The notes beneath the pieces were generated by a model. It did no database searches, was not told where the DNA came from, and saw only the letters and a program-made list of their open reading frames with translations. A stretch of DNA of 64,000 nt from Cyclobacteriaceae bacterium (GTDB lineage Bacteria; Bacteroidota; Bacteroidia; Cytophagales; Cyclobacteriaceae), in contig JAEUUF010000013.1 in NCBI GenBank assembly GCA_016787645.1, forward strand, positions 682,001 to 746,000. Direction: 5' to 3'. Below, in pieces: positions 1 through 64,000 of the stretch. Within the stretch, counting starts at the first letter, position 1. Each line of letters begins with the position of its first letter. A program made the translations under genes and the position numbers.

Positions 1-1
1 G

Positions 2-1381
2 AAGAATGCAGACATGATTAAGGACCTCTTCGCATCAAGGGGATTTGCCATGCAACTGCTGGAACTCGACGGGGCGCCACCCATTGTTTACGGCGAGCGA
101 AAAGTGCCCAATGCACAACGTACTTTGTGTTTCTATGTACACTATGATGGGCAGCCTGTTGACCCCACCACGTGGAAGAATGCGCCCTTCACCCCGGTCC
201 TGTATGACAACGCCATGTACAAGGGCGGGAAACCCATTCCCTTTCCGAAAGTCGGGGAACCGATCAACGAAGATTGGCGCATCTATGCCCGCTCTGCCAG
301 CGACGACAAGGCACCAATCATCGCATTGCTCGCCGCCATAGACGCCCTGAAAGCATCCGGGATCAGCTACACATCCAATATCAAGTTGTTCTTCGATGGC
401 GAGGAAGAATCGAGTTCGCCAAACATGAAGGTCTACCTGGAAAAGTACCACACCCTGTTTGATGACATTACGCTTTGGCTGCTCTGCGATGGCCCGGTGT
501 TTCAGACCGGCGACCCCTCCTTGAAATTTGGCGGGCGTGGTGTTACCGATATGGAGATCACGGTTTACGGAGCCAGCCGCCCGTTGCACAGCGGACACTA
601 CGGTAACTACGCCCCCGACCCGGGTTTCATGCTGTCGCAGTTGCTGGCCTCAATGAAAGATGCCAATGGTCGAGTGGTCATCGATGGGTACTATGATTCG
701 GTGGAGCCCATCTCCGCATTCGAGCGCGAACAGTTGAAGAAGGTGCCCAACATCGAGGCCTACCTGAAAGAAGACTTGCAGATTGATTTTACAGAAGGAA
801 GCGGTGAACCCCTTTTTGAACGGCTATTGCTTCCGTCGTTGACGGTGAAGGGCCTGTACAGCGGCAATGTGGGCAAACTGGCGCGCAATGTGATTCCTAA
901 TTCAGCGGTCGCCGCTCTCAGCCTCCGCCTGGTCAAAGGCAACGATCCGGAAAAGATGCTGGATTTGGTCGAAGCGCATATTCGAAAACAAGGATGGCAT
1001 ATTGTCTACCAGGAGCCCGACAAGGAAACGCGGATGAAATATCCGAAGATCGTCAAGGTGGAACGGGAAAAATTTGGCTTTCCGGCAGCCAAAGTATCCA
1101 TGGATCACCCGGCCATCCTGCCCGTGATTGAATCGGTACGTTCTTTTACAGGCGATAAACTGGTGTTACTCCCGAGCGAAGGTGGTTCCAACGGCATCTT
1201 CACGCTGATTTTTGACGGGCTGAAGAAGCCTGGGATTTCCGTGAACATGGTCAACCACGACAATAACCAGCATGCCGAGGATGAGAATGTGCGGATCGGA
1301 AATATTTGGTATGGCGTCGACCTGATGTCTGTATTAATGACCATGCCACCGCAAGGGCTGGAAAAGATCAAGAAGAAGTAA
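2..1381 (+). CDS. M20 family metallopeptidase (dipeptidase-like), 5' end outside window
   Basis: Zinc-dependent exopeptidase of the carnosinase/CPG2-like M20 clan, probably hydrolysing dipeptides or short peptides. The reading frame is open to the left edge (codons before the ATG at 14 are in frame and sense), and family members usually have 40-60 more N-terminal residues, so I treat it as 5'-truncated by the window. Counting from the ATG at 14, the metal ligands are visible: HYDGQPVDP (His43, Asp45), SDDKAP (Asp97), the Glu cluster 130-132 (GEEESSSPN), Asp in LLCDGP, and a late His in NNQHAED. The HSGHYGN segment near residue 193 is the dimerisation-domain signature. Function is sure at family level; substrate is not. 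Confidence 0.9.
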   Translation, partial: KNADMIKDLFASRGFAMQLLELDGAPPIVYGERKVPNAQRTLCFYVHYDGQPVDPTTWKNAPFTPVLYDNAMYKGGKPIPFPKVGEPINEDWRIYARSASDDKAPIIALLAAIDALKASGISYTSNIKLFFDGEEESSSPNMKVYLEKYHTLFDDITLWLLCDGPVFQTGDPSLKFGGRGVTDMEITVYGASRPLHSGHYGNYAPDPGFMLSQLLASMKDANGRVVIDGYYDSVEPISAFEREQLKKVPNIEAYLKEDLQIDFTEGSGEPLFERLLLPSLTVKGLYSGNVGKLARNVIPNSAVAALSLRLVKGNDPEKMLDLVEAHIRKQGWHIVYQEPDKETRMKYPKIVKVEREKFGFPAAKVSMDHPAILPVIESVRSFTGDKLVLLPSEGGSNGIFTLIFDGLKKPGISVNMVNHDNNQHAEDENVRIGNIWYGVDLMSVLMTMPPQGLEKIKKK

Positions 1382-1388
1382 GCAAGCC

Positions 1389-1559
1389 ATGAAGAAAAAG
1401 GAATGTCCTTCTTGTGCGATGGAGATCGACGAGGATGCGGCCGCCTGCCCCATCTGCGGATATGAGTTTACCCAACCAGCAAGAACAACACGTTGGGTAG
1501 CCATTGGATTACTGGTGCTCATCATTGGCTACCTGCTTATTGAATGGTTAGGATGGTAG
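1389..1559 (+). CDS. Small zinc-ribbon membrane protein (56 aa)
   Basis: A 56-residue ORF starting 7 nt after the peptidase stop. Residues 6-24 hold two Cys pairs (CPSC and CPICGY), a zinc-ribbon pattern, followed by one hydrophobic helix (about residues 37-56, WVAIGLLVLIIGYLLIEW). The protein would be a zinc ribbon facing the cytoplasm, anchored by a C-terminal helix. It is followed by a strong hairpin at 1569, which supports it being the last gene of the transcript. Function unknown; small zinc-ribbon tail-anchored proteins of this shape are common but poorly characterised. Confidence 0.65.
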   Translation: MKKKECPSCAMEIDEDAAACPICGYEFTQPARTTRWVAIGLLVLIIGYLLIEWLGW

Positions 1560-1568
1560 AAAGCAGAA

Positions 1569-1602
1569 GTGCCTGTGGCGTTGGAGTCACGACCACAGGC
1601 AC
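1569..1602. terminator. Bidirectional hairpin terminator between convergent genes
   Basis: A perfect 10-bp stem (GTGCCTGTGG at 1569-1578 with CCACAGGCAC at 1593-1602) and a 14-nt loop lie between the convergent zinc-ribbon and VOC genes. There is no long T tract immediately after it on the plus strand, so a structure or bidirectional role is inferred. Confidence 0.6.
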
Positions 1603-1619
1603 AACCTCACTTACAGTTT

Positions 1620-2012
1620 TCAAGATTCACTTTTCACAGGTTCCCATAATTCAATCTTGTTGCCCTCAGGATCCATGATCCAGGCAAACTTGCCGTAGGA
1701 ATATTCCTCGATCCCGCCAATGATCGTAACACCTTCTTCCTTCAGCATCCGGATGAGTTCGAAAAGATTCTCCACCCGGTAGTTGAACATGAAGGGTTTC
1801 TCACTGGGATGGAAGTAGCTGGTGTCAATTTTAAACGGGCTCCACTCTGTGCTGGCAGGGTCGCCGCCGTCCGGGCTGCCTACTTCTTTCCACAGAAAAG
1901 AGGCTCCGTGATCATGGACATCAAATCCGAGGTGTTTATGGTACCATTCCTTGATGCGCTGCGGGTCCTGCGCCTTGAAGAACACGCCGCCAATGCCGGT
2001 GACTCGTTTCAT
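1620..2012 (-). CDS. VOC family protein (glyoxalase/bleomycin-resistance fold)
   Basis: 130-residue protein of the vicinal-oxygen-chelate superfamily. It has the paired beta-alpha-beta-beta-beta layout: an early FFKAQDPQRIKEWYHKHLGF segment and a C-terminal WIMDPEGNKIELWEP strand with the metal-ligand Glu typical of glyoxalase-like enzymes. Its ATG overlaps the stop of the upstream DUF4199 gene by 4 nt (ATGA), indicating translational coupling. The substrate cannot be read from sequence; small-molecule isomerase, dioxygenase or resistance roles are all possible. Confidence 0.85.
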   Translation of the reverse strand: MKRVTGIGGVFFKAQDPQRIKEWYHKHLGFDVHDHGASFLWKEVGSPDGGDPASTEWSPFKIDTSYFHPSEKPFMFNYRVENLFELIRMLKEEGVTIIGGIEEYSYGKFAWIMDPEGNKIELWEPVKSES

Positions 2013-2575
2013 AGGGCCTGGGGGTTGCTGTTGGATGATTCATCAGTGGCCGGAAGAAAGTCCTTCCTCCTCAGCAAGGCTGCGCTGAGCAAGGAGAGAA
2101 CAACGCCCACAGGAGTGATTTCCATGAGGGTGATGCCAAATCGAATAACAGGGTTCTTATACAGTTCACTGAATGACTCCCATTCCTTTTTGAACTCAGC
2201 CAGCTCGGCTTCCGTGGCTCCATCTGCTTTCTTCTCATCAACGTAATGCTGGGTCATTTTTTGGGTAAACTCATCGCCCACCTGCCGGTAAGATACCTCC
2301 CAACAAAGCGAGTAGATCACTCCCGCTACGAGCATGATGAGAAGCCCAACCTGCAGGGCTTTCCCGAAAGTGATTTCACCACCCAGGTTCTTGTCGCGGT
2401 AGCTTTTGACGCCAAAGAAGATCAGCGACAGGGCGATGGTCATGGTCGAGTACCCGAGCAACTCGCCATTGTCGAAGTTGAGGGTTCCCGACTTGTACAG
2501 GGGCATGGTAATAAGCAGCATCGCGCCCACGATGGCACCGGCGATGAGGCCGTAAACAAGGACTATTCTTTTCAT
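2009..2575 (-). CDS. DUF4199 domain membrane protein
   Basis: 188-residue integral membrane protein with four hydrophobic segments (about residues 3-25, 40-58, 72-94 and 145-167) and a charged, probably extramembrane loop between about 95 and 140. This layout and the motif around LGYSTMTIALSLIFFGVKSYRD match the DUF4199 family, which is common in Bacteroidota. It lies downstream of a membrane-bound LuxR-type regulator and overlaps a VOC gene, so the three probably form one regulatory or transport unit. Molecular function is unknown. Confidence 0.85.
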   Translation of the reverse strand: MKRIVLVYGLIAGAIVGAMLLITMPLYKSGTLNFDNGELLGYSTMTIALSLIFFGVKSYRDKNLGGEITFGKALQVGLLIMLVAGVIYSLCWEVSYRQVGDEFTQKMTQHYVDEKKADGATEAELAEFKKEWESFSELYKNPVIRFGITLMEITPVGVVLSLLSAALLRRKDFLPATDESSNSNPQAL

Positions 2576-2679
2576 AGGGATTATTGTTTTTGTTTACCCC
2601 AAACCAACGGGTTCGACGGGGCGCATCCTTCACCCGAAAGGATGATTTATCCAAAAAATAGCCATTTCACCCGAAAGGA

Positions 2680-3102
2680 CTAGGGGATGAGGCGCAATTC
2701 CTTGGCCTTCTGGATGGCTTGCGTCCGTCTGCTTACCTCAAGTTTGAGGAAAAGGTTGGAAAGATGGGTCTTAATGGTATTCACGGACACGAAGAGTTTT
2801 TCGGCGATCTCCTGGTTCGAGTGGCCCTGGGCCATGAGTTCCAATACCTCGTGCTCCCTTTTGCTGATGCCAAGCCGCACCAAAGCCTCTTCGTTGAGAA
2901 CAAATGCCGGGTTGACCACAATCACCCGGCGCTTGATGAGCCTTGGACCGGCCCAAATTCCAAGCACCGTAAACAGGACCGCGATGATGCCGATGTAAAT
3001 CTCCATCGACATATCCCGAACCAGGAAGCGATACTCAACATACTTGAGCAGGGCTACCAACAGGGCCAGCACACCTCCATAAATGAGAACGGTCCTCGTC
3101 AT
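2680..3102 (-). CDS. Membrane-anchored LuxR-type transcriptional regulator
   Basis: 140 residues from the ATG at 3102. A longer frame to 3198 has an alternative start but would run into the yifB 3' end, and its extra residues look non-coding. Two transmembrane helices (about residues 3-21 and 30-50) precede a GerE/LuxR helix-turn-helix (about 72-137) with the canonical LTKREHEVL-like helix (ISKREHEVLELMAQG), NQEIAEKLFVSVNTIKTHLSNLFLKL. There is no receiver domain, so it is a membrane-tethered DNA-binding protein rather than a standard response regulator. The DUF4199 gene lies 104 nt downstream. Confidence 0.85.
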   Translation of the reverse strand: MTRTVLIYGGVLALLVALLKYVEYRFLVRDMSMEIYIGIIAVLFTVLGIWAGPRLIKRRVIVVNPAFVLNEEALVRLGISKREHEVLELMAQGHSNQEIAEKLFVSVNTIKTHLSNLFLKLEVSRRTQAIQKAKELRLIP

Positions 3103-3185
3103 GTGATTTTGTGGAGAGAAAAATACGGCTTTCAAGAGAAAATGCCATCGACCAGTAATTCCAATCCGATTCCGTCCTGGTATGT

Positions 3186-4724
3186 TCACCCTGCCCACCC
3201 GTCGCGGTCCAGGCTGCGGTACTGGATCGCCTCCGCGAGATGTTCCGGCTTGATCTCGGGAGATCCGGAAAGGTCGGCGATCGTGCGCGAGACTTTTAGG
3301 ATACGATCATATGCCCTGGCCGACAGGCCGAGCCGCTCCATTGCCGTCTTGAGCAGGCTCACGCCAGCCGCTCCCACCACGCAAATCTCCTTCACCATAT
3401 GTGATGGCATCATTGCGTTACAAAAAATATCGTCACGATCCCTGAAACGATCGGTCTGAATAGTTCGCGCCCTCACCACCCGCTCCCGGATTACATCGCT
3501 GGATTCGGCCGGACGTTGCTGGGTCATTTCATCAAAGCTTACAGGCACCACTTCCACATGAAGATCGATTCGGTCAAGGAGCGGCCCGCTGATTTTACTG
3601 AGGTAGCGCGGCACTACCCCAGGACCGCAGACACATTCCTTTTCCGGATGGTTATAGTATCCGCATGGACAGGGGTTCATGCTGGCCACCAACATGAAAT
3701 TGGCAGGGTAGTCAATCGAAATCCTTGCGCGGGAAATAGTCACCCGCCGCTCCTCCATGGGCTGGCGCATCACTTCGAGTACCGTGCGCTTAAATTCCGG
3801 TAATTCGTCGAGGAATAGAACGCCGTTGTGGGAAAGCGAAATCTCCCCGGGTTGCGGATTGCCGCCACCTCCGACCAAGGCTACGTCCGAGATCGTATGA
3901 TGGGGCGAACGAAAAGGCCGGATGGTCATCAGCGAGCCATTCTTGCCAATCTTGCCGGCAACGGAATGAATCTTCGTGGTCTCCAGCGCTTCATGCAAAG
4001 TCAACGGCGGAAGAATGGTGGGAAGCCGCTTGGCCAGCATGGTCTTGCCTGCACCCGGCGGGCCGATCATAATGACGTTGTGGCCGCCAGCTGCGGCAAT
4101 CTCGAGGGCGCGCTTGATGTTCTCTTGCCCCTGGACATCCCTGAAATCCGCATCATAGGCATTGACACGGGTCTCAAAGATCTCCTTGGCATCGACTACG
4201 AGTGGGGCGATCAACTTTTTCCCTTCAAAAAAATCAATGGCCTCTTTCAAGGTTTCTACACCGATTACATCAATCTCACCGACGATAGCGGCTTCATTCG
4301 CATTGGCTTTGGGTAACACCAATCCCTTGAATTTCTCCCGCCGCGTCTGGATGGCGATCGGCAACACGCCCTTGATGGGCCGCAACGTTCCATCGAGCGA
4401 CAATTCCCCCATGATGACATACCGGTCGAGGTCATTAGCCTCCATCTGCAATGAGGCCTGCAGCACACTCAAGGCAATCGGCAAGTCGTAAGCCGATCCT
4501 TCCTTCCGGATATCGGCCGGTGCCAGGTTGACCACAACCTTGTTGCGTGGCATGTAGAACCGGGCCGTTTTCATTGCCGACTCAACCCGGTGCTCACTTT
4601 CCTTTACAGCGCCATCCGGCAGCCCGGAGATATAGAGGTGTTGCCCGTTCGTTACGTTTACTTCCACCGTGATTGTCCGCGCATCTACCCCAAAGACAGC
4701 GCTGCCATAGGTTCTTGCCACCAT
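3186..4724 (-). CDS. YifB family Mg chelatase-like AAA+ ATPase (ComM-like)
   Basis: 512 residues, full family length. The N-terminal Lon-protease-like domain S5-type fold (about 1-175) is followed by the Mg-chelatase AAA+ domain, with Walker A GPPGAGKT at 221-228, a Walker B-type LFLDELPEF segment, a Cys-rich insertion (NPCPCGYY then ECVCGPG) typical of YifB, and the C-terminal Mg_chelatase_C region. In other bacteria ComM is a branch-migrating helicase that promotes integration of incoming DNA in natural transformation; the same role here is inferred. The ATG at 4724 gives the conserved N-terminus MVARTYGSAVFG. Confidence 0.95.
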   Translation of the reverse strand: MVARTYGSAVFGVDARTITVEVNVTNGQHLYISGLPDGAVKESEHRVESAMKTARFYMPRNKVVVNLAPADIRKEGSAYDLPIALSVLQASLQMEANDLDRYVIMGELSLDGTLRPIKGVLPIAIQTRREKFKGLVLPKANANEAAIVGEIDVIGVETLKEAIDFFEGKKLIAPLVVDAKEIFETRVNAYDADFRDVQGQENIKRALEIAAAGGHNVIMIGPPGAGKTMLAKRLPTILPPLTLHEALETTKIHSVAGKIGKNGSLMTIRPFRSPHHTISDVALVGGGGNPQPGEISLSHNGVLFLDELPEFKRTVLEVMRQPMEERRVTISRARISIDYPANFMLVASMNPCPCGYYNHPEKECVCGPGVVPRYLSKISGPLLDRIDLHVEVVPVSFDEMTQQRPAESSDVIRERVVRARTIQTDRFRDRDDIFCNAMMPSHMVKEICVVGAAGVSLLKTAMERLGLSARAYDRILKVSRTIADLSGSPEIKPEHLAEAIQYRSLDRDGWAG

Positions 4725-4860
4725 TTACAGTGATTCACGTGATTAATGTATTCGTGTGATTACAGTGGTCAAGAAATGAAAGAAGTGGCGAAGATGAGTG
4801 GTCGCCCACCAACGATTTGCCGGATGATTTGATGTCAGGATTTCCTGATCGTTATAAAAA

Positions 4861-4888
4861 GCTTTCCGCCTTGAGCTTTCAGCTTTCT
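4861..4888. repeat. Heptad array, 4 units
   Basis: Four consecutive 7-base words related to GCTTTCN (first GCTTTCC, last GCTTTCT; the second unit is degenerate) lie directly downstream of the gmhA stop codon. Part of a set of six intergenic arrays in this window that share the 7-base period but not the word. Confidence 0.7.
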
Positions 4889-4893
4889 GCCAA

Positions 4894-5472
4894 TCAGGCA
4901 ACCTTCTTCTCGATCAGAAGAATGAGGATGTGAATTACTTTGATGTGAATTTCCTGGATGCGGTCGGCAAAGCCTCCGTGTGGAACGCGAATTTCAACAT
5001 CTGCCAGTGCCGCCAGCGAACCACCGTCTTTGCCGGTGAGGGCAACTACTTTCATGCCCTTTTGCTTTGCCGTCTCAGCCGCCTTGATCACGTTGGCCGA
5101 TCGGCCGCTGGTGCTGATGGCCAGGAGTACGTCGTTCTTGTTCCCCAGCGCTTCGAGGTAACGTGAAAAAATAAAATCATACCCATAATCATTGCCCACA
5201 CAGGAAATATGGGAAGGATCCGAAATGCATAGCGCGGGGATAGCTTTTCGAGGCTCGCGGTACTTTCCAGTGAGTTCTTCGGCGAAGTGCATGGCATCGC
5301 AATGGGAACCGCCATTACCGCAGGAAATGATCTTGCCTCCGGCATTGATCGCGGACGCCATCAGGTCAGCGGCAGCGGATATCCGGGAGGTGGTCTGGGA
5401 ATTTTTCAAAAAGGCATCCAGGACGGAAGAAGCTTCGCGGAGTTCCTGTTCAATCAATTGCTGCTCAGTCAT
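4894..5472 (-). CDS. gmhA: D-sedoheptulose 7-phosphate isomerase
   Basis: 192-residue SIS-domain isomerase that converts sedoheptulose 7-phosphate to D-glycero-D-manno-heptose 7-phosphate, the first step to ADP- or GDP-heptose for LPS and surface polysaccharide. Diagnostic motifs: [19 protein letters not shown] (sugar phosphate and metal site), [32 protein letters not shown] (SIS phosphate loop) and the C-terminal [15 protein letters not shown]. The ATG overlaps the stop of the upstream membrane gene by 4 nt. Position near a lipid exporter and an outer-membrane barrel fits an envelope-glycan role. Cytoplasmic. Confidence 0.93.
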
Positions 5473-5774
5473 GGGTTACTGGAAGATTCCGGTTTCTTCG
5501 ATGATTCCTGCAAATCGTAAATCTTCGCTTTGAGGTTGGTGTTCTCTTCCTTCAGCTCACGATTCTCCTGGCGGGCCGATCGCCATTCAATTATGTACCA
5601 GGTGATATCAACTACGATCATGATCAGGCCGAGGAAAGCGATGTACTTGAACCAAGGTATGAATTTCAGAAGTCCGAGGAGGTCGAGGTGTCCATCCACG
5701 AGATACGTGAAGGTAAAGGCACCTACCTGGTAGACCACAAAGACAAGGTACAGGAGGAGCCGCTTCTTGTTCAT
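5469..5774 (-). CDS. Small membrane protein with C-terminal coiled coil
   Basis: 101 residues: two hydrophobic helices (about 4-25 and 40-61, the latter reading [21 protein letters not shown]) followed by a charged heptad-like segment (about 66-92, [23 protein letters not shown]) that should form a coiled coil. It is co-transcribed and translationally coupled with gmhA. No family was recognised. A scaffold or regulator of an envelope enzyme is possible but unsupported beyond context. Confidence 0.7.
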
Positions 5775-5789
5775 TCGGAATTATTGTCT

Positions 5790-5797
5790 CAAACTTA
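5790..5797 (-). promoter_or_regulatory. Candidate -7 box for the gmhA pair
   Basis: TAAGTTTG (minus strand) matches the Bacteroidota consensus TAnnTTTG and lies 15 nt upstream of the small membrane gene, suggesting that this gene and gmhA have their own promoter apart from the exporter gene upstream. No clear -33 TTG at standard spacing. Confidence 0.45.
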
Positions 5798-5858
5798 ACG
5801 AAATCCCCTCAATCGATATACCCATTATTTAGTGTAATCGGGCCAAGAAGCACCCCTG

Positions 5859-7685
5859 TCAGTTTTTCTGAATGGAGCTAAGTTTCCAGTAGAGGCCTTC
5901 TTTCGCCAGTAACTCCTGGTGACTCCCGCGCTCCGCAATCTGACCATCCTGCACCACCACAATTTCATCCGCATGCTGAATAGTACTTAGCCGGTGGGCG
6001 ATAATGAGCGATGTCCGGTTTTTCATCAAATTGAACAATGCCTCCTGAACCAGTTTCTCGGATTCAGAATCCAGGGCGGAGGTGGCCTCGTCAAGGATCA
6101 GGATCGGGGGGTTCTTCAGCACGGCACGGGCGATGCTGATGCGCTGCCGCTGACCCCCGGAAAGTTTCGAGCCTCGCTCGCCGATCAAGGTCTGGTACCC
6201 GTGTTCGGTCTGCAGAATGAATTCGTGGGCATTCGCAATCTTGGCGGCCTCCTGCACCGCTGCCTCGCTTACCCCCTCTTTGCCAAAGGCGATGTTGTTG
6301 AAGATGCTGTCGTTGAACAAAATGGATTCCTGCGTGACGATACCCATGTGATGCCGGATGGAATCCAGGTTATAGTCTTTCAGTGATTTCCCGTCGATGA
6401 GCACTTCACCTTCCGCCGGATCGTAGAAACGCGGCACCAGGTCGGCCAGTGTTGACTTCCCCCCGCCTGACGGACCCACCAGCGCCACGGTCTTTCCTTT
6501 CGGAATGTGGAGGTTGACGTTCTTCACCACGTTTTCCGTTCCGTAGGCGAACGAAACGTTTCTGAACTCGATGGAATGATTAAACTCCTTCAGCACCTCC
6601 ACATGGGGTTGGTCCTGGATGGCGGGTACAAGATCCATAATATCAAAGATCCGTTTCGCCGAGGCTGTCCCCCGCTGGAGGGAGGTGATGCCATTGGAAA
6701 AATTCTTGGCCGGTTGGATGATCATGGCAAAGACAGCAAGGAAACCCATGAATACTTCCGGCTGAAGTTCGGGTTGATCTGCCAGGACCATATTGCCGCC
6801 AAAGATGATCGTACCGGAAACAATGATAACGCCCAAGATCTCGGATACGGGAGAAGCCAATTCATTCAAATACGACATGGATTTATTTACCCTACGATAA
6901 TATCCACTTTCGTCTTCCATCTTCCGTATGATGAAATTGCGCGCATTGAATGCTTTGATGACCCGCATCCCGCTAAAGGTCTCGTCGAGGATGTTGAGAA
7001 TTCGCCCAAGGGATTCCTGGCTGGCTGTTGCCTGCCTCTTCAACCGCTTGATGATTTCCGCCAGGACGCCCCCGGTAACCGGGAGCACCAACAAGGTAAA
7101 CAACGTCAGCTTCGGCGAGATCGTGAAGAGCACGAAGAAATAAACAATGATCGTAATCGGCTCCTTGAGTACGGCCTTCAGGCTGTTCATCACCGCATTT
7201 TCGACTTCATAAACATCGTTGGTGAACCGGGAGATCAGGTCGCCTTTGCGTTCGTTGTTGAAGAATCCGATATGCAGCAGAGAGACTTTGCGGAATATTT
7301 CGAGCCGGATGTTGCGAACGAGGTCCACGCGGATTTTCGTGGCGATGACCCGTTCCAGGTAGCGGAACACATTGGCAATGATCAAACAGCCTACGATCAG
7401 CGCACAAACAAACAACAGGGCGTTTCGCTTTCCATAGTCGTTGATCACACCCAGAAAATAATGATTGAAGACGCCGACAATATATTCCGTAGAGAGGCTG
7501 AACGCGGGCAGAGCCGGCACCACCACCTCCGCGCTCGATTTATCAAAGAGCACCTTGAGCATAGGGATCACCAGCACGATATTGAACGCTCCGAAAATGA
7601 TGCCCAGGATCGAGTAGAAAAAGAACAAGGGCAGCCTGATGTTGAGGCGGTTGGCAAAGTTCAATATCCGGAGGAATAGCTTCAT
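5859..7685 (-). CDS. ABC exporter, MsbA/LipidA-type (fused TMD-NBD)
   Basis: 608 residues. Six predicted transmembrane helices fill about residues 20-330 (type I exporter fold), followed by an ATPase domain with Walker A VGPSGGGKSTL, Q-loop GIVTQES, signature LSGGQRQRISIARA, Walker B ILILDEATSALD and the H-loop IIAHRLSTI. Length and half-transporter layout match MsbA-type lipid or lipopolysaccharide-core flippases; other substrates (peptides, drugs) cannot be excluded. The gene begins 2 nt after the stop of the outer-membrane barrel gene, so the two are co-transcribed, which favours a surface-glycolipid role. Confidence 0.93.
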   Translation of the reverse strand: MKLFLRILNFANRLNIRLPLFFFYSILGIIFGAFNIVLVIPMLKVLFDKSSAEVVVPALPAFSLSTEYIVGVFNHYFLGVINDYGKRNALLFVCALIVGCLIIANVFRYLERVIATKIRVDLVRNIRLEIFRKVSLLHIGFFNNERKGDLISRFTNDVYEVENAVMNSLKAVLKEPITIIVYFFVLFTISPKLTLFTLLVLPVTGGVLAEIIKRLKRQATASQESLGRILNILDETFSGMRVIKAFNARNFIIRKMEDESGYYRRVNKSMSYLNELASPVSEILGVIIVSGTIIFGGNMVLADQPELQPEVFMGFLAVFAMIIQPAKNFSNGITSLQRGTASAKRIFDIMDLVPAIQDQPHVEVLKEFNHSIEFRNVSFAYGTENVVKNVNLHIPKGKTVALVGPSGGGKSTLADLVPRFYDPAEGEVLIDGKSLKDYNLDSIRHHMGIVTQESILFNDSIFNNIAFGKEGVSEAAVQEAAKIANAHEFILQTEHGYQTLIGERGSKLSGGQRQRISIARAVLKNPPILILDEATSALDSESEKLVQEALFNLMKNRTSLIIAHRLSTIQHADEIVVVQDGQIAERGSHQELLAKEGLYWKLSSIQKN

Positions 7686-7687
7686 GA

Positions 7688-9424
7688 TCAGAAGTCGTAG
7701 TTACGGGCCGCCAGGTTCCACCGTATGGCCAGAAAAGATATAGAACTATTATTGTTGAAGGCTGCAGATGGACTGGAACTATTCCTGAAAGTCTGGCGGA
7801 AATCAATGAAGAAATTATGACGAAGCATGTACGAAACCAGCAGGTCGTTGTAGATAATGGTATTGTCGGCTCCCTGCGCGATTTTATTGTTATAGTCCTG
7901 CAAACGAAGATCATAACTCTTGTTGATGTCCTGCCCCCAGCTTACCACAGGATTCGTCGCCGGTACCGCGTCACGACCGGTGCGCAGGTACGATGACTTG
8001 AGGGTAACCGTCAGCCGGGGAATGGGCTGATATCTTCCCACCGCGGCCACTTCGTAAAAATTAGCTCCCATCGGATGGCCGACAGGCTGCAGAAAATTGG
8101 TGTAGCTGGTGAACAGGTTCTTATGTGAAAAAGTATAAGGCCGAACAACATTCCCTTCTACCTGCAGGTCCAGGTTGGGTATACCCGCCACATCGATGTA
8201 TTTGATACCTCCCTGCAGGGCATACTTGTTTCCCCACCACCCGTTGCCCGAAGTCATGTTATGCAGGACAAACTCATCCAGCACAAACTGACCATAGAAG
8301 GAAATTCCAGGATGAATCAGCCACTTCCAGTCAATGCCCAGCAGCGCGTTATCGGCGCTCCCATTTTGTTGTTCGATGGCCCGGTAGAAAATCACCGGGT
8401 TCAGGTAACTGAATTCGAACGTGCCTCCATTAACCGAATCCTGCGGGGAGAACACAATTGACTCAAAGAATCCCAGGTTAAGCTTCTTCCCGATATTGAT
8501 GCTCAAGTGATGAAAGGCCATGTATTTGTCGGGGTAGCGCTGACCATTGGGGCTCTTGTTGTCAGCGACCATGCGGTTGAGTTGAAACAGGTAATTGAGC
8601 TTCCATACCTTCAAGTTGGCGCGGAGAAATTGAGTGGGCGGCGCAAAGTCGGAGTAGATGAGTGACCGAAAACCATTGCCGATGAACGTGCGGTCATGTC
8701 CAAATTGGACCCAAATACTTTTGGAGATACTGAAGTCGATGTACCCGCGGGCTTCAAAAAAATCCACCCCGGAAGTTTTGTACCCTTTCCAGAAACCCTG
8801 GTGAGGGACAATATTATATCCATACAAACTGCCGTACTCCATCGCATACTGGGGCAACTGCATTTGGTTCTCGGTGAGCGAAGTGTAGAAGCCCACTTTC
8901 CGGTCCACCATGCCGCGGATTTCAACGCCTCGGGTATTGGTATAGAGCGAAGTGCCCAGTCGTGAGTCCTTGCCTGTACCCACGTACAGGATTGGATTGA
9001 CATGCAGGTCGAAATCCGGTTTATCGACGTAGACCAGGTCCGACTTCTTCTTGTAAAGCTCCTTGAGGAAAGGCTTTCGGCTCTCTGCGGTAGTGGCCCG
9101 TGACCATTCCCAGTTGTCATTGCGAAGGTATTCCCGGTTGAACTGGTCGGATTCGGACTGAAAGACACTGTCGTTCTTGTCCAGCGAGTCCACCATGGCC
9201 ACAATAGCTGAGCGCTTATAGGGTTTTACGGTGGTGAATAGCTGTGGAACGATCCTTCCCACCTTTACCTCGTACCGGTCAATTTTGTGATAATAGCTTT
9301 CGTCCAGGGGCGCATTGGTGCTCTGTGCCAGGGCTGCCGGTGCATTGACGATGATCAATAGAAACAGATACCCCCAAACTGCAGGGTTCAGGGTGGGTAC
9401 TTGTTGGCTATTGGGAAATGTCAT
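7688..9424 (-). CDS. Outer-membrane beta-barrel, Wzi/RemB-like
   Basis: 578 residues from the ATG at 9424; a 29-residue longer TTG-start frame exists, but the ATG places a clean signal peptide (hydrophobic [18 protein letters not shown]) at the N-terminus. The rest alternates short amphipathic strands ending in aromatic residues, with a C-terminal [15 protein letters not shown] strand, as in outer-membrane barrels. Features such as [37 protein letters not shown] resemble capsule-assembly Wzi proteins and the Flavobacterium gliding protein RemB; the choice between them is a family-level inference. Its pairing with an MsbA-type exporter suggests surface polysaccharide attachment or display. Confidence 0.7.
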
Positions 9425-9508
9425 TCTCACCAGGCCGAATCGGAGGCGAAGAGACAAAGATGGGAGATTGAAAAGGCCTTGCAGGCGCAGGATTTTGGTA
9501 TTTGGTGT

Positions 9509-9539
9509 CAAAAATACGATCTGAGGCGGTTTTTAACAA
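9509..9539 (-). promoter_or_regulatory. Promoter of the barrel-exporter operon
   Basis: Minus-strand -33 TTG (9537-9539), a 20-nt spacer and -7 TATTTTTG (9516-9509) fit the Bacteroidota sigma-A consensus. The leader to the ATG at 9424 would be about 75-80 nt. Confidence 0.55.
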
Positions 9540-9549
9540 CGACGGCCTC

Positions 9550-9579
9550 TTGCAAATACCTCCCTGTCAATTATCTTTG
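9550..9579 (+). promoter_or_regulatory. Promoter of the L31 gene
   Basis: TTG at 9550-9552, 19-nt spacer and TATCTTTG at 9572-9579 match the Bacteroidota -33/-7 pattern. The start codon at 9605 follows by 25 nt. It is divergent from, and adjacent to, the barrel promoter. Confidence 0.6.
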
Positions 9580-9604
9580 CAGTCCTTTTCAAAGAGACAC
9601 AACT

Positions 9605-9853
9605 ATGAAGAAAGATATCCACCCGGACTACAAAGAAGTCGTTTTTTGGGACACTTCAAGCGATTTCAAGTTCATGAGCCGCTCCACCCTTAAAACCAAG
9701 GAGACCATCAAATGGACGGATGGCAAAGATTACCCTGTTATCAAGGTCGAGGTTAGCTCCGCTTCCCACCCCTTCTTTACGGGCAAGAAGATGTTTGTTG
9801 ACTCGGCCGGCCGTGTCGAGAAATTCCAAAAGAAATACACGAAGAAGGCGTAA
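9605..9853 (+). CDS. rpmE2: Ribosomal protein bL31, type B
   Basis: 82-residue 50S ribosomal protein starting [19 protein letters not shown]. It carries the type B (zinc-free) form: the Cys quartet of type A L31 is absent, and the [12 protein letters not shown] segment and lysine-rich C-terminus are typical. The ATG at 9605 was chosen over longer in-frame alternatives because it gives the conserved N-terminus and sits behind a good promoter. The gene is monocistronic, ended by the hairpin at 9872. In other bacteria type B L31 can replace the zinc form under zinc limitation; here it may be the only copy. Confidence 0.97.
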
Positions 9854-9871
9854 GCCCGAATTCATCAAGAT

Positions 9872-9899
9872 AAAAAGGTCTCCCCTGGGAGACCTTTTT
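9872..9899 (+). terminator. Rho-independent terminator after rpmE2
   Basis: Near-perfect inverted repeat with arms AAAAAGGTCTCCC and GGGAGACCTTTTT around a very short loop, followed by a T-rich run. A classic intrinsic terminator that would also work on the opposite strand. Confidence 0.9.
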
Positions 9900-9942
9900 G
9901 TTTTCATGCCAGATGTTAGGGTCCAAAGCGTAATTTAGCGGC

Positions 9943-11121
9943 ATGAACCTCGTTCTGTTCGACGACCCGGTGATCCGCGTGGACCTCATGCCGTTCACAC
10001 TCACCCGGCCCGTGGCCGCCATCCGGGTCGGCATGCTCACTATCGCTGAAAAGTGGTCGACGTATTCGGGTTCTCCTGTCAGCTTCCTGACTGTTGATTA
10101 CCTGCAGGAAAAATTCCCTTCACGGACGTCGGCCAATACCCTGTTCGTCAATGGTGCTCTTTGCCCGGACGATCAACTGTACCAGGAGATCAGCAGCCTC
10201 AGCGCCGGCGAGTCACTGGTATACGGGAATCAATTGCTCGCTGTATTGGGTTCCAAACCGGAGATTACGGGCAAGGTAAAACAGTACACCAGTACCCCGG
10301 TAGTGATTGACCAGGTATGGAAAATTTTCCAGCATAATGCCGCACAGATTCGGGCCGATTTTGCACGTGTAACCAAAGGAAGAAAGTCAGAACCCATTAC
10401 CGATCCGCACACCCGGATCTATGCACCCGAAAACATTTTTCTCGAAGAAGATGTCCAGCTCCACGCTTGTGTACTCAACGGCTCCACGGGTCCGATTTAT
10501 CTCGGAAAAGGTTCGCAGGTGCAGGAGGGCGCTGTCATTCGGGGTCCCTTTGCCCTGGGCGAAGGATCGGTAGTGAACATGGGTGCCAAAGTTCGCGGTG
10601 ATTCGACCGTAGGACCGCACTCTAAAGTTGGCGGAGAAATCAGCAACGCGGTAATCTTCGGCTACAGTAACAAGGGCCACGATGGATTTCTCGGCAACTC
10701 GGTCATCGGCGAGTGGTGCAACCTCGGTGCAGACACCAACACGTCCAACCTGAAGAACAATTACGAAGACGTAAAAATCTGGAATTACCGCAAGGGTGGT
10801 TTTGTGAGCACCGGCCAGATGTTTTGCGGATTGATGATGGGTGACCACAGCAAGTGCGGCATCAACACGATGTTTAATACCGGTACCGTCGTCGGTGTCG
10901 GCGCCAATATTTTTGGCGATGGATATCCCCGCAATTTCGTTCCTTCATTTGCCTGGGGCGGGGCTGCCGGGTTTACGACATTCCAGCTCAATAAGGTTTT
11001 TGAGACCGCCTCAAAAGCCATGGAACGACGCAGCCTGGTGCTAAGTGAAATTGACAAAAGAATACTGACGGCCTTGTTTGAACAATCCGCGCCGGAACGG
11101 GTGTGGGAAAAGAAAGCATGA
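9943..11121 (+). CDS. GlmU-like putative sugar nucleotidyltransferase
   Basis: 392 residues. The N-terminal part (about 1-150) is a reduced nucleotidyltransferase-like domain (MNLVLFDDPVIRVDLMPFTLTRPVAAIR); the C-terminal part (about 155-350) is a left-handed beta-helix of hexapeptide repeats (for example GPIYLGKGSQVQEGAVIRGP, VVNMGAKVRGDSTVGP). This two-domain layout matches the Bacteroidota proteins annotated as GlmU-family or putative sugar nucleotidyltransferases. The usual GxGTRM pyrophosphorylase loop is not obvious, so catalytic activity is uncertain. It overlaps holB by 4 nt. Confidence 0.8.
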   Translation: MNLVLFDDPVIRVDLMPFTLTRPVAAIRVGMLTIAEKWSTYSGSPVSFLTVDYLQEKFPSRTSANTLFVNGALCPDDQLYQEISSLSAGESLVYGNQLLAVLGSKPEITGKVKQYTSTPVVIDQVWKIFQHNAAQIRADFARVTKGRKSEPITDPHTRIYAPENIFLEEDVQLHACVLNGSTGPIYLGKGSQVQEGAVIRGPFALGEGSVVNMGAKVRGDSTVGPHSKVGGEISNAVIFGYSNKGHDGFLGNSVIGEWCNLGADTNTSNLKNNYEDVKIWNYRKGGFVSTGQMFCGLMMGDHSKCGINTMFNTGTVVGVGANIFGDGYPRNFVPSFAWGGAAGFTTFQLNKVFETASKAMERRSLVLSEIDKRILTALFEQSAPERVWEKKA

Positions 11122-12236
11122 GGTTTTCCGACATCCCCGGCCTGAGCGATATCAAGCAACGCCTCATCCACACGGCGAAGCAGGGAAAAATTGCCCATGC
11201 CCAGCTTTTCATGGGCCGCGAAGGAGCCATCAACCTGCCCCTCGCATTGGCGTATACAACCTTTCTTCACTGCACCAACCGCGGCGAAACCGATGCCTGC
11301 GGGCAATGTCCGGCCTGTTCGAAAAGCTTAAAGTACATACATCCGGACACGCACTTTGTATTTCCTGTCAGCAACGTAAAGGGGGACAAAGATGATGACC
11401 GGTTCCGTGCCGATATGATGAAGAGCTGGCGCAGTTTCCTGGTCGAGCAACCTTTTGGCGGTCCTGGCGACTGGACTACCTCGTACGGCGGAGAAGACAA
11501 GACCGCCATCATCTCGAAAGACGAGAGCCGGGAAATTGTGAAGGCCCTATCGTTGAAGCCCTTTGAGAGTCCATTCAAAATCATGATCATCTGGCAGCCG
11601 GAAGCCATGCATCCTTCTGCCGCCAACGGTATTCTGAAGATACTCGAAGAACCGCCTCAAAATACTTTCTTCCTGCTGGTCTCTAACAGCGCCGAAAGAT
11701 TGCTGCCCACCATTCTCTCGCGCACCCAGCAATTGACGGTACCGTTGCTGGAGGACACGGAAGTGGATGCGCACCTTTCCAAACTGGAGGCAAACGCCGG
11801 GAAGCGTGCCAAAGCCGTAGCCAATGCGGAGGGCAACCTGCGGCTTGCGCTCAGCCTGCTGGAAAGCGATGCCGAAGATCATCATGAGCGCCTGGCCGAT
11901 TGGCTGCGGGCCTGCTACAAACAAGATGCGGTGAAATTGTATACACTGGCCGAAGAATTTCACGAAATGGACCGGCTCCAACAACACGCGCTCCTCACAT
12001 ATGCCCTGCGTATCATGCGTGAAACGCTCCTTGCCTATGCGGGCGCTACTACCCTTTTGCGCAGCCGGGAAAATGAACAGGAGTTTGTCCAAAAGTTCTG
12101 CAAAATGATGCGTCTGGATTCCCTGGAACAGGCTTACCAATTCATCAACGAGGCAGGAATGATGCTGGAACGTAACGGCAGCGCCAAGATGATCTTTTTC
12201 GACACCTCCCTTCGGCTAGGTCGAGCCATGAATTAA
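11118..12236 (+). CDS. holB: DNA polymerase III subunit delta'
   Basis: 372 residues from the ATG at 11118, which overlaps the upstream stop (ATGA). Clamp-loader AAA+ protein: N-terminal FSDIPGLSDIKQRLIHTAKQGKIAHAQLFMG, the delta' zinc module (Cys residues in CGQCPACSK plus an upstream Cys) and the NGILKILEEPPQNTFFLLVS segment followed by the arginine-containing LPTILSRTQ sensor. As in other delta' subunits, the Walker A loop is degenerate (GREGAINLP). It is part of the replisome clamp loader in the cytoplasm. A large helical C-terminal half follows. Confidence 0.9.
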   Translation: MRFSDIPGLSDIKQRLIHTAKQGKIAHAQLFMGREGAINLPLALAYTTFLHCTNRGETDACGQCPACSKSLKYIHPDTHFVFPVSNVKGDKDDDRFRADMMKSWRSFLVEQPFGGPGDWTTSYGGEDKTAIISKDESREIVKALSLKPFESPFKIMIIWQPEAMHPSAANGILKILEEPPQNTFFLLVSNSAERLLPTILSRTQQLTVPLLEDTEVDAHLSKLEANAGKRAKAVANAEGNLRLALSLLESDAEDHHERLADWLRACYKQDAVKLYTLAEEFHEMDRLQQHALLTYALRIMRETLLAYAGATTLLRSRENEQEFVQKFCKMMRLDSLEQAYQFINEAGMMLERNGSAKMIFFDTSLRLGRAMN

Positions 12237-12238
12237 AA

Positions 12239-12269
12239 TTTGCCATTCGCCGGCAAGGATTTATTTTTG
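12239..12269 (+). promoter_or_regulatory. Promoter of the cyclophilin gene
   Basis: TTTG at 12239-12242, 19-nt spacer and TATTTTTG at 12262-12269 match the Bacteroidota promoter pattern; the start codon is at 12313. Confidence 0.6.
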
Positions 12270-12312
12270 CCGGGTTTCTCAACCATATAAAGTCAGCCTA
12301 ATTCACTATTTC

Positions 12313-13188
12313 ATGAAACGAGCCATCACCACTTTCTTCGTCACGGTTCTTCTTTTCACTTCTTGCGCAAGAGATACCAAGGATTTCGTCGTCACCATCA
12401 AGACCCCTTATGGTGATATGATTGCCATTCTGTATGATGAAACGCCGAAGCACAAAGCCAATTTCATCAAGCTGGCACAGGAACACTACTTTGACAGCCT
12501 CCTGTTCCACCGCGTGATCCAGGGCTTTATGATCCAGGGTGGCGATCCCAACTCGAAGAAAGCAAAGCCGGGTGAGAGCCTTGGCAACGGAGGTCCCGGT
12601 TATACCGTGGACGCTGAATTTATTCCTGCCCTGTTTCACGAGAAAGGTGCTTTGTCGGCAGCCCGCCTGAGCGACCAGGTCAACCCGCAGAAAGCATCCA
12701 GCGGCAGCCAGTTCTATATTGTTCAGGGCACCGTAATTTCTCCCCAGGAAATCGACAACCTGCGTTATGACCAGATGCAACTAATGACCGGCTTGAGGAA
12801 GATGTTTGAAGATCCTTCCAACAAGCCCTTGCTCGATTCCTTGAACCAACTCTATTTCGCCGGAGACATGATGGCGTATCAGCAACGGCTGTTTGCCCTT
12901 GCTCCCCGAGTCGAAAAAGCAACAGGCCTCAAGGTGATTAGTGAAGTCTCCGATGCCAAAATCAAGGCCTACACGACCGTCGGCGGATCCCCGCACCTCG
13001 ATGGGCAGTACACCGTGTTCGGCAAAGTCATCAAAGGACTTGACGTCATTGACAAGATCGCTGCAGTACAGCGCGATGCCGGCGATCGGCCGCTGGAGGA
13101 TATCCGCATGACCGTCACCGTACAAGAGCTCTCCCGCAAGAAGATCACGAAAGAATACGGGTACGAGTATCCCGAGGTTAAGAAGTGA
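12313..13188 (+). CDS. Exported peptidylprolyl isomerase, cyclophilin type
   Basis: 291 residues. The N-terminus (MKRAITTFFVTVLLFTSCARD) is a lipoprotein signal with Cys18 as the likely lipidated residue, so the enzyme should face the periplasm. Cyclophilin core motifs are clear: GDMIAILYDETPKHKANF, LLFHRVIQGFMIQGGDPN, SSGSQFYIVQG, and the late YTVFGKVIKGLDVIDKI. It is larger than minimal cyclophilins (about 165 aa) because of a helical insertion of roughly 75 residues between the QFYIVQG strand and the GQYTVFGKV strand, as in many Bacteroidota PPIases. It overlaps the next gene (TGATG). Confidence 0.93.
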   Translation: MKRAITTFFVTVLLFTSCARDTKDFVVTIKTPYGDMIAILYDETPKHKANFIKLAQEHYFDSLLFHRVIQGFMIQGGDPNSKKAKPGESLGNGGPGYTVDAEFIPALFHEKGALSAARLSDQVNPQKASSGSQFYIVQGTVISPQEIDNLRYDQMQLMTGLRKMFEDPSNKPLLDSLNQLYFAGDMMAYQQRLFALAPRVEKATGLKVISEVSDAKIKAYTTVGGSPHLDGQYTVFGKVIKGLDVIDKIAAVQRDAGDRPLEDIRMTVTVQELSRKKITKEYGYEYPEVKK

Positions 13189-14081
13189 TGCGTGTCCTGG
13201 TCACCGGCGCCAATGGACTCCTCGGGCAGAAGCTATGCGAACTCCTGGATCATGAGCCGGAGGTCACGCTAATCGCCACCTCGCGAGGCCAGCAACGCGT
13301 AAAACTGGACAACGGTTCTTTCCGTTCACTGGACGTGACTCAGCAGGGCCAGGTAGAGCGGTTGTTTGACGAGGTCTGCCCGGATGTAGTCATCCATACA
13401 GCCGCGATGACCCAGGTGGATCAATGTGAAACCGAACGAGAAGCCTGCTGGTTGAATAATGTGACCGCTGTCGGCTTCGTTGCTGCAGCGTGTGAACGAA
13501 GCCAATCGCACCTGATCCATTTATCCACTGATTTTGTGTTTGATGGGTCAGAAGGACCCCTGGATGAACTAGCCCTTCCAAATCCCATCAGCCACTATGG
13601 ATCATCCAAGTTGGCTGCGGAGGAAAAGGTCAAGCAATTGAAAACTCCGTGGACGATCATCCGTACCGTGCTCGTGTTCGGCGTGACCAACGATCAAAGC
13701 CGGTCAAACATCGTGCTCTGGGTAAAGAATAGTCTCGAAGCCGGTAAAATCATTCGCGTGGTCAGTGACCAGTGGCGGACGCCCACCCTGGCGGAAGACC
13801 TGGCCACCGGCTGCTGGCTGGCGGCCCGGAAGAAGGCAACTGGAATTTTTCACATCAGCGGATCGGAAATGATGACTCCCTACGATATCGCGCTCCGCAC
13901 GGCCGAACACTTTGGCCTGGACAAATCATTGATCCAGGAAACCAACTCGAAGGAATTTCGTCAACCCGCCGCACGACCACTGAAGACCGGGTTCATCATT
14001 GAGAAGGCACAACGAGAATTAGGTTACCGCCCGCACACCTTTAACGAGGGGCTGGCCATCGTGGCTGCACAACTGACCTGA
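13188..14081 (+). CDS. SDR-family sugar-nucleotide reductase (RmlD-like)
   Basis: 297 residues from the ATG at 13188, overlapping the cyclophilin stop. NAD(P)-binding Rossmann start VTGANGLLGQKL, catalytic YGSSKLAAEE (YxxxK), and STDFVFDGSEGP match dTDP-4-dehydrorhamnose reductase and related extended SDRs. There are no other rml genes next to it, so the substrate (dTDP-4-keto-6-deoxymannose or another nucleotide sugar) is inferred only at family level. Cytoplasmic. Confidence 0.85.
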   Translation: MRVLVTGANGLLGQKLCELLDHEPEVTLIATSRGQQRVKLDNGSFRSLDVTQQGQVERLFDEVCPDVVIHTAAMTQVDQCETEREACWLNNVTAVGFVAAACERSQSHLIHLSTDFVFDGSEGPLDELALPNPISHYGSSKLAAEEKVKQLKTPWTIIRTVLVFGVTNDQSRSNIVLWVKNSLEAGKIIRVVSDQWRTPTLAEDLATGCWLAARKKATGIFHISGSEMMTPYDIALRTAEHFGLDKSLIQETNSKEFRQPAARPLKTGFIIEKAQRELGYRPHTFNEGLAIVAAQLT

Positions 14082-14176
14082 GCCCAATACGATTTCAACG
14101 AGTCACCGTATGGAAGAAATGATTTTTGATTGCGGTGATATTTCTTAATCTTTCGAATCACTAAATCCACAATACA

Positions 14177-15547
14177 ATGTCGACTAACCGAGGTCAATGG
14201 GGTTCTAAGTTTGGTTTCATTATGGCTGCTGCCGGATCTGCGGTGGGCCTCGGAAATATCTGGCGGTTCCCCTACCTGACCGGTGAGAATGGCGGTGCTG
14301 CTTTCGTATTTCTTTATGTGATCTGCGTAGTATTTATCGGTGCCCCGATGCTCATTAACGAAATCGCCATTGGCCGCCTTACTGGTAAAGGTCCCGTCGG
14401 AGCCATGCAGAAGTTTGAGGCTAATCCGGTTTGGAGATTTTTGGTCGGCGTATTGCCCCTGGTGGTCACTTTCGTCGTACTGAGCTATTACAGCGTTATC
14501 GCCGGATGGACCGTTGGGTACATTTACAACTCGCTCTTTGCCATCGACATCACGTTCGTTGAATTTATCGCCACGCCCGAATATGTGGTCCCTCTCCATG
14601 CGGCGGTTATAGTCATGACGCTCCTGATCGTTATCGGCGGTGTTTCCGGCGGAATCGAAAAGGCTACCAAGATTCTCATGCCGGCGCTCTTTGTAATTCT
14701 GATCATCATTATCCTGAGGAGCATTACGCTCCCGGGAGCAGGCAAGGGCATTGAATATTATCTCCTTCCCGATTTCACGAAGATCAATGGCAAAGTTGCC
14801 CTGGATGCGCTAACGCAGGTTTTCTTCTCCCTGGGTATCGGCTGGGGGATGATGATTACGTATGGATCCTACCTTCCGAAGGACCAAAATATTGTGGCTT
14901 CCAGTCTTTGGGTGGGTGCGATGGATACTTCGGTGGCGCTGTTGGCAGGCCTGATGGTTTTCCCGGCCGTTTTTGCGTTCAATGGGAACGTGAGCCAGGG
15001 CCCTACCCTCGTATTCACCGTGCTGGCCAATATCTTCCAGGTGATGCCCTTCGGACACATTGCCGGCGCGCTTTTCTTCTTGCTGCTGTTTTTCGCCGCC
15101 ATTACATCCACCATCTCCATGCTGGAAGCCCCCTCCGCTTACTTCATCGATAACAAAGGATGGAACCGGAAGAAAGCGGCTATCCTGGTGGCGATACTCG
15201 CTTTCCTCTTTGGCATCCCCTCGGCATTATCTACTGGCAGCAATGAGTTTCTTACCTCCATGGAAGTCAATTTCTTCGGAACCAAAGTGGCCAGCTTCAC
15301 CGATATCCTCGATCACGCTTTCGGCAAACTGTTCATGATGATGGTGGTCTTATCCACCTGCCTGTATACCGGCTGGTTTATGAAGACTGATTTGATCGTC
15401 GAAGAAATTGCGCTTGGGTCGCCTTCATTCAAAACAGCCACCCTCCTCGGGATTCCCATCTACAAATTCTGGGTATTTGCCGTGCGGTACATCTGCCCGG
15501 TGGTCATTGGGCTTGTTGCGCTGAACGTTCTGGGTGTATTTGGTTGA
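14177..15547 (+). CDS. Sodium-dependent transporter, NSS/SNF family
   Basis: 456 residues with about 11-12 transmembrane helices, a bacterial LeuT-fold symporter. TM1 shows the family hallmark (WGSKFGFIMAAAGSAVGLGNIWRFPYLTGENGGAAF), with the unwound substrate- and sodium-binding region AAGSAVGLGNIWRFP. TM6 carries FFSLGIGWGMMITYGSYL. Probable substrates are amino acids or similar amines; none can be assigned. There is a 95-nt upstream gap and an opposite-strand neighbour at 15551, so the gene appears monocistronic. Confidence 0.95.
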   Translation: MSTNRGQWGSKFGFIMAAAGSAVGLGNIWRFPYLTGENGGAAFVFLYVICVVFIGAPMLINEIAIGRLTGKGPVGAMQKFEANPVWRFLVGVLPLVVTFVVLSYYSVIAGWTVGYIYNSLFAIDITFVEFIATPEYVVPLHAAVIVMTLLIVIGGVSGGIEKATKILMPALFVILIIIILRSITLPGAGKGIEYYLLPDFTKINGKVALDALTQVFFSLGIGWGMMITYGSYLPKDQNIVASSLWVGAMDTSVALLAGLMVFPAVFAFNGNVSQGPTLVFTVLANIFQVMPFGHIAGALFFLLLFFAAITSTISMLEAPSAYFIDNKGWNRKKAAILVAILAFLFGIPSALSTGSNEFLTSMEVNFFGTKVASFTDILDHAFGKLFMMMVVLSTCLYTGWFMKTDLIVEEIALGSPSFKTATLLGIPIYKFWVFAVRYICPVVIGLVALNVLGVFG

Positions 15548-15550
15548 GTA

Positions 15551-17191
15551 TTATTTCAATGCTCTTGCCACGGGTTGCCCGGTGCACGCACTTGGAAACT
15601 TGATCTTCATCAACACCGAAAGGGTTGGCGCAATGTCGGTGATCGTTTGGTAATCCACCGAACTTCCCTTCGCAATCCCAAATCCGTAGAAGATGATGGG
15701 AATATGTGTGTCGTAGGAATACGTAGATCCATGGGTTGTACCTGACGCTGACTCACCGCCTTCGAACCATTGCGGCTCCAGCACCACGAGGATATCTCCC
15801 GAACGCTTGTGGTTATATCCGCGGACCAGGCTTCCTTTTACGCCCCCGGACGAGAAGTCAGCCGCACGAATGCTGCTGGCCGTATATACATCCGCAATAC
15901 CGTCAACCGTAATGAGGTATTGTACGATCAGTTCAGTGGCCACCAGCAAGTCGACGCCTGCGCTCTTTAGGTCGCCGGAGAAAGCCTCGTGATTGAGAAA
16001 GATCTGACCGTTGCTCACCCGCTCAATAATTTTCTTGTCACCGAAATAGGGTTTGAGAAAATCGGTTAACCCCGCGATCACCGGGGCCTGGGTAACCACA
16101 CCGGCGGGAATTTTGTTGGTCAACAACTCCGAGGGAATATCGGCCACCCCATGATCTGAAGTAAGGAACACCAGGTAGTTTCCAGTGCCAACCTTTCGAT
16201 CAAGTACGTTCAGCAAATCCTCCAGGTTTTTGTCGAGCCTAAGGTAAATATCCTCCACCTCGACGGAGTTTGGACCCATGGCATGGCCGACATAATCCGG
16301 GCTTGAATATGAAACCGAGAGGAAGTCAGTTATGCCATCGGCTCCCATTTCTTCTCCTTCCAGGGCAGCCTTGGCCAGATCCGTGAGCAGATCGTTGCCA
16401 AACGGCGAGGGTATGATCACATCATACCCGGTATTTTGACCCCGTATCTCCTTGAGTTTATACGGGAAGACGGGCTTCTGGTCTTTCCCCTTCATGCGGG
16501 TCTCGTATGGACTGTCATCCGGACCGCTCTCTTCGTATTGTTCGATGGGGAGTAGAGGTTTCCATTCGCGGCTAATGTATTGTTCGGGAAGCTTAAGTGC
16601 GTTGAACTTCTCCAACCACATCGGCAAGCCCGGTTTGTAATAGGTGCTGCTGATGAATTTGCCGGAGGGACCGTCAAACCAATAAGCTCCATCCGGCATA
16701 TGACCGGCAGGAAGCACTGCGCCGCGGTCTTTCATCGAGATACCAACAACTTTTGAACGTCGTTGGGTCGACAATTCCAATTCGTCTGTGATCGTCGTGG
16801 ACAACATGCGCCATGGTGAAATCGCACCCCGGCCCTGTTCCACACCCACTGGTTTTTGCCGGTTGTCGCCGACGCAGTTTACCATCTGCTGCGAATCCTT
16901 GTCATACCAGTCGTTGCCGATAATCCCGTGCAGGGCGGGCGTGGTGCCCGTGTAAATGGAGGCGTGACCGGGGCCTGTGTAAGTTGGAATGTAATTGTAG
17001 TGGGCATTTTTTAACATGAATCCATCATTCACGAGTCGGCGAAAGCCGCCTGGGCCAAACTTTTTCTCATAGCGGTACAAATATTCCTGGCGCATCTGGT
17101 CAACCACAATACCCACGACGAGCTTGGGGCGGTCCTGGGCTAAAAGCAAAATGGAATTGAAAAAAAAGGAAAAAAGCAGGAGGTGTTTCAT
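15551..17191 (-). CDS. PafA-like alkaline phosphatase superfamily protein
   Basis: 546 residues with an N-terminal signal peptide (MKHLLLFSFFFNSILLLAQ). Metal and nucleophile motifs match PafA-type phosphomonoesterases: VVDQMRQEY (first Asp), the nucleophile Thr in NYIPTYTGPGHASIYTG, SDHGVADIP (metal Asp-His), and a late THGSTYSYDTHIPIIFYG with the final His. It is predicted to be periplasmic and to release phosphate from organic phosphate esters. Length matches PafA (about 546 aa). The divergent -7/-33 elements upstream lie inside the 3' end of the WG-repeat gene. Confidence 0.9.
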   Translation of the reverse strand: MKHLLLFSFFFNSILLLAQDRPKLVVGIVVDQMRQEYLYRYEKKFGPGGFRRLVNDGFMLKNAHYNYIPTYTGPGHASIYTGTTPALHGIIGNDWYDKDSQQMVNCVGDNRQKPVGVEQGRGAISPWRMLSTTITDELELSTQRRSKVVGISMKDRGAVLPAGHMPDGAYWFDGPSGKFISSTYYKPGLPMWLEKFNALKLPEQYISREWKPLLPIEQYEESGPDDSPYETRMKGKDQKPVFPYKLKEIRGQNTGYDVIIPSPFGNDLLTDLAKAALEGEEMGADGITDFLSVSYSSPDYVGHAMGPNSVEVEDIYLRLDKNLEDLLNVLDRKVGTGNYLVFLTSDHGVADIPSELLTNKIPAGVVTQAPVIAGLTDFLKPYFGDKKIIERVSNGQIFLNHEAFSGDLKSAGVDLLVATELIVQYLITVDGIADVYTASSIRAADFSSGGVKGSLVRGYNHKRSGDILVVLEPQWFEGGESASGTTHGSTYSYDTHIPIIFYGFGIAKGSSVDYQTITDIAPTLSVLMKIKFPSACTGQPVARALK

Positions 17192-17208
17192 GAATTACAA
17201 TTAGCGCT

Positions 17209-17238
17209 CAAATCTAGCCTATTGGTCAATTTTCACAA
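17209..17238 (-). promoter_or_regulatory. Promoter of the PafA-like gene
   Basis: Minus strand TTG (17236-17238), 19-nt spacer, TAGATTTG (17216-17209); start codon at 17191. The -33 element lies inside the end of the upstream WG-repeat coding region. Confidence 0.5.
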
Positions 17239-19814
17239 GCGATTTTGTCCAACTCCTCCGCTTCCATAGCCTGGCTGCGGACCGTTTTGCCATGTTGGTC
17301 AAAATAAACAATAACCGATATCCCGGCTTCAGGAATGTGACGTTCGGTGAAATACAAGGGCGTCTCACTGGTGCCCAGGTTAATGACTTCAGTGTATTGG
17401 ACGGGAACCACGGTACCCCGCCGACTGCTGAGCACACCATATACTTTGTCTTGCTGCACCATGACGAGTCGTTCCGGTCCAGATTCGCGCAGGTACTTGA
17501 ATTGACGAATATTATCTAACCGGATTTTCTGAGTAGTTACTTCGATCAACTTCCACGTCGCCCCTTTCTTTACCCAGGCCACTGAATCATTCCAGAATTG
17601 AATTTCCTCCCATTCAAATGCACCGATCGGTTTTCCATCGGGGTGAAGAAAACCGTAACCTTTGTCCTTGAAGGCAATCCAGGTCTTCGCATTATACGGA
17701 CGCACGTTGCGGTCATACACCGGCTTCATCAGCTGGCCCGATTTCGAATTGTACCACCCAAATTTCTTGTCTTTGAGAAGGGAAAATGATTGTTCTCCGG
17801 AAGCTACAATCGCATCGTATTCTGCTGGCAACGCGATCTTGCCATCGCCACGAATCAATCCTTTCTTGTTGAGGCGGGTGAAAAAGAATAATGAGCTTCC
17901 GGCTGACTCGAGTTGTTCAAAGTCGGCAACGAACAATTTCTTTCCTGAAGAAGCATCATACACCGCCTTTCTTTTCTTCTCTTCGAGAATCATGAACGCA
18001 GCTGAGTCACGGTACTCCTTGAACTGAAAATGAGCATCTCGCTCAAAGACCACTTGGTTGCGGTCGGGAAGACAGGCGCGCACGGAATCGCCTTGCAGGA
18101 GAAAAGCGATCTTTCCACGAAACCAGGCGCTGTCGCCTTCGACCAGGGTTCCCTGTCCCCTGTCAAACAGCCAGTGACGGCCCGCCGCATCCTCCATTCG
18201 GATCCAGCCAGCCTGCTCTACTACCTGGCGATAACTTTTTCCTTCCAGTTTAGTAATTCCCTGGATGTACTGGTTATCCCCCTTGCGGGTGATGAACCCA
18301 AATGAAGTCTTGCGGAGGGCTTGCCGGTCAAGGGGTATGATGTACTCAAGATTTCCGTCGATCACACCTTCGAGCACACCGTTGCGCACCCAATAGTGCT
18401 GGTCGCCCCATTTTCGGATCTCGTCGAAAACAAAATCTTCCCTGAACGCCGCACCATCGGCAACTCGCGCGATGCGGGAGGGCGTAGTGAGTATGCGTTT
18501 GTTGTTTCTCGTGAGCTGTATAATAGAATCCAGCACCCCGATATCATCGTAGGCGTGCGGCAGCAACACCATGCCGGCCAGCGACATCACCATCCATTGA
18601 TCATTCTGGTTGATACCGACAAAACGATTGGCAATCACCTGGGCATCATCCACCGGCTTGTCGGTGAGCCGGTAGCCAGATTCGTGGACCACCCAGGATC
18701 CGCTGTCGGTAGCGACGAAAATGAACCCAAGGCCAAGGTCATCGAATTCTTTGACCCCGCCCTTCCAGATCACCTTGCCATTCCGGCCAATCAGGCCCCG
18801 GGAAGTAACCAGGTACCGGTCGGTAATCTCCCCGCATCGGTATCCTTCGGGCACGTCTTCATACTGCGGCGCTATGACCTCTTTGCCCCGCTCGTCGATG
18901 AAACCATAGAGGCCACCTTTGATCACCGGCACCCAAAAGCCAGTACCCAACTGACTTTCCTTCATCAATGAATCCGTTTTCCATTTACCGTCAGCTATTT
19001 CTTCACCGTCGCGCTGGAGCGTGAACAACAGTGCGCTCGATCGCCTTGCCCAACGGCTGTTGGGGTACCGGGTCAGGAAGTTGATCAATGACTTCGGCGT
19101 TCCGGATGCGGTGGTGAGTTCAAAAATCTTTCTCTCCGCTACCGGCCGGTATGGATTGTACGGAAATTCCTTGAAGAACTTCTCGTAACTCACACGCCTC
19201 CGGTCCTTCGTGGTTTCATCAAATTCAAGTTTCTCCATGCGACTCCTCGCTTCCGGAGACCGGTGTGAGCGGGGATGCTGTTCCAGGAAACGACGGAAAG
19301 ACAGCGCCGAATTCACTTTCAATGCTTTGACAAAGGCAATTTCATCCCGCAGTTCGACGGCCGAAGGGACTTGGACCGCGCTGTTGTAATTCGCTATAAA
19401 ATTTTCATAAGCCTCCTCAGTATCCTTCCGTTTGGCACGCTCGAACGCAGCACTGTCGATGGATCTGCGCAGTCTTTTCAATTGAATGCTGTCCGGCGTA
19501 TTGTGCTTTCCCTTTGTGCCCTCACGGTAACGGCGGGCAGAAAGGTGCTGGTAGTAACTGGCTGAATCGATCTCGTACGTCTTATGAGTAGGCGTGAAGT
19601 AAAAGATGGACAGAAGGTAAGGCGGACCCGGGTCAAGGGAATCCTTGTTCATTGCTTTGCGGATGGAGAGCGCAGCCTTCGACCACTTGGCCGGGTCGGT
19701 GATGGCCCGAAGTTTCTCCGGGGTAAACTGACCAAACACAGGGCTTGCCAGGAACCAAAATATAAAAAAGGACAAACGCTGCAGTTTCACGGGTAAGTTC
19801 CTCGATGTGACCAT
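17226..19814 (-). CDS. WG-repeat protein with N-terminal helical domain, exported
   Basis: 862 residues from the ATG at 19814 (a TTG 7 codons upstream is less likely). A signal peptide (hydrophobic LSFFIFWFLASPVFGQ) is followed by a charged, helical TPR-like region to about residue 300, then about ten WG repeats of roughly 50 residues, recognisable as GxxGFIDxxGKxVIxPxYxxV. Examples are LYGFIDERGKEVIAPQYEDV and KKGLIRGDGKIALPAEYDAI. WG repeats form beta-propeller-like solenoids and are often cell-surface proteins; the ligand is unknown. It is preceded by a TATTTTTG box only a few bases from the start. Confidence 0.88.
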   Translation of the reverse strand: MVTSRNLPVKLQRLSFFIFWFLASPVFGQFTPEKLRAITDPAKWSKAALSIRKAMNKDSLDPGPPYLLSIFYFTPTHKTYEIDSASYYQHLSARRYREGTKGKHNTPDSIQLKRLRRSIDSAAFERAKRKDTEEAYENFIANYNSAVQVPSAVELRDEIAFVKALKVNSALSFRRFLEQHPRSHRSPEARSRMEKLEFDETTKDRRRVSYEKFFKEFPYNPYRPVAERKIFELTTASGTPKSLINFLTRYPNSRWARRSSALLFTLQRDGEEIADGKWKTDSLMKESQLGTGFWVPVIKGGLYGFIDERGKEVIAPQYEDVPEGYRCGEITDRYLVTSRGLIGRNGKVIWKGGVKEFDDLGLGFIFVATDSGSWVVHESGYRLTDKPVDDAQVIANRFVGINQNDQWMVMSLAGMVLLPHAYDDIGVLDSIIQLTRNNKRILTTPSRIARVADGAAFREDFVFDEIRKWGDQHYWVRNGVLEGVIDGNLEYIIPLDRQALRKTSFGFITRKGDNQYIQGITKLEGKSYRQVVEQAGWIRMEDAAGRHWLFDRGQGTLVEGDSAWFRGKIAFLLQGDSVRACLPDRNQVVFERDAHFQFKEYRDSAAFMILEEKKRKAVYDASSGKKLFVADFEQLESAGSSLFFFTRLNKKGLIRGDGKIALPAEYDAIVASGEQSFSLLKDKKFGWYNSKSGQLMKPVYDRNVRPYNAKTWIAFKDKGYGFLHPDGKPIGAFEWEEIQFWNDSVAWVKKGATWKLIEVTTQKIRLDNIRQFKYLRESGPERLVMVQQDKVYGVLSSRRGTVVPVQYTEVINLGTSETPLYFTERHIPEAGISVIVYFDQHGKTVRSQAMEAEELDKIACEN

Positions 19815-19823
19815 TGAGGAACG

Positions 19824-19831
19824 CAAAAATA
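19824..19831 (-). promoter_or_regulatory. Candidate -7 box of WG-repeat gene
   Basis: TATTTTTG on the minus strand, 9 nt upstream of the ATG at 19814, which would give an almost leaderless transcript. The nearest TTG (-33) spacing is 25 nt, longer than usual. Confidence 0.35.
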
Positions 19832-19842
19832 GCAAAGCCCGT

Positions 19843-22800
19843 CTACCGGCTCACGACAATTTTCAACACCTGTTCGCCAGATGGGCTTTTCAGCCGGACG
19901 AAGTAAGTACCGGCCGGTTGTCCCCGCATGCTAAAAGTCTCCTCAAAGGTGCCCGGGGCGTTATGCATCAACTCCTTATTATGGATTCTTCTTCCTGACA
20001 AGTCAATGACTTCAAGCATGACCGCGGTCGGTGATTTCACCGTGTATGACGCTGTGAACTCGGTTGCCACCGGGTTTGGAAAAGCCTTGAAGGATTCAAC
20101 AGCGGGCCTGGTGGGTTCAATGCCGGTAGGTTCTTCCTGGATGGTGATATAATCCACCGCAGCGCCCCACCCGGTGACGGTGCCATCGGCATAAAGGCGG
20201 TAGCGGAAGAGCAGGGTATCGCCTACCTGGAATTGGTTGGTAAGGTTAACCTGGTGCTGTCGCAAAAGCGACCGTGAACCAGCGGCGCCGGCAAGGTAGG
20301 CAGCCCCCCACTCCGGGTAGGCACGCGCATCATAACCATCTTCCAGCGCAATCCAGTCAAGCCCGTTGGTGGATGCTTCCATGACTACATAGTCTTTGAA
20401 TCCCGTCGTCCCAAATGGTGCACCGTTGTCACCGGGCTCAACAAGGGCGACATCTTCATAATATAAAAATGGATGTGTAGCGGAGACAACGACAGGATGA
20501 AGAAGGATGGCTGTTGAATTCGTATTGATGATGTAAGGGTGATCGGAGTGTAGAATTTTTCGTTCAGACGGCATGCTGTTGGTAAAAGATCCTAAAGCAA
20601 ATCCATTACCCTTGAAATCCTCCGAATCTCCAAAGTAAGTGGCGTAGGAATTCTCGATGCTGAGAATGTTGAGTTGGTCGAGGGAATACGACTTTGAGTG
20701 AATGGGTGCTGTTCCGTGATATCCGATCATCTTGACGGTTCGTGGCCCGGGGCTTACACCCGGCAAGGCCACCACCCAATCACCTGGTGTTGCGGCATTC
20801 GATACGCCCACCAGCGACGGGCCATTGTAGAATTCAACTTTATCAAAGTTCTCTGCCAATCGTACGCGCAACACCAGTTCCTTCTTCGGTGAAGTACCCC
20901 ACTCGAGTATTTCAGGGTGCACCACGGTTTCCTGGGATACATCGATGGTTGCTGTCCAGATTCCGCGGCCATGGGTAGCAATCACGACCTGGTTGTCCAT
21001 TCCTTTCATATCCCAGACCGACAAGGCAGGAAAATCCGGGATCAGTGACCAGGTAAGACCATTGTCCACCGACTCCACAATGCCGATTTCCGTTCCCGCC
21101 CAGAGAATGTCAGGGTTGTCAGGACGGACATACAGGCAATAAACCGCAACATCTGGAAAGCCACGTGTACTTACATCACCCGACTCGAACCCTGAAATAT
21201 CTTCCCAGGTTTGGCCGAGATCAGTCGTGCGCAAAATCTTTGGGTTTCCGGCCTGGGAAAACAGGGCATAAGCCGTTTGTTCCTGGAAAGGATGGGAAGC
21301 CAATTTGGTAATGCCCCCGGATATCAGCGAAGACGGTGGATTGACAGTCGGAGTGAACGTAACGCCCGCGTCCGTTGACACGTGAAGGTTCATCGGCGCA
21401 GATTCAATCATCCCGCTCCCGGCCCAGACGATGTTGGCATTCGCTCTCGATACTTCAATGTCCATCAGTGCTGAACTGCCGCCCCACTTTGCCGTGATGG
21501 GTGCCACGCGCCATAATCCGCCAAAATCCTCGGAGTAGAAAACCCCAACCGACGAAAGTGTATAAATCCGATCAGGGTTATCCCGTGAATTGGCCAGTTT
21601 GGAAATAAACGGATGGGTGCCAAACAAACCCGCGGTAGATTGGTCCCAGGAAAGTCCACCGTTTTGTGAGCGGAAGAACGTGTTGCCTTGTGATCCGCCA
21701 ATGATGTGTTGATCATCAAGGTTGTTCCAGATGACCTCAAACCCATCCCCTCCAAAACAGGAGTTGTATTCCGTATTGGCCGTAGAAGATCCGGTTACCG
21801 GCGACATCCACGTACCGTTATCCTGCGTTCCTCCTACATATTGATCAAATCCAGGACGCTTGTCAGCTCCATAGAATTGCGATGTTCGGTAACTTCTGCC
21901 CGCCATGGTCCAGTCGCCCTGGTTGGTGCCCGGAGAGGTTGAGGTGTTGGAAACGAAAACTCCGCCGTCACTGGCGTTGATGATTTTGAAAGTACTGCCC
22001 GTCATCGGGACCATTACCAGGTTGTGTTGGTCCGGGTGAACGTCAAGGCCGTAGGCAAGGAATCGGTTCTTTCCATCGTACTGGTTGTATGCATCGGATA
22101 CCGTGACGGTGGCTGCATTGAATTTTGGCAAGCCCGTATATTTAATCACCAGTGTAGAGGTGGGGAGGCTGGCGGGCTGCCAGGTTGCGCCGTTGGCCAA
22201 CGCGGGAAAGAAACTGTACATAAGCCGAAACTCATGACCACCGGGTAATGCGATGCTCGGGTTTGGCGTAGTCGCATAGTCCACATCGTTAATAAAAACA
22301 TATTCTCTGCTATTCAGCAATGGGTCCGCCCCGAAGAATTGTTCCATAAGATCAAATTGCCCGTTGTTAGCCTGGTCGCGGAAGGATACCATGATTTGTC
22401 TTGGACTCAGTGGGTTGGTAACCTCCCAAACCTCGAAAGGCACATCCACATAATTAGCGTACGTATAGTTCGCACTGGGAACACCCGAGGTGGATCCTAG
22501 GGGAACAGTAAACCGGTGAGCTTTCTGTGACTTGCCCGGGCCAAAGCGAAGTTCCACGTTTCGCTGCCCAGCCTGTGGACCCGCGGTGAGGCGGGCGGAA
22601 CTGTAAGTGATGTTTTGAAACGACAGCAGGTAAAGGAATCCGCTCGTCCCATTTTCCTGGAAGTCATAGTTGGCCACTTCAGTTGTTCCCGTTCCAAGGG
22701 TAAGCCGAAACAGGTTCACGCCACCGAAGTAAACCACATTCGCGTCGAAAGGATCGCAGGCAATCGTGTTGTCATACCAACCCTGGTTGCCCAGGAAATT

Positions 22801-23817
22801 CAAGGGTTGATTATTGAATACTACATTCACCAGCGACCAGGTGACACCCGCATCTTGCGAGAGGTACAGGTCTGATCCGCCACCTGATAAGTTGCCTTCT
22901 ACAGAAGCAAAAATTCGATTGGGATTGACCGGCGACACGGCGATCTCCACGCGGCCATTCGGACTCATCCCGGCATTCGAGAGTGCCCAGGTCACTCCCC
23001 CATCGATTGATTTGAGAACACCGACCTGGTATTGCGCCGCATATTGAATCAAGAAGTTGGAGGGATTCGCCTTCAGATCCTGAATACTGACATCATCGAA
23101 AACCTTCGTCCAGGAGGTGCCGCCGTTTGTGGAGCGATAAATACCAGTTTGCGTGGCTGCTACCACGATATTGGGATCCGTCGGGCTCACCACCAGGCGG
23201 TTGATATCAGAAAAAGAACTCGTAGCGCCGAGGTGTGTCCAGGTTTGTCCACGGTCATTTGATTTGAATATGCCGTTGCCGGTGATTCCATCAAGATTGC
23301 CAAATCCCTCACCAGTGCCAACATAGACAACATTGTGATTGGATGCCGCCATCGCCAACACCGTGGTGGCCATGTTGGTGAGGGTTGGTGTAATGAGGCT
23401 CCAATTGACACCGGCATTGGTCGTCTTCCACACTCCACCTCCTGCTGATCCTGCGTACCAGGTATTCTTGAGCGGATCATCCGGATCCACGATCAAACCC
23501 CGGGTTCGTCCAGGTACATTGGAAGGACCTCGTTCCGTCCAGGTAATGGTCCCGGATTGGAGTTGGGGTGGGCGATTTCTTGCCGCTGTTAACGCTTTGC
23601 GGTATTCCTTCAGCCGATAACCCGGTTGATAAGCTGGTGTAGATTCACCGGCAGCGGTGCGGATCTCTTTATGAAACCTTGCGAATTCTTCGGGACCACT
23701 GTACTGCTCGGCAACCGCCATCGCTTGCGACCGTTCTGGCTTGCGGGGTTCATGCACGCACCACAGGATAGTTGCGACAAAGAAGAAATTCAAAGTGACT
23801 AGCTGCCAGTACCGCAT
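19843..23817 (-). CDS. Large BNR/sortilin-repeat protein with T9SS type A sorting domain
   Basis: 1324 residues. An N-terminal hydrophobic segment (about 6-21) acts as the export signal. Residues from about 100 to 960 contain repeated BNR/VPS10-like units (GGGVWKTTNAGVNWSLI, GIFKSNDRGQTWTHLG, GIYRSTNGGTSWTKV, YLSQDAGVTWSLV), an Asp-box beta-propeller. The last 80 residues (FPNPVATEFTASYTV through the VLKIVVSR end) form a Por_Secre_tail type A sorting domain, which directs secretion by the type IX system. The protein should be secreted or surface-bound; glycan binding or hydrolysis is possible, but no catalytic sialidase signature was recognised. Confidence 0.92.
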   Translation of the reverse strand: MRYWQLVTLNFFFVATILWCVHEPRKPERSQAMAVAEQYSGPEEFARFHKEIRTAAGESTPAYQPGYRLKEYRKALTAARNRPPQLQSGTITWTERGPSNVPGRTRGLIVDPDDPLKNTWYAGSAGGGVWKTTNAGVNWSLITPTLTNMATTVLAMAASNHNVVYVGTGEGFGNLDGITGNGIFKSNDRGQTWTHLGATSSFSDINRLVVSPTDPNIVVAATQTGIYRSTNGGTSWTKVFDDVSIQDLKANPSNFLIQYAAQYQVGVLKSIDGGVTWALSNAGMSPNGRVEIAVSPVNPNRIFASVEGNLSGGGSDLYLSQDAGVTWSLVNVVFNNQPLNFLGNQGWYDNTIACDPFDANVVYFGGVNLFRLTLGTGTTEVANYDFQENGTSGFLYLLSFQNITYSSARLTAGPQAGQRNVELRFGPGKSQKAHRFTVPLGSTSGVPSANYTYANYVDVPFEVWEVTNPLSPRQIMVSFRDQANNGQFDLMEQFFGADPLLNSREYVFINDVDYATTPNPSIALPGGHEFRLMYSFFPALANGATWQPASLPTSTLVIKYTGLPKFNAATVTVSDAYNQYDGKNRFLAYGLDVHPDQHNLVMVPMTGSTFKIINASDGGVFVSNTSTSPGTNQGDWTMAGRSYRTSQFYGADKRPGFDQYVGGTQDNGTWMSPVTGSSTANTEYNSCFGGDGFEVIWNNLDDQHIIGGSQGNTFFRSQNGGLSWDQSTAGLFGTHPFISKLANSRDNPDRIYTLSSVGVFYSEDFGGLWRVAPITAKWGGSSALMDIEVSRANANIVWAGSGMIESAPMNLHVSTDAGVTFTPTVNPPSSLISGGITKLASHPFQEQTAYALFSQAGNPKILRTTDLGQTWEDISGFESGDVSTRGFPDVAVYCLYVRPDNPDILWAGTEIGIVESVDNGLTWSLIPDFPALSVWDMKGMDNQVVIATHGRGIWTATIDVSQETVVHPEILEWGTSPKKELVLRVRLAENFDKVEFYNGPSLVGVSNAATPGDWVVALPGVSPGPRTVKMIGYHGTAPIHSKSYSLDQLNILSIENSYATYFGDSEDFKGNGFALGSFTNSMPSERKILHSDHPYIINTNSTAILLHPVVVSATHPFLYYEDVALVEPGDNGAPFGTTGFKDYVVMEASTNGLDWIALEDGYDARAYPEWGAAYLAGAAGSRSLLRQHQVNLTNQFQVGDTLLFRYRLYADGTVTGWGAAVDYITIQEEPTGIEPTRPAVESFKAFPNPVATEFTASYTVKSPTAVMLEVIDLSGRRIHNKELMHNAPGTFEETFSMRGQPAGTYFVRLKSPSGEQVLKIVVSR

Positions 23818-23837
23818 GTGTTCCTATTTATGAGTTC

Positions 23838-24227
23838 CTATTTAGATGAGCGCAATTTGATCATTCGGACATATTGAGAAAGGCTCTCACCGCTTCTCAA
23901 CGTACCTGGCACGCTTAATAACTCGAGTGTATCCTCATTCGCCCACTTCACGTAACCCGGGAGAAAGGACTGTTGTTCCACAATAGCGCCCGTTGACTTA
24001 TCGATCACCAGGAAACGGACAGCCCGCCTGGCCGCGAGGGGATCTGTCTTTTGAACATACAGGATAAATTTTCCCGAAGCATTCGGGAAGGAGTCAAGGT
24101 CATTTCCCAATTGTTGGGTTGCCAACTTCGTCATATCCTCGCCCTGTGCCGGAGAAGTTGACTTGCAACCCAACAGGTTGCCACCCACCAGGGAAAGGCA
24201 CACGACTAACAGGAATTTGGGGAACAT
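23838..24227 (-). CDS. Lipoprotein of unknown function
   Basis: 129 residues starting at the ATG at 24227, chosen because it puts a canonical lipoprotein signal (KFLLVVCLSLVGGNLLGC, lipobox LLGC) at the N-terminus; the frame extends further upstream without such a signal. The mature part (about 110 residues) looks like a small beta-rich domain (FILYVQKTDPLAARRAVRFLVI, SLSQYVRMIKL). It ends 20 nt before the start of the large T9SS substrate gene and may be co-transcribed with it. No family recognised. Confidence 0.75.
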   Translation of the reverse strand: MFPKFLLVVCLSLVGGNLLGCKSTSPAQGEDMTKLATQQLGNDLDSFPNASGKFILYVQKTDPLAARRAVRFLVIDKSTGAIVEQQSFLPGYVKWANEDTLELLSVPGTLRSGESLSQYVRMIKLRSSK

Positions 24228-24244
24228 CAACTCTGGATAAACAC

Positions 24245-24252
24245 CAAAAGTA
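24245..24252 (-). promoter_or_regulatory. Candidate -7 box of the lipoprotein gene
   Basis: TACTTTTG on the minus strand, 17 nt upstream of the ATG at 24227. No clear -33 partner. Confidence 0.35.
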
Positions 24253-24484
24253 CTAAAAAGGCGATGGCGGCCCCGTGATGTTCCAAGCGCATTCATGTAA
24301 GAAGGTCATCCAAATTGCGTGAATTTGGCCGGAAAGAAGTCGCATTTGCCCTGGCCATGAATCCTGAACCCTTGACGGCGCACGGGCCACAATTGGGGTC
24401 ACCTCTTCGACAGTTGGCACTAAATGACGGCCTCAATCGTAACCTTATCCCCCAAAGGCAGTATTTAGGAGTAAATCCCTGCTC

Positions 24485-25024
24485 ATGAACCCAACAAAAT
24501 CCATTGCCCTTGCCGCCCTGTTTGTTTCAGGAATTTCGGCCAACGCTTTCAGCCAAACCGCTACGCCTCCTGTCCCGCCGAGGGAGCCGGTCAAGGTAGT
24601 AGTAGAGCCCATCGAGCCGGTTGAACCCGTTGAGGTGGACCTTGACCTGGAGCCGATGGAAATTGAGCTGGAGGAGATGGACCTCGCCCTGGCGGCCATT
24701 GAACCCATTGAAATTGACCTCGACATGGAGGCCTTGAACCGTGAAATCCAGGAAGCCGTGAAAGAAGCCATGGAGGAAGTAAAGGAGGCCATGGCAGAGC
24801 TGAAGGTTGAACTCCGTGAAATGGACGAGGTGGATATTGACCTCAACCTCGATGAACTGAATGACCTCAAAGAAGAACTCCGTCAATTGGATAAAGAATC
24901 GGATGAGGCGATGCTGAACGACGATCCACACAAAGGCAAGCACAAGGACAAGGCCGTTCATAAGAACAAGGAAAAGTCCAAAGACAAGGATGAGAAGGCG
25001 AAGGGGTTGAAGAAGATAAATTAG
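24485..25024 (+). CDS. Exported acidic coiled-coil protein with lysine-rich tail
   Basis: 179 residues. The signal peptide (MNPTKSIALAALFVSGISANAFSQ) ends at the SQ position common in Bacteroidota. Residues 30-75 are a Pro/Glu repeat (EPIEPVEPVEVDLDLEPMEI, then EPIEIDLDME), residues 75-145 are strongly acidic and probably coiled coil (EAVKEAMEEVKEAMAELKVELREMDEVDIDLNLDELND), and the last 30 residues turn abruptly basic (KHKDKAVHKNKEKSKDKDEK). The charge switch is striking. No known domain. It lies just upstream of the tRNA-Pro and the defence island; I see no link beyond position. Confidence 0.75.
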   Translation: MNPTKSIALAALFVSGISANAFSQTATPPVPPREPVKVVVEPIEPVEPVEVDLDLEPMEIELEEMDLALAAIEPIEIDLDMEALNREIQEAVKEAMEEVKEAMAELKVELREMDEVDIDLNLDELNDLKEELRQLDKESDEAMLNDDPHKGKHKDKAVHKNKEKSKDKDEKAKGLKKIN

Positions 25025-25111
25025 TGGAATCGCGGAGGGGCTTATCCTTCCGGAAAGATTTTCTTAATATTGCACCTCGAATTCAGGCTTTCGGGCCTGG
25101 AACGTGGATTT

Positions 25112-25186
25112 CGGGGTGTAGCGCAGCCCGGTTAGCGCATCACGTTAGGGACGTGGAGGTCGGATGTTCGAATCATCTCACCCCGA
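25112..25186 (+). tRNA. tRNA-Pro (anticodon AGG)
   Basis: A complete cloverleaf is readable. The acceptor stem CGGGGTG pairs with CACCCCG (25179-25185), the D arm is GCGC...GCGC, and the anticodon stem TCACG/CGTGG encloses the loop TTAGGGA, giving anticodon AGG at 25147-25149 followed by G37. The T arm is GGATG/TTCGAAT/CATCT. The 3' CCA is not encoded (ACA follows). Pro identity is supported by the CGGGGTG acceptor and G35-G36. A34 is unusual for a bacterial proline tRNA. A strong hairpin follows immediately. Confidence 0.9.
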
Positions 25187-25187
25187 C

Positions 25188-25238
25188 ATCGCCCGCCAAA
25201 CTCAGCTCTTTAGAGCAAGTTTCGGCGGGCGATTTTGT
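25188..25238 (+). terminator. Terminator downstream of tRNA-Pro
   Basis: Perfect 10-bp stem (ATCGCCCGCC at 25188-25197, GGCGGGCGAT at 25224-25233) with a further nested stem and a following TTTTGTT run. It begins 2 nt after the tRNA and separates it from the AT-rich island. Confidence 0.85.
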
Positions 25239-25317
25239 TACTAAACAGTACTCTTATCCTGGTTTTACTAAGTGGGTCACTTGTGGAGTTCACTCAGATG
25301 GTTTGTGGCAGGACCCG

Positions 25318-26565
25318 TCAGATCTCCAATTCAAGCTGAGGTCGGTTAATAATACTTGAGATTCTAGTTCTATTACTGGGGTACCTACCATTGACCCACA
25401 TTCCCTTCTTGATTCTAGCTTCAAACGTGGCCTTAGGAAATAAACTGTTGTAGCGTGCTCGATACTTTTCAAGGAGTTCCTTATCATCTTGGAGTGACTT
25501 CAGTCTCTTAATAATGACATCAACAGGTCCAATCTCAACTCCAATCCACTTTCTTTTTTTTATATCGGCAACCGCATAAGTCGTTCCAGAACCACCAAAG
25601 GGGTCAAAAACGACATCATTTTCATTGGTAGACATCTCAATTATTCTATCAATAAGTTTTACAGAAAGTTCATTCGCACCGGCTCTTCTCTTTATTCCCT
25701 TATGTCGAACTGGAGGGATATCATACCAAACGTCTGAAAGATTAACACCCTTAGGGTTCATCTTATCTTTATATCCACCATAATCCTTAAGGTCTCTATG
25801 ACAACTTGGGCAAACCTCCATTGGCAATCTATCAGGTTTGAAAACGTTTGCTTTGGTTCCCTTAGTGAAATATAGAAGTGAGTAGTGTGAAGGGTACAAT
25901 CTATTGGCGATTGGCAATGAATATTTGATGTCACATGCTATCCAATTCTTGAATGTCATATGTCCGCCCAGAAACTTAGCATACAGAATATTCCATTTCG
26001 GTAAATTCCAAACAAAGAGGCTTCCTCCCGGTTTCAAAATTCTCACACATTCGTTGAGCCAACTCTCGGACCATCTGATGTATTCAGTCTCTTTCAGATT
26101 GTCATCAATACCTGAAGGATAGAGTTTGTCCAAATTAAAAGGAGGATCGGCAAACACTAAATCTATTGATTCACTTTTCAATTGACTCATCATTTCTAGG
26201 CAATCTCCTCTGTACAACTGACCCTTAGAGGTACTTAATACTTTCTTGAGTTTCCGTTTTTTCTTTGTTACCGTTACACCTTTCTCGGCTGGCTTTTCAA
26301 GTCTGGCAATTTCCTGTGAGTGTTTTGACAACATATCTACAAGTTCCATATCAATTATGCCCATCTTAAGTTTAAGATCCGTTAAAGACCTCTTCGATGT
26401 CTTTAGAATTCCATCGAGAAAAGGTTCTGGAGGGAGGATATTATTTGCATTCCAATATTCCAACCGATTCGGCTCAACACCGATTTCTACTGCAAGCGCT
26501 TTTAGACCTTTTTTGTCAGAACTTGAAACATTCAAGAAATCGTAAAGTTTATTTCCCCATTCCAT
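25318..26565 (-). CDS. Site-specific DNA methyltransferase (amino-MTase, beta class) with N-terminal HTH-like region
   Basis: 415 residues from the ATG at 26565 (a TTG 6 codons upstream overlaps the -7 box). The catalytic motif IV DPPF (140-143) precedes the AdoMet motif I FDPFGGSGTT (320-329), the order of beta-class N6-adenine or N4-cytosine MTases. A Cys pair (VCPSCHRDL, about 251-259) lies in the variable target-recognition part. Residues about 17-70 (KKGLKALAVEIGVEPNRLEYW and following) resemble a helix-turn-helix, as in restriction-modification controllers. It is divergent from a BamHI-like endonuclease, so it should protect the sites that enzyme cuts; if the target is GGATCC the expected mark would be N4-methylcytosine. 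The gene is AT-rich compared with the surrounding genes. Confidence 0.92.
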   Translation of the reverse strand: MEWGNKLYDFLNVSSSDKKGLKALAVEIGVEPNRLEYWNANNILPPEPFLDGILKTSKRSLTDLKLKMGIIDMELVDMLSKHSQEIARLEKPAEKGVTVTKKKRKLKKVLSTSKGQLYRGDCLEMMSQLKSESIDLVFADPPFNLDKLYPSGIDDNLKETEYIRWSESWLNECVRILKPGGSLFVWNLPKWNILYAKFLGGHMTFKNWIACDIKYSLPIANRLYPSHYSLLYFTKGTKANVFKPDRLPMEVCPSCHRDLKDYGGYKDKMNPKGVNLSDVWYDIPPVRHKGIKRRAGANELSVKLIDRIIEMSTNENDVVFDPFGGSGTTYAVADIKKRKWIGVEIGPVDVIIKRLKSLQDDKELLEKYRARYNSLFPKATFEARIKKGMWVNGRYPSNRTRISSIINRPQLELEI

Positions 26566-26580
26566 TGTATTAGGTTTTGT

Positions 26581-26588
26581 CAAATTTA
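26581..26588 (-). promoter_or_regulatory. Candidate -7 box of the methyltransferase
   Basis: TAAATTTG on the minus strand matches TAnnTTTG and places a transcription start just upstream of the ATG at 26565. The 70-nt divergent region also contains the palindrome GTTAAC and must carry the endonuclease promoter on the other strand. Confidence 0.4.
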
Positions 26589-26635
26589 GATCGAAATTTT
26601 GGGTTAACTAAGTTCACAAAACCAAATACTTTGTT

Positions 26636-27247
26636 TTGAAGGTTACAGGCATTCATGACATTCTAAACGGCGAATTGTTCAAGACTTCAACTGACCTAAA
26701 GAAGGCAAACAGGGAGGTTCTAGATGCAATAAGGTTAACCGATTGGCCTCATGGTAGTGGGAAATTTTCGATTTATCCCGAAAGTGGCAAAAAACGTGGA
26801 ATGGGAAATGGTGTAACCCCAATCAAGAGACCATGTTTGATACAACTTAATTATTACGGGTGGATAACAGAAAGGCTACCAGATATTGGTTCAACTGTTA
26901 TGGAGACAGGTGACCTGGATGCACTGAAACGAGTTGGGGATCAATTCATTGCCTTTGAATGGGAAACTGGCAACATTTCCTCAAGCCATCGCGCAGTAAA
27001 TAAGCTGCTCCTTGCCATGCAAGAGACAAACACTTTGGGTAGTTTCCTTGTAGTGCCAAGTAATAAATTCAAGAAATTTCTCACCGACCGTATAGGAAAC
27101 ATAGGTGAATTGAAGCCCTATTTCCCCTTATGGAAAAATATCCCAAGCATATCCGGCGCCTTACGAATTATTGAAGTAGAACACGATGAGGAAAGCACTG
27201 ATGTTCCCAGAATCCCCAAAGGGACTGATGGAAGAGCACTTTTTTAA
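26636..27247 (+). CDS. BamHI-like type II restriction endonuclease
   Basis: 203 residues from a TTG start at 26636; no ATG exists between the upstream in-frame stop at 26609 and the conserved core. The protein aligns along its length with BamHI (213 aa) as I recall its sequence. Shared blocks are NGVTPIK (58-64), FEWETGNISSSHRAVNKLL (107-125; BamHI FETGNISSAHRSMNKLL), LTDRIGNIGELKPYF (149-163) and PRIPKGTDG (191-199). Glu108 and Glu110 match catalytic Glu111 and Glu113 of BamHI, and Glu79 matches Glu77. The counterpart of Asp94 is unclear because this region is about 5 residues shorter (Asp93 or Asp95 are candidates). It is encoded divergently from the methyltransferase and overlaps the AIPR gene tail-to-tail. 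Recognition of GGATCC is possible, not shown. Confidence 0.93.
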   Translation: MKVTGIHDILNGELFKTSTDLKKANREVLDAIRLTDWPHGSGKFSIYPESGKKRGMGNGVTPIKRPCLIQLNYYGWITERLPDIGSTVMETGDLDALKRVGDQFIAFEWETGNISSSHRAVNKLLLAMQETNTLGSFLVVPSNKFKKFLTDRIGNIGELKPYFPLWKNIPSISGALRIIEVEHDEESTDVPRIPKGTDGRALF

Positions 27248-28938
27248 GTCTCGTCCGGAAAAAGTACATTGCTTAATCCCAAGCTTACATCTATACTCTC
27301 GCTGAGCTTCCTAACATTCTTGGGAGTCTTGAAAAATGAATAAGGGGATCTGAATCCTTTATTGCTTCTTGTTACCTCTTTTGTGGAATTAAATACCTTT
27401 TCACAAACTGGCAAAATTGTCTTTGGTGTTAGATGTAGGTTATGCATTGAGAGCCTCTTATAACCAAAATATTTGAAGACTTTGTGGAGTATTAGTCTTT
27501 TGGCAAAGATTGCTAATGCTGGATTTTCGCCATCGCCAGTGTCCACTTCCTTTTCTTTGAGAAAATCTCTCGTTAATCGATATATCCTAACACAATTCCA
27601 CAATCTGTCACCTGAAGTTTTGTCATTAAAGATTCTTGTGTAAGGCTGCCTTTCAATGTCCTCCCAAATTTTTCCAATCTCGCGGCTTACCAAGATAGCG
27701 AGATCTATGTCGTAATGGGCGCATCCAAGGGCAATTGTCGCCTCTTCAAGAGTGCAGCCGGCTTCCTCATGAGGCTTTTGTTCTCCCGTCTTGAACGAGT
27801 ATTCAATTCCATCTAGAAACAACTCCTGTTTAAGTCTAGTTTGATTGCTGTCAAGAGAGGCAAAATCCTTGTTCTCAATTTTATTTTGGGTGTTATTAAA
27901 CTTAGTAATCTTCGACGCGTAATCATCTGGTGCTCCCTTTAGATCAATGAATCTTACATGGACCTTAGCATCCTTTATCTGATCTCTGTATTGTAAATAG
28001 GTTTCACCAATAGCTCCATAAGTCTGGGCTCCATTTACAATATTTACATCCTTAAAACTAAAAACCCCTGCCTCCCGATCCTTTTTCGGTCCCTTTCCAA
28101 AACTCTTACACAGAATTGTGATACCGTTATTGAAATACCAGAAGTCCCGTGGTTCCTTCATTAGTGTAAGCTTTATGTAGGCATTTACAGTTGTATCACC
28201 CTTGAACCTTCTTAGGTTTTTTGTTAGAAGATTATTCTTATATGTTTTCCAAAGTTCACCTAAGTCGACGACACTCATTTCACCATAAATACTTTCATAG
28301 GGCTCAGAATGCTTACCCCAATTGGTTAGCGTGATGTCCGTGAGATCAATCGGTGCACCGTCGGTGGCACTAATGATGCACTGATAAAGGTCCTTTAGAT
28401 TTATCACTCTTGCAGTGTAGATTTCAAAACCATCATTCAATAAGGCTAGTTTGTCCCTAATCAGATCCTTTGATTCATTACCAAGTGGTTGTACACCAGA
28501 ATAGATAAGCAAGAGCTGGATTCGGTATGAGGCGCTTTCAACTGCCTTTATTACATTATCTCTCTTAGATTTTACTTTGTCATTGAACTTGTTGAACCGA
28601 CAACTTACAAGGTCTTCCACACCGTTGAAGAATGCCGTTATCTCGGACTTTTTCGGTGATCCTTGGCCGTTCTTAATCCACTTCCCTTGGGCCAACGTAA
28701 GGAGTTTTGAATCCTCGTCAAGCAGAATAGCATCGATTCCATTGTCTTTGAATCCGTCAGTGATTGCATGCACTGCTGTTTCAGAATCTACTTCGCATGT
28801 GGAAGCAATAGCAAGACATATTTGCCCAGCACTTATCAATTGGTCAATACTAGTTAAGTCAGGATGAGTCACCCTAATTTTAGGTAAGTACCGCTCAGTA
28901 ATTACTTTCTCAATTCGCTTTAGAGTAATTGAGGACAT
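27244..28938 (-). CDS. AIPR-family abortive-infection phage resistance protein
   Basis: 564 residues. The AIPR domain signature is clear: FWYFNNGIT (266-274) and VNIVNGAQTYGAIG (298-311). The N-terminal region contains a PD-(D/E)XK-like pattern: GIDAILLDE (Asp69), strand LLTLAQGKW with Gln84-x-Lys86, suggesting a nuclease fold as in other AIPR proteins. Members are linked to abortive infection and often sit near restriction-modification genes. Its stop overlaps the endonuclease stop by 4 nt on the opposite strand, so the two genes are physically locked together. It has its own upstream -7 box. Low GC like the rest of the island. Confidence 0.88.
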   Translation of the reverse strand: MSSITLKRIEKVITERYLPKIRVTHPDLTSIDQLISAGQICLAIASTCEVDSETAVHAITDGFKDNGIDAILLDEDSKLLTLAQGKWIKNGQGSPKKSEITAFFNGVEDLVSCRFNKFNDKVKSKRDNVIKAVESASYRIQLLLIYSGVQPLGNESKDLIRDKLALLNDGFEIYTARVINLKDLYQCIISATDGAPIDLTDITLTNWGKHSEPYESIYGEMSVVDLGELWKTYKNNLLTKNLRRFKGDTTVNAYIKLTLMKEPRDFWYFNNGITILCKSFGKGPKKDREAGVFSFKDVNIVNGAQTYGAIGETYLQYRDQIKDAKVHVRFIDLKGAPDDYASKITKFNNTQNKIENKDFASLDSNQTRLKQELFLDGIEYSFKTGEQKPHEEAGCTLEEATIALGCAHYDIDLAILVSREIGKIWEDIERQPYTRIFNDKTSGDRLWNCVRIYRLTRDFLKEKEVDTGDGENPALAIFAKRLILHKVFKYFGYKRLSMHNLHLTPKTILPVCEKVFNSTKEVTRSNKGFRSPYSFFKTPKNVRKLSESIDVSLGLSNVLFPDET

Positions 28939-29014
28939 TTTTATTCTAGCTGGTTAAGTTGACTTAGATATTCTGATTTCCGGGACTTAATTGACATATA
29001 AATTATTAATTGGG

Positions 29015-29022
29015 CAAAAGTA
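29015..29022 (-). promoter_or_regulatory. Candidate -7 box of the AIPR gene
   Basis: TACTTTTG on the minus strand, about 76 nt upstream of the ATG at 28938. The 268-nt interval to the next gene is AT-rich near this box and then returns to host-like composition around 29050-29200; I see no coding sequence or integrase remnant in it. Confidence 0.4.
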
Positions 29023-29206
29023 AATATAGACATTTGATTGAGTGCTGAAAGTTACAAAGGGTGCTTGTGCTCTTACTTCTGACTTCAGGGACTTCCCCCG
29101 TACACAAACTCCTGATATTGGACCAAAGGTGGGTCAGCAGCATTTTGGCATTCACCTATGAGATCCAAGTAGGAACTTAGATTCACTTGAGAGCGCTTAA
29201 TTCCGG

Positions 29207-30100
29207 CTAAACCACCCTCACCACCACATTCCCCCTCTTGTGAAATCCCTCCACATAGGTATGCGCTTCACGGATCTGTTCCAGGGTGTAAACTTTGTCA
29301 ATCACAGATTTCAGCTTTCCAGATTCAATAAGCTCCTTCAACTGAAGCAAGTCATCGGGCTTTGATTTCGGAGAACCGGTTACCGTTATGTACTTACCGG
29401 CGGGTTTCAGCAGAGGCTTGCAGGCCGATTTAGATGTTTTCCCCACGGCATCAAAGACGACGTCGAACAGGCGCCCTGTCTTTGTGAAATCATCCCGGGT
29501 ATAATCAATCACGGTATCCGCACCGAGTGAAGTGACCAGGTCTGCATTTTTCGAACTGCAAACAGCCGTAACCTTGGCACCCATTGCCTTGGCGATCTGA
29601 ACCGCAAAAGTCCCCACACTTCCCGATGCTCCATAAATCAGAATCTGATCTCCTTGCTTTAAGCCGGAAGACCTCAAGAACCGCAAAGCGGTCAGGCCAC
29701 CGACGGGAACCGCGGCTGCCTCCTCGAAAGACATGTTCGAAGGCTTGCCAGCGACCTGTTCATTGGCCGGCAGACACTTATACTCCGCATAGCCACCGAA
29801 CCCGAACCCGCAAAAAGCAAAAACAGGATCACCTTCCTTGAAGGAAGTAACCTCCTTGCCAATAGCTTCCACGACTCCGGCGACTTCAAACCCCAGTATC
29901 TTGACCCGCGAAGGTTTGAACAGTCCATTGAAAATTCTCGCGAGAAACGGATCGGCTTTTCTTAAGCGCCAGTCACCCGCCGTCACCGTGGTCGCATGGA
30001 CCTTTATCAACACCTCATTGCTTTTGGGTGTTGGCTTCGGAATATCCCGAAGTTCAAGAACCTCCGGTGATCCATAGCGTTCATAGATAACTGCCTTCAT
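29207..30100 (-). CDS. Zinc-independent MDR alcohol dehydrogenase / quinone oxidoreductase-like protein
   Basis: 297 residues from the ATG at 30100, chosen because it gives the conserved N-terminus [17 protein letters not shown]; a longer ATG start at 30133 would overlap the upstream gene. Medium-chain dehydrogenase fold with the NADPH-binding [20 protein letters not shown] motif and the [11 protein letters not shown] segment of quinone oxidoreductases. The structural-zinc Cys cluster is absent, consistent with NADPH:quinone or enone reductases. Starts 14 nt downstream of the CPBP protease gene in the same orientation. Substrate unknown. Confidence 0.9.
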
Positions 30101-30114
30101 AATATTTCTACTAG

Positions 30115-30933
30115 TCAGTGATTGCCTTTCCATTTGCCCACGGCCACCGCAAGCACTACAACCCCCGCCAGTCCCAACGCACTCCCCTCCAATCCAAAGT
30201 TACCACCGGTCAGCCATAGGGGAGCATCCCCAAACACCGGCAGCAACAAACTGGGTTGTACATGACCGCTTACTCCAAAGCCCAGCAGCACGCCTTGCAC
30301 CCAGTTGGCTGCAGTGTGCATGGCGATCGCCATCACCAGGTTGTTTGTGCGGATCACCGTCAGGCCAAAAAGGATGGAAGCAAGAAAAATATTCGCCATC
30401 GCCAGTATTTTGACAGTCCCGTGCATTTCAGGGTTGGCCATGTGCGTCAGTAAAAAGTAGGCCGAAATAATGACTTGTGCCGGCCATGTGCCCAGGCTCC
30501 CGCGGAGTCGCCCGAAAATAAATCCCCGGAACAGAAACTCCTCGGAAACAGCACCGGCCACCATAGTTCCCGTGATTGCCCATAGTGAGTAGGCATCCGC
30601 GGATTGACCTTCCCAACGCACCCAACCCCCGACATATAATACCAGTGATGGAGCCAGCATGAGCGCAGCTCCCAGTGCCAACCCTGCAAAAAGATTCCGG
30701 ACAAAACTTAAATCCAGTCTCCCGGTCAAGTCGGCGAACGAACCGCCCCAGAGGCGCTGGCAAATCCAGGTGGCAGCCAGCACAATGATAGCCTGCTGGT
30801 ATATCGACACCTCTGCGTTATTGCTCCGGGATAGAAAGATCGCAGGCAAAGTCAATGCTGCCAGCACCAGGAAGAAGATGGCCACCCACCAGGCTTCCCT
30901 GATTTTTCCCAGCTGATTCAGGAAGATCTTCAT
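30115..30933 (-). CDS. CPBP family intramembrane glutamic endopeptidase
   Basis: 272 residues, about eight transmembrane helices. The Abi/CAAX-protease motifs are present: [14 protein letters not shown] (EExxxR motif), a His in [11 protein letters not shown], and [11 protein letters not shown] (HxxxN motif). Such proteins are membrane-embedded proteases used in CAAX-like processing, bacteriocin immunity or stress signalling. It is part of a reverse-strand run from the AraC gene at 34633; spacing to the upstream fusion gene is 50 nt. Confidence 0.9.
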
Positions 30934-30983
30934 GGTATTAGTCGTCCAGCGTGTGTACGAAATTCCATTTCAATTTCCCGAAG

Positions 30984-32396
30984 CTAATGAGTTCTGTTGA
31001 AGGGCTTAAAGACATATACGCTGATGCTCAGCATGCGGTTATACCGCTGAACCTCATTCGACAAGCTAGTCAAACCATGGCCATACCGAATGTCAATTGC
31101 CAGTTTCTTGTTCTTATTCTTCTTCTTCCAATCAAATACGTACCCCACGCCAGCCTGCACACCCATCTCAAAGCGTCGGAATCCGCCGGGTTGACTGCCG
31201 AAAGAAACGGAGCCACCATCCGGCCCGTCGGATTCTGTTTTGCCCGAAAACAGGTAGGAAACATACGGTCCTGAATTCACATAGAAGCGCCCAAAGTGGA
31301 ACCGGGCCAGCAACGGCATTTCGGCCGAGTACAATTTTAGGGTGGTTTTACCCAGCGTCAGGGCATTGCCCGCATTGAGCGTTCCGCCCTTCATGGCATA
31401 GTAAACCTCACCGACCAACGAAAAACGATCGGTGATACCGGCCTGAACAGACACCCCGGCCCGGAGACCGCGCAACGATTTATTGAATGAACCCAACTGT
31501 CCATTCATGTCCCCGTAATTTAGATTGACACCTGTTGTGTTCACCACCAGTGTGACATAACTGGTCTGCGCATTGGATCCGATTGATGCAGCCAGAACGA
31601 TAAAGATTGCAAGGATGGACTTGCCAACTACGGCACGACCAACTTCCTTCTGACCCTGGACTGAGGGGTTATCTTGATTTACATTTTCATCGATCACCGC
31701 AAAGCCTTTGGCAATTAACCAGCCAGCGAGGATCATTTCATAAAGTGCAACGGGAAGCGCCATCAGTATGGCACCAGTTGAAAACAACGGTACAAGATCA
31801 AACATGGCCAATGTACCCGAGGCAAGAATCAGCACGGCTCCCACCAGGCCCATCGCGGCCAGGCTGCGTGGCACCAGCCTGGTGCGATAGAAAACATAAC
31901 TGTAAATGCTGGTATTGATGCCCAGCACGAAGCACGGACCCAGTATAAACGTCCAGTCATGGATGGCCTTAAGCGCTATCCCAACGGCACGATAAGATTC
32001 TCCTTGCGCTTCGCCACCCGCAACAAAACTCTCACTGATCGTCACTAGAGCCAGCATGCTGATCATCCCGATTAAAATGAGGAGACCTTCCGTCAATCGA
32101 AACACCAGGTAGCCAAGTGCAAAGCGCCCATCGAATTTGCGGAGGTAAGGAAAGAGCATAATGGCGGTTGCGGCCATTGATACAAAGAGCATCAATTCAA
32201 GAATTCCACCCAATATGATTTGTGACCGGTTGGCCGCACCCGAAAGCAGGAAATCGCCGGTGATGAGAATTGGGTCATACAGCTTCATCCCGATAATGGC
32301 CGTTACGGTAGCCAGGATGAAAAACGCGCCGGTCAGTTTTCCATTCATCCGATCTTTTCCTGCAGCAGGGTGCCGTTTAGTGATTACGTGTTCCAT
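30984..32396 (-). CDS. DUF4386 membrane domain fused to an outer-membrane beta-barrel
   Basis: 470 residues with two unrelated halves. Residues about 17-232 form a seven-helix inner-membrane domain of the DUF4386 type (LYDPILITGDFLLSGAANRSQI start, AIHDWTFILGP, VALYEMILAGWLIAKGF end). After a polar linker (233-252) a second, signal-peptide-like stretch appears at about 254-277 (GKSILAIFIVLAASIGSNAQ), followed by a PorT-like eight-strand barrel (LRAGVSVQAGITDRFSLVGEVYYAMKGG and on). Such a topology should not work as one polypeptide unless cleaved; no start codon (ATG, GTG or TTG) lies in this frame at the junction. Read as an in-frame fusion, deletion scar or assembly error. Confidence 0.75.
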   Translation of the reverse strand: MEHVITKRHPAAGKDRMNGKLTGAFFILATVTAIIGMKLYDPILITGDFLLSGAANRSQIILGGILELMLFVSMAATAIMLFPYLRKFDGRFALGYLVFRLTEGLLILIGMISMLALVTISESFVAGGEAQGESYRAVGIALKAIHDWTFILGPCFVLGINTSIYSYVFYRTRLVPRSLAAMGLVGAVLILASGTLAMFDLVPLFSTGAILMALPVALYEMILAGWLIAKGFAVIDENVNQDNPSVQGQKEVGRAVVGKSILAIFIVLAASIGSNAQTSYVTLVVNTTGVNLNYGDMNGQLGSFNKSLRGLRAGVSVQAGITDRFSLVGEVYYAMKGGTLNAGNALTLGKTTLKLYSAEMPLLARFHFGRFYVNSGPYVSYLFSGKTESDGPDGGSVSFGSQPGGFRRFEMGVQAGVGYVFDWKKKNKNKKLAIDIRYGHGLTSLSNEVQRYNRMLSISVYVFKPFNRTH

Positions 32397-32422
32397 TTTG
32401 ATTTGCGTGTTTAGATGAGTGA

Positions 32423-33442
32423 CTAGAAATTTTCCTGTATCAATTCTTTATTGACCATCATCCCAGCCGTGGTTCCCATCGACACGGCATTGGCTACGGT
32501 GCGCAGCTTGGTCACATTGTCGCCGCAGGCAAAGACTCCTGGAACCGAGGTTCGGTGGGAACCATCAATTTGGATATAACCCTCTGAGGTCAGCTCACAT
32601 CCTAGTTCCTTTGGAATATCACTGTGTTGGGCAAAGGCCGGGCGGGAGTAGATGGCCTTGAGGTCGATAAAACGCCCATCATGAAAGACAATTCCCTTTA
32701 GACTTCCCTGCGTGTGATCGAGCGCCTTAATAGGGTCTTCAATAACGGGAATGTGGTGTTTCCGCAAGGCGGAAATTTGCCCCGGGGTAAGCGTTGAAAC
32801 ACCATTGGTGAAGATGGCAAGGTCATCTGTCCAGTTCGAAATGAGCGTCCCAAATTCAAACGCAAAGTCGCCATTACCAAGGATTCCGGTCTTTACACCC
32901 CTTACCTCATAACCATGACAGTACGGACAATGCAGAACCGATTTTCCCCAGCAATCCGAAAAGCCAGGAATATTGGGAAATAAATCGACTACCCCCGTCG
33001 CGAAGATCAATTTACTGCCCTGGAACGTTTCGAGGGAATCAAGCTGGACGAGGAAACCATCAGGTCGTTTCTCCGCGTGGACAGCCAAGCCGGATACACG
33101 CATTACCGAATCATATTGATCAACCTGCTGCCGGGCCAGGGAAGCGATCGCTGCCGGCGGCGTTCCATCCTGCGTGATGAAATTGTGTGAATACGGCGTG
33201 AAACGATTGGCCGGTTTGCCGGCATCGATGATCAACACGTTGCGCAATGCGCGGCCCAGTGCCATACCCGCGGCCAGTCCAGCATAACTGCCGCCCACAA
33301 TGATCACATCAAATCGCTCTTTCATGATTTTCATTTTAAGTACTGGAAAGTTGAAGGGGAATTGTAACGATAAGGCCATCAGGGCACCGGACTGCCGAAG
33401 GAATTTCCTTCGGCTGGTGGCCCGGGTGGCGACCTTATCCAT
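32423..33442 (-). CDS. NAD(P)/FAD-dependent oxidoreductase with Tat-like N-terminus
   Basis: 339 residues. FAD-binding motif DVIIVGGSYAGLAAG (about 44-58), redox Cys pair in VLHCPYCHGYE, NAD(P)-binding GILGNGDFAFEFG, and the C-terminal GVFACGDNV motif match thioredoxin-reductase-like flavoproteins. The ATG at 33442 adds a leader with a twin-arginine motif (SRRKFLRQ) and a hydrophobic stretch; starting instead at Met37 or Met40 (MKERFDVIIVGG) would give a normal cytoplasmic enzyme. The ATG at 33442 lies 8 nt after the upstream stop, which supports the long form. Substrate unknown. Confidence 0.85.
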   Translation of the reverse strand: MDKVATRATSRRKFLRQSGALMALSLQFPFNFPVLKMKIMKERFDVIIVGGSYAGLAAGMALGRALRNVLIIDAGKPANRFTPYSHNFITQDGTPPAAIASLARQQVDQYDSVMRVSGLAVHAEKRPDGFLVQLDSLETFQGSKLIFATGVVDLFPNIPGFSDCWGKSVLHCPYCHGYEVRGVKTGILGNGDFAFEFGTLISNWTDDLAIFTNGVSTLTPGQISALRKHHIPVIEDPIKALDHTQGSLKGIVFHDGRFIDLKAIYSRPAFAQHSDIPKELGCELTSEGYIQIDGSHRTSVPGVFACGDNVTKLRTVANAVSMGTTAGMMVNKELIQENF

Positions 33443-33450
33443 TCGGATAG

Positions 33451-33675
33451 CTATTTCTTTACGGATTCAGGGACGAACTTTTGCAGAACCCTGTCTACGA
33501 AAGGAACACCCACAAAGACGATCCACGGCACCAGGGTGATCGTGAGCAGGAAAGTCCGCTGATACAAAGGGAGAACGGACAATGCCTCTCCAAAAACAGC
33601 GAGGAACAAGGTGATGGAGGGGTAAATGACCGCCCAGATTTTGAGGGATGCCATCAATTTCATTTTTGTTTTCAT
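33451..33675 (-). CDS. Small two-helix membrane protein
   Basis: 74 residues with two hydrophobic helices (about 10-33 and 40-60) and a basic C-terminus. The layout (IYPSITLFLAVFGEAL then RTFLLTITLVPWIVFVGVPFV) resembles the two-helix DUF2798-like or monooxygenase-tail membrane domains; this is a weak resemblance. It is the first gene downstream of an AraC-type regulator, with a -7 box overlapping a 17-bp palindrome at its promoter. Confidence 0.7.
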   Translation of the reverse strand: MKTKMKLMASLKIWAVIYPSITLFLAVFGEALSVLPLYQRTFLLTITLVPWIVFVGVPFVDRVLQKFVPESVKK

Positions 33676-33697
33676 GGTGATTTGTCTTTTTGTTGTT

Positions 33698-33714
33698 TGC
33701 TATATGCGATAGCA
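33698..33714. promoter_or_regulatory. 17-bp palindrome at the promoter (candidate operator)
   Basis: Perfect inverted repeat TGCTAT-N5-ATAGCA, overlapping the end of the TACTTTTG -7 box for the small membrane gene. Its position at the expected transcription start fits an operator; the neighbouring AraC-type protein is an obvious but untested candidate, although AraC proteins usually prefer direct repeats. Confidence 0.4.
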
Positions 33715-33720
33715 AAAGTA
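33713..33720 (-). promoter_or_regulatory. Candidate -7 box upstream of the 74-aa gene
   Basis: TACTTTTG on the minus strand, 37 nt upstream of the ATG at 33675. It would drive the membrane protein and the flavoprotein behind it. Confidence 0.45.
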
Positions 33721-33769
33721 CCGGCAGGGAAAGGCTCCCGGATAGGACAAAAATGAAGTCGGATGGGAC

Positions 33770-34633
33770 TTACTGGAAGTTCTTGCGAAACGCCTCGGGT
33801 GTGTACCCGGTAAGCTTCTTGAAAAAGCGAATAAAGTACGAGACATCCTCAAAACCGAGATGGTAGGCAACCTGGTTTACCTGGTTGGGAGTCGCCAAAA
33901 GGAATCTGCGCGCCTCGAGGAGCAATTGGTCTTCGATGAGTTCAGCAGCCGTCTTCCCCACAAGGCTCCTGGTTATGGAGTTGAGCTGATATGGCGAGAG
34001 ACTCAACATCTCCGCGTAGGCAGCCACCTGTTTCTTTGTTCCCACGTTCACTTCCAGGAGGTGCATGAATTTCTCCAGTTTTTCCTGCCTGTAGGGATCA
34101 GCGTTAACCGAGGGTAACTGGCGGTTTTGCCGGTTGCGGAGAAACTGGATCAGGAATATTTCGAAGTTTGCTTTAATGATGGCCTCAAATCCCTCTTGCC
34201 TGGCATTGTATTCTTCGAGGATTGCCTGGAGGATGGCAGCAAGTTTTCCATCGCCTGCAGGGTCCAGTTTGCAGTAGTTCTTGGTGGCGGCTTTGCGCAA
34301 CAGTTCGTTGCCATTCTTTGACGCCAGGAACTGAAAGCCCTTATTGAATTCCAGCAAGTAACCCTCCGTCCCCTTCTTCAGGTGGATGCGGTGAACCTGG
34401 CCCGGCCGCATAAAGAAAATTGAATCATCCGAGACCGGGTAATTCACAAAATCGATCTCATGAGAACCTTTGCCCTTCCGCACCGCAAGGATCAGGTAGA
34501 AGTCGTGCCGATGGAGGTCCTGGTGCAAATCCTTTCCCTCAAGGACATCCGCGAGGTTCCTGATTTTGAAACCTTCGAATAAATCAGCCTTGGCTTCGTG
34601 AGGTTTGATCGACCGGATGGGGATAGTCTTCAT
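33770..34633 (-). CDS. AraC family transcriptional regulator
   Basis: 287 residues. The N-terminal half is a cupin-like sensing domain (HRHDFYLILAVRKGKGSHEIDFVNYPV, DSIFFMRPGQVHRI), and the C-terminal 100 residues are two helix-turn-helix motifs ending in the AraC signature NQVAYHLGFEDVSYFIRFFKKLTGYTPEAFRK. It is predicted to bind a small ligand and activate nearby genes; the same-strand run beginning 94 nt downstream is the likely target. Full length for the family. Confidence 0.95.
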   Translation of the reverse strand: MKTIPIRSIKPHEAKADLFEGFKIRNLADVLEGKDLHQDLHRHDFYLILAVRKGKGSHEIDFVNYPVSDDSIFFMRPGQVHRIHLKKGTEGYLLEFNKGFQFLASKNGNELLRKAATKNYCKLDPAGDGKLAAILQAILEEYNARQEGFEAIIKANFEIFLIQFLRNRQNRQLPSVNADPYRQEKLEKFMHLLEVNVGTKKQVAAYAEMLSLSPYQLNSITRSLVGKTAAELIEDQLLLEARRFLLATPNQVNQVAYHLGFEDVSYFIRFFKKLTGYTPEAFRKNFQ

Positions 34634-34716
34634 ACTTGATCAATCTAACCAACGCTCTTTCTCAAACACAAAACATGCTGAATCATCGTGATGTTTACTG
34701 TTCCGGACTCAACCTC

Positions 34717-36735
34717 CTACCAAACCACAATCCGCTCACTCTCGGGTTTGTACATTTTATCACCCGGCTGGAGATTGAATGCCTTGTAGAACGGAGTGAA
34801 ATTCATCAGGGGTCCGTTCACGCGCCACTTGGCCGGGGCATGCGGATTGGTGTTGACGTACATACGCATGTACGCATCACGGGTCTTTACTCTCCAGATC
34901 CGCGCGATCGAAATAAAGAACCGCTGATCCGGAGTAAACCCATCCAGCCTGGTCGTGTCTTTTCCCTGCTCGGTGAGTTTGAACGCGTCATAGGCAATGG
35001 CCACCCCGGCTATGTCGGCGGTATTTTCTCCAACGGTCAGCGCACCTTTGAGGTGCATGGAATCAAGCACGGTAAAAGCGTTGTATTGATCAATCACCTG
35101 TTGTGTTCTCGCTTTGAATTTTTCATAGTCGGCTTTGGTCCACCAGTCTGTCACGTTGCCGTCCTTGTCGTATTGGGCACCCTGGTCGTCAAACGAGTGC
35201 GTGATCTCATGGCCAATCACCATACCAATACCACCGTAATTAAGCGCATCATCGGCATTCACATCAAAGTACGGGGGCTGAAGGATACCGGCAGGAAATA
35301 CAATCTCGTTGAGCGGCGGGTTGTTGTATGCCGTCACCGTGGGCGGTGTAGTAAGCCACTCGGTCCGGTCAACCGGCTGCCCTACTTTTGCCAGGCTGTA
35401 CTGGTAATCGTTTCGGTTGGCCGACAGCCGGTTTTCAAAATAAGCATCTCGCTTGACCTCTACTTTCGAGTAGTCTCTCCACTTGTCGGGGTAACCAATC
35501 TTTTCCGTGAAGAAGGATAATTTCTCTTTAGCCTTCGCTTTGGTCGAGTCGCTCATCCAATCCAACCGGTCGATACGTGCGGAGAAAGCTTTTTTCAGGT
35601 TGTTGACCAATACCCCCATCCGCTTCTTCGCGTCTTCGGGAAAATATTTCTTCACATACAACTGTGCCAACGCATGCCCGAGGGATCGATCAACAGCCTG
35701 CGTCATTTCTTCGGCGCGCGGCTTCTTCACGGCTTGCCCCGTCAGAATTTTTGAATACTCAAACGAAGCATCCACAAAAGGCTTACTTAGGTAATTGGCA
35801 TAGCTGGTAAGCGCGTTGGCTTTCAGATAGATCTTCCAATTGCCGAGGGGAACGGCTTTCAGCATCACATTCAACTTGTCATAATAAGCCGGTTGCCCCA
35901 CATTGACGGAATCTGCTTTTACGCCCAGTTCATTCAGCAGCATCGTCCAGTTCAGGTTGGTATGCTTCTTTGATAGGGTGGCGACCGCCAACTTATTGTA
36001 GTTCGCCTTCACGTCCCGCAGTTCGATATTGGTCCGGTGGGCGGCGGCCAATTGTTTTTCAATATCATAAGTGATGCCCGCGTTCTTGCTGGCTGCCGCT
36101 GCATCGGTGCCCGTCAATTCAAAGAGGCGGGTAAGGTATTTTTTGTAAGCATTCTGGATAGCGATCGTTGACGAATCGGTCTTGAAGTAATAATCCCTCT
36201 CCGGCAAGCCAATACCAGTTTGGTAGAACTGGGCAATATTGACGGAACTGCGTTTGTCATCCGGGGCCACATAAAGACCGATGATGGAACCGTCCCCTGC
36301 TTTTTGCTCTTCGGCGACTACTTTCAATAAGGAAGGAATATCAGTCACCGCATCGATGCGATCGAGTATAGGCTTGAGCGGTTCGTATCCGCGTTTGTTG
36401 ATGGCAGCCGTATCCATTCCGGATGCGTAAAAATCGCCCACCTGCTGTGCTATGCTTCCCGCCGGGCTTGCCGTTGCCGCCACGCTGTCGAGGATCGCCT
36501 GAAGCCGGATGCGCTGCGGGTAATTCAAGAAAGAGTAAGAACCTACCCCGGTTTGACTGGCCGGTATCTGCGCACTGTCATACCAAATGCCGTTGGCATA
36601 GGTGAAAAAATCATCGCCTGGATTTTTCGTGGCATCGATTCCCGTCAGCACAACGCGCTTTGATTCCGTTTCAGAAGCTTGTTTGCAAGCTCCCGTGAAC
36701 AACAAAGCCAGGGCGAAGTATAATAGTCTTTTCAT
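34717..36735 (-). CDS. M13 family zinc metallopeptidase (neprilysin/PepO-like), lipoprotein
   Basis: 672 residues. The N-terminus (MKRLLYFALALLFTGACKQ) has a lipobox ending in Cys17, so the enzyme is probably anchored in the envelope. The zinc motif HEITH is at about residue 507 (VIGHEITHSFDDQGAQ), the third ligand is in GENTADIAG, and the substrate-binding NAYY-like stretch is AYNNPPLNEIVFPAGILQPP. The C-terminus ends in VVW, as expected for the M13 family. It should degrade peptides in the periplasm. A TACTTTTG box and a heptad array lie just upstream. Confidence 0.95.
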   Translation of the reverse strand: MKRLLYFALALLFTGACKQASETESKRVVLTGIDATKNPGDDFFTYANGIWYDSAQIPASQTGVGSYSFLNYPQRIRLQAILDSVAATASPAGSIAQQVGDFYASGMDTAAINKRGYEPLKPILDRIDAVTDIPSLLKVVAEEQKAGDGSIIGLYVAPDDKRSSVNIAQFYQTGIGLPERDYYFKTDSSTIAIQNAYKKYLTRLFELTGTDAAAASKNAGITYDIEKQLAAAHRTNIELRDVKANYNKLAVATLSKKHTNLNWTMLLNELGVKADSVNVGQPAYYDKLNVMLKAVPLGNWKIYLKANALTSYANYLSKPFVDASFEYSKILTGQAVKKPRAEEMTQAVDRSLGHALAQLYVKKYFPEDAKKRMGVLVNNLKKAFSARIDRLDWMSDSTKAKAKEKLSFFTEKIGYPDKWRDYSKVEVKRDAYFENRLSANRNDYQYSLAKVGQPVDRTEWLTTPPTVTAYNNPPLNEIVFPAGILQPPYFDVNADDALNYGGIGMVIGHEITHSFDDQGAQYDKDGNVTDWWTKADYEKFKARTQQVIDQYNAFTVLDSMHLKGALTVGENTADIAGVAIAYDAFKLTEQGKDTTRLDGFTPDQRFFISIARIWRVKTRDAYMRMYVNTNPHAPAKWRVNGPLMNFTPFYKAFNLQPGDKMYKPESERIVVW

Positions 36736-36780
36736 AGTTTGTGGTTTAGGGATCTTGGTGAAACACCGACCCGTTTACTC

Positions 36781-36788
36781 CAAAAGTA
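36781..36788 (-). promoter_or_regulatory. Candidate -7 box of the M13 peptidase gene
   Basis: TACTTTTG on the minus strand, about 46 nt upstream of the ATG at 36735. The heptad array at 36796-36830 covers the place where the -33 element should be. Confidence 0.45.
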
Positions 36789-36795
36789 AGAAATT

Positions 36796-36830
36796 AGTGG
36801 CTAGTGACTGGTAGCTAGTGGCTAGTTGGG
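36796..36830. repeat. Heptad array, 5 units
   Basis: Five consecutive 7-base words related to AGTGGCT; the first and fourth are identical, the last is AGTTGGG. It lies between divergent genes, directly upstream of the M13 peptidase -7 box. Confidence 0.75.
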
Positions 36831-36834
36831 GAAA

Positions 36835-36848
36835 TGTGATCAATCACA
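36835..36848. promoter_or_regulatory. 14-bp palindrome TGTGATCAATCACA
   Basis: Perfect inverted repeat TGTGAT-CA-ATCACA in the divergent interval between the M13 peptidase and Gfo/Idh/MocA genes. The half-sites resemble CRP/FNR-family half-sites, but the spacing (N4 between TGTGA and TCACA) is shorter than the CRP site (N6). A candidate operator only. Confidence 0.35.
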
Positions 36849-36985
36849 AAGTAGTTGTACCCATCAAGGGGTCAGGGGTGTGAGGAACGTGACCAGTTCA
36901 GGTTCAGTTGCGGAAGCAGTGGGCAACTCAAAAGGGCAGCGCCAACTAGTCGTTGAACCTGTTATCTTAGACGAGGAAACCACTC

Positions 36986-38071
36986 ATGAAAAAATTCTTC
37001 TTTCTCCTCAGCCTTGTGTACTCCCTTTCCTATTCCCAACCCAAACCTTTTCCCATCGCCATCGCCGGGCTTACCCACACCCATGTGCACTGGCTCCTGG
37101 GCCGGGCGGATGATGGAGATATTGAAATTGTGGGCATCGCAGAACCCAACCGGGAGTTGGCCGAGCGATACCTGAAACAATACAAACTTCCACTTTCCCT
37201 ATTGTATCCTTCGCTGGAGGAAATGCTTAAACACACCAGGCCCGCAGCGGTCGCTGCGTTCGGAAGCATATTCGAACACCTTGAAGTTGTGAAGCAATGC
37301 GCCGAAAAAAATATTCATGTGATGGTGGAAAAGCCGCTGGCGGTTAGTCTCGATCATGCACGTCAAATCGAAGCGCTGGCAAAAAAGCACGGCATTCATG
37401 TGCTTACCAATTATGAAACCACCTGGTACGCGAGCAACTACGCCGCCCGTGAACAACTGAAAAACCTCGGGCCGATTCGCAAGATCGTCGCCCACCACGG
37501 CCACCAAGGACCCAAGGAAATCGGCGTCAACCGCGAATTCCTCGATTGGCTTACCGACCCGGTCGCCAACGGTGGCGGCGCCCTGATGGATTTCGGATGT
37601 TACGGTGCCAACCTGATGACGTGGCTCATGAATGGCGAACGACCTCTTTCGGTGACAGCGGTCACCCAACACTTCAAACCGGACGTGTATCCCAAAGTTG
37701 AAGATGAAGCAACATTAATCCTGACTTACCCAAAAGCCCAGGGAATCATCCAGGCATCCTGGAACTGGCCTTACAACCGAAAAGACCTGGAAGTCTATGG
37801 ACTTACCGGCTACGTAATCGCCGATCGAAATGGAATCAAACTGAAAGCATCCAAAGACCAACCGGAGGAAATGAAAACAGTGCCCTCCTTGGCGAGTCCA
37901 GTTCACGACCCCTTCGCCTACCTCGCGGCTGTTGTCCGAGGAGAGATCATCATGACACCTACCGATCTATCTTCTTTACCCAACAACATGATCGTCGTGG
38001 AAATCCTGGAGGCTGGGAAAGAGAGCGCCCGATCAGGCAAGACCATTTACCTCGGTAAAACTACAAAGTAA
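36986..38071 (+). CDS. Exported Gfo/Idh/MocA-type oxidoreductase
   Basis: 361 residues with an N-terminal Sec-type signal (MKKFFFLLSLVYSLSYSQ). The Gfo/Idh/MocA fold is supported by the EKP motif (MVEKPLAVSLDHARQIEAL), GGGALMDFGCYG before the C-terminal sheet domain, and total length. The N-terminal dinucleotide loop reads IAIAGLTHTHVHWLLGR, lacking a clean GxGxxG. Enzymes of this family act on sugars and sugar derivatives; export is usually by Tat with bound NAD, so a Sec-type signal plus a degenerate loop raises doubt about redox activity. Substrate unknown. Confidence 0.88.
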   Translation: MKKFFFLLSLVYSLSYSQPKPFPIAIAGLTHTHVHWLLGRADDGDIEIVGIAEPNRELAERYLKQYKLPLSLLYPSLEEMLKHTRPAAVAAFGSIFEHLEVVKQCAEKNIHVMVEKPLAVSLDHARQIEALAKKHGIHVLTNYETTWYASNYAAREQLKNLGPIRKIVAHHGHQGPKEIGVNREFLDWLTDPVANGGGALMDFGCYGANLMTWLMNGERPLSVTAVTQHFKPDVYPKVEDEATLILTYPKAQGIIQASWNWPYNRKDLEVYGLTGYVIADRNGIKLKASKDQPEEMKTVPSLASPVHDPFAYLAAVVRGEIIMTPTDLSSLPNNMIVVEILEAGKESARSGKTIYLGKTTK

Positions 38072-38088
38072 CCGAAGCACTCCTACCT

Positions 38089-38144
38089 CCCCTCTCCGTC
38101 TTACGGAGAGGGGCCGGGGTGAGGCGTGTCACCCCGGAGAGACT
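38089..38144. repeat. Palindromic element, copy 1 (tandem hairpins)
   Basis: Two adjacent hairpins: CCCCTCTCCGT/ACGGAGAGGGG with a CTT loop (38089-38113), then GGGGTGA/TCACCCC. The copy ends with CACCCCGGAGAGACTC, nearly identical to the last part of the tRNA-Lys gene 140 nt downstream. A second copy lies at 38243. Confidence 0.75.
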
Positions 38145-38242
38145 CCCCGACAAACTGTTTCAATCGAAGAGCCGATTCATTCAACACGGTCAGAGTTTCA
38201 AATCAGCCGTCCCCCAAATAAAGGGCATCACCATCTCCTCCC

Positions 38243-38300
38243 TCTCCTCTCCGTCTCACGGAGAGGGGCCGGGGGTGAGGTGGTGACCCCGGAGAGACTC
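38243..38300. repeat. Palindromic element, copy 2, running into tRNA-Lys
   Basis: Imperfect direct repeat of 38089-38144: hairpin CCTCTCCGT/ACGGAGAGG (CTC loop), then GGGGGTGAGG and GACCCCGGAGAGACTC, the latter being the tRNA-Lys 3' part. The two copies differ at a handful of positions. Confidence 0.75.
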
Positions 38301-38356
38301 GAACTCTCGACCCGTTGATTAAGAGTCAACTGCTCTACCAACTGAGCTACGGAGTC
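38281..38356 (-). tRNA. tRNA-Lys (anticodon CTT)
   Basis: Minus-strand cloverleaf: acceptor GACTCCG/CGGGGTC, D arm GCTC-AGTTGGTA-GAGC, anticodon stem GTTGA/TCAAC with loop CTCTTAA (anticodon CTT, lysine AAG), and T arm with GTTCGAGTC. The 3' CCA is encoded (38281-38283), unlike the tRNA-Pro in this window. Confidence 0.95.
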
Positions 38357-38361
38357 TAATA

Positions 38362-38997
38362 CTATTTTTTCTTGTTGGCCTTCAAATCCCTGAAGAACCT
38401 TGCCCAGTTGAACGGGTTCAGGAACGGGTTAGTAATACCCATTTGCTTGTTGTAGATGGTGCTGTTGTACTGCTCCATGTAGTAACGGTAGTTCAGGTTC
38501 CCATCCATCGGTGTGGTGCGCATCATCAGCGCCATCAGCTCAGCATTCAGGTTGCGACGGTCAATGCCATTGTCCATTGGCACATTAAGCGCCAGCACCG
38601 CCTGCTTAAACACTTCCTCGGTCGGGAACGGGAGGATGGTAACCTCGCGCAAAAATGTATTGTCCGTACTCATCTCCACCACGATGGTGAGAAAATCCTC
38701 AGGCAGGTTGGGAACGATATAATGTTGCCGGATATATCCAACGGCGCTAATCACCAGGCTGTCGCCCGGAAGCACCGGCATAGAAAAGAAACCGGTCGGA
38801 TTGGTGCTCGTGCCCCGACCCGCTTTGGGAACGTAAACGTGCACACCGGGAAGACCGCTCACGCTGTCCTCACCGAGCACAATGCCTGACAATTGAATAA
38901 GGTGTCGCCTGCTGACTTGCGCACGAGCCTCCAAACTGGAGAAAAGGCCACCCGCAATACCTGCCACCACCAAAACGTACGCGAACTTACGCATCAT
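38362..38997 (-). CDS. Exported carboxypeptidase-regulatory-like (CarbopepD_reg) domain protein
   Basis: 211 residues. A signal peptide (about 1-27, ending EARAQ) is followed by a CarboxypepD_reg-like beta-sandwich (about 33-115; LSGIVLGEDSVSGLPGVHVYVPKAGRGTSTNPTGFFSMPV, then LVISAVGYI) as found at the N-terminus of SusC/TonB-dependent receptors, but no plug or barrel follows. The C-terminal 95 residues are helical and basic (RDLKANKKK end). In Bacteroidota stand-alone proteins of this type are common; function unknown. The gene ends 6 nt before the tRNA-Lys. Confidence 0.85.
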   Translation of the reverse strand: MMRKFAYVLVVAGIAGGLFSSLEARAQVSRRHLIQLSGIVLGEDSVSGLPGVHVYVPKAGRGTSTNPTGFFSMPVLPGDSLVISAVGYIRQHYIVPNLPEDFLTIVVEMSTDNTFLREVTILPFPTEEVFKQAVLALNVPMDNGIDRRNLNAELMALMMRTTPMDGNLNYRYYMEQYNSTIYNKQMGITNPFLNPFNWARFFRDLKANKKK

Positions 38998-39093
38998 TAG
39001 AAAAGAGGCTTCAAAGATAGGGAGAAGCCCACGATCTGCCTAACGTGGAATACGTCAAATCCTTTTTGAGTAATTTCGCCGCACCCATTCAGC

Positions 39094-39489
39094 GTGCGGC
39101 TTAAACACTTCAACATCGACCTTGGTGCGCAGATCTTTCTCGCCTGTTCCGATACCTCCCGGCTTCGGATCCTGCACCTCATCATGACCAACGGGGAGAT
39201 GTGCATCAGTGACCTTGAGCGTATCCTGGAATTCACACAGGCCAAGACCTCCCGCCACCTGATCTATCTTAAAAACTCAGGTATCCTGGCCTCCCGTAAA
39301 CATAACCAGTGGGTGTTTTACCAGGTAAAAGAGGAAGTATCGGACATCCTGAAGCAGATGCTGGAATTCGTCAAACGCGACCCGCTGCTGCAAAAGGATC
39401 TCCAGATTTTTCAAACCCTGTTCAGCAACCGCGAACTGGCGCTGAACAAATTCAAGATGCAGCCACTCGGCTATCGCGCCCCGCAATGA
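39094..39489 (+). CDS. ArsR family winged-helix regulator
   Basis: 131 residues from a GTG start at 39094. The ArsR-type winged helix is clear: SDTSRLRILHLIMTNGEMCISDLERILEFTQAKTSRHLIYLKNSGILASRKHNQWVFYQV. No metal-binding Cys pair like ArsR ELCVCDL is present (MCISDL has one Cys), so metal sensing is doubtful. A near-consensus -7 box (TAATTTCG at 39071) is close upstream. It overlaps the HAD gene by ATGA. Confidence 0.93.
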   Translation: MRLKHFNIDLGAQIFLACSDTSRLRILHLIMTNGEMCISDLERILEFTQAKTSRHLIYLKNSGILASRKHNQWVFYQVKEEVSDILKQMLEFVKRDPLLQKDLQIFQTLFSNRELALNKFKMQPLGYRAPQ

Positions 39490-40181
39490 AACCTTATTCC
39501 TGCGTACTTTTTGATCTCGACCACACACTTTGGGACTACGAGACCAACGCCGAAGAAACTTTGAAAGAACTTTTCGCCCGTTACGATATGGAGCGTCGTG
39601 GCGTCACCAGCTTTCGCTTCTTCCTGGAAACCTTCCGACGCATCAATGTGGAATTGTGGGACCGGTATGATCGCGGACTCATCGGCCAGGACGTCATCCG
39701 CAATGAGCGCTTTGCACGGGTCTTCCGCGACACCGGAGTGGAAGACACTCGAACCGCCCTGGAGTTTTCAACCGAATACCTGCGCGAACTTCCCCGGAAA
39801 AAGCACCTACTCCCCCATGCTCGCGAAGTCCTGGAGTATTTGCATCCACGCTACCCGATGACCATCGTCACCAACGGGTTCGATGAAATCCAGGCTACCA
39901 AGATTGAGTCAGCCGGCATCAGCCATTACTTTCGTCATGTTGTCACGTCACAACGCGCAGGAAGCAAAAAGCCGTCCCGCAAGATCTTTGAGTTTGCCCT
40001 CGAACAGACCGGCCATGCCCCTGAATCTGCCGTAATGATCGGCGATAACCTGCAGACCGACATTGCCGGCGCCAAGGGTGCAGGCATTGATACCATCTTT
40101 TACAACCCTGCGCGGTTGCTCCATGAGTCGGCAGTCACGCACGAAATCGCTGCTTTGCTTGAATTGAAATCCCTGCTCTGA
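39486..40181 (+). CDS. HAD-superfamily noncanonical pyrimidine nucleotidase (YjjG-like)
   Basis: 231 residues from the ATG at 39486, coupled to the ArsR stop (ATGA). HAD motif I is VLFDLDHTLWD, motif II lies in TIVTNGFDEIQ, and motif IV is MIGDNLQTDIAGAKGAG. The LWDYETN region and length match YjjG-type 5'-nucleotidases that hydrolyse non-canonical pyrimidine monophosphates. Family level is certain, substrate inferred. Cytoplasmic. Confidence 0.9.
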   Translation: MKPYSCVLFDLDHTLWDYETNAEETLKELFARYDMERRGVTSFRFFLETFRRINVELWDRYDRGLIGQDVIRNERFARVFRDTGVEDTRTALEFSTEYLRELPRKKHLLPHAREVLEYLHPRYPMTIVTNGFDEIQATKIESAGISHYFRHVVTSQRAGSKKPSRKIFEFALEQTGHAPESAVMIGDNLQTDIAGAKGAGIDTIFYNPARLLHESAVTHEIAALLELKSLL

Positions 40182-40199
40182 GGGCACAGGTGTTTTTCG

Positions 40200-40207
40200 T
40201 ACTTTTG
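40200..40207 (+). promoter_or_regulatory. Candidate -7 box of pruA
   Basis: TACTTTTG, 21 nt upstream of the ATG at 40229. No clear -33 element. Confidence 0.45.
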
Positions 40208-40228
40208 GGCCTCCAAAATTCACACACC

Positions 40229-41860
40229 ATGTCTACCGGATTCTTCCACATTCCCATACCGAAAAACGAACCTGTACTTTCTTATGCCCCGGGCACCAAG
40301 GAGCGCGCGGCGCTGAAAAAAGCCATAGAGGAAGCCCGCAATACGAAACTCGATATCCCGATGTACATCGGCGGTGAGGAAGTGCGGTCGGGAAAGACCA
40401 AGAACATCGCTCCTCCCCACGACCACAAGCATATCCTTGGTCATTTCCACGAAGGTGACAAGGGCCATGTCGAGCAAGCCATCCAGGCGGCGCTCAACGC
40501 AAAAGAACTTTGGGCCAATTTGTCCTGGGAGAATCGCGCCAGCATCTTCCTCAAGGCCGCAGACCTTCTCGCCGGTCCGTATCGCTATAAGATGAACGCC
40601 GCCACCATGCTCGGGCAATCGAAGAACGCTTTCCAGGCCGAAATCGACTCCGCGTGCGAGCTCATCGACTTCCTGCGGTTCAATGTGTATTTCATGGGTC
40701 AGATCTATAGCGAACAGCCAGAGTCTTCCGCTGGCATCTGGAACCGCATGGAGTATCGCCCGCTGGAGGGATTCCTCTTTGCACTCACGCCATTCAACTT
40801 CACGGCGATCGGCGGTAACCTTCCCACCAGCATGGCCATGATGGGCAATACGGTGGTGTGGAAACCGGCGAACACCCAAGTGTATTCAGCCAGCGTGTTC
40901 ATGCAAATCCTGCGCGAGGCCGGGCTCCCGGACGGCGTAATCAACCTCGTCTATGTAAGTGGACCAAACGCAGGTGATGTCATCTTCAATCACCGCGACT
41001 TCGCCGGCATCCAGTTCACGGGAAGCACCGGCGTATTCCAGGGTATGTGGAAAACCATCGGCGCCAACATTGCCAAATACAAGAGTTATCCCCGCATCGT
41101 GGGCGAAACAGGCGGAAAAGATTTTGTAGTCGCTCACAAGAGCGCAGACCCTAAAGTGGTCGCTACGGCGCTCTCCCGCGGAGCATTCGAGTTCCAGGGA
41201 CAGAAGTGCTCCGCCGCTTCGCGGGCGTACATCCCTTCCAACTTGTGGGAAAATGTGAAAGCACAGTTGGTGGCCGACTTGAAGAGCTTCAAGATGGGCG
41301 GCACTGAAGACTTTGGCAACTTCATCAACGCAGTGATCGACGAGAAAGCCTTTGACTCCATCGCCGGTTACATTGACAAAGCCAGGCAGAACTCGATGAA
41401 CGAAATCATCGCAGGCGGGAAGTACGACAAGTCCAAGGGATATTTCATTGAACCCACCATCATCCTCACGAAGGATCCCTCCTCCATCACCATGTGCGAA
41501 GAGATCTTTGGACCGGTACTGACGATATATGTGTACCATGAAGAGAACTTCGAGCAAACGCTTGAACTCGTGGATCAAACTTCTCCTTACGCATTGACCG
41601 GGTCCATCATCGCGAAAGACCGTTATGCGGTTGAAATGGCCACACGGAAACTGGTGAACGCTGCCGGCAACTTTTACATCAACGATAAACCTACGGGTGC
41701 CGTCGTGGGACAACAGCCCTTCGGTGGCGCCCGCGGTTCCGGCACCAATGACAAGGCTGGTGCAAAAGCCAACCTGATGCGGTGGGTGTCGATGCGAACC
41801 ATCAAGGAGACGTTTGTGTCGCCGACGGATTACCGATATCCATTCCTGGAGAAGGAATAG
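40229..41860 (+). CDS. pruA: L-glutamate gamma-semialdehyde (1-pyrroline-5-carboxylate) dehydrogenase
   Basis: 543 residues from the ATG at 40229; the open frame extends 13 codons upstream but the family starts at MSTGFFHIPIPKNEPVLSYAPGTKER. It oxidises glutamate semialdehyde to glutamate with NAD in proline catabolism. Motifs: FALTPFNFTAIGGNL and NTVVWKPANT (NAD site), catalytic Glu in RIVGETGGKDFVV, catalytic Cys in FQGQKCSAASR, and C-terminal GQQPFGGARGSGTNDK. It is the stand-alone single-domain form. A telomere-like heptad array starts exactly after its stop codon. Confidence 0.96.
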   Translation: MSTGFFHIPIPKNEPVLSYAPGTKERAALKKAIEEARNTKLDIPMYIGGEEVRSGKTKNIAPPHDHKHILGHFHEGDKGHVEQAIQAALNAKELWANLSWENRASIFLKAADLLAGPYRYKMNAATMLGQSKNAFQAEIDSACELIDFLRFNVYFMGQIYSEQPESSAGIWNRMEYRPLEGFLFALTPFNFTAIGGNLPTSMAMMGNTVVWKPANTQVYSASVFMQILREAGLPDGVINLVYVSGPNAGDVIFNHRDFAGIQFTGSTGVFQGMWKTIGANIAKYKSYPRIVGETGGKDFVVAHKSADPKVVATALSRGAFEFQGQKCSAASRAYIPSNLWENVKAQLVADLKSFKMGGTEDFGNFINAVIDEKAFDSIAGYIDKARQNSMNEIIAGGKYDKSKGYFIEPTIILTKDPSSITMCEEIFGPVLTIYVYHEENFEQTLELVDQTSPYALTGSIIAKDRYAVEMATRKLVNAAGNFYINDKPTGAVVGQQPFGGARGSGTNDKAGAKANLMRWVSMRTIKETFVSPTDYRYPFLEKE

Positions 41861-41902
41861 GGATCGGGGATTAGGGGTTAGGGTTTAGGGGCGAGGGATC
41901 AG
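41861..41902. repeat. Heptad array, 6 units (GGRTTAG-like)
   Basis: Six consecutive 7-base words related to GGATTAG or GGGTTAG begin on the base after the pruA stop codon. It looks telomere-like but is short and interstitial; it belongs to the window-wide heptad set. Confidence 0.8.
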
Positions 41903-41927
41903 TGTTTCTCATTAATGATATGGAAAA

Positions 41928-42497
41928 ATGAATACCACGAAATATCTCGTCTTCATTGTTCTGTGCTCCTGTACATTGAGTGTCTCAGACAAGGAGAAGG
42001 GAAATAATTCAACTACTGAGTTATATTCCTATGATGTCGAGCAGCGCATCAAGGATCTCGAAATTGACCTGGTGGCACCGACTATTCCCCCGGGCGTGAA
42101 ACTCGTCACCGCGGTACGAACGGGGAACCTCGTTTACCTGTCGGGCAATGGACCACTGCCGGCCGGCAACCGCAAAGGCTATTATGGCAAAGTGGGCAAA
42201 GATCTTACCGTCGATGAAGGCTATGAAGCGGCACGCTCCACGGGCATCAGCCTGCTGAAAGTTTTGCAGGATGAAATCGGCGACCTCAACAAAGTGGTGC
42301 GCATTGTCAAAGTGCTCGGCATGGTGAACTGCGAACCCACCTTCACGGAACAGCCGCAAGTCATCAACGGTTTTTCTGAATTGATGATTGAAGTCTTTGG
42401 TGACCGCGGCAAACATGCGCGCTCCGCGGTGGGCATGACCTCGCTTCCCTGGAACCTCGCGTGCGAGGTGGAGATGATCGTGGAAGTGCAGGATTGA
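41928..42497 (+). CDS. RidA family protein with export/lipoprotein signal
   Basis: 189 residues. The N-terminus (MNTTKYLVFIVLCSCTLSV) looks like a lipoprotein signal with Cys15 as candidate lipidation site. The remainder is a RidA/YjgF domain: GNLVYLSGNGPLPAG, LLKVLQDEIGDLNKVVRIVKVLGMV, and HARSAVGMTSLPWNLACEVEMIVEV. The Arg that binds substrate carboxylates (in ARSAVG) is present. RidA proteins detoxify reactive enamines in the cytoplasm; an exported copy is unusual. Confidence 0.9.
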   Translation: MNTTKYLVFIVLCSCTLSVSDKEKGNNSTTELYSYDVEQRIKDLEIDLVAPTIPPGVKLVTAVRTGNLVYLSGNGPLPAGNRKGYYGKVGKDLTVDEGYEAARSTGISLLKVLQDEIGDLNKVVRIVKVLGMVNCEPTFTEQPQVINGFSELMIEVFGDRGKHARSAVGMTSLPWNLACEVEMIVEVQD

Positions 42498-42552
42498 CGC
42501 TGTGTTGTCACCTGCGCCTGGCTCCAACTGACCGCAATCGGAGAAATAGTCG

Positions 42553-42560
42553 TACCTTTG
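42553..42560 (+). promoter_or_regulatory. Candidate -7 box of the DEAD-box helicase gene
   Basis: TACCTTTG, 125 nt upstream of the ATG at 42686, implying a leader of roughly 120 nt. No consensus -33 found. Confidence 0.45.
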
Positions 42561-42685
42561 TGCTTTCGACCTCCAAATTCCCGTTTAAAAGGCATTTGCA
42601 TTGCCAGCAGAGCCCCAGCGTTGAGCCAAGAGGCACATTTATTCAACCATTTTTTGGCGACTCTCGCTGAACAAAAACACACTTC

Positions 42686-43939
42686 ATGTCATTTGAAAAA
42701 TTGAACCTGATTGAGCCGATTTTACGCGCGCTAAAACACGAAGGCTATTCCACGCCTACTCCCATCCAGCAACAGGCCATCCCGGTACTGCTCGAACGCC
42801 GCGACCTCCTCGGTTGCGCGCAGACAGGCACCGGAAAGACGGCTGCTTTTGCCATCCCCATTCTGCAGCTCCTCCACAACGATGAGCTTTTCAAGAAAGG
42901 ACCAAATGGGATCAAGGCCCTGATCCTCACGCCTACCCGCGAACTGGCCGCCCAGATCGGTGAGAGCTTTGCCGCTTATGGCAAACACCTTCGCATCTCA
43001 CACACGGTAATCTTCGGTGGTGTCGGACAAAAACCACAAACCGATGCCTTGCGCGCCGGCGTAGATGTCCTCATCGCCACCCCTGGGCGTCTCCTCGACT
43101 TGATGGATCAGCGCTATGTGAAACTGGATCATATCAAGTTCTTCGTTCTTGATGAAGCCGACCGCATGCTGGACATGGGCTTCATCCACGATGTGAAAAA
43201 AGTCATTGCCCGTTTGCCCAAAGTCCGGCAGACCCTCTTCTTCTCGGCCACGATGCCTTCCGAGATTTCTTCATTGGCCAATTCCATCCTCACCAACCCG
43301 GTGCGCGTGGAAGTTGCCCCAGTGTCCTCCACGGCCAACACCGTACGCCAGGAGATGTACTTTGTTGAAAAAACCAACAAGCGATCCCTGTTACTGCACC
43401 TGCTGAAAAACAAGGAAATCGAATCCGCCCTGGTATTCACCCGCACCAAGCACGGAGCGGATCGCGTGGCCAAGGACCTCGTCAGGGCCGGCGTCAACGC
43501 TGAGGCCATCCACGGCAACAAGTCGCAAAACGCGCGCATCAAGGCGCTGAGTAATTTCAAAGCCCGCCACACCCGGGTGCTGGTCGCGACCGACATCGCA
43601 GCCCGGGGCATTGACATCGACGATCTTTCGCACGTCATCAATTTTGAGCTCCCCAACGTTCCGGAAACTTATGTTCACCGTATCGGCCGGACGGGTCGTG
43701 CCGGGGCGAGTGGGATAGCCATCTCGTTCTGTGATTCAGAAGAACGGGAGTTTCTGCGGGATATCCAGAAGTTGATCAGCAAGGCGGTGCCCGTCATTGA
43801 CAGCCATCCTTACCATTCTGCCGGGGGCGCTGACCCGAATCGTCCCCGTCTTCACCAACAGTCCTCCTCGCCTAACGGCGGCCGTCGCCCAAAAAAGCAA
43901 TGGTCCGGCCACTGGCGCGGCAAACGGCATTCGGGATGA
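42686..43939 (+). CDS. DEAD-box RNA helicase (RhlE-like)
   Basis: 417 residues. All helicase motifs are present in order: Q motif ([13 protein letters not shown]), [18 protein letters not shown] and TPGRLLD, DEAD ([12 protein letters not shown]), SAT, and in the second domain [23 protein letters not shown] and [11 protein letters not shown] short basic C-terminal tail (about 375-417, [18 protein letters not shown]) is typical of RhlE-type proteins involved in ribosome assembly or RNA decay. Cytoplasmic. Confidence 0.96.
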
Positions 43940-43973
43940 GGTAATGGATTTTGTTAGAAATACTATTCAATAG

Positions 43974-43981
43974 TAGATTTG
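43974..43981 (+). promoter_or_regulatory. Candidate -7 box of the 38-aa gene
   Basis: TAGATTTG, 29 nt upstream of the ATG at 44010. Confidence 0.45.
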
Positions 43982-44009
43982 ACAATTGTTCATCTAACCC
44001 TTTACCGTT

Positions 44010-44126
44010 ATGTCAAAAGGTCAAGACAAGAAGAAAGAAGAAAAGAAGAAGCCGCAAAAGACCCTGAAGGAAAAAAGGGCCGAGAAGCGCGCCAAGAAAG
44101 AAGGCAAAATGGGAATGGGCATGTAG
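44010..44126 (+). CDS. Small lysine-rich protein (38 aa)
   Basis: ATG at 44010 to TAG at 44126 encodes a 38-residue protein of which nearly half is Lys or Arg (MSKGQDKKKEEKKKPQKTL, ending KMGMGM). It has its own -7 box and is followed by a long hairpin, so it looks like an independent small gene. Small lysine-rich proteins of this shape recur in Bacteroidota; function unknown, nucleic-acid or ribosome binding possible. Confidence 0.65.
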   Translation: MSKGQDKKKEEKKKPQKTLKEKRAEKRAKKEGKMGMGM

Positions 44127-44135
44127 TCCAATCCG

Positions 44136-44183
44136 TTTCAGGTTTCAGGTTCCGGACGTTATGTCGGAATTTGAAACCTGAAA
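44136..44183. terminator. Bidirectional terminator built on heptad repeats
   Basis: Perfect 12-bp stem TTTCAGGTTTCA (44136-44147) with TGAAACCTGAAA (44172-44183) and a nested TTCCG/CGGAA stem. The 5' arm is two tandem TTTCAGG heptads followed by TTCCGGA. It lies between the convergent 38-aa and permease genes; the permease stop starts at 44184. Confidence 0.75.
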
Positions 44184-46592
44184 TTATTCCGACTTAAGGA
44201 TAACGGCTGGATTCAACCGGCTTGCCCGAATCATCTGGAAGGCCAGCGTCAGCCAGGAGATGATCACCACCACACCAATGGCCAGCAGGAAAAACATGGG
44301 CTGCAGCGAGATGTGATACGCGAAGCCGGAAAGCCAATCATTGAACACCAGCATGGACGCCGGTGTGGCAATCGCGAAGGCAATGAGGATCAGCAACAGA
44401 AAATCCCGGTAGATCAGCAATATTATACCCCGCTCCGAAGCGCCAAGGATTTTGCGGACACCAATTTCTTTTAGCCGCTTCCGAATGGTGTACGTCGCCA
44501 GCGCAAACATGCCCATGGAGGCAATGAGAAGCGCCAGCGAGCAGAATACAGTGTACACACGGCTTATCCGATCTTCTTCGGCGTACGTCGCCCGCAATCC
44601 CTCGTCCAGGAAATAATAATTGAAAGGCACTTCCGGGTATAGCCGTTGCCAGACTTCCTCAATCTCCCCGATCGTGGAACGATTGTTACCGCTACCCAAT
44701 TTAATAGCTACGTTGCCAAACGCTCCGCTGAACTGGATGACCAGCGGACCAATTCCCGACTTTAGCGGATCGAAATTAAAATCCTTGATCACGCCGATGA
44801 CCCGCGATGAATCGGATCCACGAAAACCCGGTTTCAATTTACGGCCGATGGGATCCGACCATCCGAACAACTTCACCGCCGACTCGTTGACCACTTGCGC
44901 GAGCGAACTGTCGCTATTGAATGCGCGGTCAAAGAACCGGCCATCCTTCATGGCAATGCCAAAAGTCTCCAGAAAATCATAACCCGCATACATGACAGGT
45001 ACCATCTGCTCTTCATCTTTTCCTTCGGCGATGACCGGGGAATACGCCAGGTTATTCTGACCAAGATCGTGCGAGAGATTGGTGACGGAAGTTACGTTGG
45101 ACAAACGCTCCACTTCCTCTTTGAAGGTGGGGTATTGCCGGAAGATGGGGATCCCCTGGACAGGCAAGATGATGATTTGCTCCCGGTCGAAGCCCATGCT
45201 TTTGTTGCGCAGAAAGTCCAACTGGTTATAGACCACGATCGTGCCAATGATGAGGGTAATTGAAACGGCGAACTGCAGAACCACCAGCACCTTGCGCATG
45301 TTGAAGTTGCTCCCGGGAAGCTCCACCATCCCCTTGAGCACGCGAATGGGCTGAAAACCGGATAGCACCACCGCCGGATAAATCCCCGACAACAATCCAA
45401 TCCCAACAAAAAAACCAATCGCCTGGTACAAGGTCGGCAGGTTCAACAATTCACTGGCCTCGAGGGAACCCTGGGCCAGCTGGTTGAAGAAGGGCATTAG
45501 CCAGAAAACACCCGCCAGGGACAACGCGCCTGAAAGCATGGTAATCAGGATGGCTTCGCCAGTGAACTGGATGACCAACTGGATCCGTTGTGCACCGACC
45601 ACTTTCCGCAGTCCTACCTCCTTGGCACGACCCAGGTAGCGGGCCGTAGAGAGGTTGACAAAATTGATACATGCGATAATCAGCAGCAGCGCACCGATGA
45701 TGGAAAGAATGAAAAGGTAATCCAGGTTGCCGTTAGGCGAAAGATCCGCACCGGAAAACTGCGACTTGAGGTGAATATCCCCAACATTCTGCAAGGTCAG
45801 CGCTGCATGATTGTCCGTATAACGCGGCGGGTAATGACGTTTGACAAAATCCGGAAACTGCTTCTGCAGTTGCTCTGGTGAAGCATCAGGCGCCAACAGA
45901 ATGTAGGAGTAATACCACATCCCGATGTAAGCATCATCAAGCTGAATATTCCTTCCTACGATAGACTGTATCAGGTTCTTGTTGTAAAGGAGATAGTCAA
46001 AACGGAGGTGCGTATTGAAATCAATGGGTGCCAAAACTCCCGTGATCCGGCAACTGATGGAGTCATTGAAGGTGACCATCTTCCCGACCGGGTTTTCCTG
46101 GCCGAAAAGTTTGTGTGCGATCTCATGGGTGATCACCATCGAGTTCACATCGTGCAGCGCGGTGCGGGGGTCTCCGTGGGCGAGCGGAAAATCAAAGAAG
46201 GTGAAGAAGGATGAATCGGTGAACAACAAGCCTCTTTCCGAAAAGACGTGGTCCCCGTATTTGATGCGCGGAACCAATCCCTGGAACGCACCCGGGTCGT
46301 AAAGGGTCAAGGCATGCTTCACTTCCGGGTATTCTTCTTTCATATCATACGCCGCCGGAAAATGAGCCCCCGAATACGTATTCTGAATCCCATTGACATC
46401 CACCCTGGTGTTGATCCGGTAGATCCTGGGCGACTTGGCGAAATACTTGTCGTAACTGGTCTCCTTGCGGATGTAGAGCCCGATCAGGACAAAACCCGTG
46501 AGGCCAATGGCAAGGCCAGAAACTGTGATGATCGAATAGACCTTGTTCTTCAAGAGGCTTCGGAGGGCTATTCGCAAATAACTGACCAGCAT
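44184..46592 (-). CDS. ABC transporter permease, MacB/FtsX type
   Basis: 802 residues. N-terminal helix (about 20-42) plus a periplasmic MacB core domain, then FtsX-type three-helix blocks at about 285-430 and again at 680-795 (two FtsX domains), with an additional periplasmic domain between. Motifs: YLGRAKEVGLRKVVGAQRIQLV and RLKEIGVRKILGASERGIILLI, the coupling segments of FtsX permeases. No ATPase gene is adjacent. Mechanotransmission-type transporters of this class act on antimicrobial peptides, lipoproteins or outer-membrane materials; the partner ATPase must be elsewhere. Confidence 0.93.
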   Translation of the reverse strand: MLVSYLRIALRSLLKNKVYSIITVSGLAIGLTGFVLIGLYIRKETSYDKYFAKSPRIYRINTRVDVNGIQNTYSGAHFPAAYDMKEEYPEVKHALTLYDPGAFQGLVPRIKYGDHVFSERGLLFTDSSFFTFFDFPLAHGDPRTALHDVNSMVITHEIAHKLFGQENPVGKMVTFNDSISCRITGVLAPIDFNTHLRFDYLLYNKNLIQSIVGRNIQLDDAYIGMWYYSYILLAPDASPEQLQKQFPDFVKRHYPPRYTDNHAALTLQNVGDIHLKSQFSGADLSPNGNLDYLFILSIIGALLLIIACINFVNLSTARYLGRAKEVGLRKVVGAQRIQLVIQFTGEAILITMLSGALSLAGVFWLMPFFNQLAQGSLEASELLNLPTLYQAIGFFVGIGLLSGIYPAVVLSGFQPIRVLKGMVELPGSNFNMRKVLVVLQFAVSITLIIGTIVVYNQLDFLRNKSMGFDREQIIILPVQGIPIFRQYPTFKEEVERLSNVTSVTNLSHDLGQNNLAYSPVIAEGKDEEQMVPVMYAGYDFLETFGIAMKDGRFFDRAFNSDSSLAQVVNESAVKLFGWSDPIGRKLKPGFRGSDSSRVIGVIKDFNFDPLKSGIGPLVIQFSGAFGNVAIKLGSGNNRSTIGEIEEVWQRLYPEVPFNYYFLDEGLRATYAEEDRISRVYTVFCSLALLIASMGMFALATYTIRKRLKEIGVRKILGASERGIILLIYRDFLLLILIAFAIATPASMLVFNDWLSGFAYHISLQPMFFLLAIGVVVIISWLTLAFQMIRASRLNPAVILKSE

Positions 46593-46763
46593 GGGCGTTC
46601 GGTTTATAACTCAATATATTAATACGGGGCTGGGAATATCCTGCAGCCTCGTTTACACCAGTGGCAGCACCCGCCCACGAAGCCGTACGTAATCCGTTTG
46701 GGTGGCTGAAAAACAATCGGGTGACATATCTCAGGAATCGATCCATCTTGCCACACGATTGCA

Positions 46764-46771
46764 TAATTTTG
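46764..46771 (+). promoter_or_regulatory. Candidate -7 box of msrB
   Basis: TAATTTTG, 7 nt before the ATG at 46779; a TTG at 46748 gives a spacer of only 13 nt, so this is a partial match. Confidence 0.4.
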
Positions 46772-46778
46772 CCCTGTC

Positions 46779-47330
46779 ATGCACCCTTCTCTCAATCGCC
46801 TGCTTCTCCCACTCTTCGTGGTAGTTTTGATTGGCTGTCAACCGGCAACCAAAAAGGAAATTCCCGCCCAACAAACCACGCCGGTTATGCCGGTTCGAAA
46901 TCCTTATTACTCTCGCGTGGACACCCTCGCACTGAATGTACCAGACTCCGTGTGGAAGACTATCCTGCCGGACAGCATCTACCAGGTGGGTAGAAAGAAA
47001 GCTACTGAGAGAGCATTCACGGGTAAATACTGGAACTACAACAGCCTCGGCACCTATTACTGCGCTGTCTGCGGCAATAAACTATTTCGCTCCGACTCCA
47101 AGTTTGCCAGCGATTGCGGGTGGCCGAGTTTCTTTGAGCCCTCCCGTAAAAACAGTGTCACCTACCAACCGGATACCTCCCACGGGCTCAACCGCATCGA
47201 AGTGCTTTGTGGACGATGCAACAGTCATCTTGGTCACCTCTTTGACGACGGACCGCCACCTACCGGCAAACGGTATTGCATGAATTCGATCATCCTGGAC
47301 TTCGTCCCTGAACTATCCTCCCAGCCTTGA
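46779..47330 (+). CDS. msrB: Peptide-methionine (R)-S-oxide reductase, exported
   Basis: 183 residues. A lipoprotein-type signal (LLLPLFVVVLIGC) should place it in the periplasm. Four zinc Cys are visible (YCAVCGNKLF and LCGRCNSHLGHLF), the conserved GWPSFFEP is present, and the catalytic Cys lies in KRYCMNSIILDF near the C-terminus. It reduces methionine R-sulfoxide in proteins. A stand-alone MsrB domain without MsrA. It precedes an SRPBCC gene by 15 nt. Confidence 0.95.
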   Translation: MHPSLNRLLLPLFVVVLIGCQPATKKEIPAQQTTPVMPVRNPYYSRVDTLALNVPDSVWKTILPDSIYQVGRKKATERAFTGKYWNYNSLGTYYCAVCGNKLFRSDSKFASDCGWPSFFEPSRKNSVTYQPDTSHGLNRIEVLCGRCNSHLGHLFDDGPPPTGKRYCMNSIILDFVPELSSQP

Positions 47331-47345
47331 CCTGATCATAATTGT

Positions 47346-47870
47346 ATGCCCATTCACCTGAACCTCCACCTGAGTCACAAGCCCATCAAATGGTTCTTCC
47401 GGATCATGATCTCCCTGGGCCTGATTATCCTCGCCATGTTCCTGGCCGGAAGTGCCCTTCCCGAGAAACACGAAGCCTCTGTCTCCCGTGACTTCTCCTC
47501 CCCTCCCGATACGCTCTGGGCCGTTCTTTCCGATTTCAAAGACTGGCCCACGTGGCGATCCGACCTGAAAGAAATCCGCTTGGGTCACAATTCATTTACA
47601 GAAGTCTCCGCAAGCGGTGAGGAGATTGACTACCGCATCGAAGAGTTCTCGACACCTGAGCGCTTGGTCACCCGCATCGCCACACCCGACTTGCATTTTG
47701 GCGGAGCCTGGACGTATGAAATTAGTTCTACCAGCACCGGCTGCCGCCTTACGATTACTGAAGAAGGAGAAGTATACAATCCTGTCTTCCGGCTCATTTC
47801 CAGGTATGTCATCGGGCATACCGCCACCATGGAGAAGTGCCTTAGCGATCTTGGTAAGAAAGTAAAATAA
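47346..47870 (+). CDS. SRPBCC (START-like) family membrane-anchored protein
   Basis: 174 residues: one transmembrane helix (about 17-35, FFRIMISLGLIILAMFLAGSAL) followed by a polyketide-cyclase/SRPBCC domain (SRDFSSPPDTLWAVLSDFKDWPTWRSDLKEI, then FGGAWTYEISSTSTGCRLTITEEGEV). Such domains bind hydrophobic ligands. It starts 15 nt after msrB and 11 nt before the serine hydrolase gene, probably one transcript. Function unknown. Confidence 0.88.
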   Translation: MPIHLNLHLSHKPIKWFFRIMISLGLIILAMFLAGSALPEKHEASVSRDFSSPPDTLWAVLSDFKDWPTWRSDLKEIRLGHNSFTEVSASGEEIDYRIEEFSTPERLVTRIATPDLHFGGAWTYEISSTSTGCRLTITEEGEVYNPVFRLISRYVIGHTATMEKCLSDLGKKVK

Positions 47871-47881
47871 TAAGCGCAACC

Positions 47882-49000
47882 ATGAAGGCACTTCTTACCC
47901 TCGTTCTGGCTATCCTGTTCCTTTCCTGTGCGCCAGACAAGAACACAACTGATCGGCTTCCTGCCGAACTCGACTCGCTCTTCGCGGCGCACGGGGAGTT
48001 TTCCGGCGTTGTGCTCATCGCTGAAAATGGAAAGCCCATGTATCACCGCGCGTTCGGGTACCGCAACCAGGAAAAAAAACAGCTGAACGACACGACCACC
48101 CAGTTTGAGCTGGCCTCCGTCTCCAAACAATTCACCTCCATGATCATTATGATGCTTCAGGAGGAGCGAAAATTGTCATACGATGATCCGTTGGCGAAAT
48201 ACATTCCGGAATTACCTTACCCGGGAATTACCATTCGTCACCTGCTCACCCACACTTCAGGGCTTCCGGACTATCAGGCCATCATGGACGAAAATTGGGA
48301 TAAGTCAAAAGTCGCCGGCAACAACGAAATCATCCAGTACTTGATTGCTTACCACCCGCCCAAACGATTTGAACCGGGTAGCCAATATGAGTATAGCAAT
48401 ACCGGGTATGTCCTCCTGGGTAGCATTGCCGAAATGGCTTCAGGAAAAGATTTCATAGGGATGTGTCGCGAAAGAATTTTTGCGCCGTTGGGAATGTCCC
48501 AAACCGATATCCGTTCGCTGGAAGAGAAAGCGGCCATTGAGAACTTTGCCAAAGGCTACGTCTATGTTGAAAACAAAGGCCGTTATGTTGCCGCCGATTC
48601 ATTTCCCTCCTCCAATTACATCGTATGGCTGGGCAAACGGAAAGGACCCGGAAGGATAAGTTCTACATCTTCGGATCTGCTTCGCTGGGACAGGGCGCTC
48701 TACGGTACAGCCCTTGTGAAACCAGAAACACTAGCCGAAGCTTTCACGCCCTATCGGCTCAGCAATGACTCCTTGACGAATTATGGATTTGGGTGGGACA
48801 TTGACCAGCATCCTACCTTAGGCCGCAAGCTCTGGCATACAGGCTCGAACCCTGGATATTCTACGAGGATTGTACGTTTTGTTGATGCCGACAAGACCAT
48901 CATCCTCCTCAGCAACAACGCCTATCCAAAGATCAACATGCTTGATCACGTGCTTGATTCCCTGCTGGGTCTTCGGGCACGGCCAAATCTCCCACACTGA
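47882..49000 (+). CDS. Serine hydrolase, beta-lactamase/PBP4-like (class C fold), lipoprotein
   Basis: 372 residues. Lipoprotein signal (MKALLTLVLAILFLSCAPD, Cys17). Catalytic motifs of the beta-lactamase-fold family: SxxK in ELASVSKQF, YxN in YEYSNTGYVLLG, and a HxG-type motif in KLWHTGSNPGYS. The family includes esterases, D-aminopeptidases and PBP-like proteins; true beta-lactam hydrolysis is not implied. Periplasmic. Confidence 0.93.
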   Translation: MKALLTLVLAILFLSCAPDKNTTDRLPAELDSLFAAHGEFSGVVLIAENGKPMYHRAFGYRNQEKKQLNDTTTQFELASVSKQFTSMIIMMLQEERKLSYDDPLAKYIPELPYPGITIRHLLTHTSGLPDYQAIMDENWDKSKVAGNNEIIQYLIAYHPPKRFEPGSQYEYSNTGYVLLGSIAEMASGKDFIGMCRERIFAPLGMSQTDIRSLEEKAAIENFAKGYVYVENKGRYVAADSFPSSNYIVWLGKRKGPGRISSTSSDLLRWDRALYGTALVKPETLAEAFTPYRLSNDSLTNYGFGWDIDQHPTLGRKLWHTGSNPGYSTRIVRFVDADKTIILLSNNAYPKINMLDHVLDSLLGLRARPNLPH

Positions 49001-49007
49001 TTGTCCT

Positions 49008-49517
49008 GTGACTATCGGCCTGCTTTCCGATACGCATGGTTTCTTCGACGAAACACTCGCCATTCATTTCAGGGATTGCGATGAAATCTGGCATGCCGGA
49101 GATATCGGCAGCCGCGAGGTGATCGATGCGTTAGAAAAAATAAAACCGGTTGTCGCCGTCTTCGGCAACATTGACGACCTGGAATTGTGTGGACGCTATC
49201 CGGAGGATCAATGGCTAACCCGCGACGGGGTGAACATCTGGATTACCCACATCGCCGGGCGCCCACCCGGCTATAACCCGCGGGTCAAACGCATGCTGAA
49301 AGATCGAAAGCCCGCCGTACTCATCTGCGGACACTCACACATCTGCGAAGTAAAAAAAGACGAAAGCAACCAACTCTTGTTCATCAACCCCGGTGCAGCA
49401 GGGCAACAAGGATTCCACGCGATGCGTACAGCCATGCGGCTGGAAATCGCCAGTGGAAAGATCAGTAAACTGGAAGTGATCGAATTGGGAAAAAGAGGGA
49501 TGATCCGGAAAGGATGA
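49008..49517 (+). CDS. Metallophosphoesterase, YfcE/MJ0936 family
   Basis: 169 residues from a GTG start at 49008, the choice that gives the family start VTIGLLSDTHGFFDE. Metal ligands: LSDTHG, IWHAGDIGS, VFGNIDD and CGHSH followed by INPGAAGQQG. Length matches YfcE-type enzymes (about 165-185 aa), phosphodiesterases with broad substrate range. The gene starts 7 nt after the serine hydrolase stop. A heptad array follows. Confidence 0.92.
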   Translation: MTIGLLSDTHGFFDETLAIHFRDCDEIWHAGDIGSREVIDALEKIKPVVAVFGNIDDLELCGRYPEDQWLTRDGVNIWITHIAGRPPGYNPRVKRMLKDRKPAVLICGHSHICEVKKDESNQLLFINPGAAGQQGFHAMRTAMRLEIASGKISKLEVIELGKRGMIRKG

Positions 49518-49536
49518 CGGAGCGGGTAGCTCCCGC

Positions 49537-49571
49537 ATCACCAAATCAACAAATTACCGAATCAACGAATT
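49537..49571. repeat. Heptad array, 5 units (AATCAAC-like)
   Basis: Five 7-base words related to AATCAAC (for example AATCAAC, CGAATCA) span from just after the phosphoesterase stop to the stop codon of the convergent small gene. Confidence 0.65.
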
Positions 49572-49731
49572 ATTTCTTCGCAGCCTTCTTGGCCTTGAAT
49601 TCTTCCTTGATCTTCTCAATATCGATGCCTTTGGACACGGGCTTAAAGCCTTGCAGCTTCAGGGCCTGGCGACGACGGGCAGCAACGGCCTTGTCTTTAC
49701 GGTTCTTGCGCTTCAAACGGGTAACTGACAT
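49570..49731 (-). CDS. Small basic protein (53 aa)
   Basis: 53 residues from the ATG at 49731 (an ATG 8 codons upstream overlaps the -7 box region). Strongly basic, helical composition (MSVTRLKRKNRKDKAVAARR to KEEFKAKKAAKK). It resembles small conserved Bacteroidota proteins of unknown role, possibly ribosome-associated. It has a -7 box immediately upstream and lies divergent from hisS. Confidence 0.75.
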   Translation of the reverse strand: MSVTRLKRKNRKDKAVAARRRQALKLQGFKPVSKGIDIEKIKEEFKAKKAAKK

Positions 49732-49752
49732 GATATTCGATTTTAAAGGGTG

Positions 49753-49760
49753 CAAAACTA
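49753..49760 (-). promoter_or_regulatory. Candidate -7 box of the 53-aa gene
   Basis: TAGTTTTG on the minus strand, 21 nt upstream of the ATG at 49731. Confidence 0.45.
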
Positions 49761-49860
49761 ATCAGATTTCCGATTTTTCAGGCGGCGCCAGGCGGATTAT
49801 TTGCCACAGGGCACAAAATCGAGGATTCTGTGGTGTTGTGATTAACTTGGCCCTCTAATT

Positions 49861-51240
49861 ATGGATCGACCGACTCTCCCCAAGGGCACCCGCGACTTCG
49901 GGCCGGCCGTGATGGCCAAACGCCAGTTTATCTTCCAATCCATCCGTTCGGTATTCGAACGTTATGGCTTCCTGCCCCTGGAAACGCCTGCCATGGAAAA
50001 CCTTTCCACGCTAACGGGCAAGTATGGTGAGGAAGGCGACCAGTTGCTGTTCAAAGTCCTCAATTCCGGTGACTACCTCAAAGACATAGACCCTGCATTA
50101 CTGTCTTCCAAAGACTCCCGGCGTTTAACACCGTCCATTGCGGAGAAGGGACTCAAATACGATCTCACCGTGCCGTTCGCGCGATACGTAGTCATGAACC
50201 GTCACGAGATCACCTTTCCCTTCAAACGCTACCAGATACAGCCGGTATGGCGCGCCGATCGTCCGCAAAAAGGAAGGTACCGCGAATTCTACCAGTGCGA
50301 TGCCGACGTGATCGGCACCGACTCGATGGTGTGCGAAGCCGAGATCATCCTCATGATTCGCGATGCATTTGCCAAACTCGGCATCAACAGATACTCGATA
50401 AAGATCAACCACCGTGGCGTACTGGCGGCCCTTGCCGCACTGGCGGGAGCCGGTGACAAGGAGAGTTCGTTGTTTGTCGCCATCGACAAACTCGACAAGA
50501 TTGGGGAAGCGGGCGTTCGCGATGAGCTTGCCTCCCGGGGATTCTCCGCAGAAGCAGTTGACTCGCTGTTCGACCTGCTCAATAAACGCGGAACGAACCA
50601 GGAGAAACTGGAATTACTCCGCGCTCAATTGGGCAAGTATGAAAAAGCAGCCGCCAGCATCCATGACCTTGAACAGGTGTTCACCTTCGTTGCCTCCATG
50701 GGTGGTGAAGCGGCGCCTGTCGAATTGGACCTTGCGTTGGCCCGCGGGCTTAGCTATTACACCGGCTGCATCTTCGAGGTTAAAATTCATGACGCAGCGG
50801 TTGGCAGTGTGAGCGGCGGCGGACGATACGACAACCTCACCGCCGTGTTCGATTCCAAAGAGCGGAGTTCCGGTGTCGGATTTTCCTTCGGGGTCGACCG
50901 CCTGTACGATGCGATGGAAGAACTGAATCTCTTTCCCGAAGAGACCCAGCGCTCCTCGCAAGTACTGGTCTGCCACCTCGATGAAGAATGCCTGCGTTAC
51001 GGGTTGGGTATAACCCAAAAACTTCGCGCTAAAAGCATCGCTGCCGAAATCTATCCCGAACCTTCCAAGCTCAAAAAGCAACTGGAGTACGCCGACAAGA
51101 AAAAGATTCCCTTCGCGGTGGTCATCGGGAGTGATGAAATGAAATCCGGAGTACTCGCCGTCAAGAACCTCAAAACCGGTGAACAGCATCTTCGGACCCT
51201 GGAGCAATTTCTTTCCGACATCACCGCCATCCCGAAATAA
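49861..51240 (+). CDS. hisS: Histidine-tRNA ligase
   Basis: 459 residues. Class II aminoacyl-tRNA synthetase: N-terminal PTLPKGTRDFGP, motif 1/2 region (LTVPFARYVV, then GRYREFYQCDADVIG), HisA loops (LDLALARGLSYYTGCIFEV) and motif 3 (GVGFSFGVDRLYDAM), followed by the anticodon-binding domain (about 370-459). It charges tRNA-His. hutH begins 2 nt after its stop, an odd partner. Confidence 0.97.
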   Translation: MDRPTLPKGTRDFGPAVMAKRQFIFQSIRSVFERYGFLPLETPAMENLSTLTGKYGEEGDQLLFKVLNSGDYLKDIDPALLSSKDSRRLTPSIAEKGLKYDLTVPFARYVVMNRHEITFPFKRYQIQPVWRADRPQKGRYREFYQCDADVIGTDSMVCEAEIILMIRDAFAKLGINRYSIKINHRGVLAALAALAGAGDKESSLFVAIDKLDKIGEAGVRDELASRGFSAEAVDSLFDLLNKRGTNQEKLELLRAQLGKYEKAAASIHDLEQVFTFVASMGGEAAPVELDLALARGLSYYTGCIFEVKIHDAAVGSVSGGGRYDNLTAVFDSKERSSGVGFSFGVDRLYDAMEELNLFPEETQRSSQVLVCHLDEECLRYGLGITQKLRAKSIAAEIYPEPSKLKKQLEYADKKKIPFAVVIGSDEMKSGVLAVKNLKTGEQHLRTLEQFLSDITAIPK

Positions 51241-51242
51241 TC

Positions 51243-52730
51243 GTGAGCACCCATACCGTTTCCAGCGCACCATTGACCTTAACCGATCTCCGGTCCTTGC
51301 TATCGGAATCTGCCACAATCAACCTCAGCAAAGAATCGGTAGACAAAATCAAACGTTGCCGCGAATACCTTGATCAAAAGATCGCCAAGGATTCAAATCC
51401 TGTTTATGGGATCAACACTGGATTTGGTTCTCTCTACAACAAACACATCCCTGGTGCTGACCTGGAGCGCCTTCAAGACAACCTTGTGAAGTCGCACGCA
51501 TGCGGCATGGGGCCGGTTATCCCCGATGAAATTGTCCGGCTCATGCTTTTTCTAAAGGTGCAGTCACTCTCTTACGGGTATTCCGGTGTGCAACTGGAAA
51601 CCGTTCAGCGACTGGTTGATTTCTTCAATAACAAAATCTACCCTAAGGTCTATGAAATGGGATCGCTGGGTGCTTCGGGTGACTTATCCCCGCTTGCCCA
51701 CCTGAGCCTTCCCCTGATTGGCCTGGGTGAAGTTCGTGCGGAAGGGAAGGAATATCCGTCCGCGGATATCCTGCGGAAATTTGGCTGGCAACCCATTCAC
51801 CTAAAAGCAAAGGAGGGCCTCGCGCTGCTCAACGGAACACAGTTCATGGCCGCCTTCGGCACCTGGTGTGCAATCCATGCCCAGCGTCTGCTCACCTTGG
51901 CCAATCGGATTGGTGCACTTTCACTGGATGTGTTTGATGGCCGCATTGAACCCTTTGACGCCGATGTGCACTCAATTCGCCCGCAGCAAGGGCAAGCCAA
52001 GGTGGCACAGGAAGTACGCCAGCTGCTTGCCGGCAGTGAACTGATTGCCCGACCCAAAAAGCATGTGCAGGATCCTTATTCCTTCCGCTGCATTCCGCAG
52101 GTTCACGGCGCCAGCCTTGATGCTATTGAATATTGTACTTCTGTTTTCCTGGCCGAGGTCAATGGGGTCACCGATAACCCCAATGTGTTCCCCGAGCGGG
52201 ATGCTATCATTTCCGCAGGCAATTTTCATGGGCAACCCCTCGCATTGGCATTGGATTTCCTCTGCATCGCCCTCGCAGAACTGGGAAGCATCTCTGAGCG
52301 CCGTACCTATCAATTGATCAGTGGCGCCCGCGAACTGCCGAATTACCTGGTGGCGAATCCGGGTATTAACTCCGGATTGATGATGCCCCAATACACTGCC
52401 GCAGCTTTGGTGAGTCAAAACAAGCAACTTTGCACACCTGCCTCCGTGGATTCCATTGTATCGTCCAACGGGCAGGAAGACCATGTAAGTATGGGTGCCA
52501 ATGCCGCACTGAAGGCACATCGGGTGGTGAAGAATGTGTATGGTATCCTCGCCGTGGAGTTAATTACCGCCGCACAGGGACTGCAATTTCGCCGACCGCT
52601 GAAATCAGCCCCAGTGCTCGAGGACTTGGTTCATACTTTTCGCTCCACCGTTCCGTTTATGGAAACGGACCGTTTGCTGCACGATGACCTGGTAAAAGCA
52701 GAAGTGTTTTGCACCAACCTGCCCTTATAA
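51243..52730 (+). CDS. hutH: Histidine ammonia-lyase
   Basis: 495 residues from a GTG start. The MIO prosthetic group forms from Ala144-Ser145-Gly146 in MGSLGASGDLSPLAHL, with the tyrosine-containing NTGFGSLYNKH loop near the N-terminus. It deaminates histidine to urocanate, the first step of histidine breakdown. Other members of the ammonia-lyase family share the fold, but the sequence pattern (EGLALLNGTQFM, RIEPFDADVHSIRPQQGQ) supports HAL. The hutU/hutI genes are not in the window. Confidence 0.95.
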   Translation: MSTHTVSSAPLTLTDLRSLLSESATINLSKESVDKIKRCREYLDQKIAKDSNPVYGINTGFGSLYNKHIPGADLERLQDNLVKSHACGMGPVIPDEIVRLMLFLKVQSLSYGYSGVQLETVQRLVDFFNNKIYPKVYEMGSLGASGDLSPLAHLSLPLIGLGEVRAEGKEYPSADILRKFGWQPIHLKAKEGLALLNGTQFMAAFGTWCAIHAQRLLTLANRIGALSLDVFDGRIEPFDADVHSIRPQQGQAKVAQEVRQLLAGSELIARPKKHVQDPYSFRCIPQVHGASLDAIEYCTSVFLAEVNGVTDNPNVFPERDAIISAGNFHGQPLALALDFLCIALAELGSISERRTYQLISGARELPNYLVANPGINSGLMMPQYTAAALVSQNKQLCTPASVDSIVSSNGQEDHVSMGANAALKAHRVVKNVYGILAVELITAAQGLQFRRPLKSAPVLEDLVHTFRSTVPFMETDRLLHDDLVKAEVFCTNLPL

Positions 52731-52734
52731 CTTT

Positions 52735-54657
52735 ATGAATTTCAACACACGCACAACTTCCCTCCTCTTGGGCTGCCGTTTAGGCGGTGCGGTGCTGCTA
52801 TTGTTTTTCACCCTTGCGGTGGCCGCCCAGCCGCCTTACAACAGCCGGATCGGCAGGTTCCAGGTCGATCAGAAGAAAGGGTGCGCCTCGCTGACCATTA
52901 ACCTGACTAACCTTTTAGTGGGCGACTGCACCGGTGCCAAGCCCTGCTCGATGACGTTTGGCGATGGCAGCCCCGCGGCCCAAAACCAGTTTGTTCATAC
53001 CTACACAACTCCGGGTACCTATACCCTCTCTGTATTGTATCAAAGTATTGGAGCCGATGACATTGTCATCACGGTTGACCAGAACCTTCAACCCAATTTT
53101 GAGATCTATTCCTGTTCGGGCAACCGCGCCGCGATCAAAGTCATTGATAACAACTATAACCAGTATGTCATTGACTTTGACAACAACGGCACGCCAGAGT
53201 TTACGCTCCCCTTCTCTAACAACATCCTCACCGGCTCATTCACCTACGCACCCCCTGGAACCTATACGGCTTCCGTCCGCGGTCGAGACTTGAATTCAGC
53301 GGATAACTGCACAGCGAAGACCCAGTCCTTCACCTCTGTGGCTACCCTGACTGCGCCCACCATAAACAAGATTACTTCGGTTGATGCATCCAACATCACC
53401 ATGGACTTCACCACAGCAGTACATGTGCAATACCGCCTCGAGGTGGCCCTGAACAATTCGACCACTTTCCAGCTTTATAAAACGCTCTATGGGGTCAACA
53501 CGCTTGCTGTAAGTGATCTTAAACTTGACGACAACTTCTATTGTTTCCGCCTCGGGGCTTTTGATCCGTGCACGAACAGTACGTTGTATTCCAACATCAT
53601 GTGCACCAATAAGCTTGTGGTTACCCCCAAGAGTGACACCGTGGTGGTGAAATCAAACACGGCAGGACCGGTGGTGAGTTACAGCATTTCACGCAACAGC
53701 ACTCCGTACGTAACTGTGGCTGCATCGCCGTTCAATGATACGGATGTGGTCTGCAAGACAAGTTACTGTTACCAGGTGACCACCAATTATGGTGGGGGCC
53801 GAACGAGTGTGTCGCTGGAAAAGTGTGCTACTTCTTTTTCCAATAAAGTGCCTACGGCAATTGATAACGCCACTGCGTCAGTGGCCGGCAATACAGCCAC
53901 CCTGACGTGGACGCAGGATCCCAAGTTTGTGCCGACAGGCTACAGCATCCGGCGATCTTCGGGCGCTGGCTCGTTCCTATTTTACGCCAGTGCATCGGCT
54001 TCTCCCTACACAGACAACGGCTACACTACCGGAAGCAATTTGTGTTACCAGGTCGACTATATTGATCGCTGCGATAACTTGAGTTTTCCCGGCACAGTCA
54101 TTTGCCCCATACAATTATCGGGCACCTTGAGCTCCACCAATGCCATCAGTGTCATTTGGACGGGCTACCGGGGTTGGAAGGCAGGAGTAAAAAACTATGT
54201 GTTGGAAAAATATAGCGTCCAGGGCAGCCTGATTCAATCCCTTTCAAAAGCTCCGACCGATACCACCTTCCTCGACAACGCACCCGATCCCGACAATCAA
54301 TATATTCGGTACGTGGTGCGTGCGGTGCCCAATGATCCAGCCATGGATATTTCCCTCTCCAATGAGATCATCATTATCCGCAACTCCAACCTGTTCTACC
54401 CGACCGCCTTTACGCCCGATAACGGAGACAACCTGAATGATGGCTTCATTGTCCAGGGGCAATATATTGTCAAAATCAGGATGAGCATTTTTGACCGCTG
54501 GGGCGTACTGTTGTTCTCCACTGAAAAAAATGAGCCGTGGGATGGGACCAGCAACGGAAAATTATTGCCTCCCTCCACCTACATCTGGAAAGTAGAGATC
54601 ACCGACAAGGCCGGCCGCACCTATTCGCAGGAAGGTACCATCGCACTAATGCGATAA
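52735..54657 (+). CDS. PKD-domain protein with T9SS type B (gliding-motility) C-terminal domain
   Basis: 640 residues. A signal peptide (hydrophobic stretch AVLLLFFTLAVAAQ) is followed by a PKD-like domain (FGDGSPAAQNQFVHTYTTPGTYTLSVLY, about 75-105), fibronectin-like beta domains (about 200-540), and a C-terminal gliding-motility CHU_C-type domain (PTAFTPDNGDNLNDGF, DRWGVLLFST, STYIWKVEITDKAG). Type B C-terminal domains route proteins through the type IX system and can anchor them at the surface by partner proteins. It starts 4 nt after hutH, possibly without functional meaning. Confidence 0.93.
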   Translation: MNFNTRTTSLLLGCRLGGAVLLLFFTLAVAAQPPYNSRIGRFQVDQKKGCASLTINLTNLLVGDCTGAKPCSMTFGDGSPAAQNQFVHTYTTPGTYTLSVLYQSIGADDIVITVDQNLQPNFEIYSCSGNRAAIKVIDNNYNQYVIDFDNNGTPEFTLPFSNNILTGSFTYAPPGTYTASVRGRDLNSADNCTAKTQSFTSVATLTAPTINKITSVDASNITMDFTTAVHVQYRLEVALNNSTTFQLYKTLYGVNTLAVSDLKLDDNFYCFRLGAFDPCTNSTLYSNIMCTNKLVVTPKSDTVVVKSNTAGPVVSYSISRNSTPYVTVAASPFNDTDVVCKTSYCYQVTTNYGGGRTSVSLEKCATSFSNKVPTAIDNATASVAGNTATLTWTQDPKFVPTGYSIRRSSGAGSFLFYASASASPYTDNGYTTGSNLCYQVDYIDRCDNLSFPGTVICPIQLSGTLSSTNAISVIWTGYRGWKAGVKNYVLEKYSVQGSLIQSLSKAPTDTTFLDNAPDPDNQYIRYVVRAVPNDPAMDISLSNEIIIIRNSNLFYPTAFTPDNGDNLNDGFIVQGQYIVKIRMSIFDRWGVLLFSTEKNEPWDGTSNGKLLPPSTYIWKVEITDKAGRTYSQEGTIALMR

Positions 54658-54711
54658 TTCCTTGCCGCTGGATTTTGGAATTTCACTCATTTCTTTAGCG
54701 GCTTAAACCAT

Positions 54712-54719
54712 TACCTTTG
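54712..54719 (+). promoter_or_regulatory. Candidate -7 box of the YbaB gene
   Basis: TACCTTTG, 21 nt before the ATG at 54741. No clear -33. Confidence 0.45.
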
Positions 54720-54740
54720 CCGGACTAACAAAGCACCACC

Positions 54741-55076
54741 ATGCTGGACATGATGAAGATGATGGGCAAAGTGAAGGAGATGCAGGAAAAACTCCGCGCT
54801 GCCCAGGATAACCTCGGGAAGATTGTGGTCACTGGAGAGGCTGGCGCCGGCATGGTGAAAGCTACCGTAAACGGGAAGAAGAAAGTACTGGCCATTGAGA
54901 TTGATCCCTCTATTTTGACGACCCAGGACAAAGTCCTTGTGCAGGACCTTGTCGTTGCCGCAGTCAACAAGGCCATGGAAGAAGCGGAAGTCCTTTCCCG
55001 TGAAGAAATTCGCAAAAGTACTGAGGGCATTCTGCCCACCATCCCTGGACTTGACCTAAGCCAGATGATGGGATGA
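54741..55076 (+). CDS. YbaB/EbfC family nucleoid-associated protein
   Basis: 111 residues starting MLDMMKMMGKVKEMQEKLRAAQ. The YbaB fold (two helices with a beta sheet between) is recognisable: VVTGEAGAGMVKATVNGKKKVLAIEIDPSI, then LVVAAVNKAMEEAEVLSREEIRK. It binds DNA as a dimer; often located near dnaX or recR, which are not seen here. The stop overlaps the glycosyltransferase start (ATGA). Confidence 0.95.
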   Translation: MLDMMKMMGKVKEMQEKLRAAQDNLGKIVVTGEAGAGMVKATVNGKKKVLAIEIDPSILTTQDKVLVQDLVVAAVNKAMEEAEVLSREEIRKSTEGILPTIPGLDLSQMMG

Positions 55077-56086
55077 GCGCCACCGCCGTCGTCATCCTTA
55101 ATTACAACGGGCAACCCCTGTTGGAAAAATTTCTTCCATCCGTGGTAAGCCACAGTGCATCCGCGCGGGTGATTGTTGTTGACAACGCGTCGACCGACAA
55201 CTCCGTTGCCTGGTTATCACAACATTTTCCCGCGCTGGAAAGAATTGTGCTCCCATCCAATCTCGGATTTTGTGGGGGTTACAACGCTGCGCTGAAACAA
55301 GTGCAGGCGGAGCGTTACGTACTGCTAAACTCTGACGTGGAGGTAACCTCCGGCTGGCTCGCTCCGATGGAGCAGGTTCTCGACCGGTTCCCCGAAGTGG
55401 CGGCGGTACAACCCAAAGTACTTTCCGAGCAGCGACGCGATCACTTTGAATACGCGGGAGCTGGCGGCGGGCTGATCGATACAATGGGTTATCCTTTCTG
55501 CCGTGGGCGATTGTTCTATTACCTTGAAAAAGACGAAGGCCAATACAATGATGAAAGGGAAATCTTCTGGTCCTCCGGCGCATGTATGATGATTCGCAGC
55601 GAGTGGTATCATCAACTCGGTGGCCTCGATGAAGACTTCTTCGCTCATATGGAAGAGATCGATTTATGCTGGCGATTACACCGCGCGGGGCGCAAAGTGT
55701 ACTACACCGGGCACAGCTGTGTTTATCATGTGGGCGGCGGAACTTTGTCGGCTTCAAATCCACGCAAGACCTACCTGAACTTCCGCAATGGACTGAGCCT
55801 GATCTATAACAACCTTTCCACGCTGGAGTTGGTAATCAAGTTTCCCGTGCGATTGGTCCTCGATTGGGTAGCCGCGTTCAAGTTTGTTCTCTCCGGCACG
55901 GTGCGGGATGGATTGGCGGTTTGGCGAGCGCACGCGCACTTCTTCGCTCATTTTGAAAGGGAGGTCAAACGACGGAAGCGGTCAACCCACCTCGGCTACC
56001 GAAAATCAAAAACTCAATACACAGGTTGGATAGTGTGGGACTTCTTTATCCTTGGAAAGCGGAAGGCTTCTGACGTATTGGACTAG
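55073..56086 (+). CDS. Glycosyltransferase family 2 (rhamnosyltransferase-like)
   Basis: 337 residues. GT-A fold motifs: VVILNYNGQPLLEKFLPSVV, VDNASTDNSVAWL, LLNSDVEVTSGWL (metal-binding Asp region), GACMMIRSEWYHQLGG and DEDFFAHMEEIDLCWRLHRAG (catalytic Glu/Asp-rich end). The C-terminal 80 residues contain a hydrophobic helix, possibly a membrane anchor. It probably adds sugars to a surface polysaccharide or lipid carrier. Its stop overlaps the stop of the convergent PspC gene. Confidence 0.92.
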   Translation: MSATAVVILNYNGQPLLEKFLPSVVSHSASARVIVVDNASTDNSVAWLSQHFPALERIVLPSNLGFCGGYNAALKQVQAERYVLLNSDVEVTSGWLAPMEQVLDRFPEVAAVQPKVLSEQRRDHFEYAGAGGGLIDTMGYPFCRGRLFYYLEKDEGQYNDEREIFWSSGACMMIRSEWYHQLGGLDEDFFAHMEEIDLCWRLHRAGRKVYYTGHSCVYHVGGGTLSASNPRKTYLNFRNGLSLIYNNLSTLELVIKFPVRLVLDWVAAFKFVLSGTVRDGLAVWRAHAHFFAHFEREVKRRKRSTHLGYRKSKTQYTGWIVWDFFILGKRKASDVLD

Positions 56087-56310
56087 AAATCCCAGATCGA
56101 ACTATTGCTGCGGCGGAGGTGCTTCCTCATGTTCATGATAAACGCCAGGCCGAGATAGATAATAACCGGCGAGCCTAACGTCAGAAAAGAGGCATAGATG
56201 AAAAACAATCGAATGCTGGAAGACGCAATGCCGAGTTTTTCACCCAAAGCCGAACACACGCCGAAAGCGTGACTCTCAAAAAAACGGCTGATTTGCTTAA
56301 TGTACTCCAT
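56083..56310 (-). CDS. PspC domain protein
   Basis: 75 residues from the ATG at 56310; the open frame extends upstream but the real domain starts at MEYIKQISRFFESHAFGV. PspC-type segment with a cytoplasmic helix and one transmembrane helix (about 35-57, LFFIYASFLTLGSPVIIYLGLAFIM). PspC proteins sense envelope stress at the inner membrane; here the domain is a stand-alone small protein. Confidence 0.88.
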   Translation of the reverse strand: MEYIKQISRFFESHAFGVCSALGEKLGIASSSIRLFFIYASFLTLGSPVIIYLGLAFIMNMRKHLRRSNSSIWDF

Positions 56311-56427
56311 ATCGTTTGAAGATGGCTTGTGCCCTCTGGAGGCCCCAGTGGGCCTTTGCAAAACCAACCGCAAATATACACCGTTTGACGGCGGGCTTGG
56401 CTGCTCTAACGTTATTTTTTGACTATA

Positions 56428-56460
56428 AATTGCATAAAAAGGGCCTTCGGCGTAGCTTTG
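56428..56460 (+). promoter_or_regulatory. Promoter of the OmpA/TPR lipoprotein gene
   Basis: TTTG at 56428-56431, 21-nt spacer and TAGCTTTG at 56453-56460; the start codon at 56494 follows by 33 nt. Good match to the Bacteroidota pattern. Confidence 0.55.
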
Positions 56461-56493
56461 TCGCTCGAATTTGAAACCTCTAATAAACCATCC

Positions 56494-58263
56494 ATGAGAA
56501 AAGCACTTTACTCCTTCGTCATCGTCAGCCTGCTTGGCTTGTCCGGCTGCACGCTCCCGCAAATGATCAAGCTTGCGAAGCAGCAGAATCTTCAGGTTGC
56601 CCCCAATCCACTGGAAGTGCACAAGGATTCCGTCGCTTATGATATGTCAGCTTCCCTCCCGGTGAAGATGTTGAAGAAAGGAACAACCTATACCCTCAAC
56701 AGCTTCTACAAGTATGGCGACAAGGAACTGGCGCTCCCGGCTATCGTTTTCAACGGAAATGATTTCGCCAATGCCGCAACAGAGCAGCCAAAAATTTCAA
56801 AGAGTTTCAGTTTCCCCTACCAGCCTGAATACAAGACCGGTGTAGTTCAAGTGGAAGGTGTCGCCGCCAAAGGCACCAGCTCCAAGAAGACACCGCGTAT
56901 GGATGTGGCTACAGGTGTAATCACCACCTCCAAGCTGGTGAAGAACGCCTTCTATGCCGCCTACGCAGAACATGGATACAACAACAAAGAGGAAATCGTA
57001 CCGATCGTTATTCCTGATTTCATTTTCGAACAGAGCAAATCCGTACTTCGCAAGACCGAAATGAACAGCGATAAAGGCAAACAACTCGATGCCTTCATCG
57101 CTTCGAAGAACGTTACCCGTACGGTGAGCATCACAGGTACCCACTCCCCTGAAGGTCGTGAAAGGATTAACAGCAAACTTTCTCAAGAGCGTGCGGCAGC
57201 GATCGAAAAATACTACCGCGCTCAGATGAAGAAGTACGACTACAAAGGAATGGCAGATTCCATCAAGTTCATCCTCAAGCCGGTGGTGGACGACTGGACT
57301 GAATTCAAGAACGCCCTGGCCTCTTACGAAGGAATTTCTGCTGACGAAAAATCAGCTTACTTGAATATTCTTAATAGCGGCGGTGATTTCGGAAGTCAGC
57401 AAAAGCAAATGGAGAAACTGAAAAGCTACAAGAAAGTTTTCAAAGACATCTATCCCCGCCTGCGTACGGCCAAGACGGAAATCCTGACCATCAAGAAGAA
57501 GAAGACCGATGCGGAGATCTCCGTGCTCGCCAAGCAAATGACGCAAGGTGGTTCAATGGATGCACTCAGTTTCGAAGAACTGATGTACGCAGCCACCCTC
57601 ACTCCTTCCCTGGATGAGAAGGTTGCCATCTACACCGCAGCTACCAAGAAAGGCACCTACTGGAACGCACACAACAACCTGGGTGCTGCTTATATCCAGC
57701 AGGCCATCGAGAATCCGTCCCGTGCTGCTGAGCTGGCTCCCAAAGCAAGCGCACAGCTTGATCTCGCCGCCAAGATTCGTGAAACCCCCGAAGTCAATGC
57801 CAACATGGCTACTGTGGCCCTCATGAACAAGAACCCGTATAAAGCCGCCAATTACGCGAACAAGGCTCTCAATGGCGCCAACAACGATGTGTCCCGCGGA
57901 ATCAACGGTGTGAAAGGTGCTTCTGAAATCTACATCGCCAAGTACGATGCAGCAGTTCGTTCCGAGTCCTCCGCCCTCACCACAGATGTTAACTTGTTCA
58001 ACAAGGGTCTCGCCCAGCTGTTGACGAAAGACTATGCCAGCGCTGAAAACTCATTCAATGAGGCCATCAAGAATAACGCCAACATGGCTGTTGCTTATTA
58101 CGGTGCAGCGATCGCAGCCGCTCGTTCCGGTAACGCCGACAAAGTGGTCAGCAACCTGACCAGCGCCGTCCGCATCGATCCTTCCATGAAAGAGATGGCG
58201 CTGACGGATTTGGAGTTCAGCAAATTCAATACGTCGGAAGCTTTCCGTAACGCGTTGAAATAG
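56494..58263 (+). CDS. Lipoprotein with central OmpA-like domain and C-terminal TPR region
   Basis: 589 residues from the ATG at 56494 (upstream in-frame codons are not needed and lie before the promoter). Lipobox LSGC gives Cys18. Residues about 165-245 resemble an OmpA C-terminal domain (VIPDFIFEQSKSVLRK, then THSPEGRERINSKLSQERAAA), but the GHTD Asp used by OmpA to hold diaminopimelate is replaced (GTHS), while the LSxxRA Arg remains. The C-terminal half (about 370-560) is a TPR/Sel1-like helical repeat. Probably an envelope scaffold. A strong terminator follows. Confidence 0.85.
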   Translation: MRKALYSFVIVSLLGLSGCTLPQMIKLAKQQNLQVAPNPLEVHKDSVAYDMSASLPVKMLKKGTTYTLNSFYKYGDKELALPAIVFNGNDFANAATEQPKISKSFSFPYQPEYKTGVVQVEGVAAKGTSSKKTPRMDVATGVITTSKLVKNAFYAAYAEHGYNNKEEIVPIVIPDFIFEQSKSVLRKTEMNSDKGKQLDAFIASKNVTRTVSITGTHSPEGRERINSKLSQERAAAIEKYYRAQMKKYDYKGMADSIKFILKPVVDDWTEFKNALASYEGISADEKSAYLNILNSGGDFGSQQKQMEKLKSYKKVFKDIYPRLRTAKTEILTIKKKKTDAEISVLAKQMTQGGSMDALSFEELMYAATLTPSLDEKVAIYTAATKKGTYWNAHNNLGAAYIQQAIENPSRAAELAPKASAQLDLAAKIRETPEVNANMATVALMNKNPYKAANYANKALNGANNDVSRGINGVKGASEIYIAKYDAAVRSESSALTTDVNLFNKGLAQLLTKDYASAENSFNEAIKNNANMAVAYYGAAIAAARSGNADKVVSNLTSAVRIDPSMKEMALTDLEFSKFNTSEAFRNALK

Positions 58264-58276
58264 GTCTCTAAACATT

Positions 58277-58323
58277 ACCCAACAAAAAACCCTGTCTATC
58301 CAAGACGGGGTTTTTTGTTGGGT
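58277..58323. terminator. Strong hairpin terminator
   Basis: A 20-bp inverted repeat (ACCCAACAAAAAACCCTGTC against 58304-58323, with a single T.G pair) around a 7-nt loop, with a run of T in the 3' arm. It ends the OmpA/TPR gene and would also terminate from the other side. Confidence 0.92.
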
Positions 58324-58420
58324 CCAGGTCAAATAATCCTCAAAATCACCTAAAATCAATCTTCACAATCCGTGTAATCCGCGATCCGCGTGTTAATTTT
58401 ACCGCCCAACTAAAAGCATT

Positions 58421-59398
58421 ATGCGAGAAATTCAGTTCCGTGAAGCCCTCCGCGAGGCCATGAGTGAAGAAATGCGTCGCGACTCCCGCGTATTCCTGAT
58501 GGGCGAAGAGGTAGCCGAATACAATGGTGCCTACAAGGTCAGCCAGGGCATGCTGGATGAATTCGGCCCCGACCGCGTTATCGACACCCCGATTTCGGAA
58601 CTTGGATTTGCCGGCGTGGGCGTGGGTGCGGCCACCAACGGCGTACGCCCTATCGTGGAATTCATGACGTTCAACTTCTCGCTGGTGGCTATCGATACGA
58701 TCATCAATGCTGCCGCCAAGATGTATTCCATGTCGGGCGGTCAATACAATGTCCCGATTGTCTTCCGCGGCGCCACCGGAAATGCCGGCCAGCTGGGCGC
58801 ACAGCACTCACAGAATTTTGAAAACTGGTATGCCAACACCCCCGGGTTGAAAGTGGTGGTCCCGTCTACTCCCTACGATGCCAAGGGACTTCTCAAGTCC
58901 GCGATCCGGGATGACGATCCGGTTATCTTCATGGAGTCAGAATTGATGTATGGTGACAAGGGCGAGGTGCCCGCAGAAGAATACCTGATTCCGCTCGGCG
59001 TAGCAGACATCAAACGCCCGGGAACCGATGTGACGATCGTCTCCTTTGGTAAAATCATGAAGGTGGCCCTCGCTGCCGCACAGGAACTTGAAAAGGAAAA
59101 TATCTCTGCTGAAGTATTGGATCTTCGGACCGTCCGCCCCATTGACTACGCCGCCGTTGTGGAATCGGTTAAGAAAACCAACCGGCTTGTGATCGTTGAA
59201 GAGGCATGGCCCCTTTCTTCCATTGCGACGGAGATCTCCTACCATGTACAGAAATACGCCTTTGATTACCTCGACGCGCCAATTCACAAAGTGAACAACC
59301 TCGACGCGCCACTGCCTTACGCACCAACACTCATCCAGGAGATTCTGCCTAACGTGGAAAAAACTGTGAAAGCAGTGAAGGCGGTGATGTACCGGTGA
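58421..59398 (+). CDS. pdhB: Pyruvate dehydrogenase E1 component subunit beta
   Basis: 325 residues of the transketolase-type TPP enzyme beta subunit: MREIQFREALREAMSEEM start, GEEVAEYNGAYKVSQGML, RVIDTPISELGFAGVGVGAA, FMTFNFSLVAIDTIINAAAK and the GQLGAQHSQNFENWYANTPGLKV loop. C-terminal half ends with LVIVEEAWPLSSIATEI. It forms the heterotetramer alpha2beta2 with an alpha subunit encoded elsewhere, as is common in Bacteroidota. Branched-chain or acetoin dehydrogenase subunits are close relatives, but the sequence fits PdhB best. A heptad array begins at the stop codon. Confidence 0.93.
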   Translation: MREIQFREALREAMSEEMRRDSRVFLMGEEVAEYNGAYKVSQGMLDEFGPDRVIDTPISELGFAGVGVGAATNGVRPIVEFMTFNFSLVAIDTIINAAAKMYSMSGGQYNVPIVFRGATGNAGQLGAQHSQNFENWYANTPGLKVVVPSTPYDAKGLLKSAIRDDDPVIFMESELMYGDKGEVPAEEYLIPLGVADIKRPGTDVTIVSFGKIMKVALAAAQELEKENISAEVLDLRTVRPIDYAAVVESVKKTNRLVIVEEAWPLSSIATEISYHVQKYAFDYLDAPIHKVNNLDAPLPYAPTLIQEILPNVEKTVKAVKAVMYR

Positions 59399-59464
59399 TC
59401 GGTGTATCAGTAATCGTTAATCCGTGATCAGTGATCAGTGATCAGTGATCAATAATCGGTGATC
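59394..59464. repeat. Heptad array, about 10 units (AGTGATC-like)
   Basis: The longest heptad array in the window: words ending in ATC every 7 bases (one unit is 8 bases), including three identical AGTGATC units at 59430-59450. The first unit, GGTGATC, contains the TGA stop codon of pdhB; the array reaches the stop of the convergent flavin reductase gene. Confidence 0.85.
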
Positions 59465-59465
59465 G

Positions 59466-60332
59466 CTAGTTGAGGGAGGCAAGGAGGATCTGCCAGGCCT
59501 TGGCGAGATTACCTTTGAGCAACTCCTGCTGCGCTAGCTCGTGTATCGCCCGCTCGCCTTGCCGCTGTGCCCTGAGGAAATCATCACTGAGCCCTACGGT
59601 TTCATCACGTTCAGGAATGCGCTCCACGTTGCCCAACATCCCCAAATCATTGCCGGTCAGTACAACACTCTTTCGAATAGGCACTGGCAGAGCATCCACA
59701 CCGATACCTAATTTCTCGTTGGGCTTCGGCACAGTAAAGATATTATCGCCCTGGGCACGCAGGTAATAATCAGCACCCATGCGGGCTACGGCATCCAGTT
59801 TGAAGGGGCTAATGCGCCCGTCAGGGCCCAGCACGGAATCGTCGATATGCATGCGAAGTACTTCGCAGATCACCAGGTTGCCAGCCGCGCCACCTGTGCC
59901 CAATTCAATCACCTGGTTGACCTTGCACTCGAAGTTCACCGGTGACTCGGCTACCCGGGGTGGACGGACAACTAACGAGGGCGCTTCGGTAAGCCCGGAC
60001 TTCATGAATTCATTGATTCCTCGCGGATACTCACAACTTGCCAACGAAACCTGCTCGACCATCGCGTGGGTGACGATGTTGATGACCACTTCGGGCACCT
60101 GCTTTACATTTTCGTAAGTGTGCTTCGTGGAATTGTCACGGCCGCGGCGAGCGGGTGAGAAAATAAGTATCGGCGGATTAGCGCTGAATACATTGAAGAA
60201 ACTGAACGGGCTAAGATTCACGTTACCCCCGGCATCGATCGTACTCGCCAGCGCGATCGGCCTGGGCACTACTGCCCCCAGGAGGTAGCCATGCATCTTG
60301 GGGACAGGAATTTCTTTCGGGTTGATCACCAT
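59466..60332 (-). CDS. Flavin reductase family protein (FMN-binding split barrel)
   Basis: 288 residues. The split-barrel flavin-binding domain shows at the start (GYLLGAVVPRPIALASTIDAGGNVNLSPFSFFNVFSANPPILIFSPARRG) and the PRVAESPVNFECKVNQVIELG segment typical of the family. Located 11 nt downstream of fumarylacetoacetase, so probably involved in the same catabolic pathway, for example as an NADH:FMN reductase or esterase-like member. Substrate unknown. Confidence 0.9.
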   Translation of the reverse strand: MVINPKEIPVPKMHGYLLGAVVPRPIALASTIDAGGNVNLSPFSFFNVFSANPPILIFSPARRGRDNSTKHTYENVKQVPEVVINIVTHAMVEQVSLASCEYPRGINEFMKSGLTEAPSLVVRPPRVAESPVNFECKVNQVIELGTGGAAGNLVICEVLRMHIDDSVLGPDGRISPFKLDAVARMGADYYLRAQGDNIFTVPKPNEKLGIGVDALPVPIRKSVVLTGNDLGMLGNVERIPERDETVGLSDDFLRAQRQGERAIHELAQQELLKGNLAKAWQILLASLN

Positions 60333-60343
60333 GACTCAGCGAT

Positions 60344-61615
60344 TTAACCAACGGCCGGCAACAACTTCCCGCTGCAGGTACCAAATCCAATACGGACACC
60401 GTTCGCTTCGGCATGGCCATTCATGATTACCGTGTCGCCATCTTCAAGGAATTTCCGCTCTTCCCCACCCGGCAAGTGAAGGGGCTTTTGTCCGTTGAAG
60501 GTGAGCTCCAGGAGTGAGCCATACGATCCCGGCGACGGGCCACTGATCGTACCCGAAGCATAAAGATCTCCCACCTGGATATTGCAACCGTTCACCGTGT
60601 GGTGCGCCAGTTGCTGGGCGATGTTCCAATACAAGTATTTCGCGTTGGTGCGGGAAAGTGTGGCGATCTCCCCTTTCGGCGACTCGAGGAGCACTTCCAG
60701 CTGGATATCAAAGTTACGTGCTCCCTCAAACGCGAGGTAAGGCAGTACATGGGGGTTCTGTGTGGGGCCTTGGGCGCGAAAAGGTTCAAGTGCGTCCAGG
60801 GTGACTACCCAGGGAGAAACTGTCGAGCCGAAATTCTTTCCCAAGAAAGGGCCCAACGGAACGTATTCCCATTGCTGAATATCCCGGGCTGACCAATCAT
60901 TAAATAACACAAAACCAATAATGTGATCTTCGGTCTCCTTCAGAGGAATGGGTCGGCCCAAGGTTGTATTTGAGCAGGTAATGAATGCCAACTCCAGCTC
61001 AAAATCCATTTTGCGGCTTGGGCAAAATACCGGGGCATCGCTGTCTGGCAACTTGACCTGTCCGCGGGGTCGATGGATCGGGGTACCGGAAACGACAATG
61101 GAGGATGCTCGCCCATGGTAGCCCACTGGCAGATATTTCCAGTTGGGGAGCAGGGCATTTTTCGGATCGCGGAATAAAGCGCCCACATTGGTTGCGTGTT
61201 CCTCGCTGCTGTAGAAGTCGGTATAGTTGGGCACCGTGACCGGCATGAGCATCTGGCACTCCGACATAGGGATCAACGCGATTTCGCGCGCGGCCCGGTT
61301 GTCGCGCAATTCATCGGCATCGTGACGGAGAAGTTGAGAAAGGCGCTCACGCACTTCCCTCACCTTTTTTCGCCCAAGCGCGAAGAACTCGTTAAGCGTC
61401 CTTTGGTTAAAAATTCCCGGAGGTAATCCGTGTCCATCCAGATACCCGTGTTCGTGAAGGTAAACCAGGTCAATCACCGTGTTTCCAATGGCGACTCCTG
61501 CCACGGGGGACAGGTATTTCGTTTTGAAGATTCCGAAAGGCAGATTTTGTATGGGAAAATCAGAGCCCGAAGGAACGTCTACCCAGCTTTTCAATTTCGG
61601 ATCATTGGCCGTCAT
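60344..61615 (-). CDS. fahA: Fumarylacetoacetase
   Basis: 423 residues of the FAH family with its own N-terminal SH3-like domain: SDFPIQNLPFGIFKT start, then the metal- and substrate-binding core GYHGRASSIVVSGTPIHRPRGQ, DFELELAFI (metal Glu), IGFVLFNDWSARDIQQWEYVPLGPF and GDTVIMNGHAE near the end. It splits fumarylacetoacetate into fumarate and acetoacetate, the last step of tyrosine/homogentisate breakdown. Length matches the eukaryote-like FAH form (about 420 aa). Confidence 0.95.
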   Translation of the reverse strand: MTANDPKLKSWVDVPSGSDFPIQNLPFGIFKTKYLSPVAGVAIGNTVIDLVYLHEHGYLDGHGLPPGIFNQRTLNEFFALGRKKVREVRERLSQLLRHDADELRDNRAAREIALIPMSECQMLMPVTVPNYTDFYSSEEHATNVGALFRDPKNALLPNWKYLPVGYHGRASSIVVSGTPIHRPRGQVKLPDSDAPVFCPSRKMDFELELAFITCSNTTLGRPIPLKETEDHIIGFVLFNDWSARDIQQWEYVPLGPFLGKNFGSTVSPWVVTLDALEPFRAQGPTQNPHVLPYLAFEGARNFDIQLEVLLESPKGEIATLSRTNAKYLYWNIAQQLAHHTVNGCNIQVGDLYASGTISGPSPGSYGSLLELTFNGQKPLHLPGGEERKFLEDGDTVIMNGHAEANGVRIGFGTCSGKLLPAVG

Positions 61616-61636
61616 GACGGATGTTTCTTAACTGGT

Positions 61637-61644
61637 CAAAATTA
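61637..61644 (-). promoter_or_regulatory. Candidate -7 box of the fahA operon
   Basis: TAATTTTG on the minus strand, 21 nt upstream of the ATG at 61615. Confidence 0.45.
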
Positions 61645-61658
61645 GTCTAATTTGGGTT

Positions 61659-63005
61659 GTGGCAGGACTACCGGAAGCGTTTAAAAATGAGATGCAGGTT
61701 CTGCTCGGTGAGAATTTCGCATCGTTCGTCCGAGCGCTGGAAGAACCTCCGCCGGTAAGCGTCCGGTACAATCCACTGAAACTTTCACCTACAGCAGGCA
61801 CACCAGTGCCTTGGTGCCCGCAAGCCCGCTACCTGGACGAACGTCCCAGCTTCACCCTCGATCCGCTGTTCCATGCCGGTGGTTATTATGTGCAAGAGGC
61901 AAGTTCAATGTTGCTGGAACAAGCGGTGAGCCAACTAATCGGCCATCGTCCGATTATTGCCCTGGACCTCTGTGCTGCCCCGGGAGGCAAATCCACACAC
62001 CTCCTCAGCCTGCTTTCGCGCGACAGCCTGCTCATAGCCAATGAAGCTATCCGTGGTCGTGTAGGCATGCTGTCTGAAAACATTGAGAAGTGGGGATACG
62101 AAAATGTCATAGTCACGCATAATGATCCGGGGGACTTTGCGCGAATACCCGAATTCGCGGACTTAGTATTAGTGGACGCGCCGTGCTCCGGAGAAGGTTT
62201 GTTTCGCAAGGATCCTGACGCGGTGAAGGAATGGTCTCCCCACCACGTTGAGCTGTGTTCATTGCGGCAACGCCGAATTGTCTCAGACGCCTGGGCATTC
62301 CTAAAGCCAGGCGGGACGCTGATCTACTCAACCTGCAACTATAACCACCAGGAGAACCTCGGCAACCTAAGCTGGCTGGCCAGCAACTATGAACTTGAAT
62401 TTGAATCTATCCTCATGAATCCGAGTTGGGGAGTTCAGGAAATACGGGAAGGGAATTGCATGGGTTATCAGTGTTTTCCCCATCGCGTTCGTGGTGAAGG
62501 CTACTTCCTATCCGCCATCCGAAAGCTTGGGACGTCAAAGGCCAGGGGAAATCGGGCCAGGCACAAATTAAGGCATCCCTCAGAAAAGGAACTTGGTGCG
62601 GCCCGGGAATGGATTACTCAACCGGAGGACATGTTGTTTTTCCTGCATGGACAACAAGTCCGGTTTCTACCCTCGCAACATGAAAACGATCTGCTGAACA
62701 TCCTGGACAACCTTCACGTGATACAAGCTGGTTCAGCCCTTGGAGAAATCATGAAGAACAAAATCGTCCCTGATCATGGTCTTGCTCTGTCGGTATCCCG
62801 AAATAAAAATGCATTGCCCATGCTGTCCCTCGATCGCATGCAAGCCCTTGCTTACCTTCGCAAAGAGTCCACCATGCCAGCGGCTGAGAACACCGGATTT
62901 CATGTGGTGGAGTTTGAGGGGTTGGGACTGGGGTGGATGAATGTATTGCCCAATCGCATGAATAATCTATATCCTGCTGCCCGCCGTATCCGCATGAGTG
63001 AATAA
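61659..63005 (+). CDS. rRNA/tRNA cytosine-C5 methyltransferase, RsmF/NOP2-like
   Basis: 448 residues from a GTG start. AdoMet-binding and catalytic motifs: DLCAAPGGKSTHL (motif I), VLVDAPCSGEGLFRKD (motif IV, Cys of PCSG), and LIYSTCNYNHQENLGNL (motif VI, catalytic Cys in STC). The C-terminal 130 residues carry an RsmF/FtsJ-like PUA-type domain (FLHGQQVRFLP, then LGLGWMNVLPNRMNNLYP). It methylates cytosine C5 in rRNA or tRNA. Probable RsmF orthologue but the exact target is not shown by sequence. Confidence 0.92.
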   Translation: MAGLPEAFKNEMQVLLGENFASFVRALEEPPPVSVRYNPLKLSPTAGTPVPWCPQARYLDERPSFTLDPLFHAGGYYVQEASSMLLEQAVSQLIGHRPIIALDLCAAPGGKSTHLLSLLSRDSLLIANEAIRGRVGMLSENIEKWGYENVIVTHNDPGDFARIPEFADLVLVDAPCSGEGLFRKDPDAVKEWSPHHVELCSLRQRRIVSDAWAFLKPGGTLIYSTCNYNHQENLGNLSWLASNYELEFESILMNPSWGVQEIREGNCMGYQCFPHRVRGEGYFLSAIRKLGTSKARGNRARHKLRHPSEKELGAAREWITQPEDMLFFLHGQQVRFLPSQHENDLLNILDNLHVIQAGSALGEIMKNKIVPDHGLALSVSRNKNALPMLSLDRMQALAYLRKESTMPAAENTGFHVVEFEGLGLGWMNVLPNRMNNLYPAARRIRMSE

Positions 63006-63116
63006 CGTCCAACGATTATAGCTTTTTAGCGAACTGACCTTGTGCCTGGGCACGGTTGCCGTTGTTCGAGGGTAGCATTCTTGGCGGGCTATCGCCGGCT
63101 TTTGCCTTCAATTCCT

Positions 63117-63124
63117 TATTTTTG
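63117..63124 (+). promoter_or_regulatory. Candidate -7 box of valS
   Basis: TATTTTTG, 21 nt upstream of the valS ATG at 63145. Confidence 0.5.
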
Positions 63125-63144
63125 CCCGCTTTCGCACGACTTTC

Positions 63145-64000
63145 ATGCTCCTCCCCATCAAATACAATCCCGCCGACGTCGAGGGAAAATGGTATGATCA
63201 GTGGATGGCCCACAAGGTTTTCCATGCCCAACCAAACCCTGACAAGGACTCCTATTGCATTGTCATCCCCCCGCCCAACGTCACGGGAGTGCTCCACATG
63301 GGGCATATGCTCAATAATACGATCCAGGATATCCTTATTCGGAAGGCTCGCATGGAAGGCAAGGAAGCCTGCTGGGTGCCCGGCACGGACCACGCCTCCA
63401 TTGCCACAGAAGCGCGCGTGGTGGCTATGCTCCGTGAACGTGGCATCAAAAAATCAGATCTTACCCGCGAGGAGTTTTTGGCCTACGCGTGGGAATGGCG
63501 CACGAAATATGGCGGCATTATCCTGGAACAACTGAAGAAGCTGGGTGCCTCCTGCGATTGGGACCGCACACACTTCACCATGGATGACGGTTACTACAAG
63601 GCGGTCATCCGGGTATTCGTCGACCTCTATCGCAAAGGGTATATCTACCGCGGGCTTCGCATGATCAACTGGGACTGTGAAGCAAAGACTGCTTTGTCCA
63701 ACGAAGAGGTACTTTACAAAGAAGAAGGGGAAAAATCCATCCTTTATTCAGTTCGCTACCAGATTGCGGGAAGCCATGATGAGTGGATCGTCATAGCCAC
63801 GCAGCGACCAGAAACGATCATGGGCGACACGGCCATCGCTGTAAACCCAACAGACGAACGGTACACTCACCTCGTCGGGAAGAAAGTATTGGTTCCGTTT
63901 ATTAACCGGGAAATCCCGGTGATCGCGGATGACTACGTTGATAAGGCCTTTGGTTCCGGCTGCCTGAAAGTAACTCCGGCGCACGACGTGAATGATTATG
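63145..64000 (+). CDS. valS: Valine-tRNA ligase, 5' part
   Basis: The first 285 codons of ValRS; the gene runs off the right edge of the window. Class I synthetase with the HIGH-type motif in [15 protein letters not shown], the N-terminal [46 protein letters not shown], and the start of the editing domain ([18 protein letters not shown], then CLKVTPAHD). The ATG at 63145 sits behind a TATTTTTG box. Confidence 0.97.

Follow-up and report, generated by a model that had tools for sequence, protein, structure and literature searches.

The locus and its gene content

A 3.6-kb AT-rich segment (25318-28938) of the window, by which the whole 64-kb stretch of DNA analysed is meant, carries three genes, all located where an earlier note had placed them: a DNA methyltransferase (M), a BamHI-like endonuclease (R), and a protein of the AIPR/AbiU family (Table 1). 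M (minus strand) and R (plus strand) are divergent, while AIPR faces R tail to tail from the opposite strand, and the stop codons of these two genes overlap by 4 nt (27244-27247), as had been described. All three reading frames are unbroken and contain their conserved motifs. The GC content of the segment is 0.396 (39.6%) compared to a mean of 0.512 (sd 0.027) for 3.6-kb sections of the stretch, the lowest of which fall here, and it is uniformly low across the three genes (0.386, 0.422, and 0.398), so that the earlier description of them as AT-richer than the rest of the window holds. The sequence GGATCC is not depleted in the 64-kb window (19 observed vs. 16.7 expected); depletion would be unnecessary where methylation protects.

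Table 1. Features of the locus and the evidence for them.
Feature	Position	Strand	Evidence or remark
tRNA-Pro (AGG)	25112..25187	+	ARAGORN; left edge of island, possible integration landmark
Terminator-like inverted repeat	25188..25233	+	Repeat search; 22-nt arms, 77% complementary, 2-nt loop
DNA methyltransferase M, M.BamHI type	25318..26583	-	PF01555, PADLOC MTase_II, homologue alignments
14-nt inverted repeat, M-R gap	26567..26629	.	Arms 26567-26580 and 26616-26629; 13/14 paired; candidate operator
BamHI/OkrAI-type endonuclease R	26636..27247	+	PF02923, OkrAI/BamHI matches, homologue alignment
AIPR/AbiU-family protein, 564 aa	27244..28938	-	PF10592, PADLOC AbiU
AIPR codons 61-86, predicted Mrr-type PD-(D/E)XK nuclease motif	28681..28758	-	D61, D65, D69, Q84, K86 in aligned N-termini
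AIPR core, residues 238-377	27808..28227	-	Best-matching PF10592 stretch

The restriction-modification genes

The endonuclease matches the BamHI family PF02923 (E 1.2e-41; 142.5 bits vs. a gathering score of 22.8) and aligns with OkrAI over residues 26-202 (E 1.2e-45) and with BamHI over residues 16-200 (E 5.1e-21). Nine BamHI residues are identical in R, namely the catalytic E77, D94, E111, and E113 and the base-contacting N116, S118, R122, D154, and R155; seven of the nine are invariant in the alignment of R homologues. The blocks shared with BamHI, including the catalytic core, that had been read from the sequence are confirmed. The TTG start of R is backed by aligned homologues. Since the contact residues are conserved, R most probably cuts unmethylated DNA at GGATCC.

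The methyltransferase matches PF01555 (N6_N4_Mtase, E 1.6e-43) and PADLOC MTase_II PDLC03238 (E 5.4e-135), and its DPPF motif precedes FGGSGT in the beta-class order, which agrees with the divergent methyltransferase reported before. Its true start is likely the ATG at 26565, to which the homologue alignment points. The N-terminal ~100 residues are common to other divergent BamHI-like systems and look HTH-like by eye. The candidate operator in the M-R gap was first spotted by eye, and one of 2000 mononucleotide shuffles matched its pairing. A repeat as good (13/14) is absent from the gaps of the five other loci lacking a controller (C) gene that were compared (L041, L063, L072, L092, and L097; the C-less L196 lies outside this set), with L097 having one that pairs 11/12.

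The AIPR protein and its predicted nuclease domain

The third gene product contains an AIPR core (PF10592, E 4.9e-36; 125.4 bits vs. a gathering score of 25) and matches the PADLOC AbiU profile (E 3.7e-27), its best relatives found being 34-42% identical over the matched stretch. In an alignment of 26 AIPR N-termini, D61, D65, D69, and Q84 are present in all members and K86 in 23, the three exceptions being distant ones. The resulting D...QxK pattern is, we assume, the motif of Mrr-type PD-(D/E)XK nucleases. When the 26 N-termini were searched against Pfam with a cut-off of E 5, the families with the largest numbers of matches were Mrr_cat_2 (4/26, best E 0.005) and Mrr_cat (3/26, best E 8.4e-5). 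The N-terminus of the window protein matches no Pfam family at that cut-off, so that the nuclease assignment draws on these few relatives together with the motif. As judged from these sequences, the N-terminus is probably an Mrr-type nuclease, and AIPR would then be a second, DNA-cutting layer. By contrast, a passage of PMC3506569 regards the AIPR N-terminus as a HEPN RNase domain. A search against solved structures gave no meaningful match. Membership in the MZA system was considered and rejected: NCBIfam MzaE scores 41.5 bits, far under its cutoff of 1050, and the other two genes of the island are M and R (the remaining mza genes were judged by this identity of the island genes).

The proposed insertion site

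The genes had been described as beginning behind a tRNA and its terminator. The tRNA-Pro is there, but the 22-nt inverted repeat behind it is imperfectly complementary and was not called by a terminator scan. The hallmarks of a tRNA-integrated island are not seen at the locus: the tRNA-Pro 3' end occurs just once in the window, a repeat search of 24900-29400 gave nothing att-like, and no integrase was seen by eye among the listed ORFs of 23000-31500. For these reasons, insertion behind tRNA-Pro is something that we infer. Twelve stretches from other genomes of the genus match the tRNA-Pro (six were run through ARAGORN, all tRNA-Pro AGG; one, L240, stops just behind the tRNA), and in three (L235, L237, and L241) a Pfam-confirmed recombinase lies directly behind it, which is counted in favour of insertion there; only L237 of these has the upstream neighbour gene of the window.

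Recurrence of the pairing

Within about 2.4 kb of BamHI-like restriction-modification (R-M) genes, AIPR was found at two of 95 other loci. In Clostridium (L097), the genes are ordered as in the window, R and AIPR being separated by a transposase of the Mutator family (PF00872), and in Bacillus (L072) AIPR lies on the other flank, 59 bp from M. The trio is present in three genomes of two phyla, and the search for the gene triplet that the earlier note had proposed thus extends the pairing beyond this one genome; the refuting outcome named in that note, AIPR next to R-M genes here and nowhere else, does not hold. By chance, 0.03 such loci are expected (P 0.0003), an estimate that uses the approximate frequency in a single bacterial order (16 matches in 218 genomes) and a mean genome of 3.3 Mb taken by eye, and that ignores the clustering of defence genes. 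That M, R, and AIPR are arranged alike in two phyla might point to more than free assortment, which counts against the reading preferred below.

The endonuclease of the window groups with those of Chromatiaceae (100/99) and is distant from those of L072 and L097, and the AIPR proteins of these two loci are sisters (100/100), apart from that of the window, which forms a long branch that, as the tree program warned, meets another long branch. This separate grouping of both proteins suggests at least two separate gains of AIPR beside BamHI-like R-M genes. An obligate, dedicated BamHI-AIPR pair was rejected as the leading view: no AIPR is seen at 93 of the 95 other loci, many of them clipped by contig ends, and at 55 of the 63 AIPR loci examined, the available sequence within 6 kb contains no methyltransferase matched by a profile. 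Given these latter loci, and since other BamHI-like loci carry other partners, the link between AIPR and R-M genes looks modular.

Alternative partners and the missing controller gene

Other flank partners at BamHI-like loci are SIR2+ParA (L021, L022, L092, and L197), Lamassu (L063), and GmrSD (L196), and some loci have a second methyltransferase. A C gene lies between M and R at 34 of 41 divergent BamHI-like loci (the window counted among the 41). In the window, a six-frame search of 26400-26700 at E 1 gave no C gene match, and all three AIPR-bearing loci are without one. The idea that the N-domain of M replaces the absent C protein is not supported, as the alignments reveal a similar N-domain in C-bearing systems. 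An R without a controller gene counts against the reading preferred below.

AIPR is found at 3/7 C-less vs. 0/34 C-bearing divergent loci (Fisher 0.0033, ignoring relatedness), and the absence of C in AIPR-bearing loci is a lead only. The C-less Bacillota endonucleases of L063, L072, L092, and L097 cluster in the tree (89/48; L196 is outside it) and are therefore not independent. When second defence modules of four kinds are counted, the contrast is 6/7 vs. 3/34 (Fisher 1.2e-4), which is biased because the query set was drawn largely from C-less loci; at L041, the contig stops just beyond M and one flank is unseen. The flanks of C-bearing loci were scanned with PADLOC at E 1e-10 (149 ORFs of >=150 aa within 3 kb at 33 loci, leaving out L138, whose R is identical to that of L137, and ORFs of a length not a multiple of three). 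Besides type II methyltransferases, the matches listed (25 of 84 matched families, members unnamed) comprise mad2 (13), ThsA-like (3), PDC-S25 (3), LmuA (2), Dsr2 (2), and one each of ShosA, PDC-S42, MTase_I, and an RtcR/CARF-like family; the three ThsA-like matches are presumably SIR2 genes already counted. C-bearing loci thus have defence neighbours as well, and the C-less contrast serves as no more than a lead. A speculative reading of it, which we regard as improbable, is that a BamHI-type R-M system that has lost its C gene comes to depend on an adjacent module (AIPR, Lamassu, SIR2+ParA, or GmrSD) that senses R-M failure and kills or arrests the cell, the modules acting as an interchangeable restriction-failure alarm.

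Interpretation of the locus

The locus is best explained, with moderate confidence, as a horizontally acquired mini defence island of two independent layers, and the earlier view of a compact foreign block composed of BamHI-type R-M genes and an AIPR gene is supported. The first layer would be a type IIP R-M system of the BamHI/OkrAI family, in which M is the methylating enzyme and R cleaves DNA left unmethylated. The second would be the AIPR/AbiU protein; it is probably a nuclease of the Mrr type whose AIPR core is regulatory, and it may attack phage or cell DNA once an infection is sensed, possibly with an abortive outcome. AIPR would not be a subunit of the R-M system; the co-location would reflect the transfer of defence genes in blocks and the readiness of BamHI-type R-M flanks to accept interchangeable second defence genes. 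Directly seen are the identities of the genes, the conservation of catalytic residues, the foreign composition, the recurrence, and the variety of partners, while the recognition site, the nuclease activity, the trigger, and the abortive outcome are deduced.

The earlier note had read the locus as a two-layer defence, with restriction first and abortive infection or self-killing if restriction fails or methylation is lost. A dedicated machine of this kind is not supported, given the many AIPR loci without a profile-matched methyltransferase nearby, the facing genes without an operon, and the differing partners elsewhere. In a rival reading, AIPR would be a back-up triggered by R-M failure, through a phage anti-restriction protein, a GGATCC-modified phage, or loss of methylation. 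Such a coupled two-stage system would agree with the trio in two phyla, the order shared by the window and L097, the C-less state of all AIPR-bearing loci, and the precedent of PARIS as described in PMC9122126. It is nevertheless unlikely, given that AIPR and R lie on opposite strands with no shared operon, that AIPR is on the other flank in L072, that other C-less Bacillota loci have Lamassu, SIR2+ParA, or GmrSD in place of AIPR (L063, L092, and L196), that no AIPR was found in the searched genomes of L063, L092, and L041 (L196 being outside that search), and that most of the AIPR loci examined have no profile-matched methyltransferase nearby.

Slightly less probable still is that the R-M genes and AIPR came separately to a defence hotspot at tRNA-Pro and never interacted. 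The recombinases at this tRNA in some relatives would suit it, as would the clustering of AIPR with R-M genes, a property of defence islands in the passages of PMC2292703 and PMC3506569 concerned, but transfer as a single block is favoured by the uniformly low GC, the stop codons overlapping by 4 nt, and the identical gene order of L097. A degenerate island with at least one gene no longer functional would be consistent with the missing att repeat and integrase and, less clearly given protective methylation, with undepleted GGATCC, but is very improbable in view of three intact frames with conserved motifs.

The three-gene block is a direct test case for the old question of whether AIPR beside restriction genes means cooperation or mere clustering. 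Its relatives provide natural comparisons, with R-M genes of this type accompanied by AIPR, Lamassu, SIR2+ParA, GmrSD, or a second methyltransferase, or standing without any such partner.

Comparison with known systems

The closest described relatives of R are the restriction enzymes OkrAI and BamHI, with which it shares near full-length homology as well as the catalytic and contact residues, whereas the M-R gap of the window differs in lacking a C gene. In the close relatives L019-L022 (R 67% identical), a second methyltransferase lies behind R where the window has AIPR. The window AIPR belongs with the AbiU/AIPR proteins by its AIPR core, which is above the Pfam cutoff, and its AbiU match, a membership known from sequence. 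MZA has a likeness in the weakly shared AIPR core of MzaE and differs from the island, which has three genes only and a match below the cutoff.

PrrC guards EcoprrI. PARIS senses an anti-restriction protein, according to PMC9122126. The locus resembles both in concept, in that restriction would be watched over by an abortive layer, with no sequence relation shown.

The earlier note had considered the pairing undescribed. The BamHI-type/AIPR pairing was indeed not found in print in literature searches, but AIPR beside R-M genes in general is already published: passages of PMC2292703 and PMC3506569 state the association, and in PMC5608340 an AIPR gene is put within the type II operon of Prevotella Pin25611FIII by a figure legend, the likeness to the window being that AIPR is encoded beside R-M genes. 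Defence-gene neighbourhoods are thus known, and the trio of BamHI-like R-M genes and AIPR is an uncommon one that recurs.

Gene content and origin of the block

The three genes that an earlier note had described as an AT-rich BamHI-like trio, with the endonuclease and AIPR stops overlapping by 4 nt, are all present and intact at 25318-28938, where the GC content is 0.396 vs 0.512 in the window. They encode a methyltransferase (M), an endonuclease (R) and, tail to tail with R, an AIPR/AbiU-family protein, and the block is a real, intact, foreign BamHI-type restriction-modification (R-M) system accompanied by an AIPR gene. Homologues suggest that M starts at the ATG at 26565. The assignment of R as BamHI-like is borne out by its Pfam match and by sequence comparison with the solved enzymes OkrAI (E 1.2e-45) and BamHI (E 5.1e-21). 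In the pairwise alignment, all nine residues that we take to be catalytic (E77, D94, E111, E113) or base-contacting (N116, S118, R122, D154, R155) in BamHI are identical in R, which makes GGATCC its likely recognition site.

Features of the window and of related loci (L-numbers: loci fetched from other genomes, plasmids and viral contigs)
Locus	Feature	Coordinates	Strand	Remarks
Window	tRNA-Pro	25112-25187		left boundary of AT-rich block
Window	M, N6/N4 DNA methyltransferase	25318-26583	minus	
Window	R, endonuclease	26636-27247	plus	TTG start; PF02923 BamHI, 142.5 bits
Window	AIPR	27244-28938	minus	PF10592 match; PADLOC AbiU match
Window	zinc-type oxidoreductase-like gene	at 29207		identity by eye; other boundary of block
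L235	phage-type tyrosine recombinase	5937-7262		directly behind tRNA-Pro
L237	phage-type tyrosine recombinase	8959-10278		directly behind tRNA-Pro
L241	serine recombinase	5809-7368		directly behind tRNA-Pro
L092	SIR2-like + ParA-like pair	6660-8568		facing R
L197	SIR2-like + ParA-like pair	7641-9517		facing R
L021, L022	SIR2-like + ParA-like pair	2413-4307 (both)		beside M
L063	Lamassu LmuB/LmuA pair	6614-9454		Geosporobacter; tail to tail with R, at AIPR's place in window
L196	GmrSD-type gene			behind R

Of the proposed insertion behind tRNA-Pro, the bordering tRNA stands, but no integrase was seen among the listed ORFs surrounding the trio, the tRNA end has no duplicate in the window, and no att-like repeat was found near the trio. 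Of 40 genomes from this genus, 39 contain a match to the tRNA-Pro, among them the one that carries the window. Twelve such stretches were taken from other genomes of the genus (one, L240, stops just past the tRNA), and ARAGORN identifies a tRNA-Pro (AGG) in all six of them that were tested. Besides the recombinases tabulated, L242 has a probable further serine recombinase, judged by eye. The tRNA-Pro (AGG) is a recombination/integration site in some genomes of the genus. Among L235, L237 and L241, the window's upstream neighbour is shared by L237 only, so integration makes use of one tRNA gene at a locus that can differ.

Distribution of the pairing

A genome-contig scan with the R alignment gave 158 relatives, the best 80 of which were kept. 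Together with three of four plasmid matches (the fourth, which like match H2 lies in a Geobacillus plasmid, was left out), six loci from viral contigs and six from the orders to which L097 and L072 belong (a seventh, L202, was excluded because no BamHI-like ORF was confirmed), they make up 95 BamHI-like loci besides the window. R has no match among phage records. A sample of 395 genomes from the phylum contains it once, in the window's own genome, and it occurs in 3/225 and 7/348 genomes of the two orders just named.

AIPR accompanies at least two of the 95 loci, a lower bound because many loci end at contig ends. In L072 (Bacillus sp. FJAT-50079) it lies 59 bp from M, on the flank opposite to the window's, while L097 (Clostridium hydrogenum) has M, R, a Mutator-family transposase and AIPR, in the order and orientations of the window. 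From a background of 16 AIPR matches in 218 genomes, about 0.03 AIPR-bearing loci are expected by chance (P ~0.0003), an estimate that uses this one-order rate and a mean genome of 3.3 Mb judged by eye, and that ignores general clustering of defence genes. The database check for the trio thus finds a pairing that recurs but is uncommon; the combination is recurrent yet uncommon, and apparently modular.

In the R tree (81 rows), the window groups with Chromatiaceae L020-L022 (branch supports 100/99), distant from L072 and L097, which are sisters (100/100) in the AIPR tree (36 rows, the window's copy included). The window's AIPR forms a long branch there, whose meeting with another long branch is flagged by the tree program. 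The simplest reading is that the pairing was gained at least twice. In the close relatives L019-L022, whose R is 67% identical to the window's, M and R are accompanied by a controller (C) gene and by another methyltransferase that lies behind R; the window is without the C gene, and AIPR occupies this second methyltransferase's place in the same orientation. L026 (69% identity over 157 residues) has a short R ORF only, and no M was found in it. A search for AIPR in ten genomes other than the L072 and L097 ones gave a single positive, L022's, in which AIPR and the R-M genes lie on different contigs.

Controller gene and variable neighbours

The C gene lies between M and R in 34 of the 41 loci in which these diverge, the window included; the window, L041, L063, L072, L092, L097 and L196 lack it. 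AIPR is found in 3/7 C-less vs 0/34 C-bearing loci (Fisher 0.0033), an association that is only a lead because L063, L072, L092 and L097 are relatives. The window's M-R gap contains a 14-nt inverted repeat (13/14 paired), first spotted by eye and equalled in 1 of 2000 mononucleotide shuffles, which may be an operator. That a methyltransferase can act as a regulator has a precedent in M.SsoII, whose N-terminal region regulates transcription according to the accessible part of PMC3978073.

Among the 149 ORFs flanking divergent loci that have a C gene, defence-type matches are most often to type II methyltransferases (at most 15), and 15 such loci carry a second methyltransferase. A second, distinct methyltransferase stands behind R in L019-L022, L044, L053, L057, L065-L067, L069, L073, L077, L078, L087 and L094; the three second methyltransferases checked (L021, L044, L031) match PF01555 and UPF0020 and show, by eye, an SPPY-type motif. 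Beside BamHI-like R-M genes of both Bacillota and one genus of Gammaproteobacteria, the SIR2-like gene overlaps or adjoins the ParA-like ATPase gene; the pair, which recurs, is a candidate two-gene defence module. Two tandem BamHI-like endonuclease genes precede a single methyltransferase in L059 (2056-3341), and the enterobacterial L058, L062 and L064 have a short R-similar stretch between C and R. An rlmH-like gene (by eye; L072:1655-2134, L092:8751-9230) adjoins both Bacillota islands; rlmH is an insertion landmark in staphylococci.

AIPR proteins and their known associations

D61, D65, D69 and Q84 are invariant among the 26 AIPR N-termini compared and K86 occurs in 23, and D...QxK is the pattern of Mrr-type PD-(D/E)XK nucleases. 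At E up to 5, Mrr_cat_2 (4/26, best E 0.005) and Mrr_cat (3/26, best E 8.4e-5) match, weakly, more N-termini than any other Pfam family; the window's own N-terminus matches neither these nor another Pfam family at this threshold, and sequence search found no solved-structure relative of AIPR. Judged from sequence, the AIPR N-terminus is probably an Mrr-type PD-(D/E)XK nuclease. The accessible part of PMC3506569 gives AIPR an N-terminal HEPN RNase domain instead, and HEPN is attributed to AbiU2 in PMC3710099, in whose main text the word AIPR is absent.

The 63 AIPR loci compared comprise 43 viral contigs, several near-identical loci and many with short flanks. A profile-matched methyltransferase lies within 6 kb of AIPR in eight: L014 and L121 have type I genes, L016 a Dam-like one, L129 and L165 Dcm-like ones and L180 a weak match, while those of L072 and L097 are BamHI-like, these two loci having entered the set because they were found via BamHI. 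Eleven others have a loose xPP[YFW] motif only, and 44 neither profile match nor motif. In L012, a 5.6-kb Citrobacter plasmid, the AIPR gene overlaps with the replication gene at the latter's end, and Klebsiella and Salmonella plasmids of similar size also have AIPR matches. The window's genome has a second, distant AIPR-like ORF on a different contig (G000:C22:1858-2298; L002, L129).

The earlier note knew of no described pairing of a BamHI-type enzyme with AIPR, and none was found in the literature on AIPR, mostly open-access and covered mostly by title; the three papers in which both AIPR and BamHI occur have, judged by title, other subjects. AIPR in association with R-M genes in general is reported in PMC2292703 and PMC3506569, and a figure legend in PMC5608340 places AIPR within a type II operon of Prevotella. 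In the accessible parts of two further papers, AIPR is found together with type I genes (PMC5379612) and with an MZA-like system (PMC9523054).
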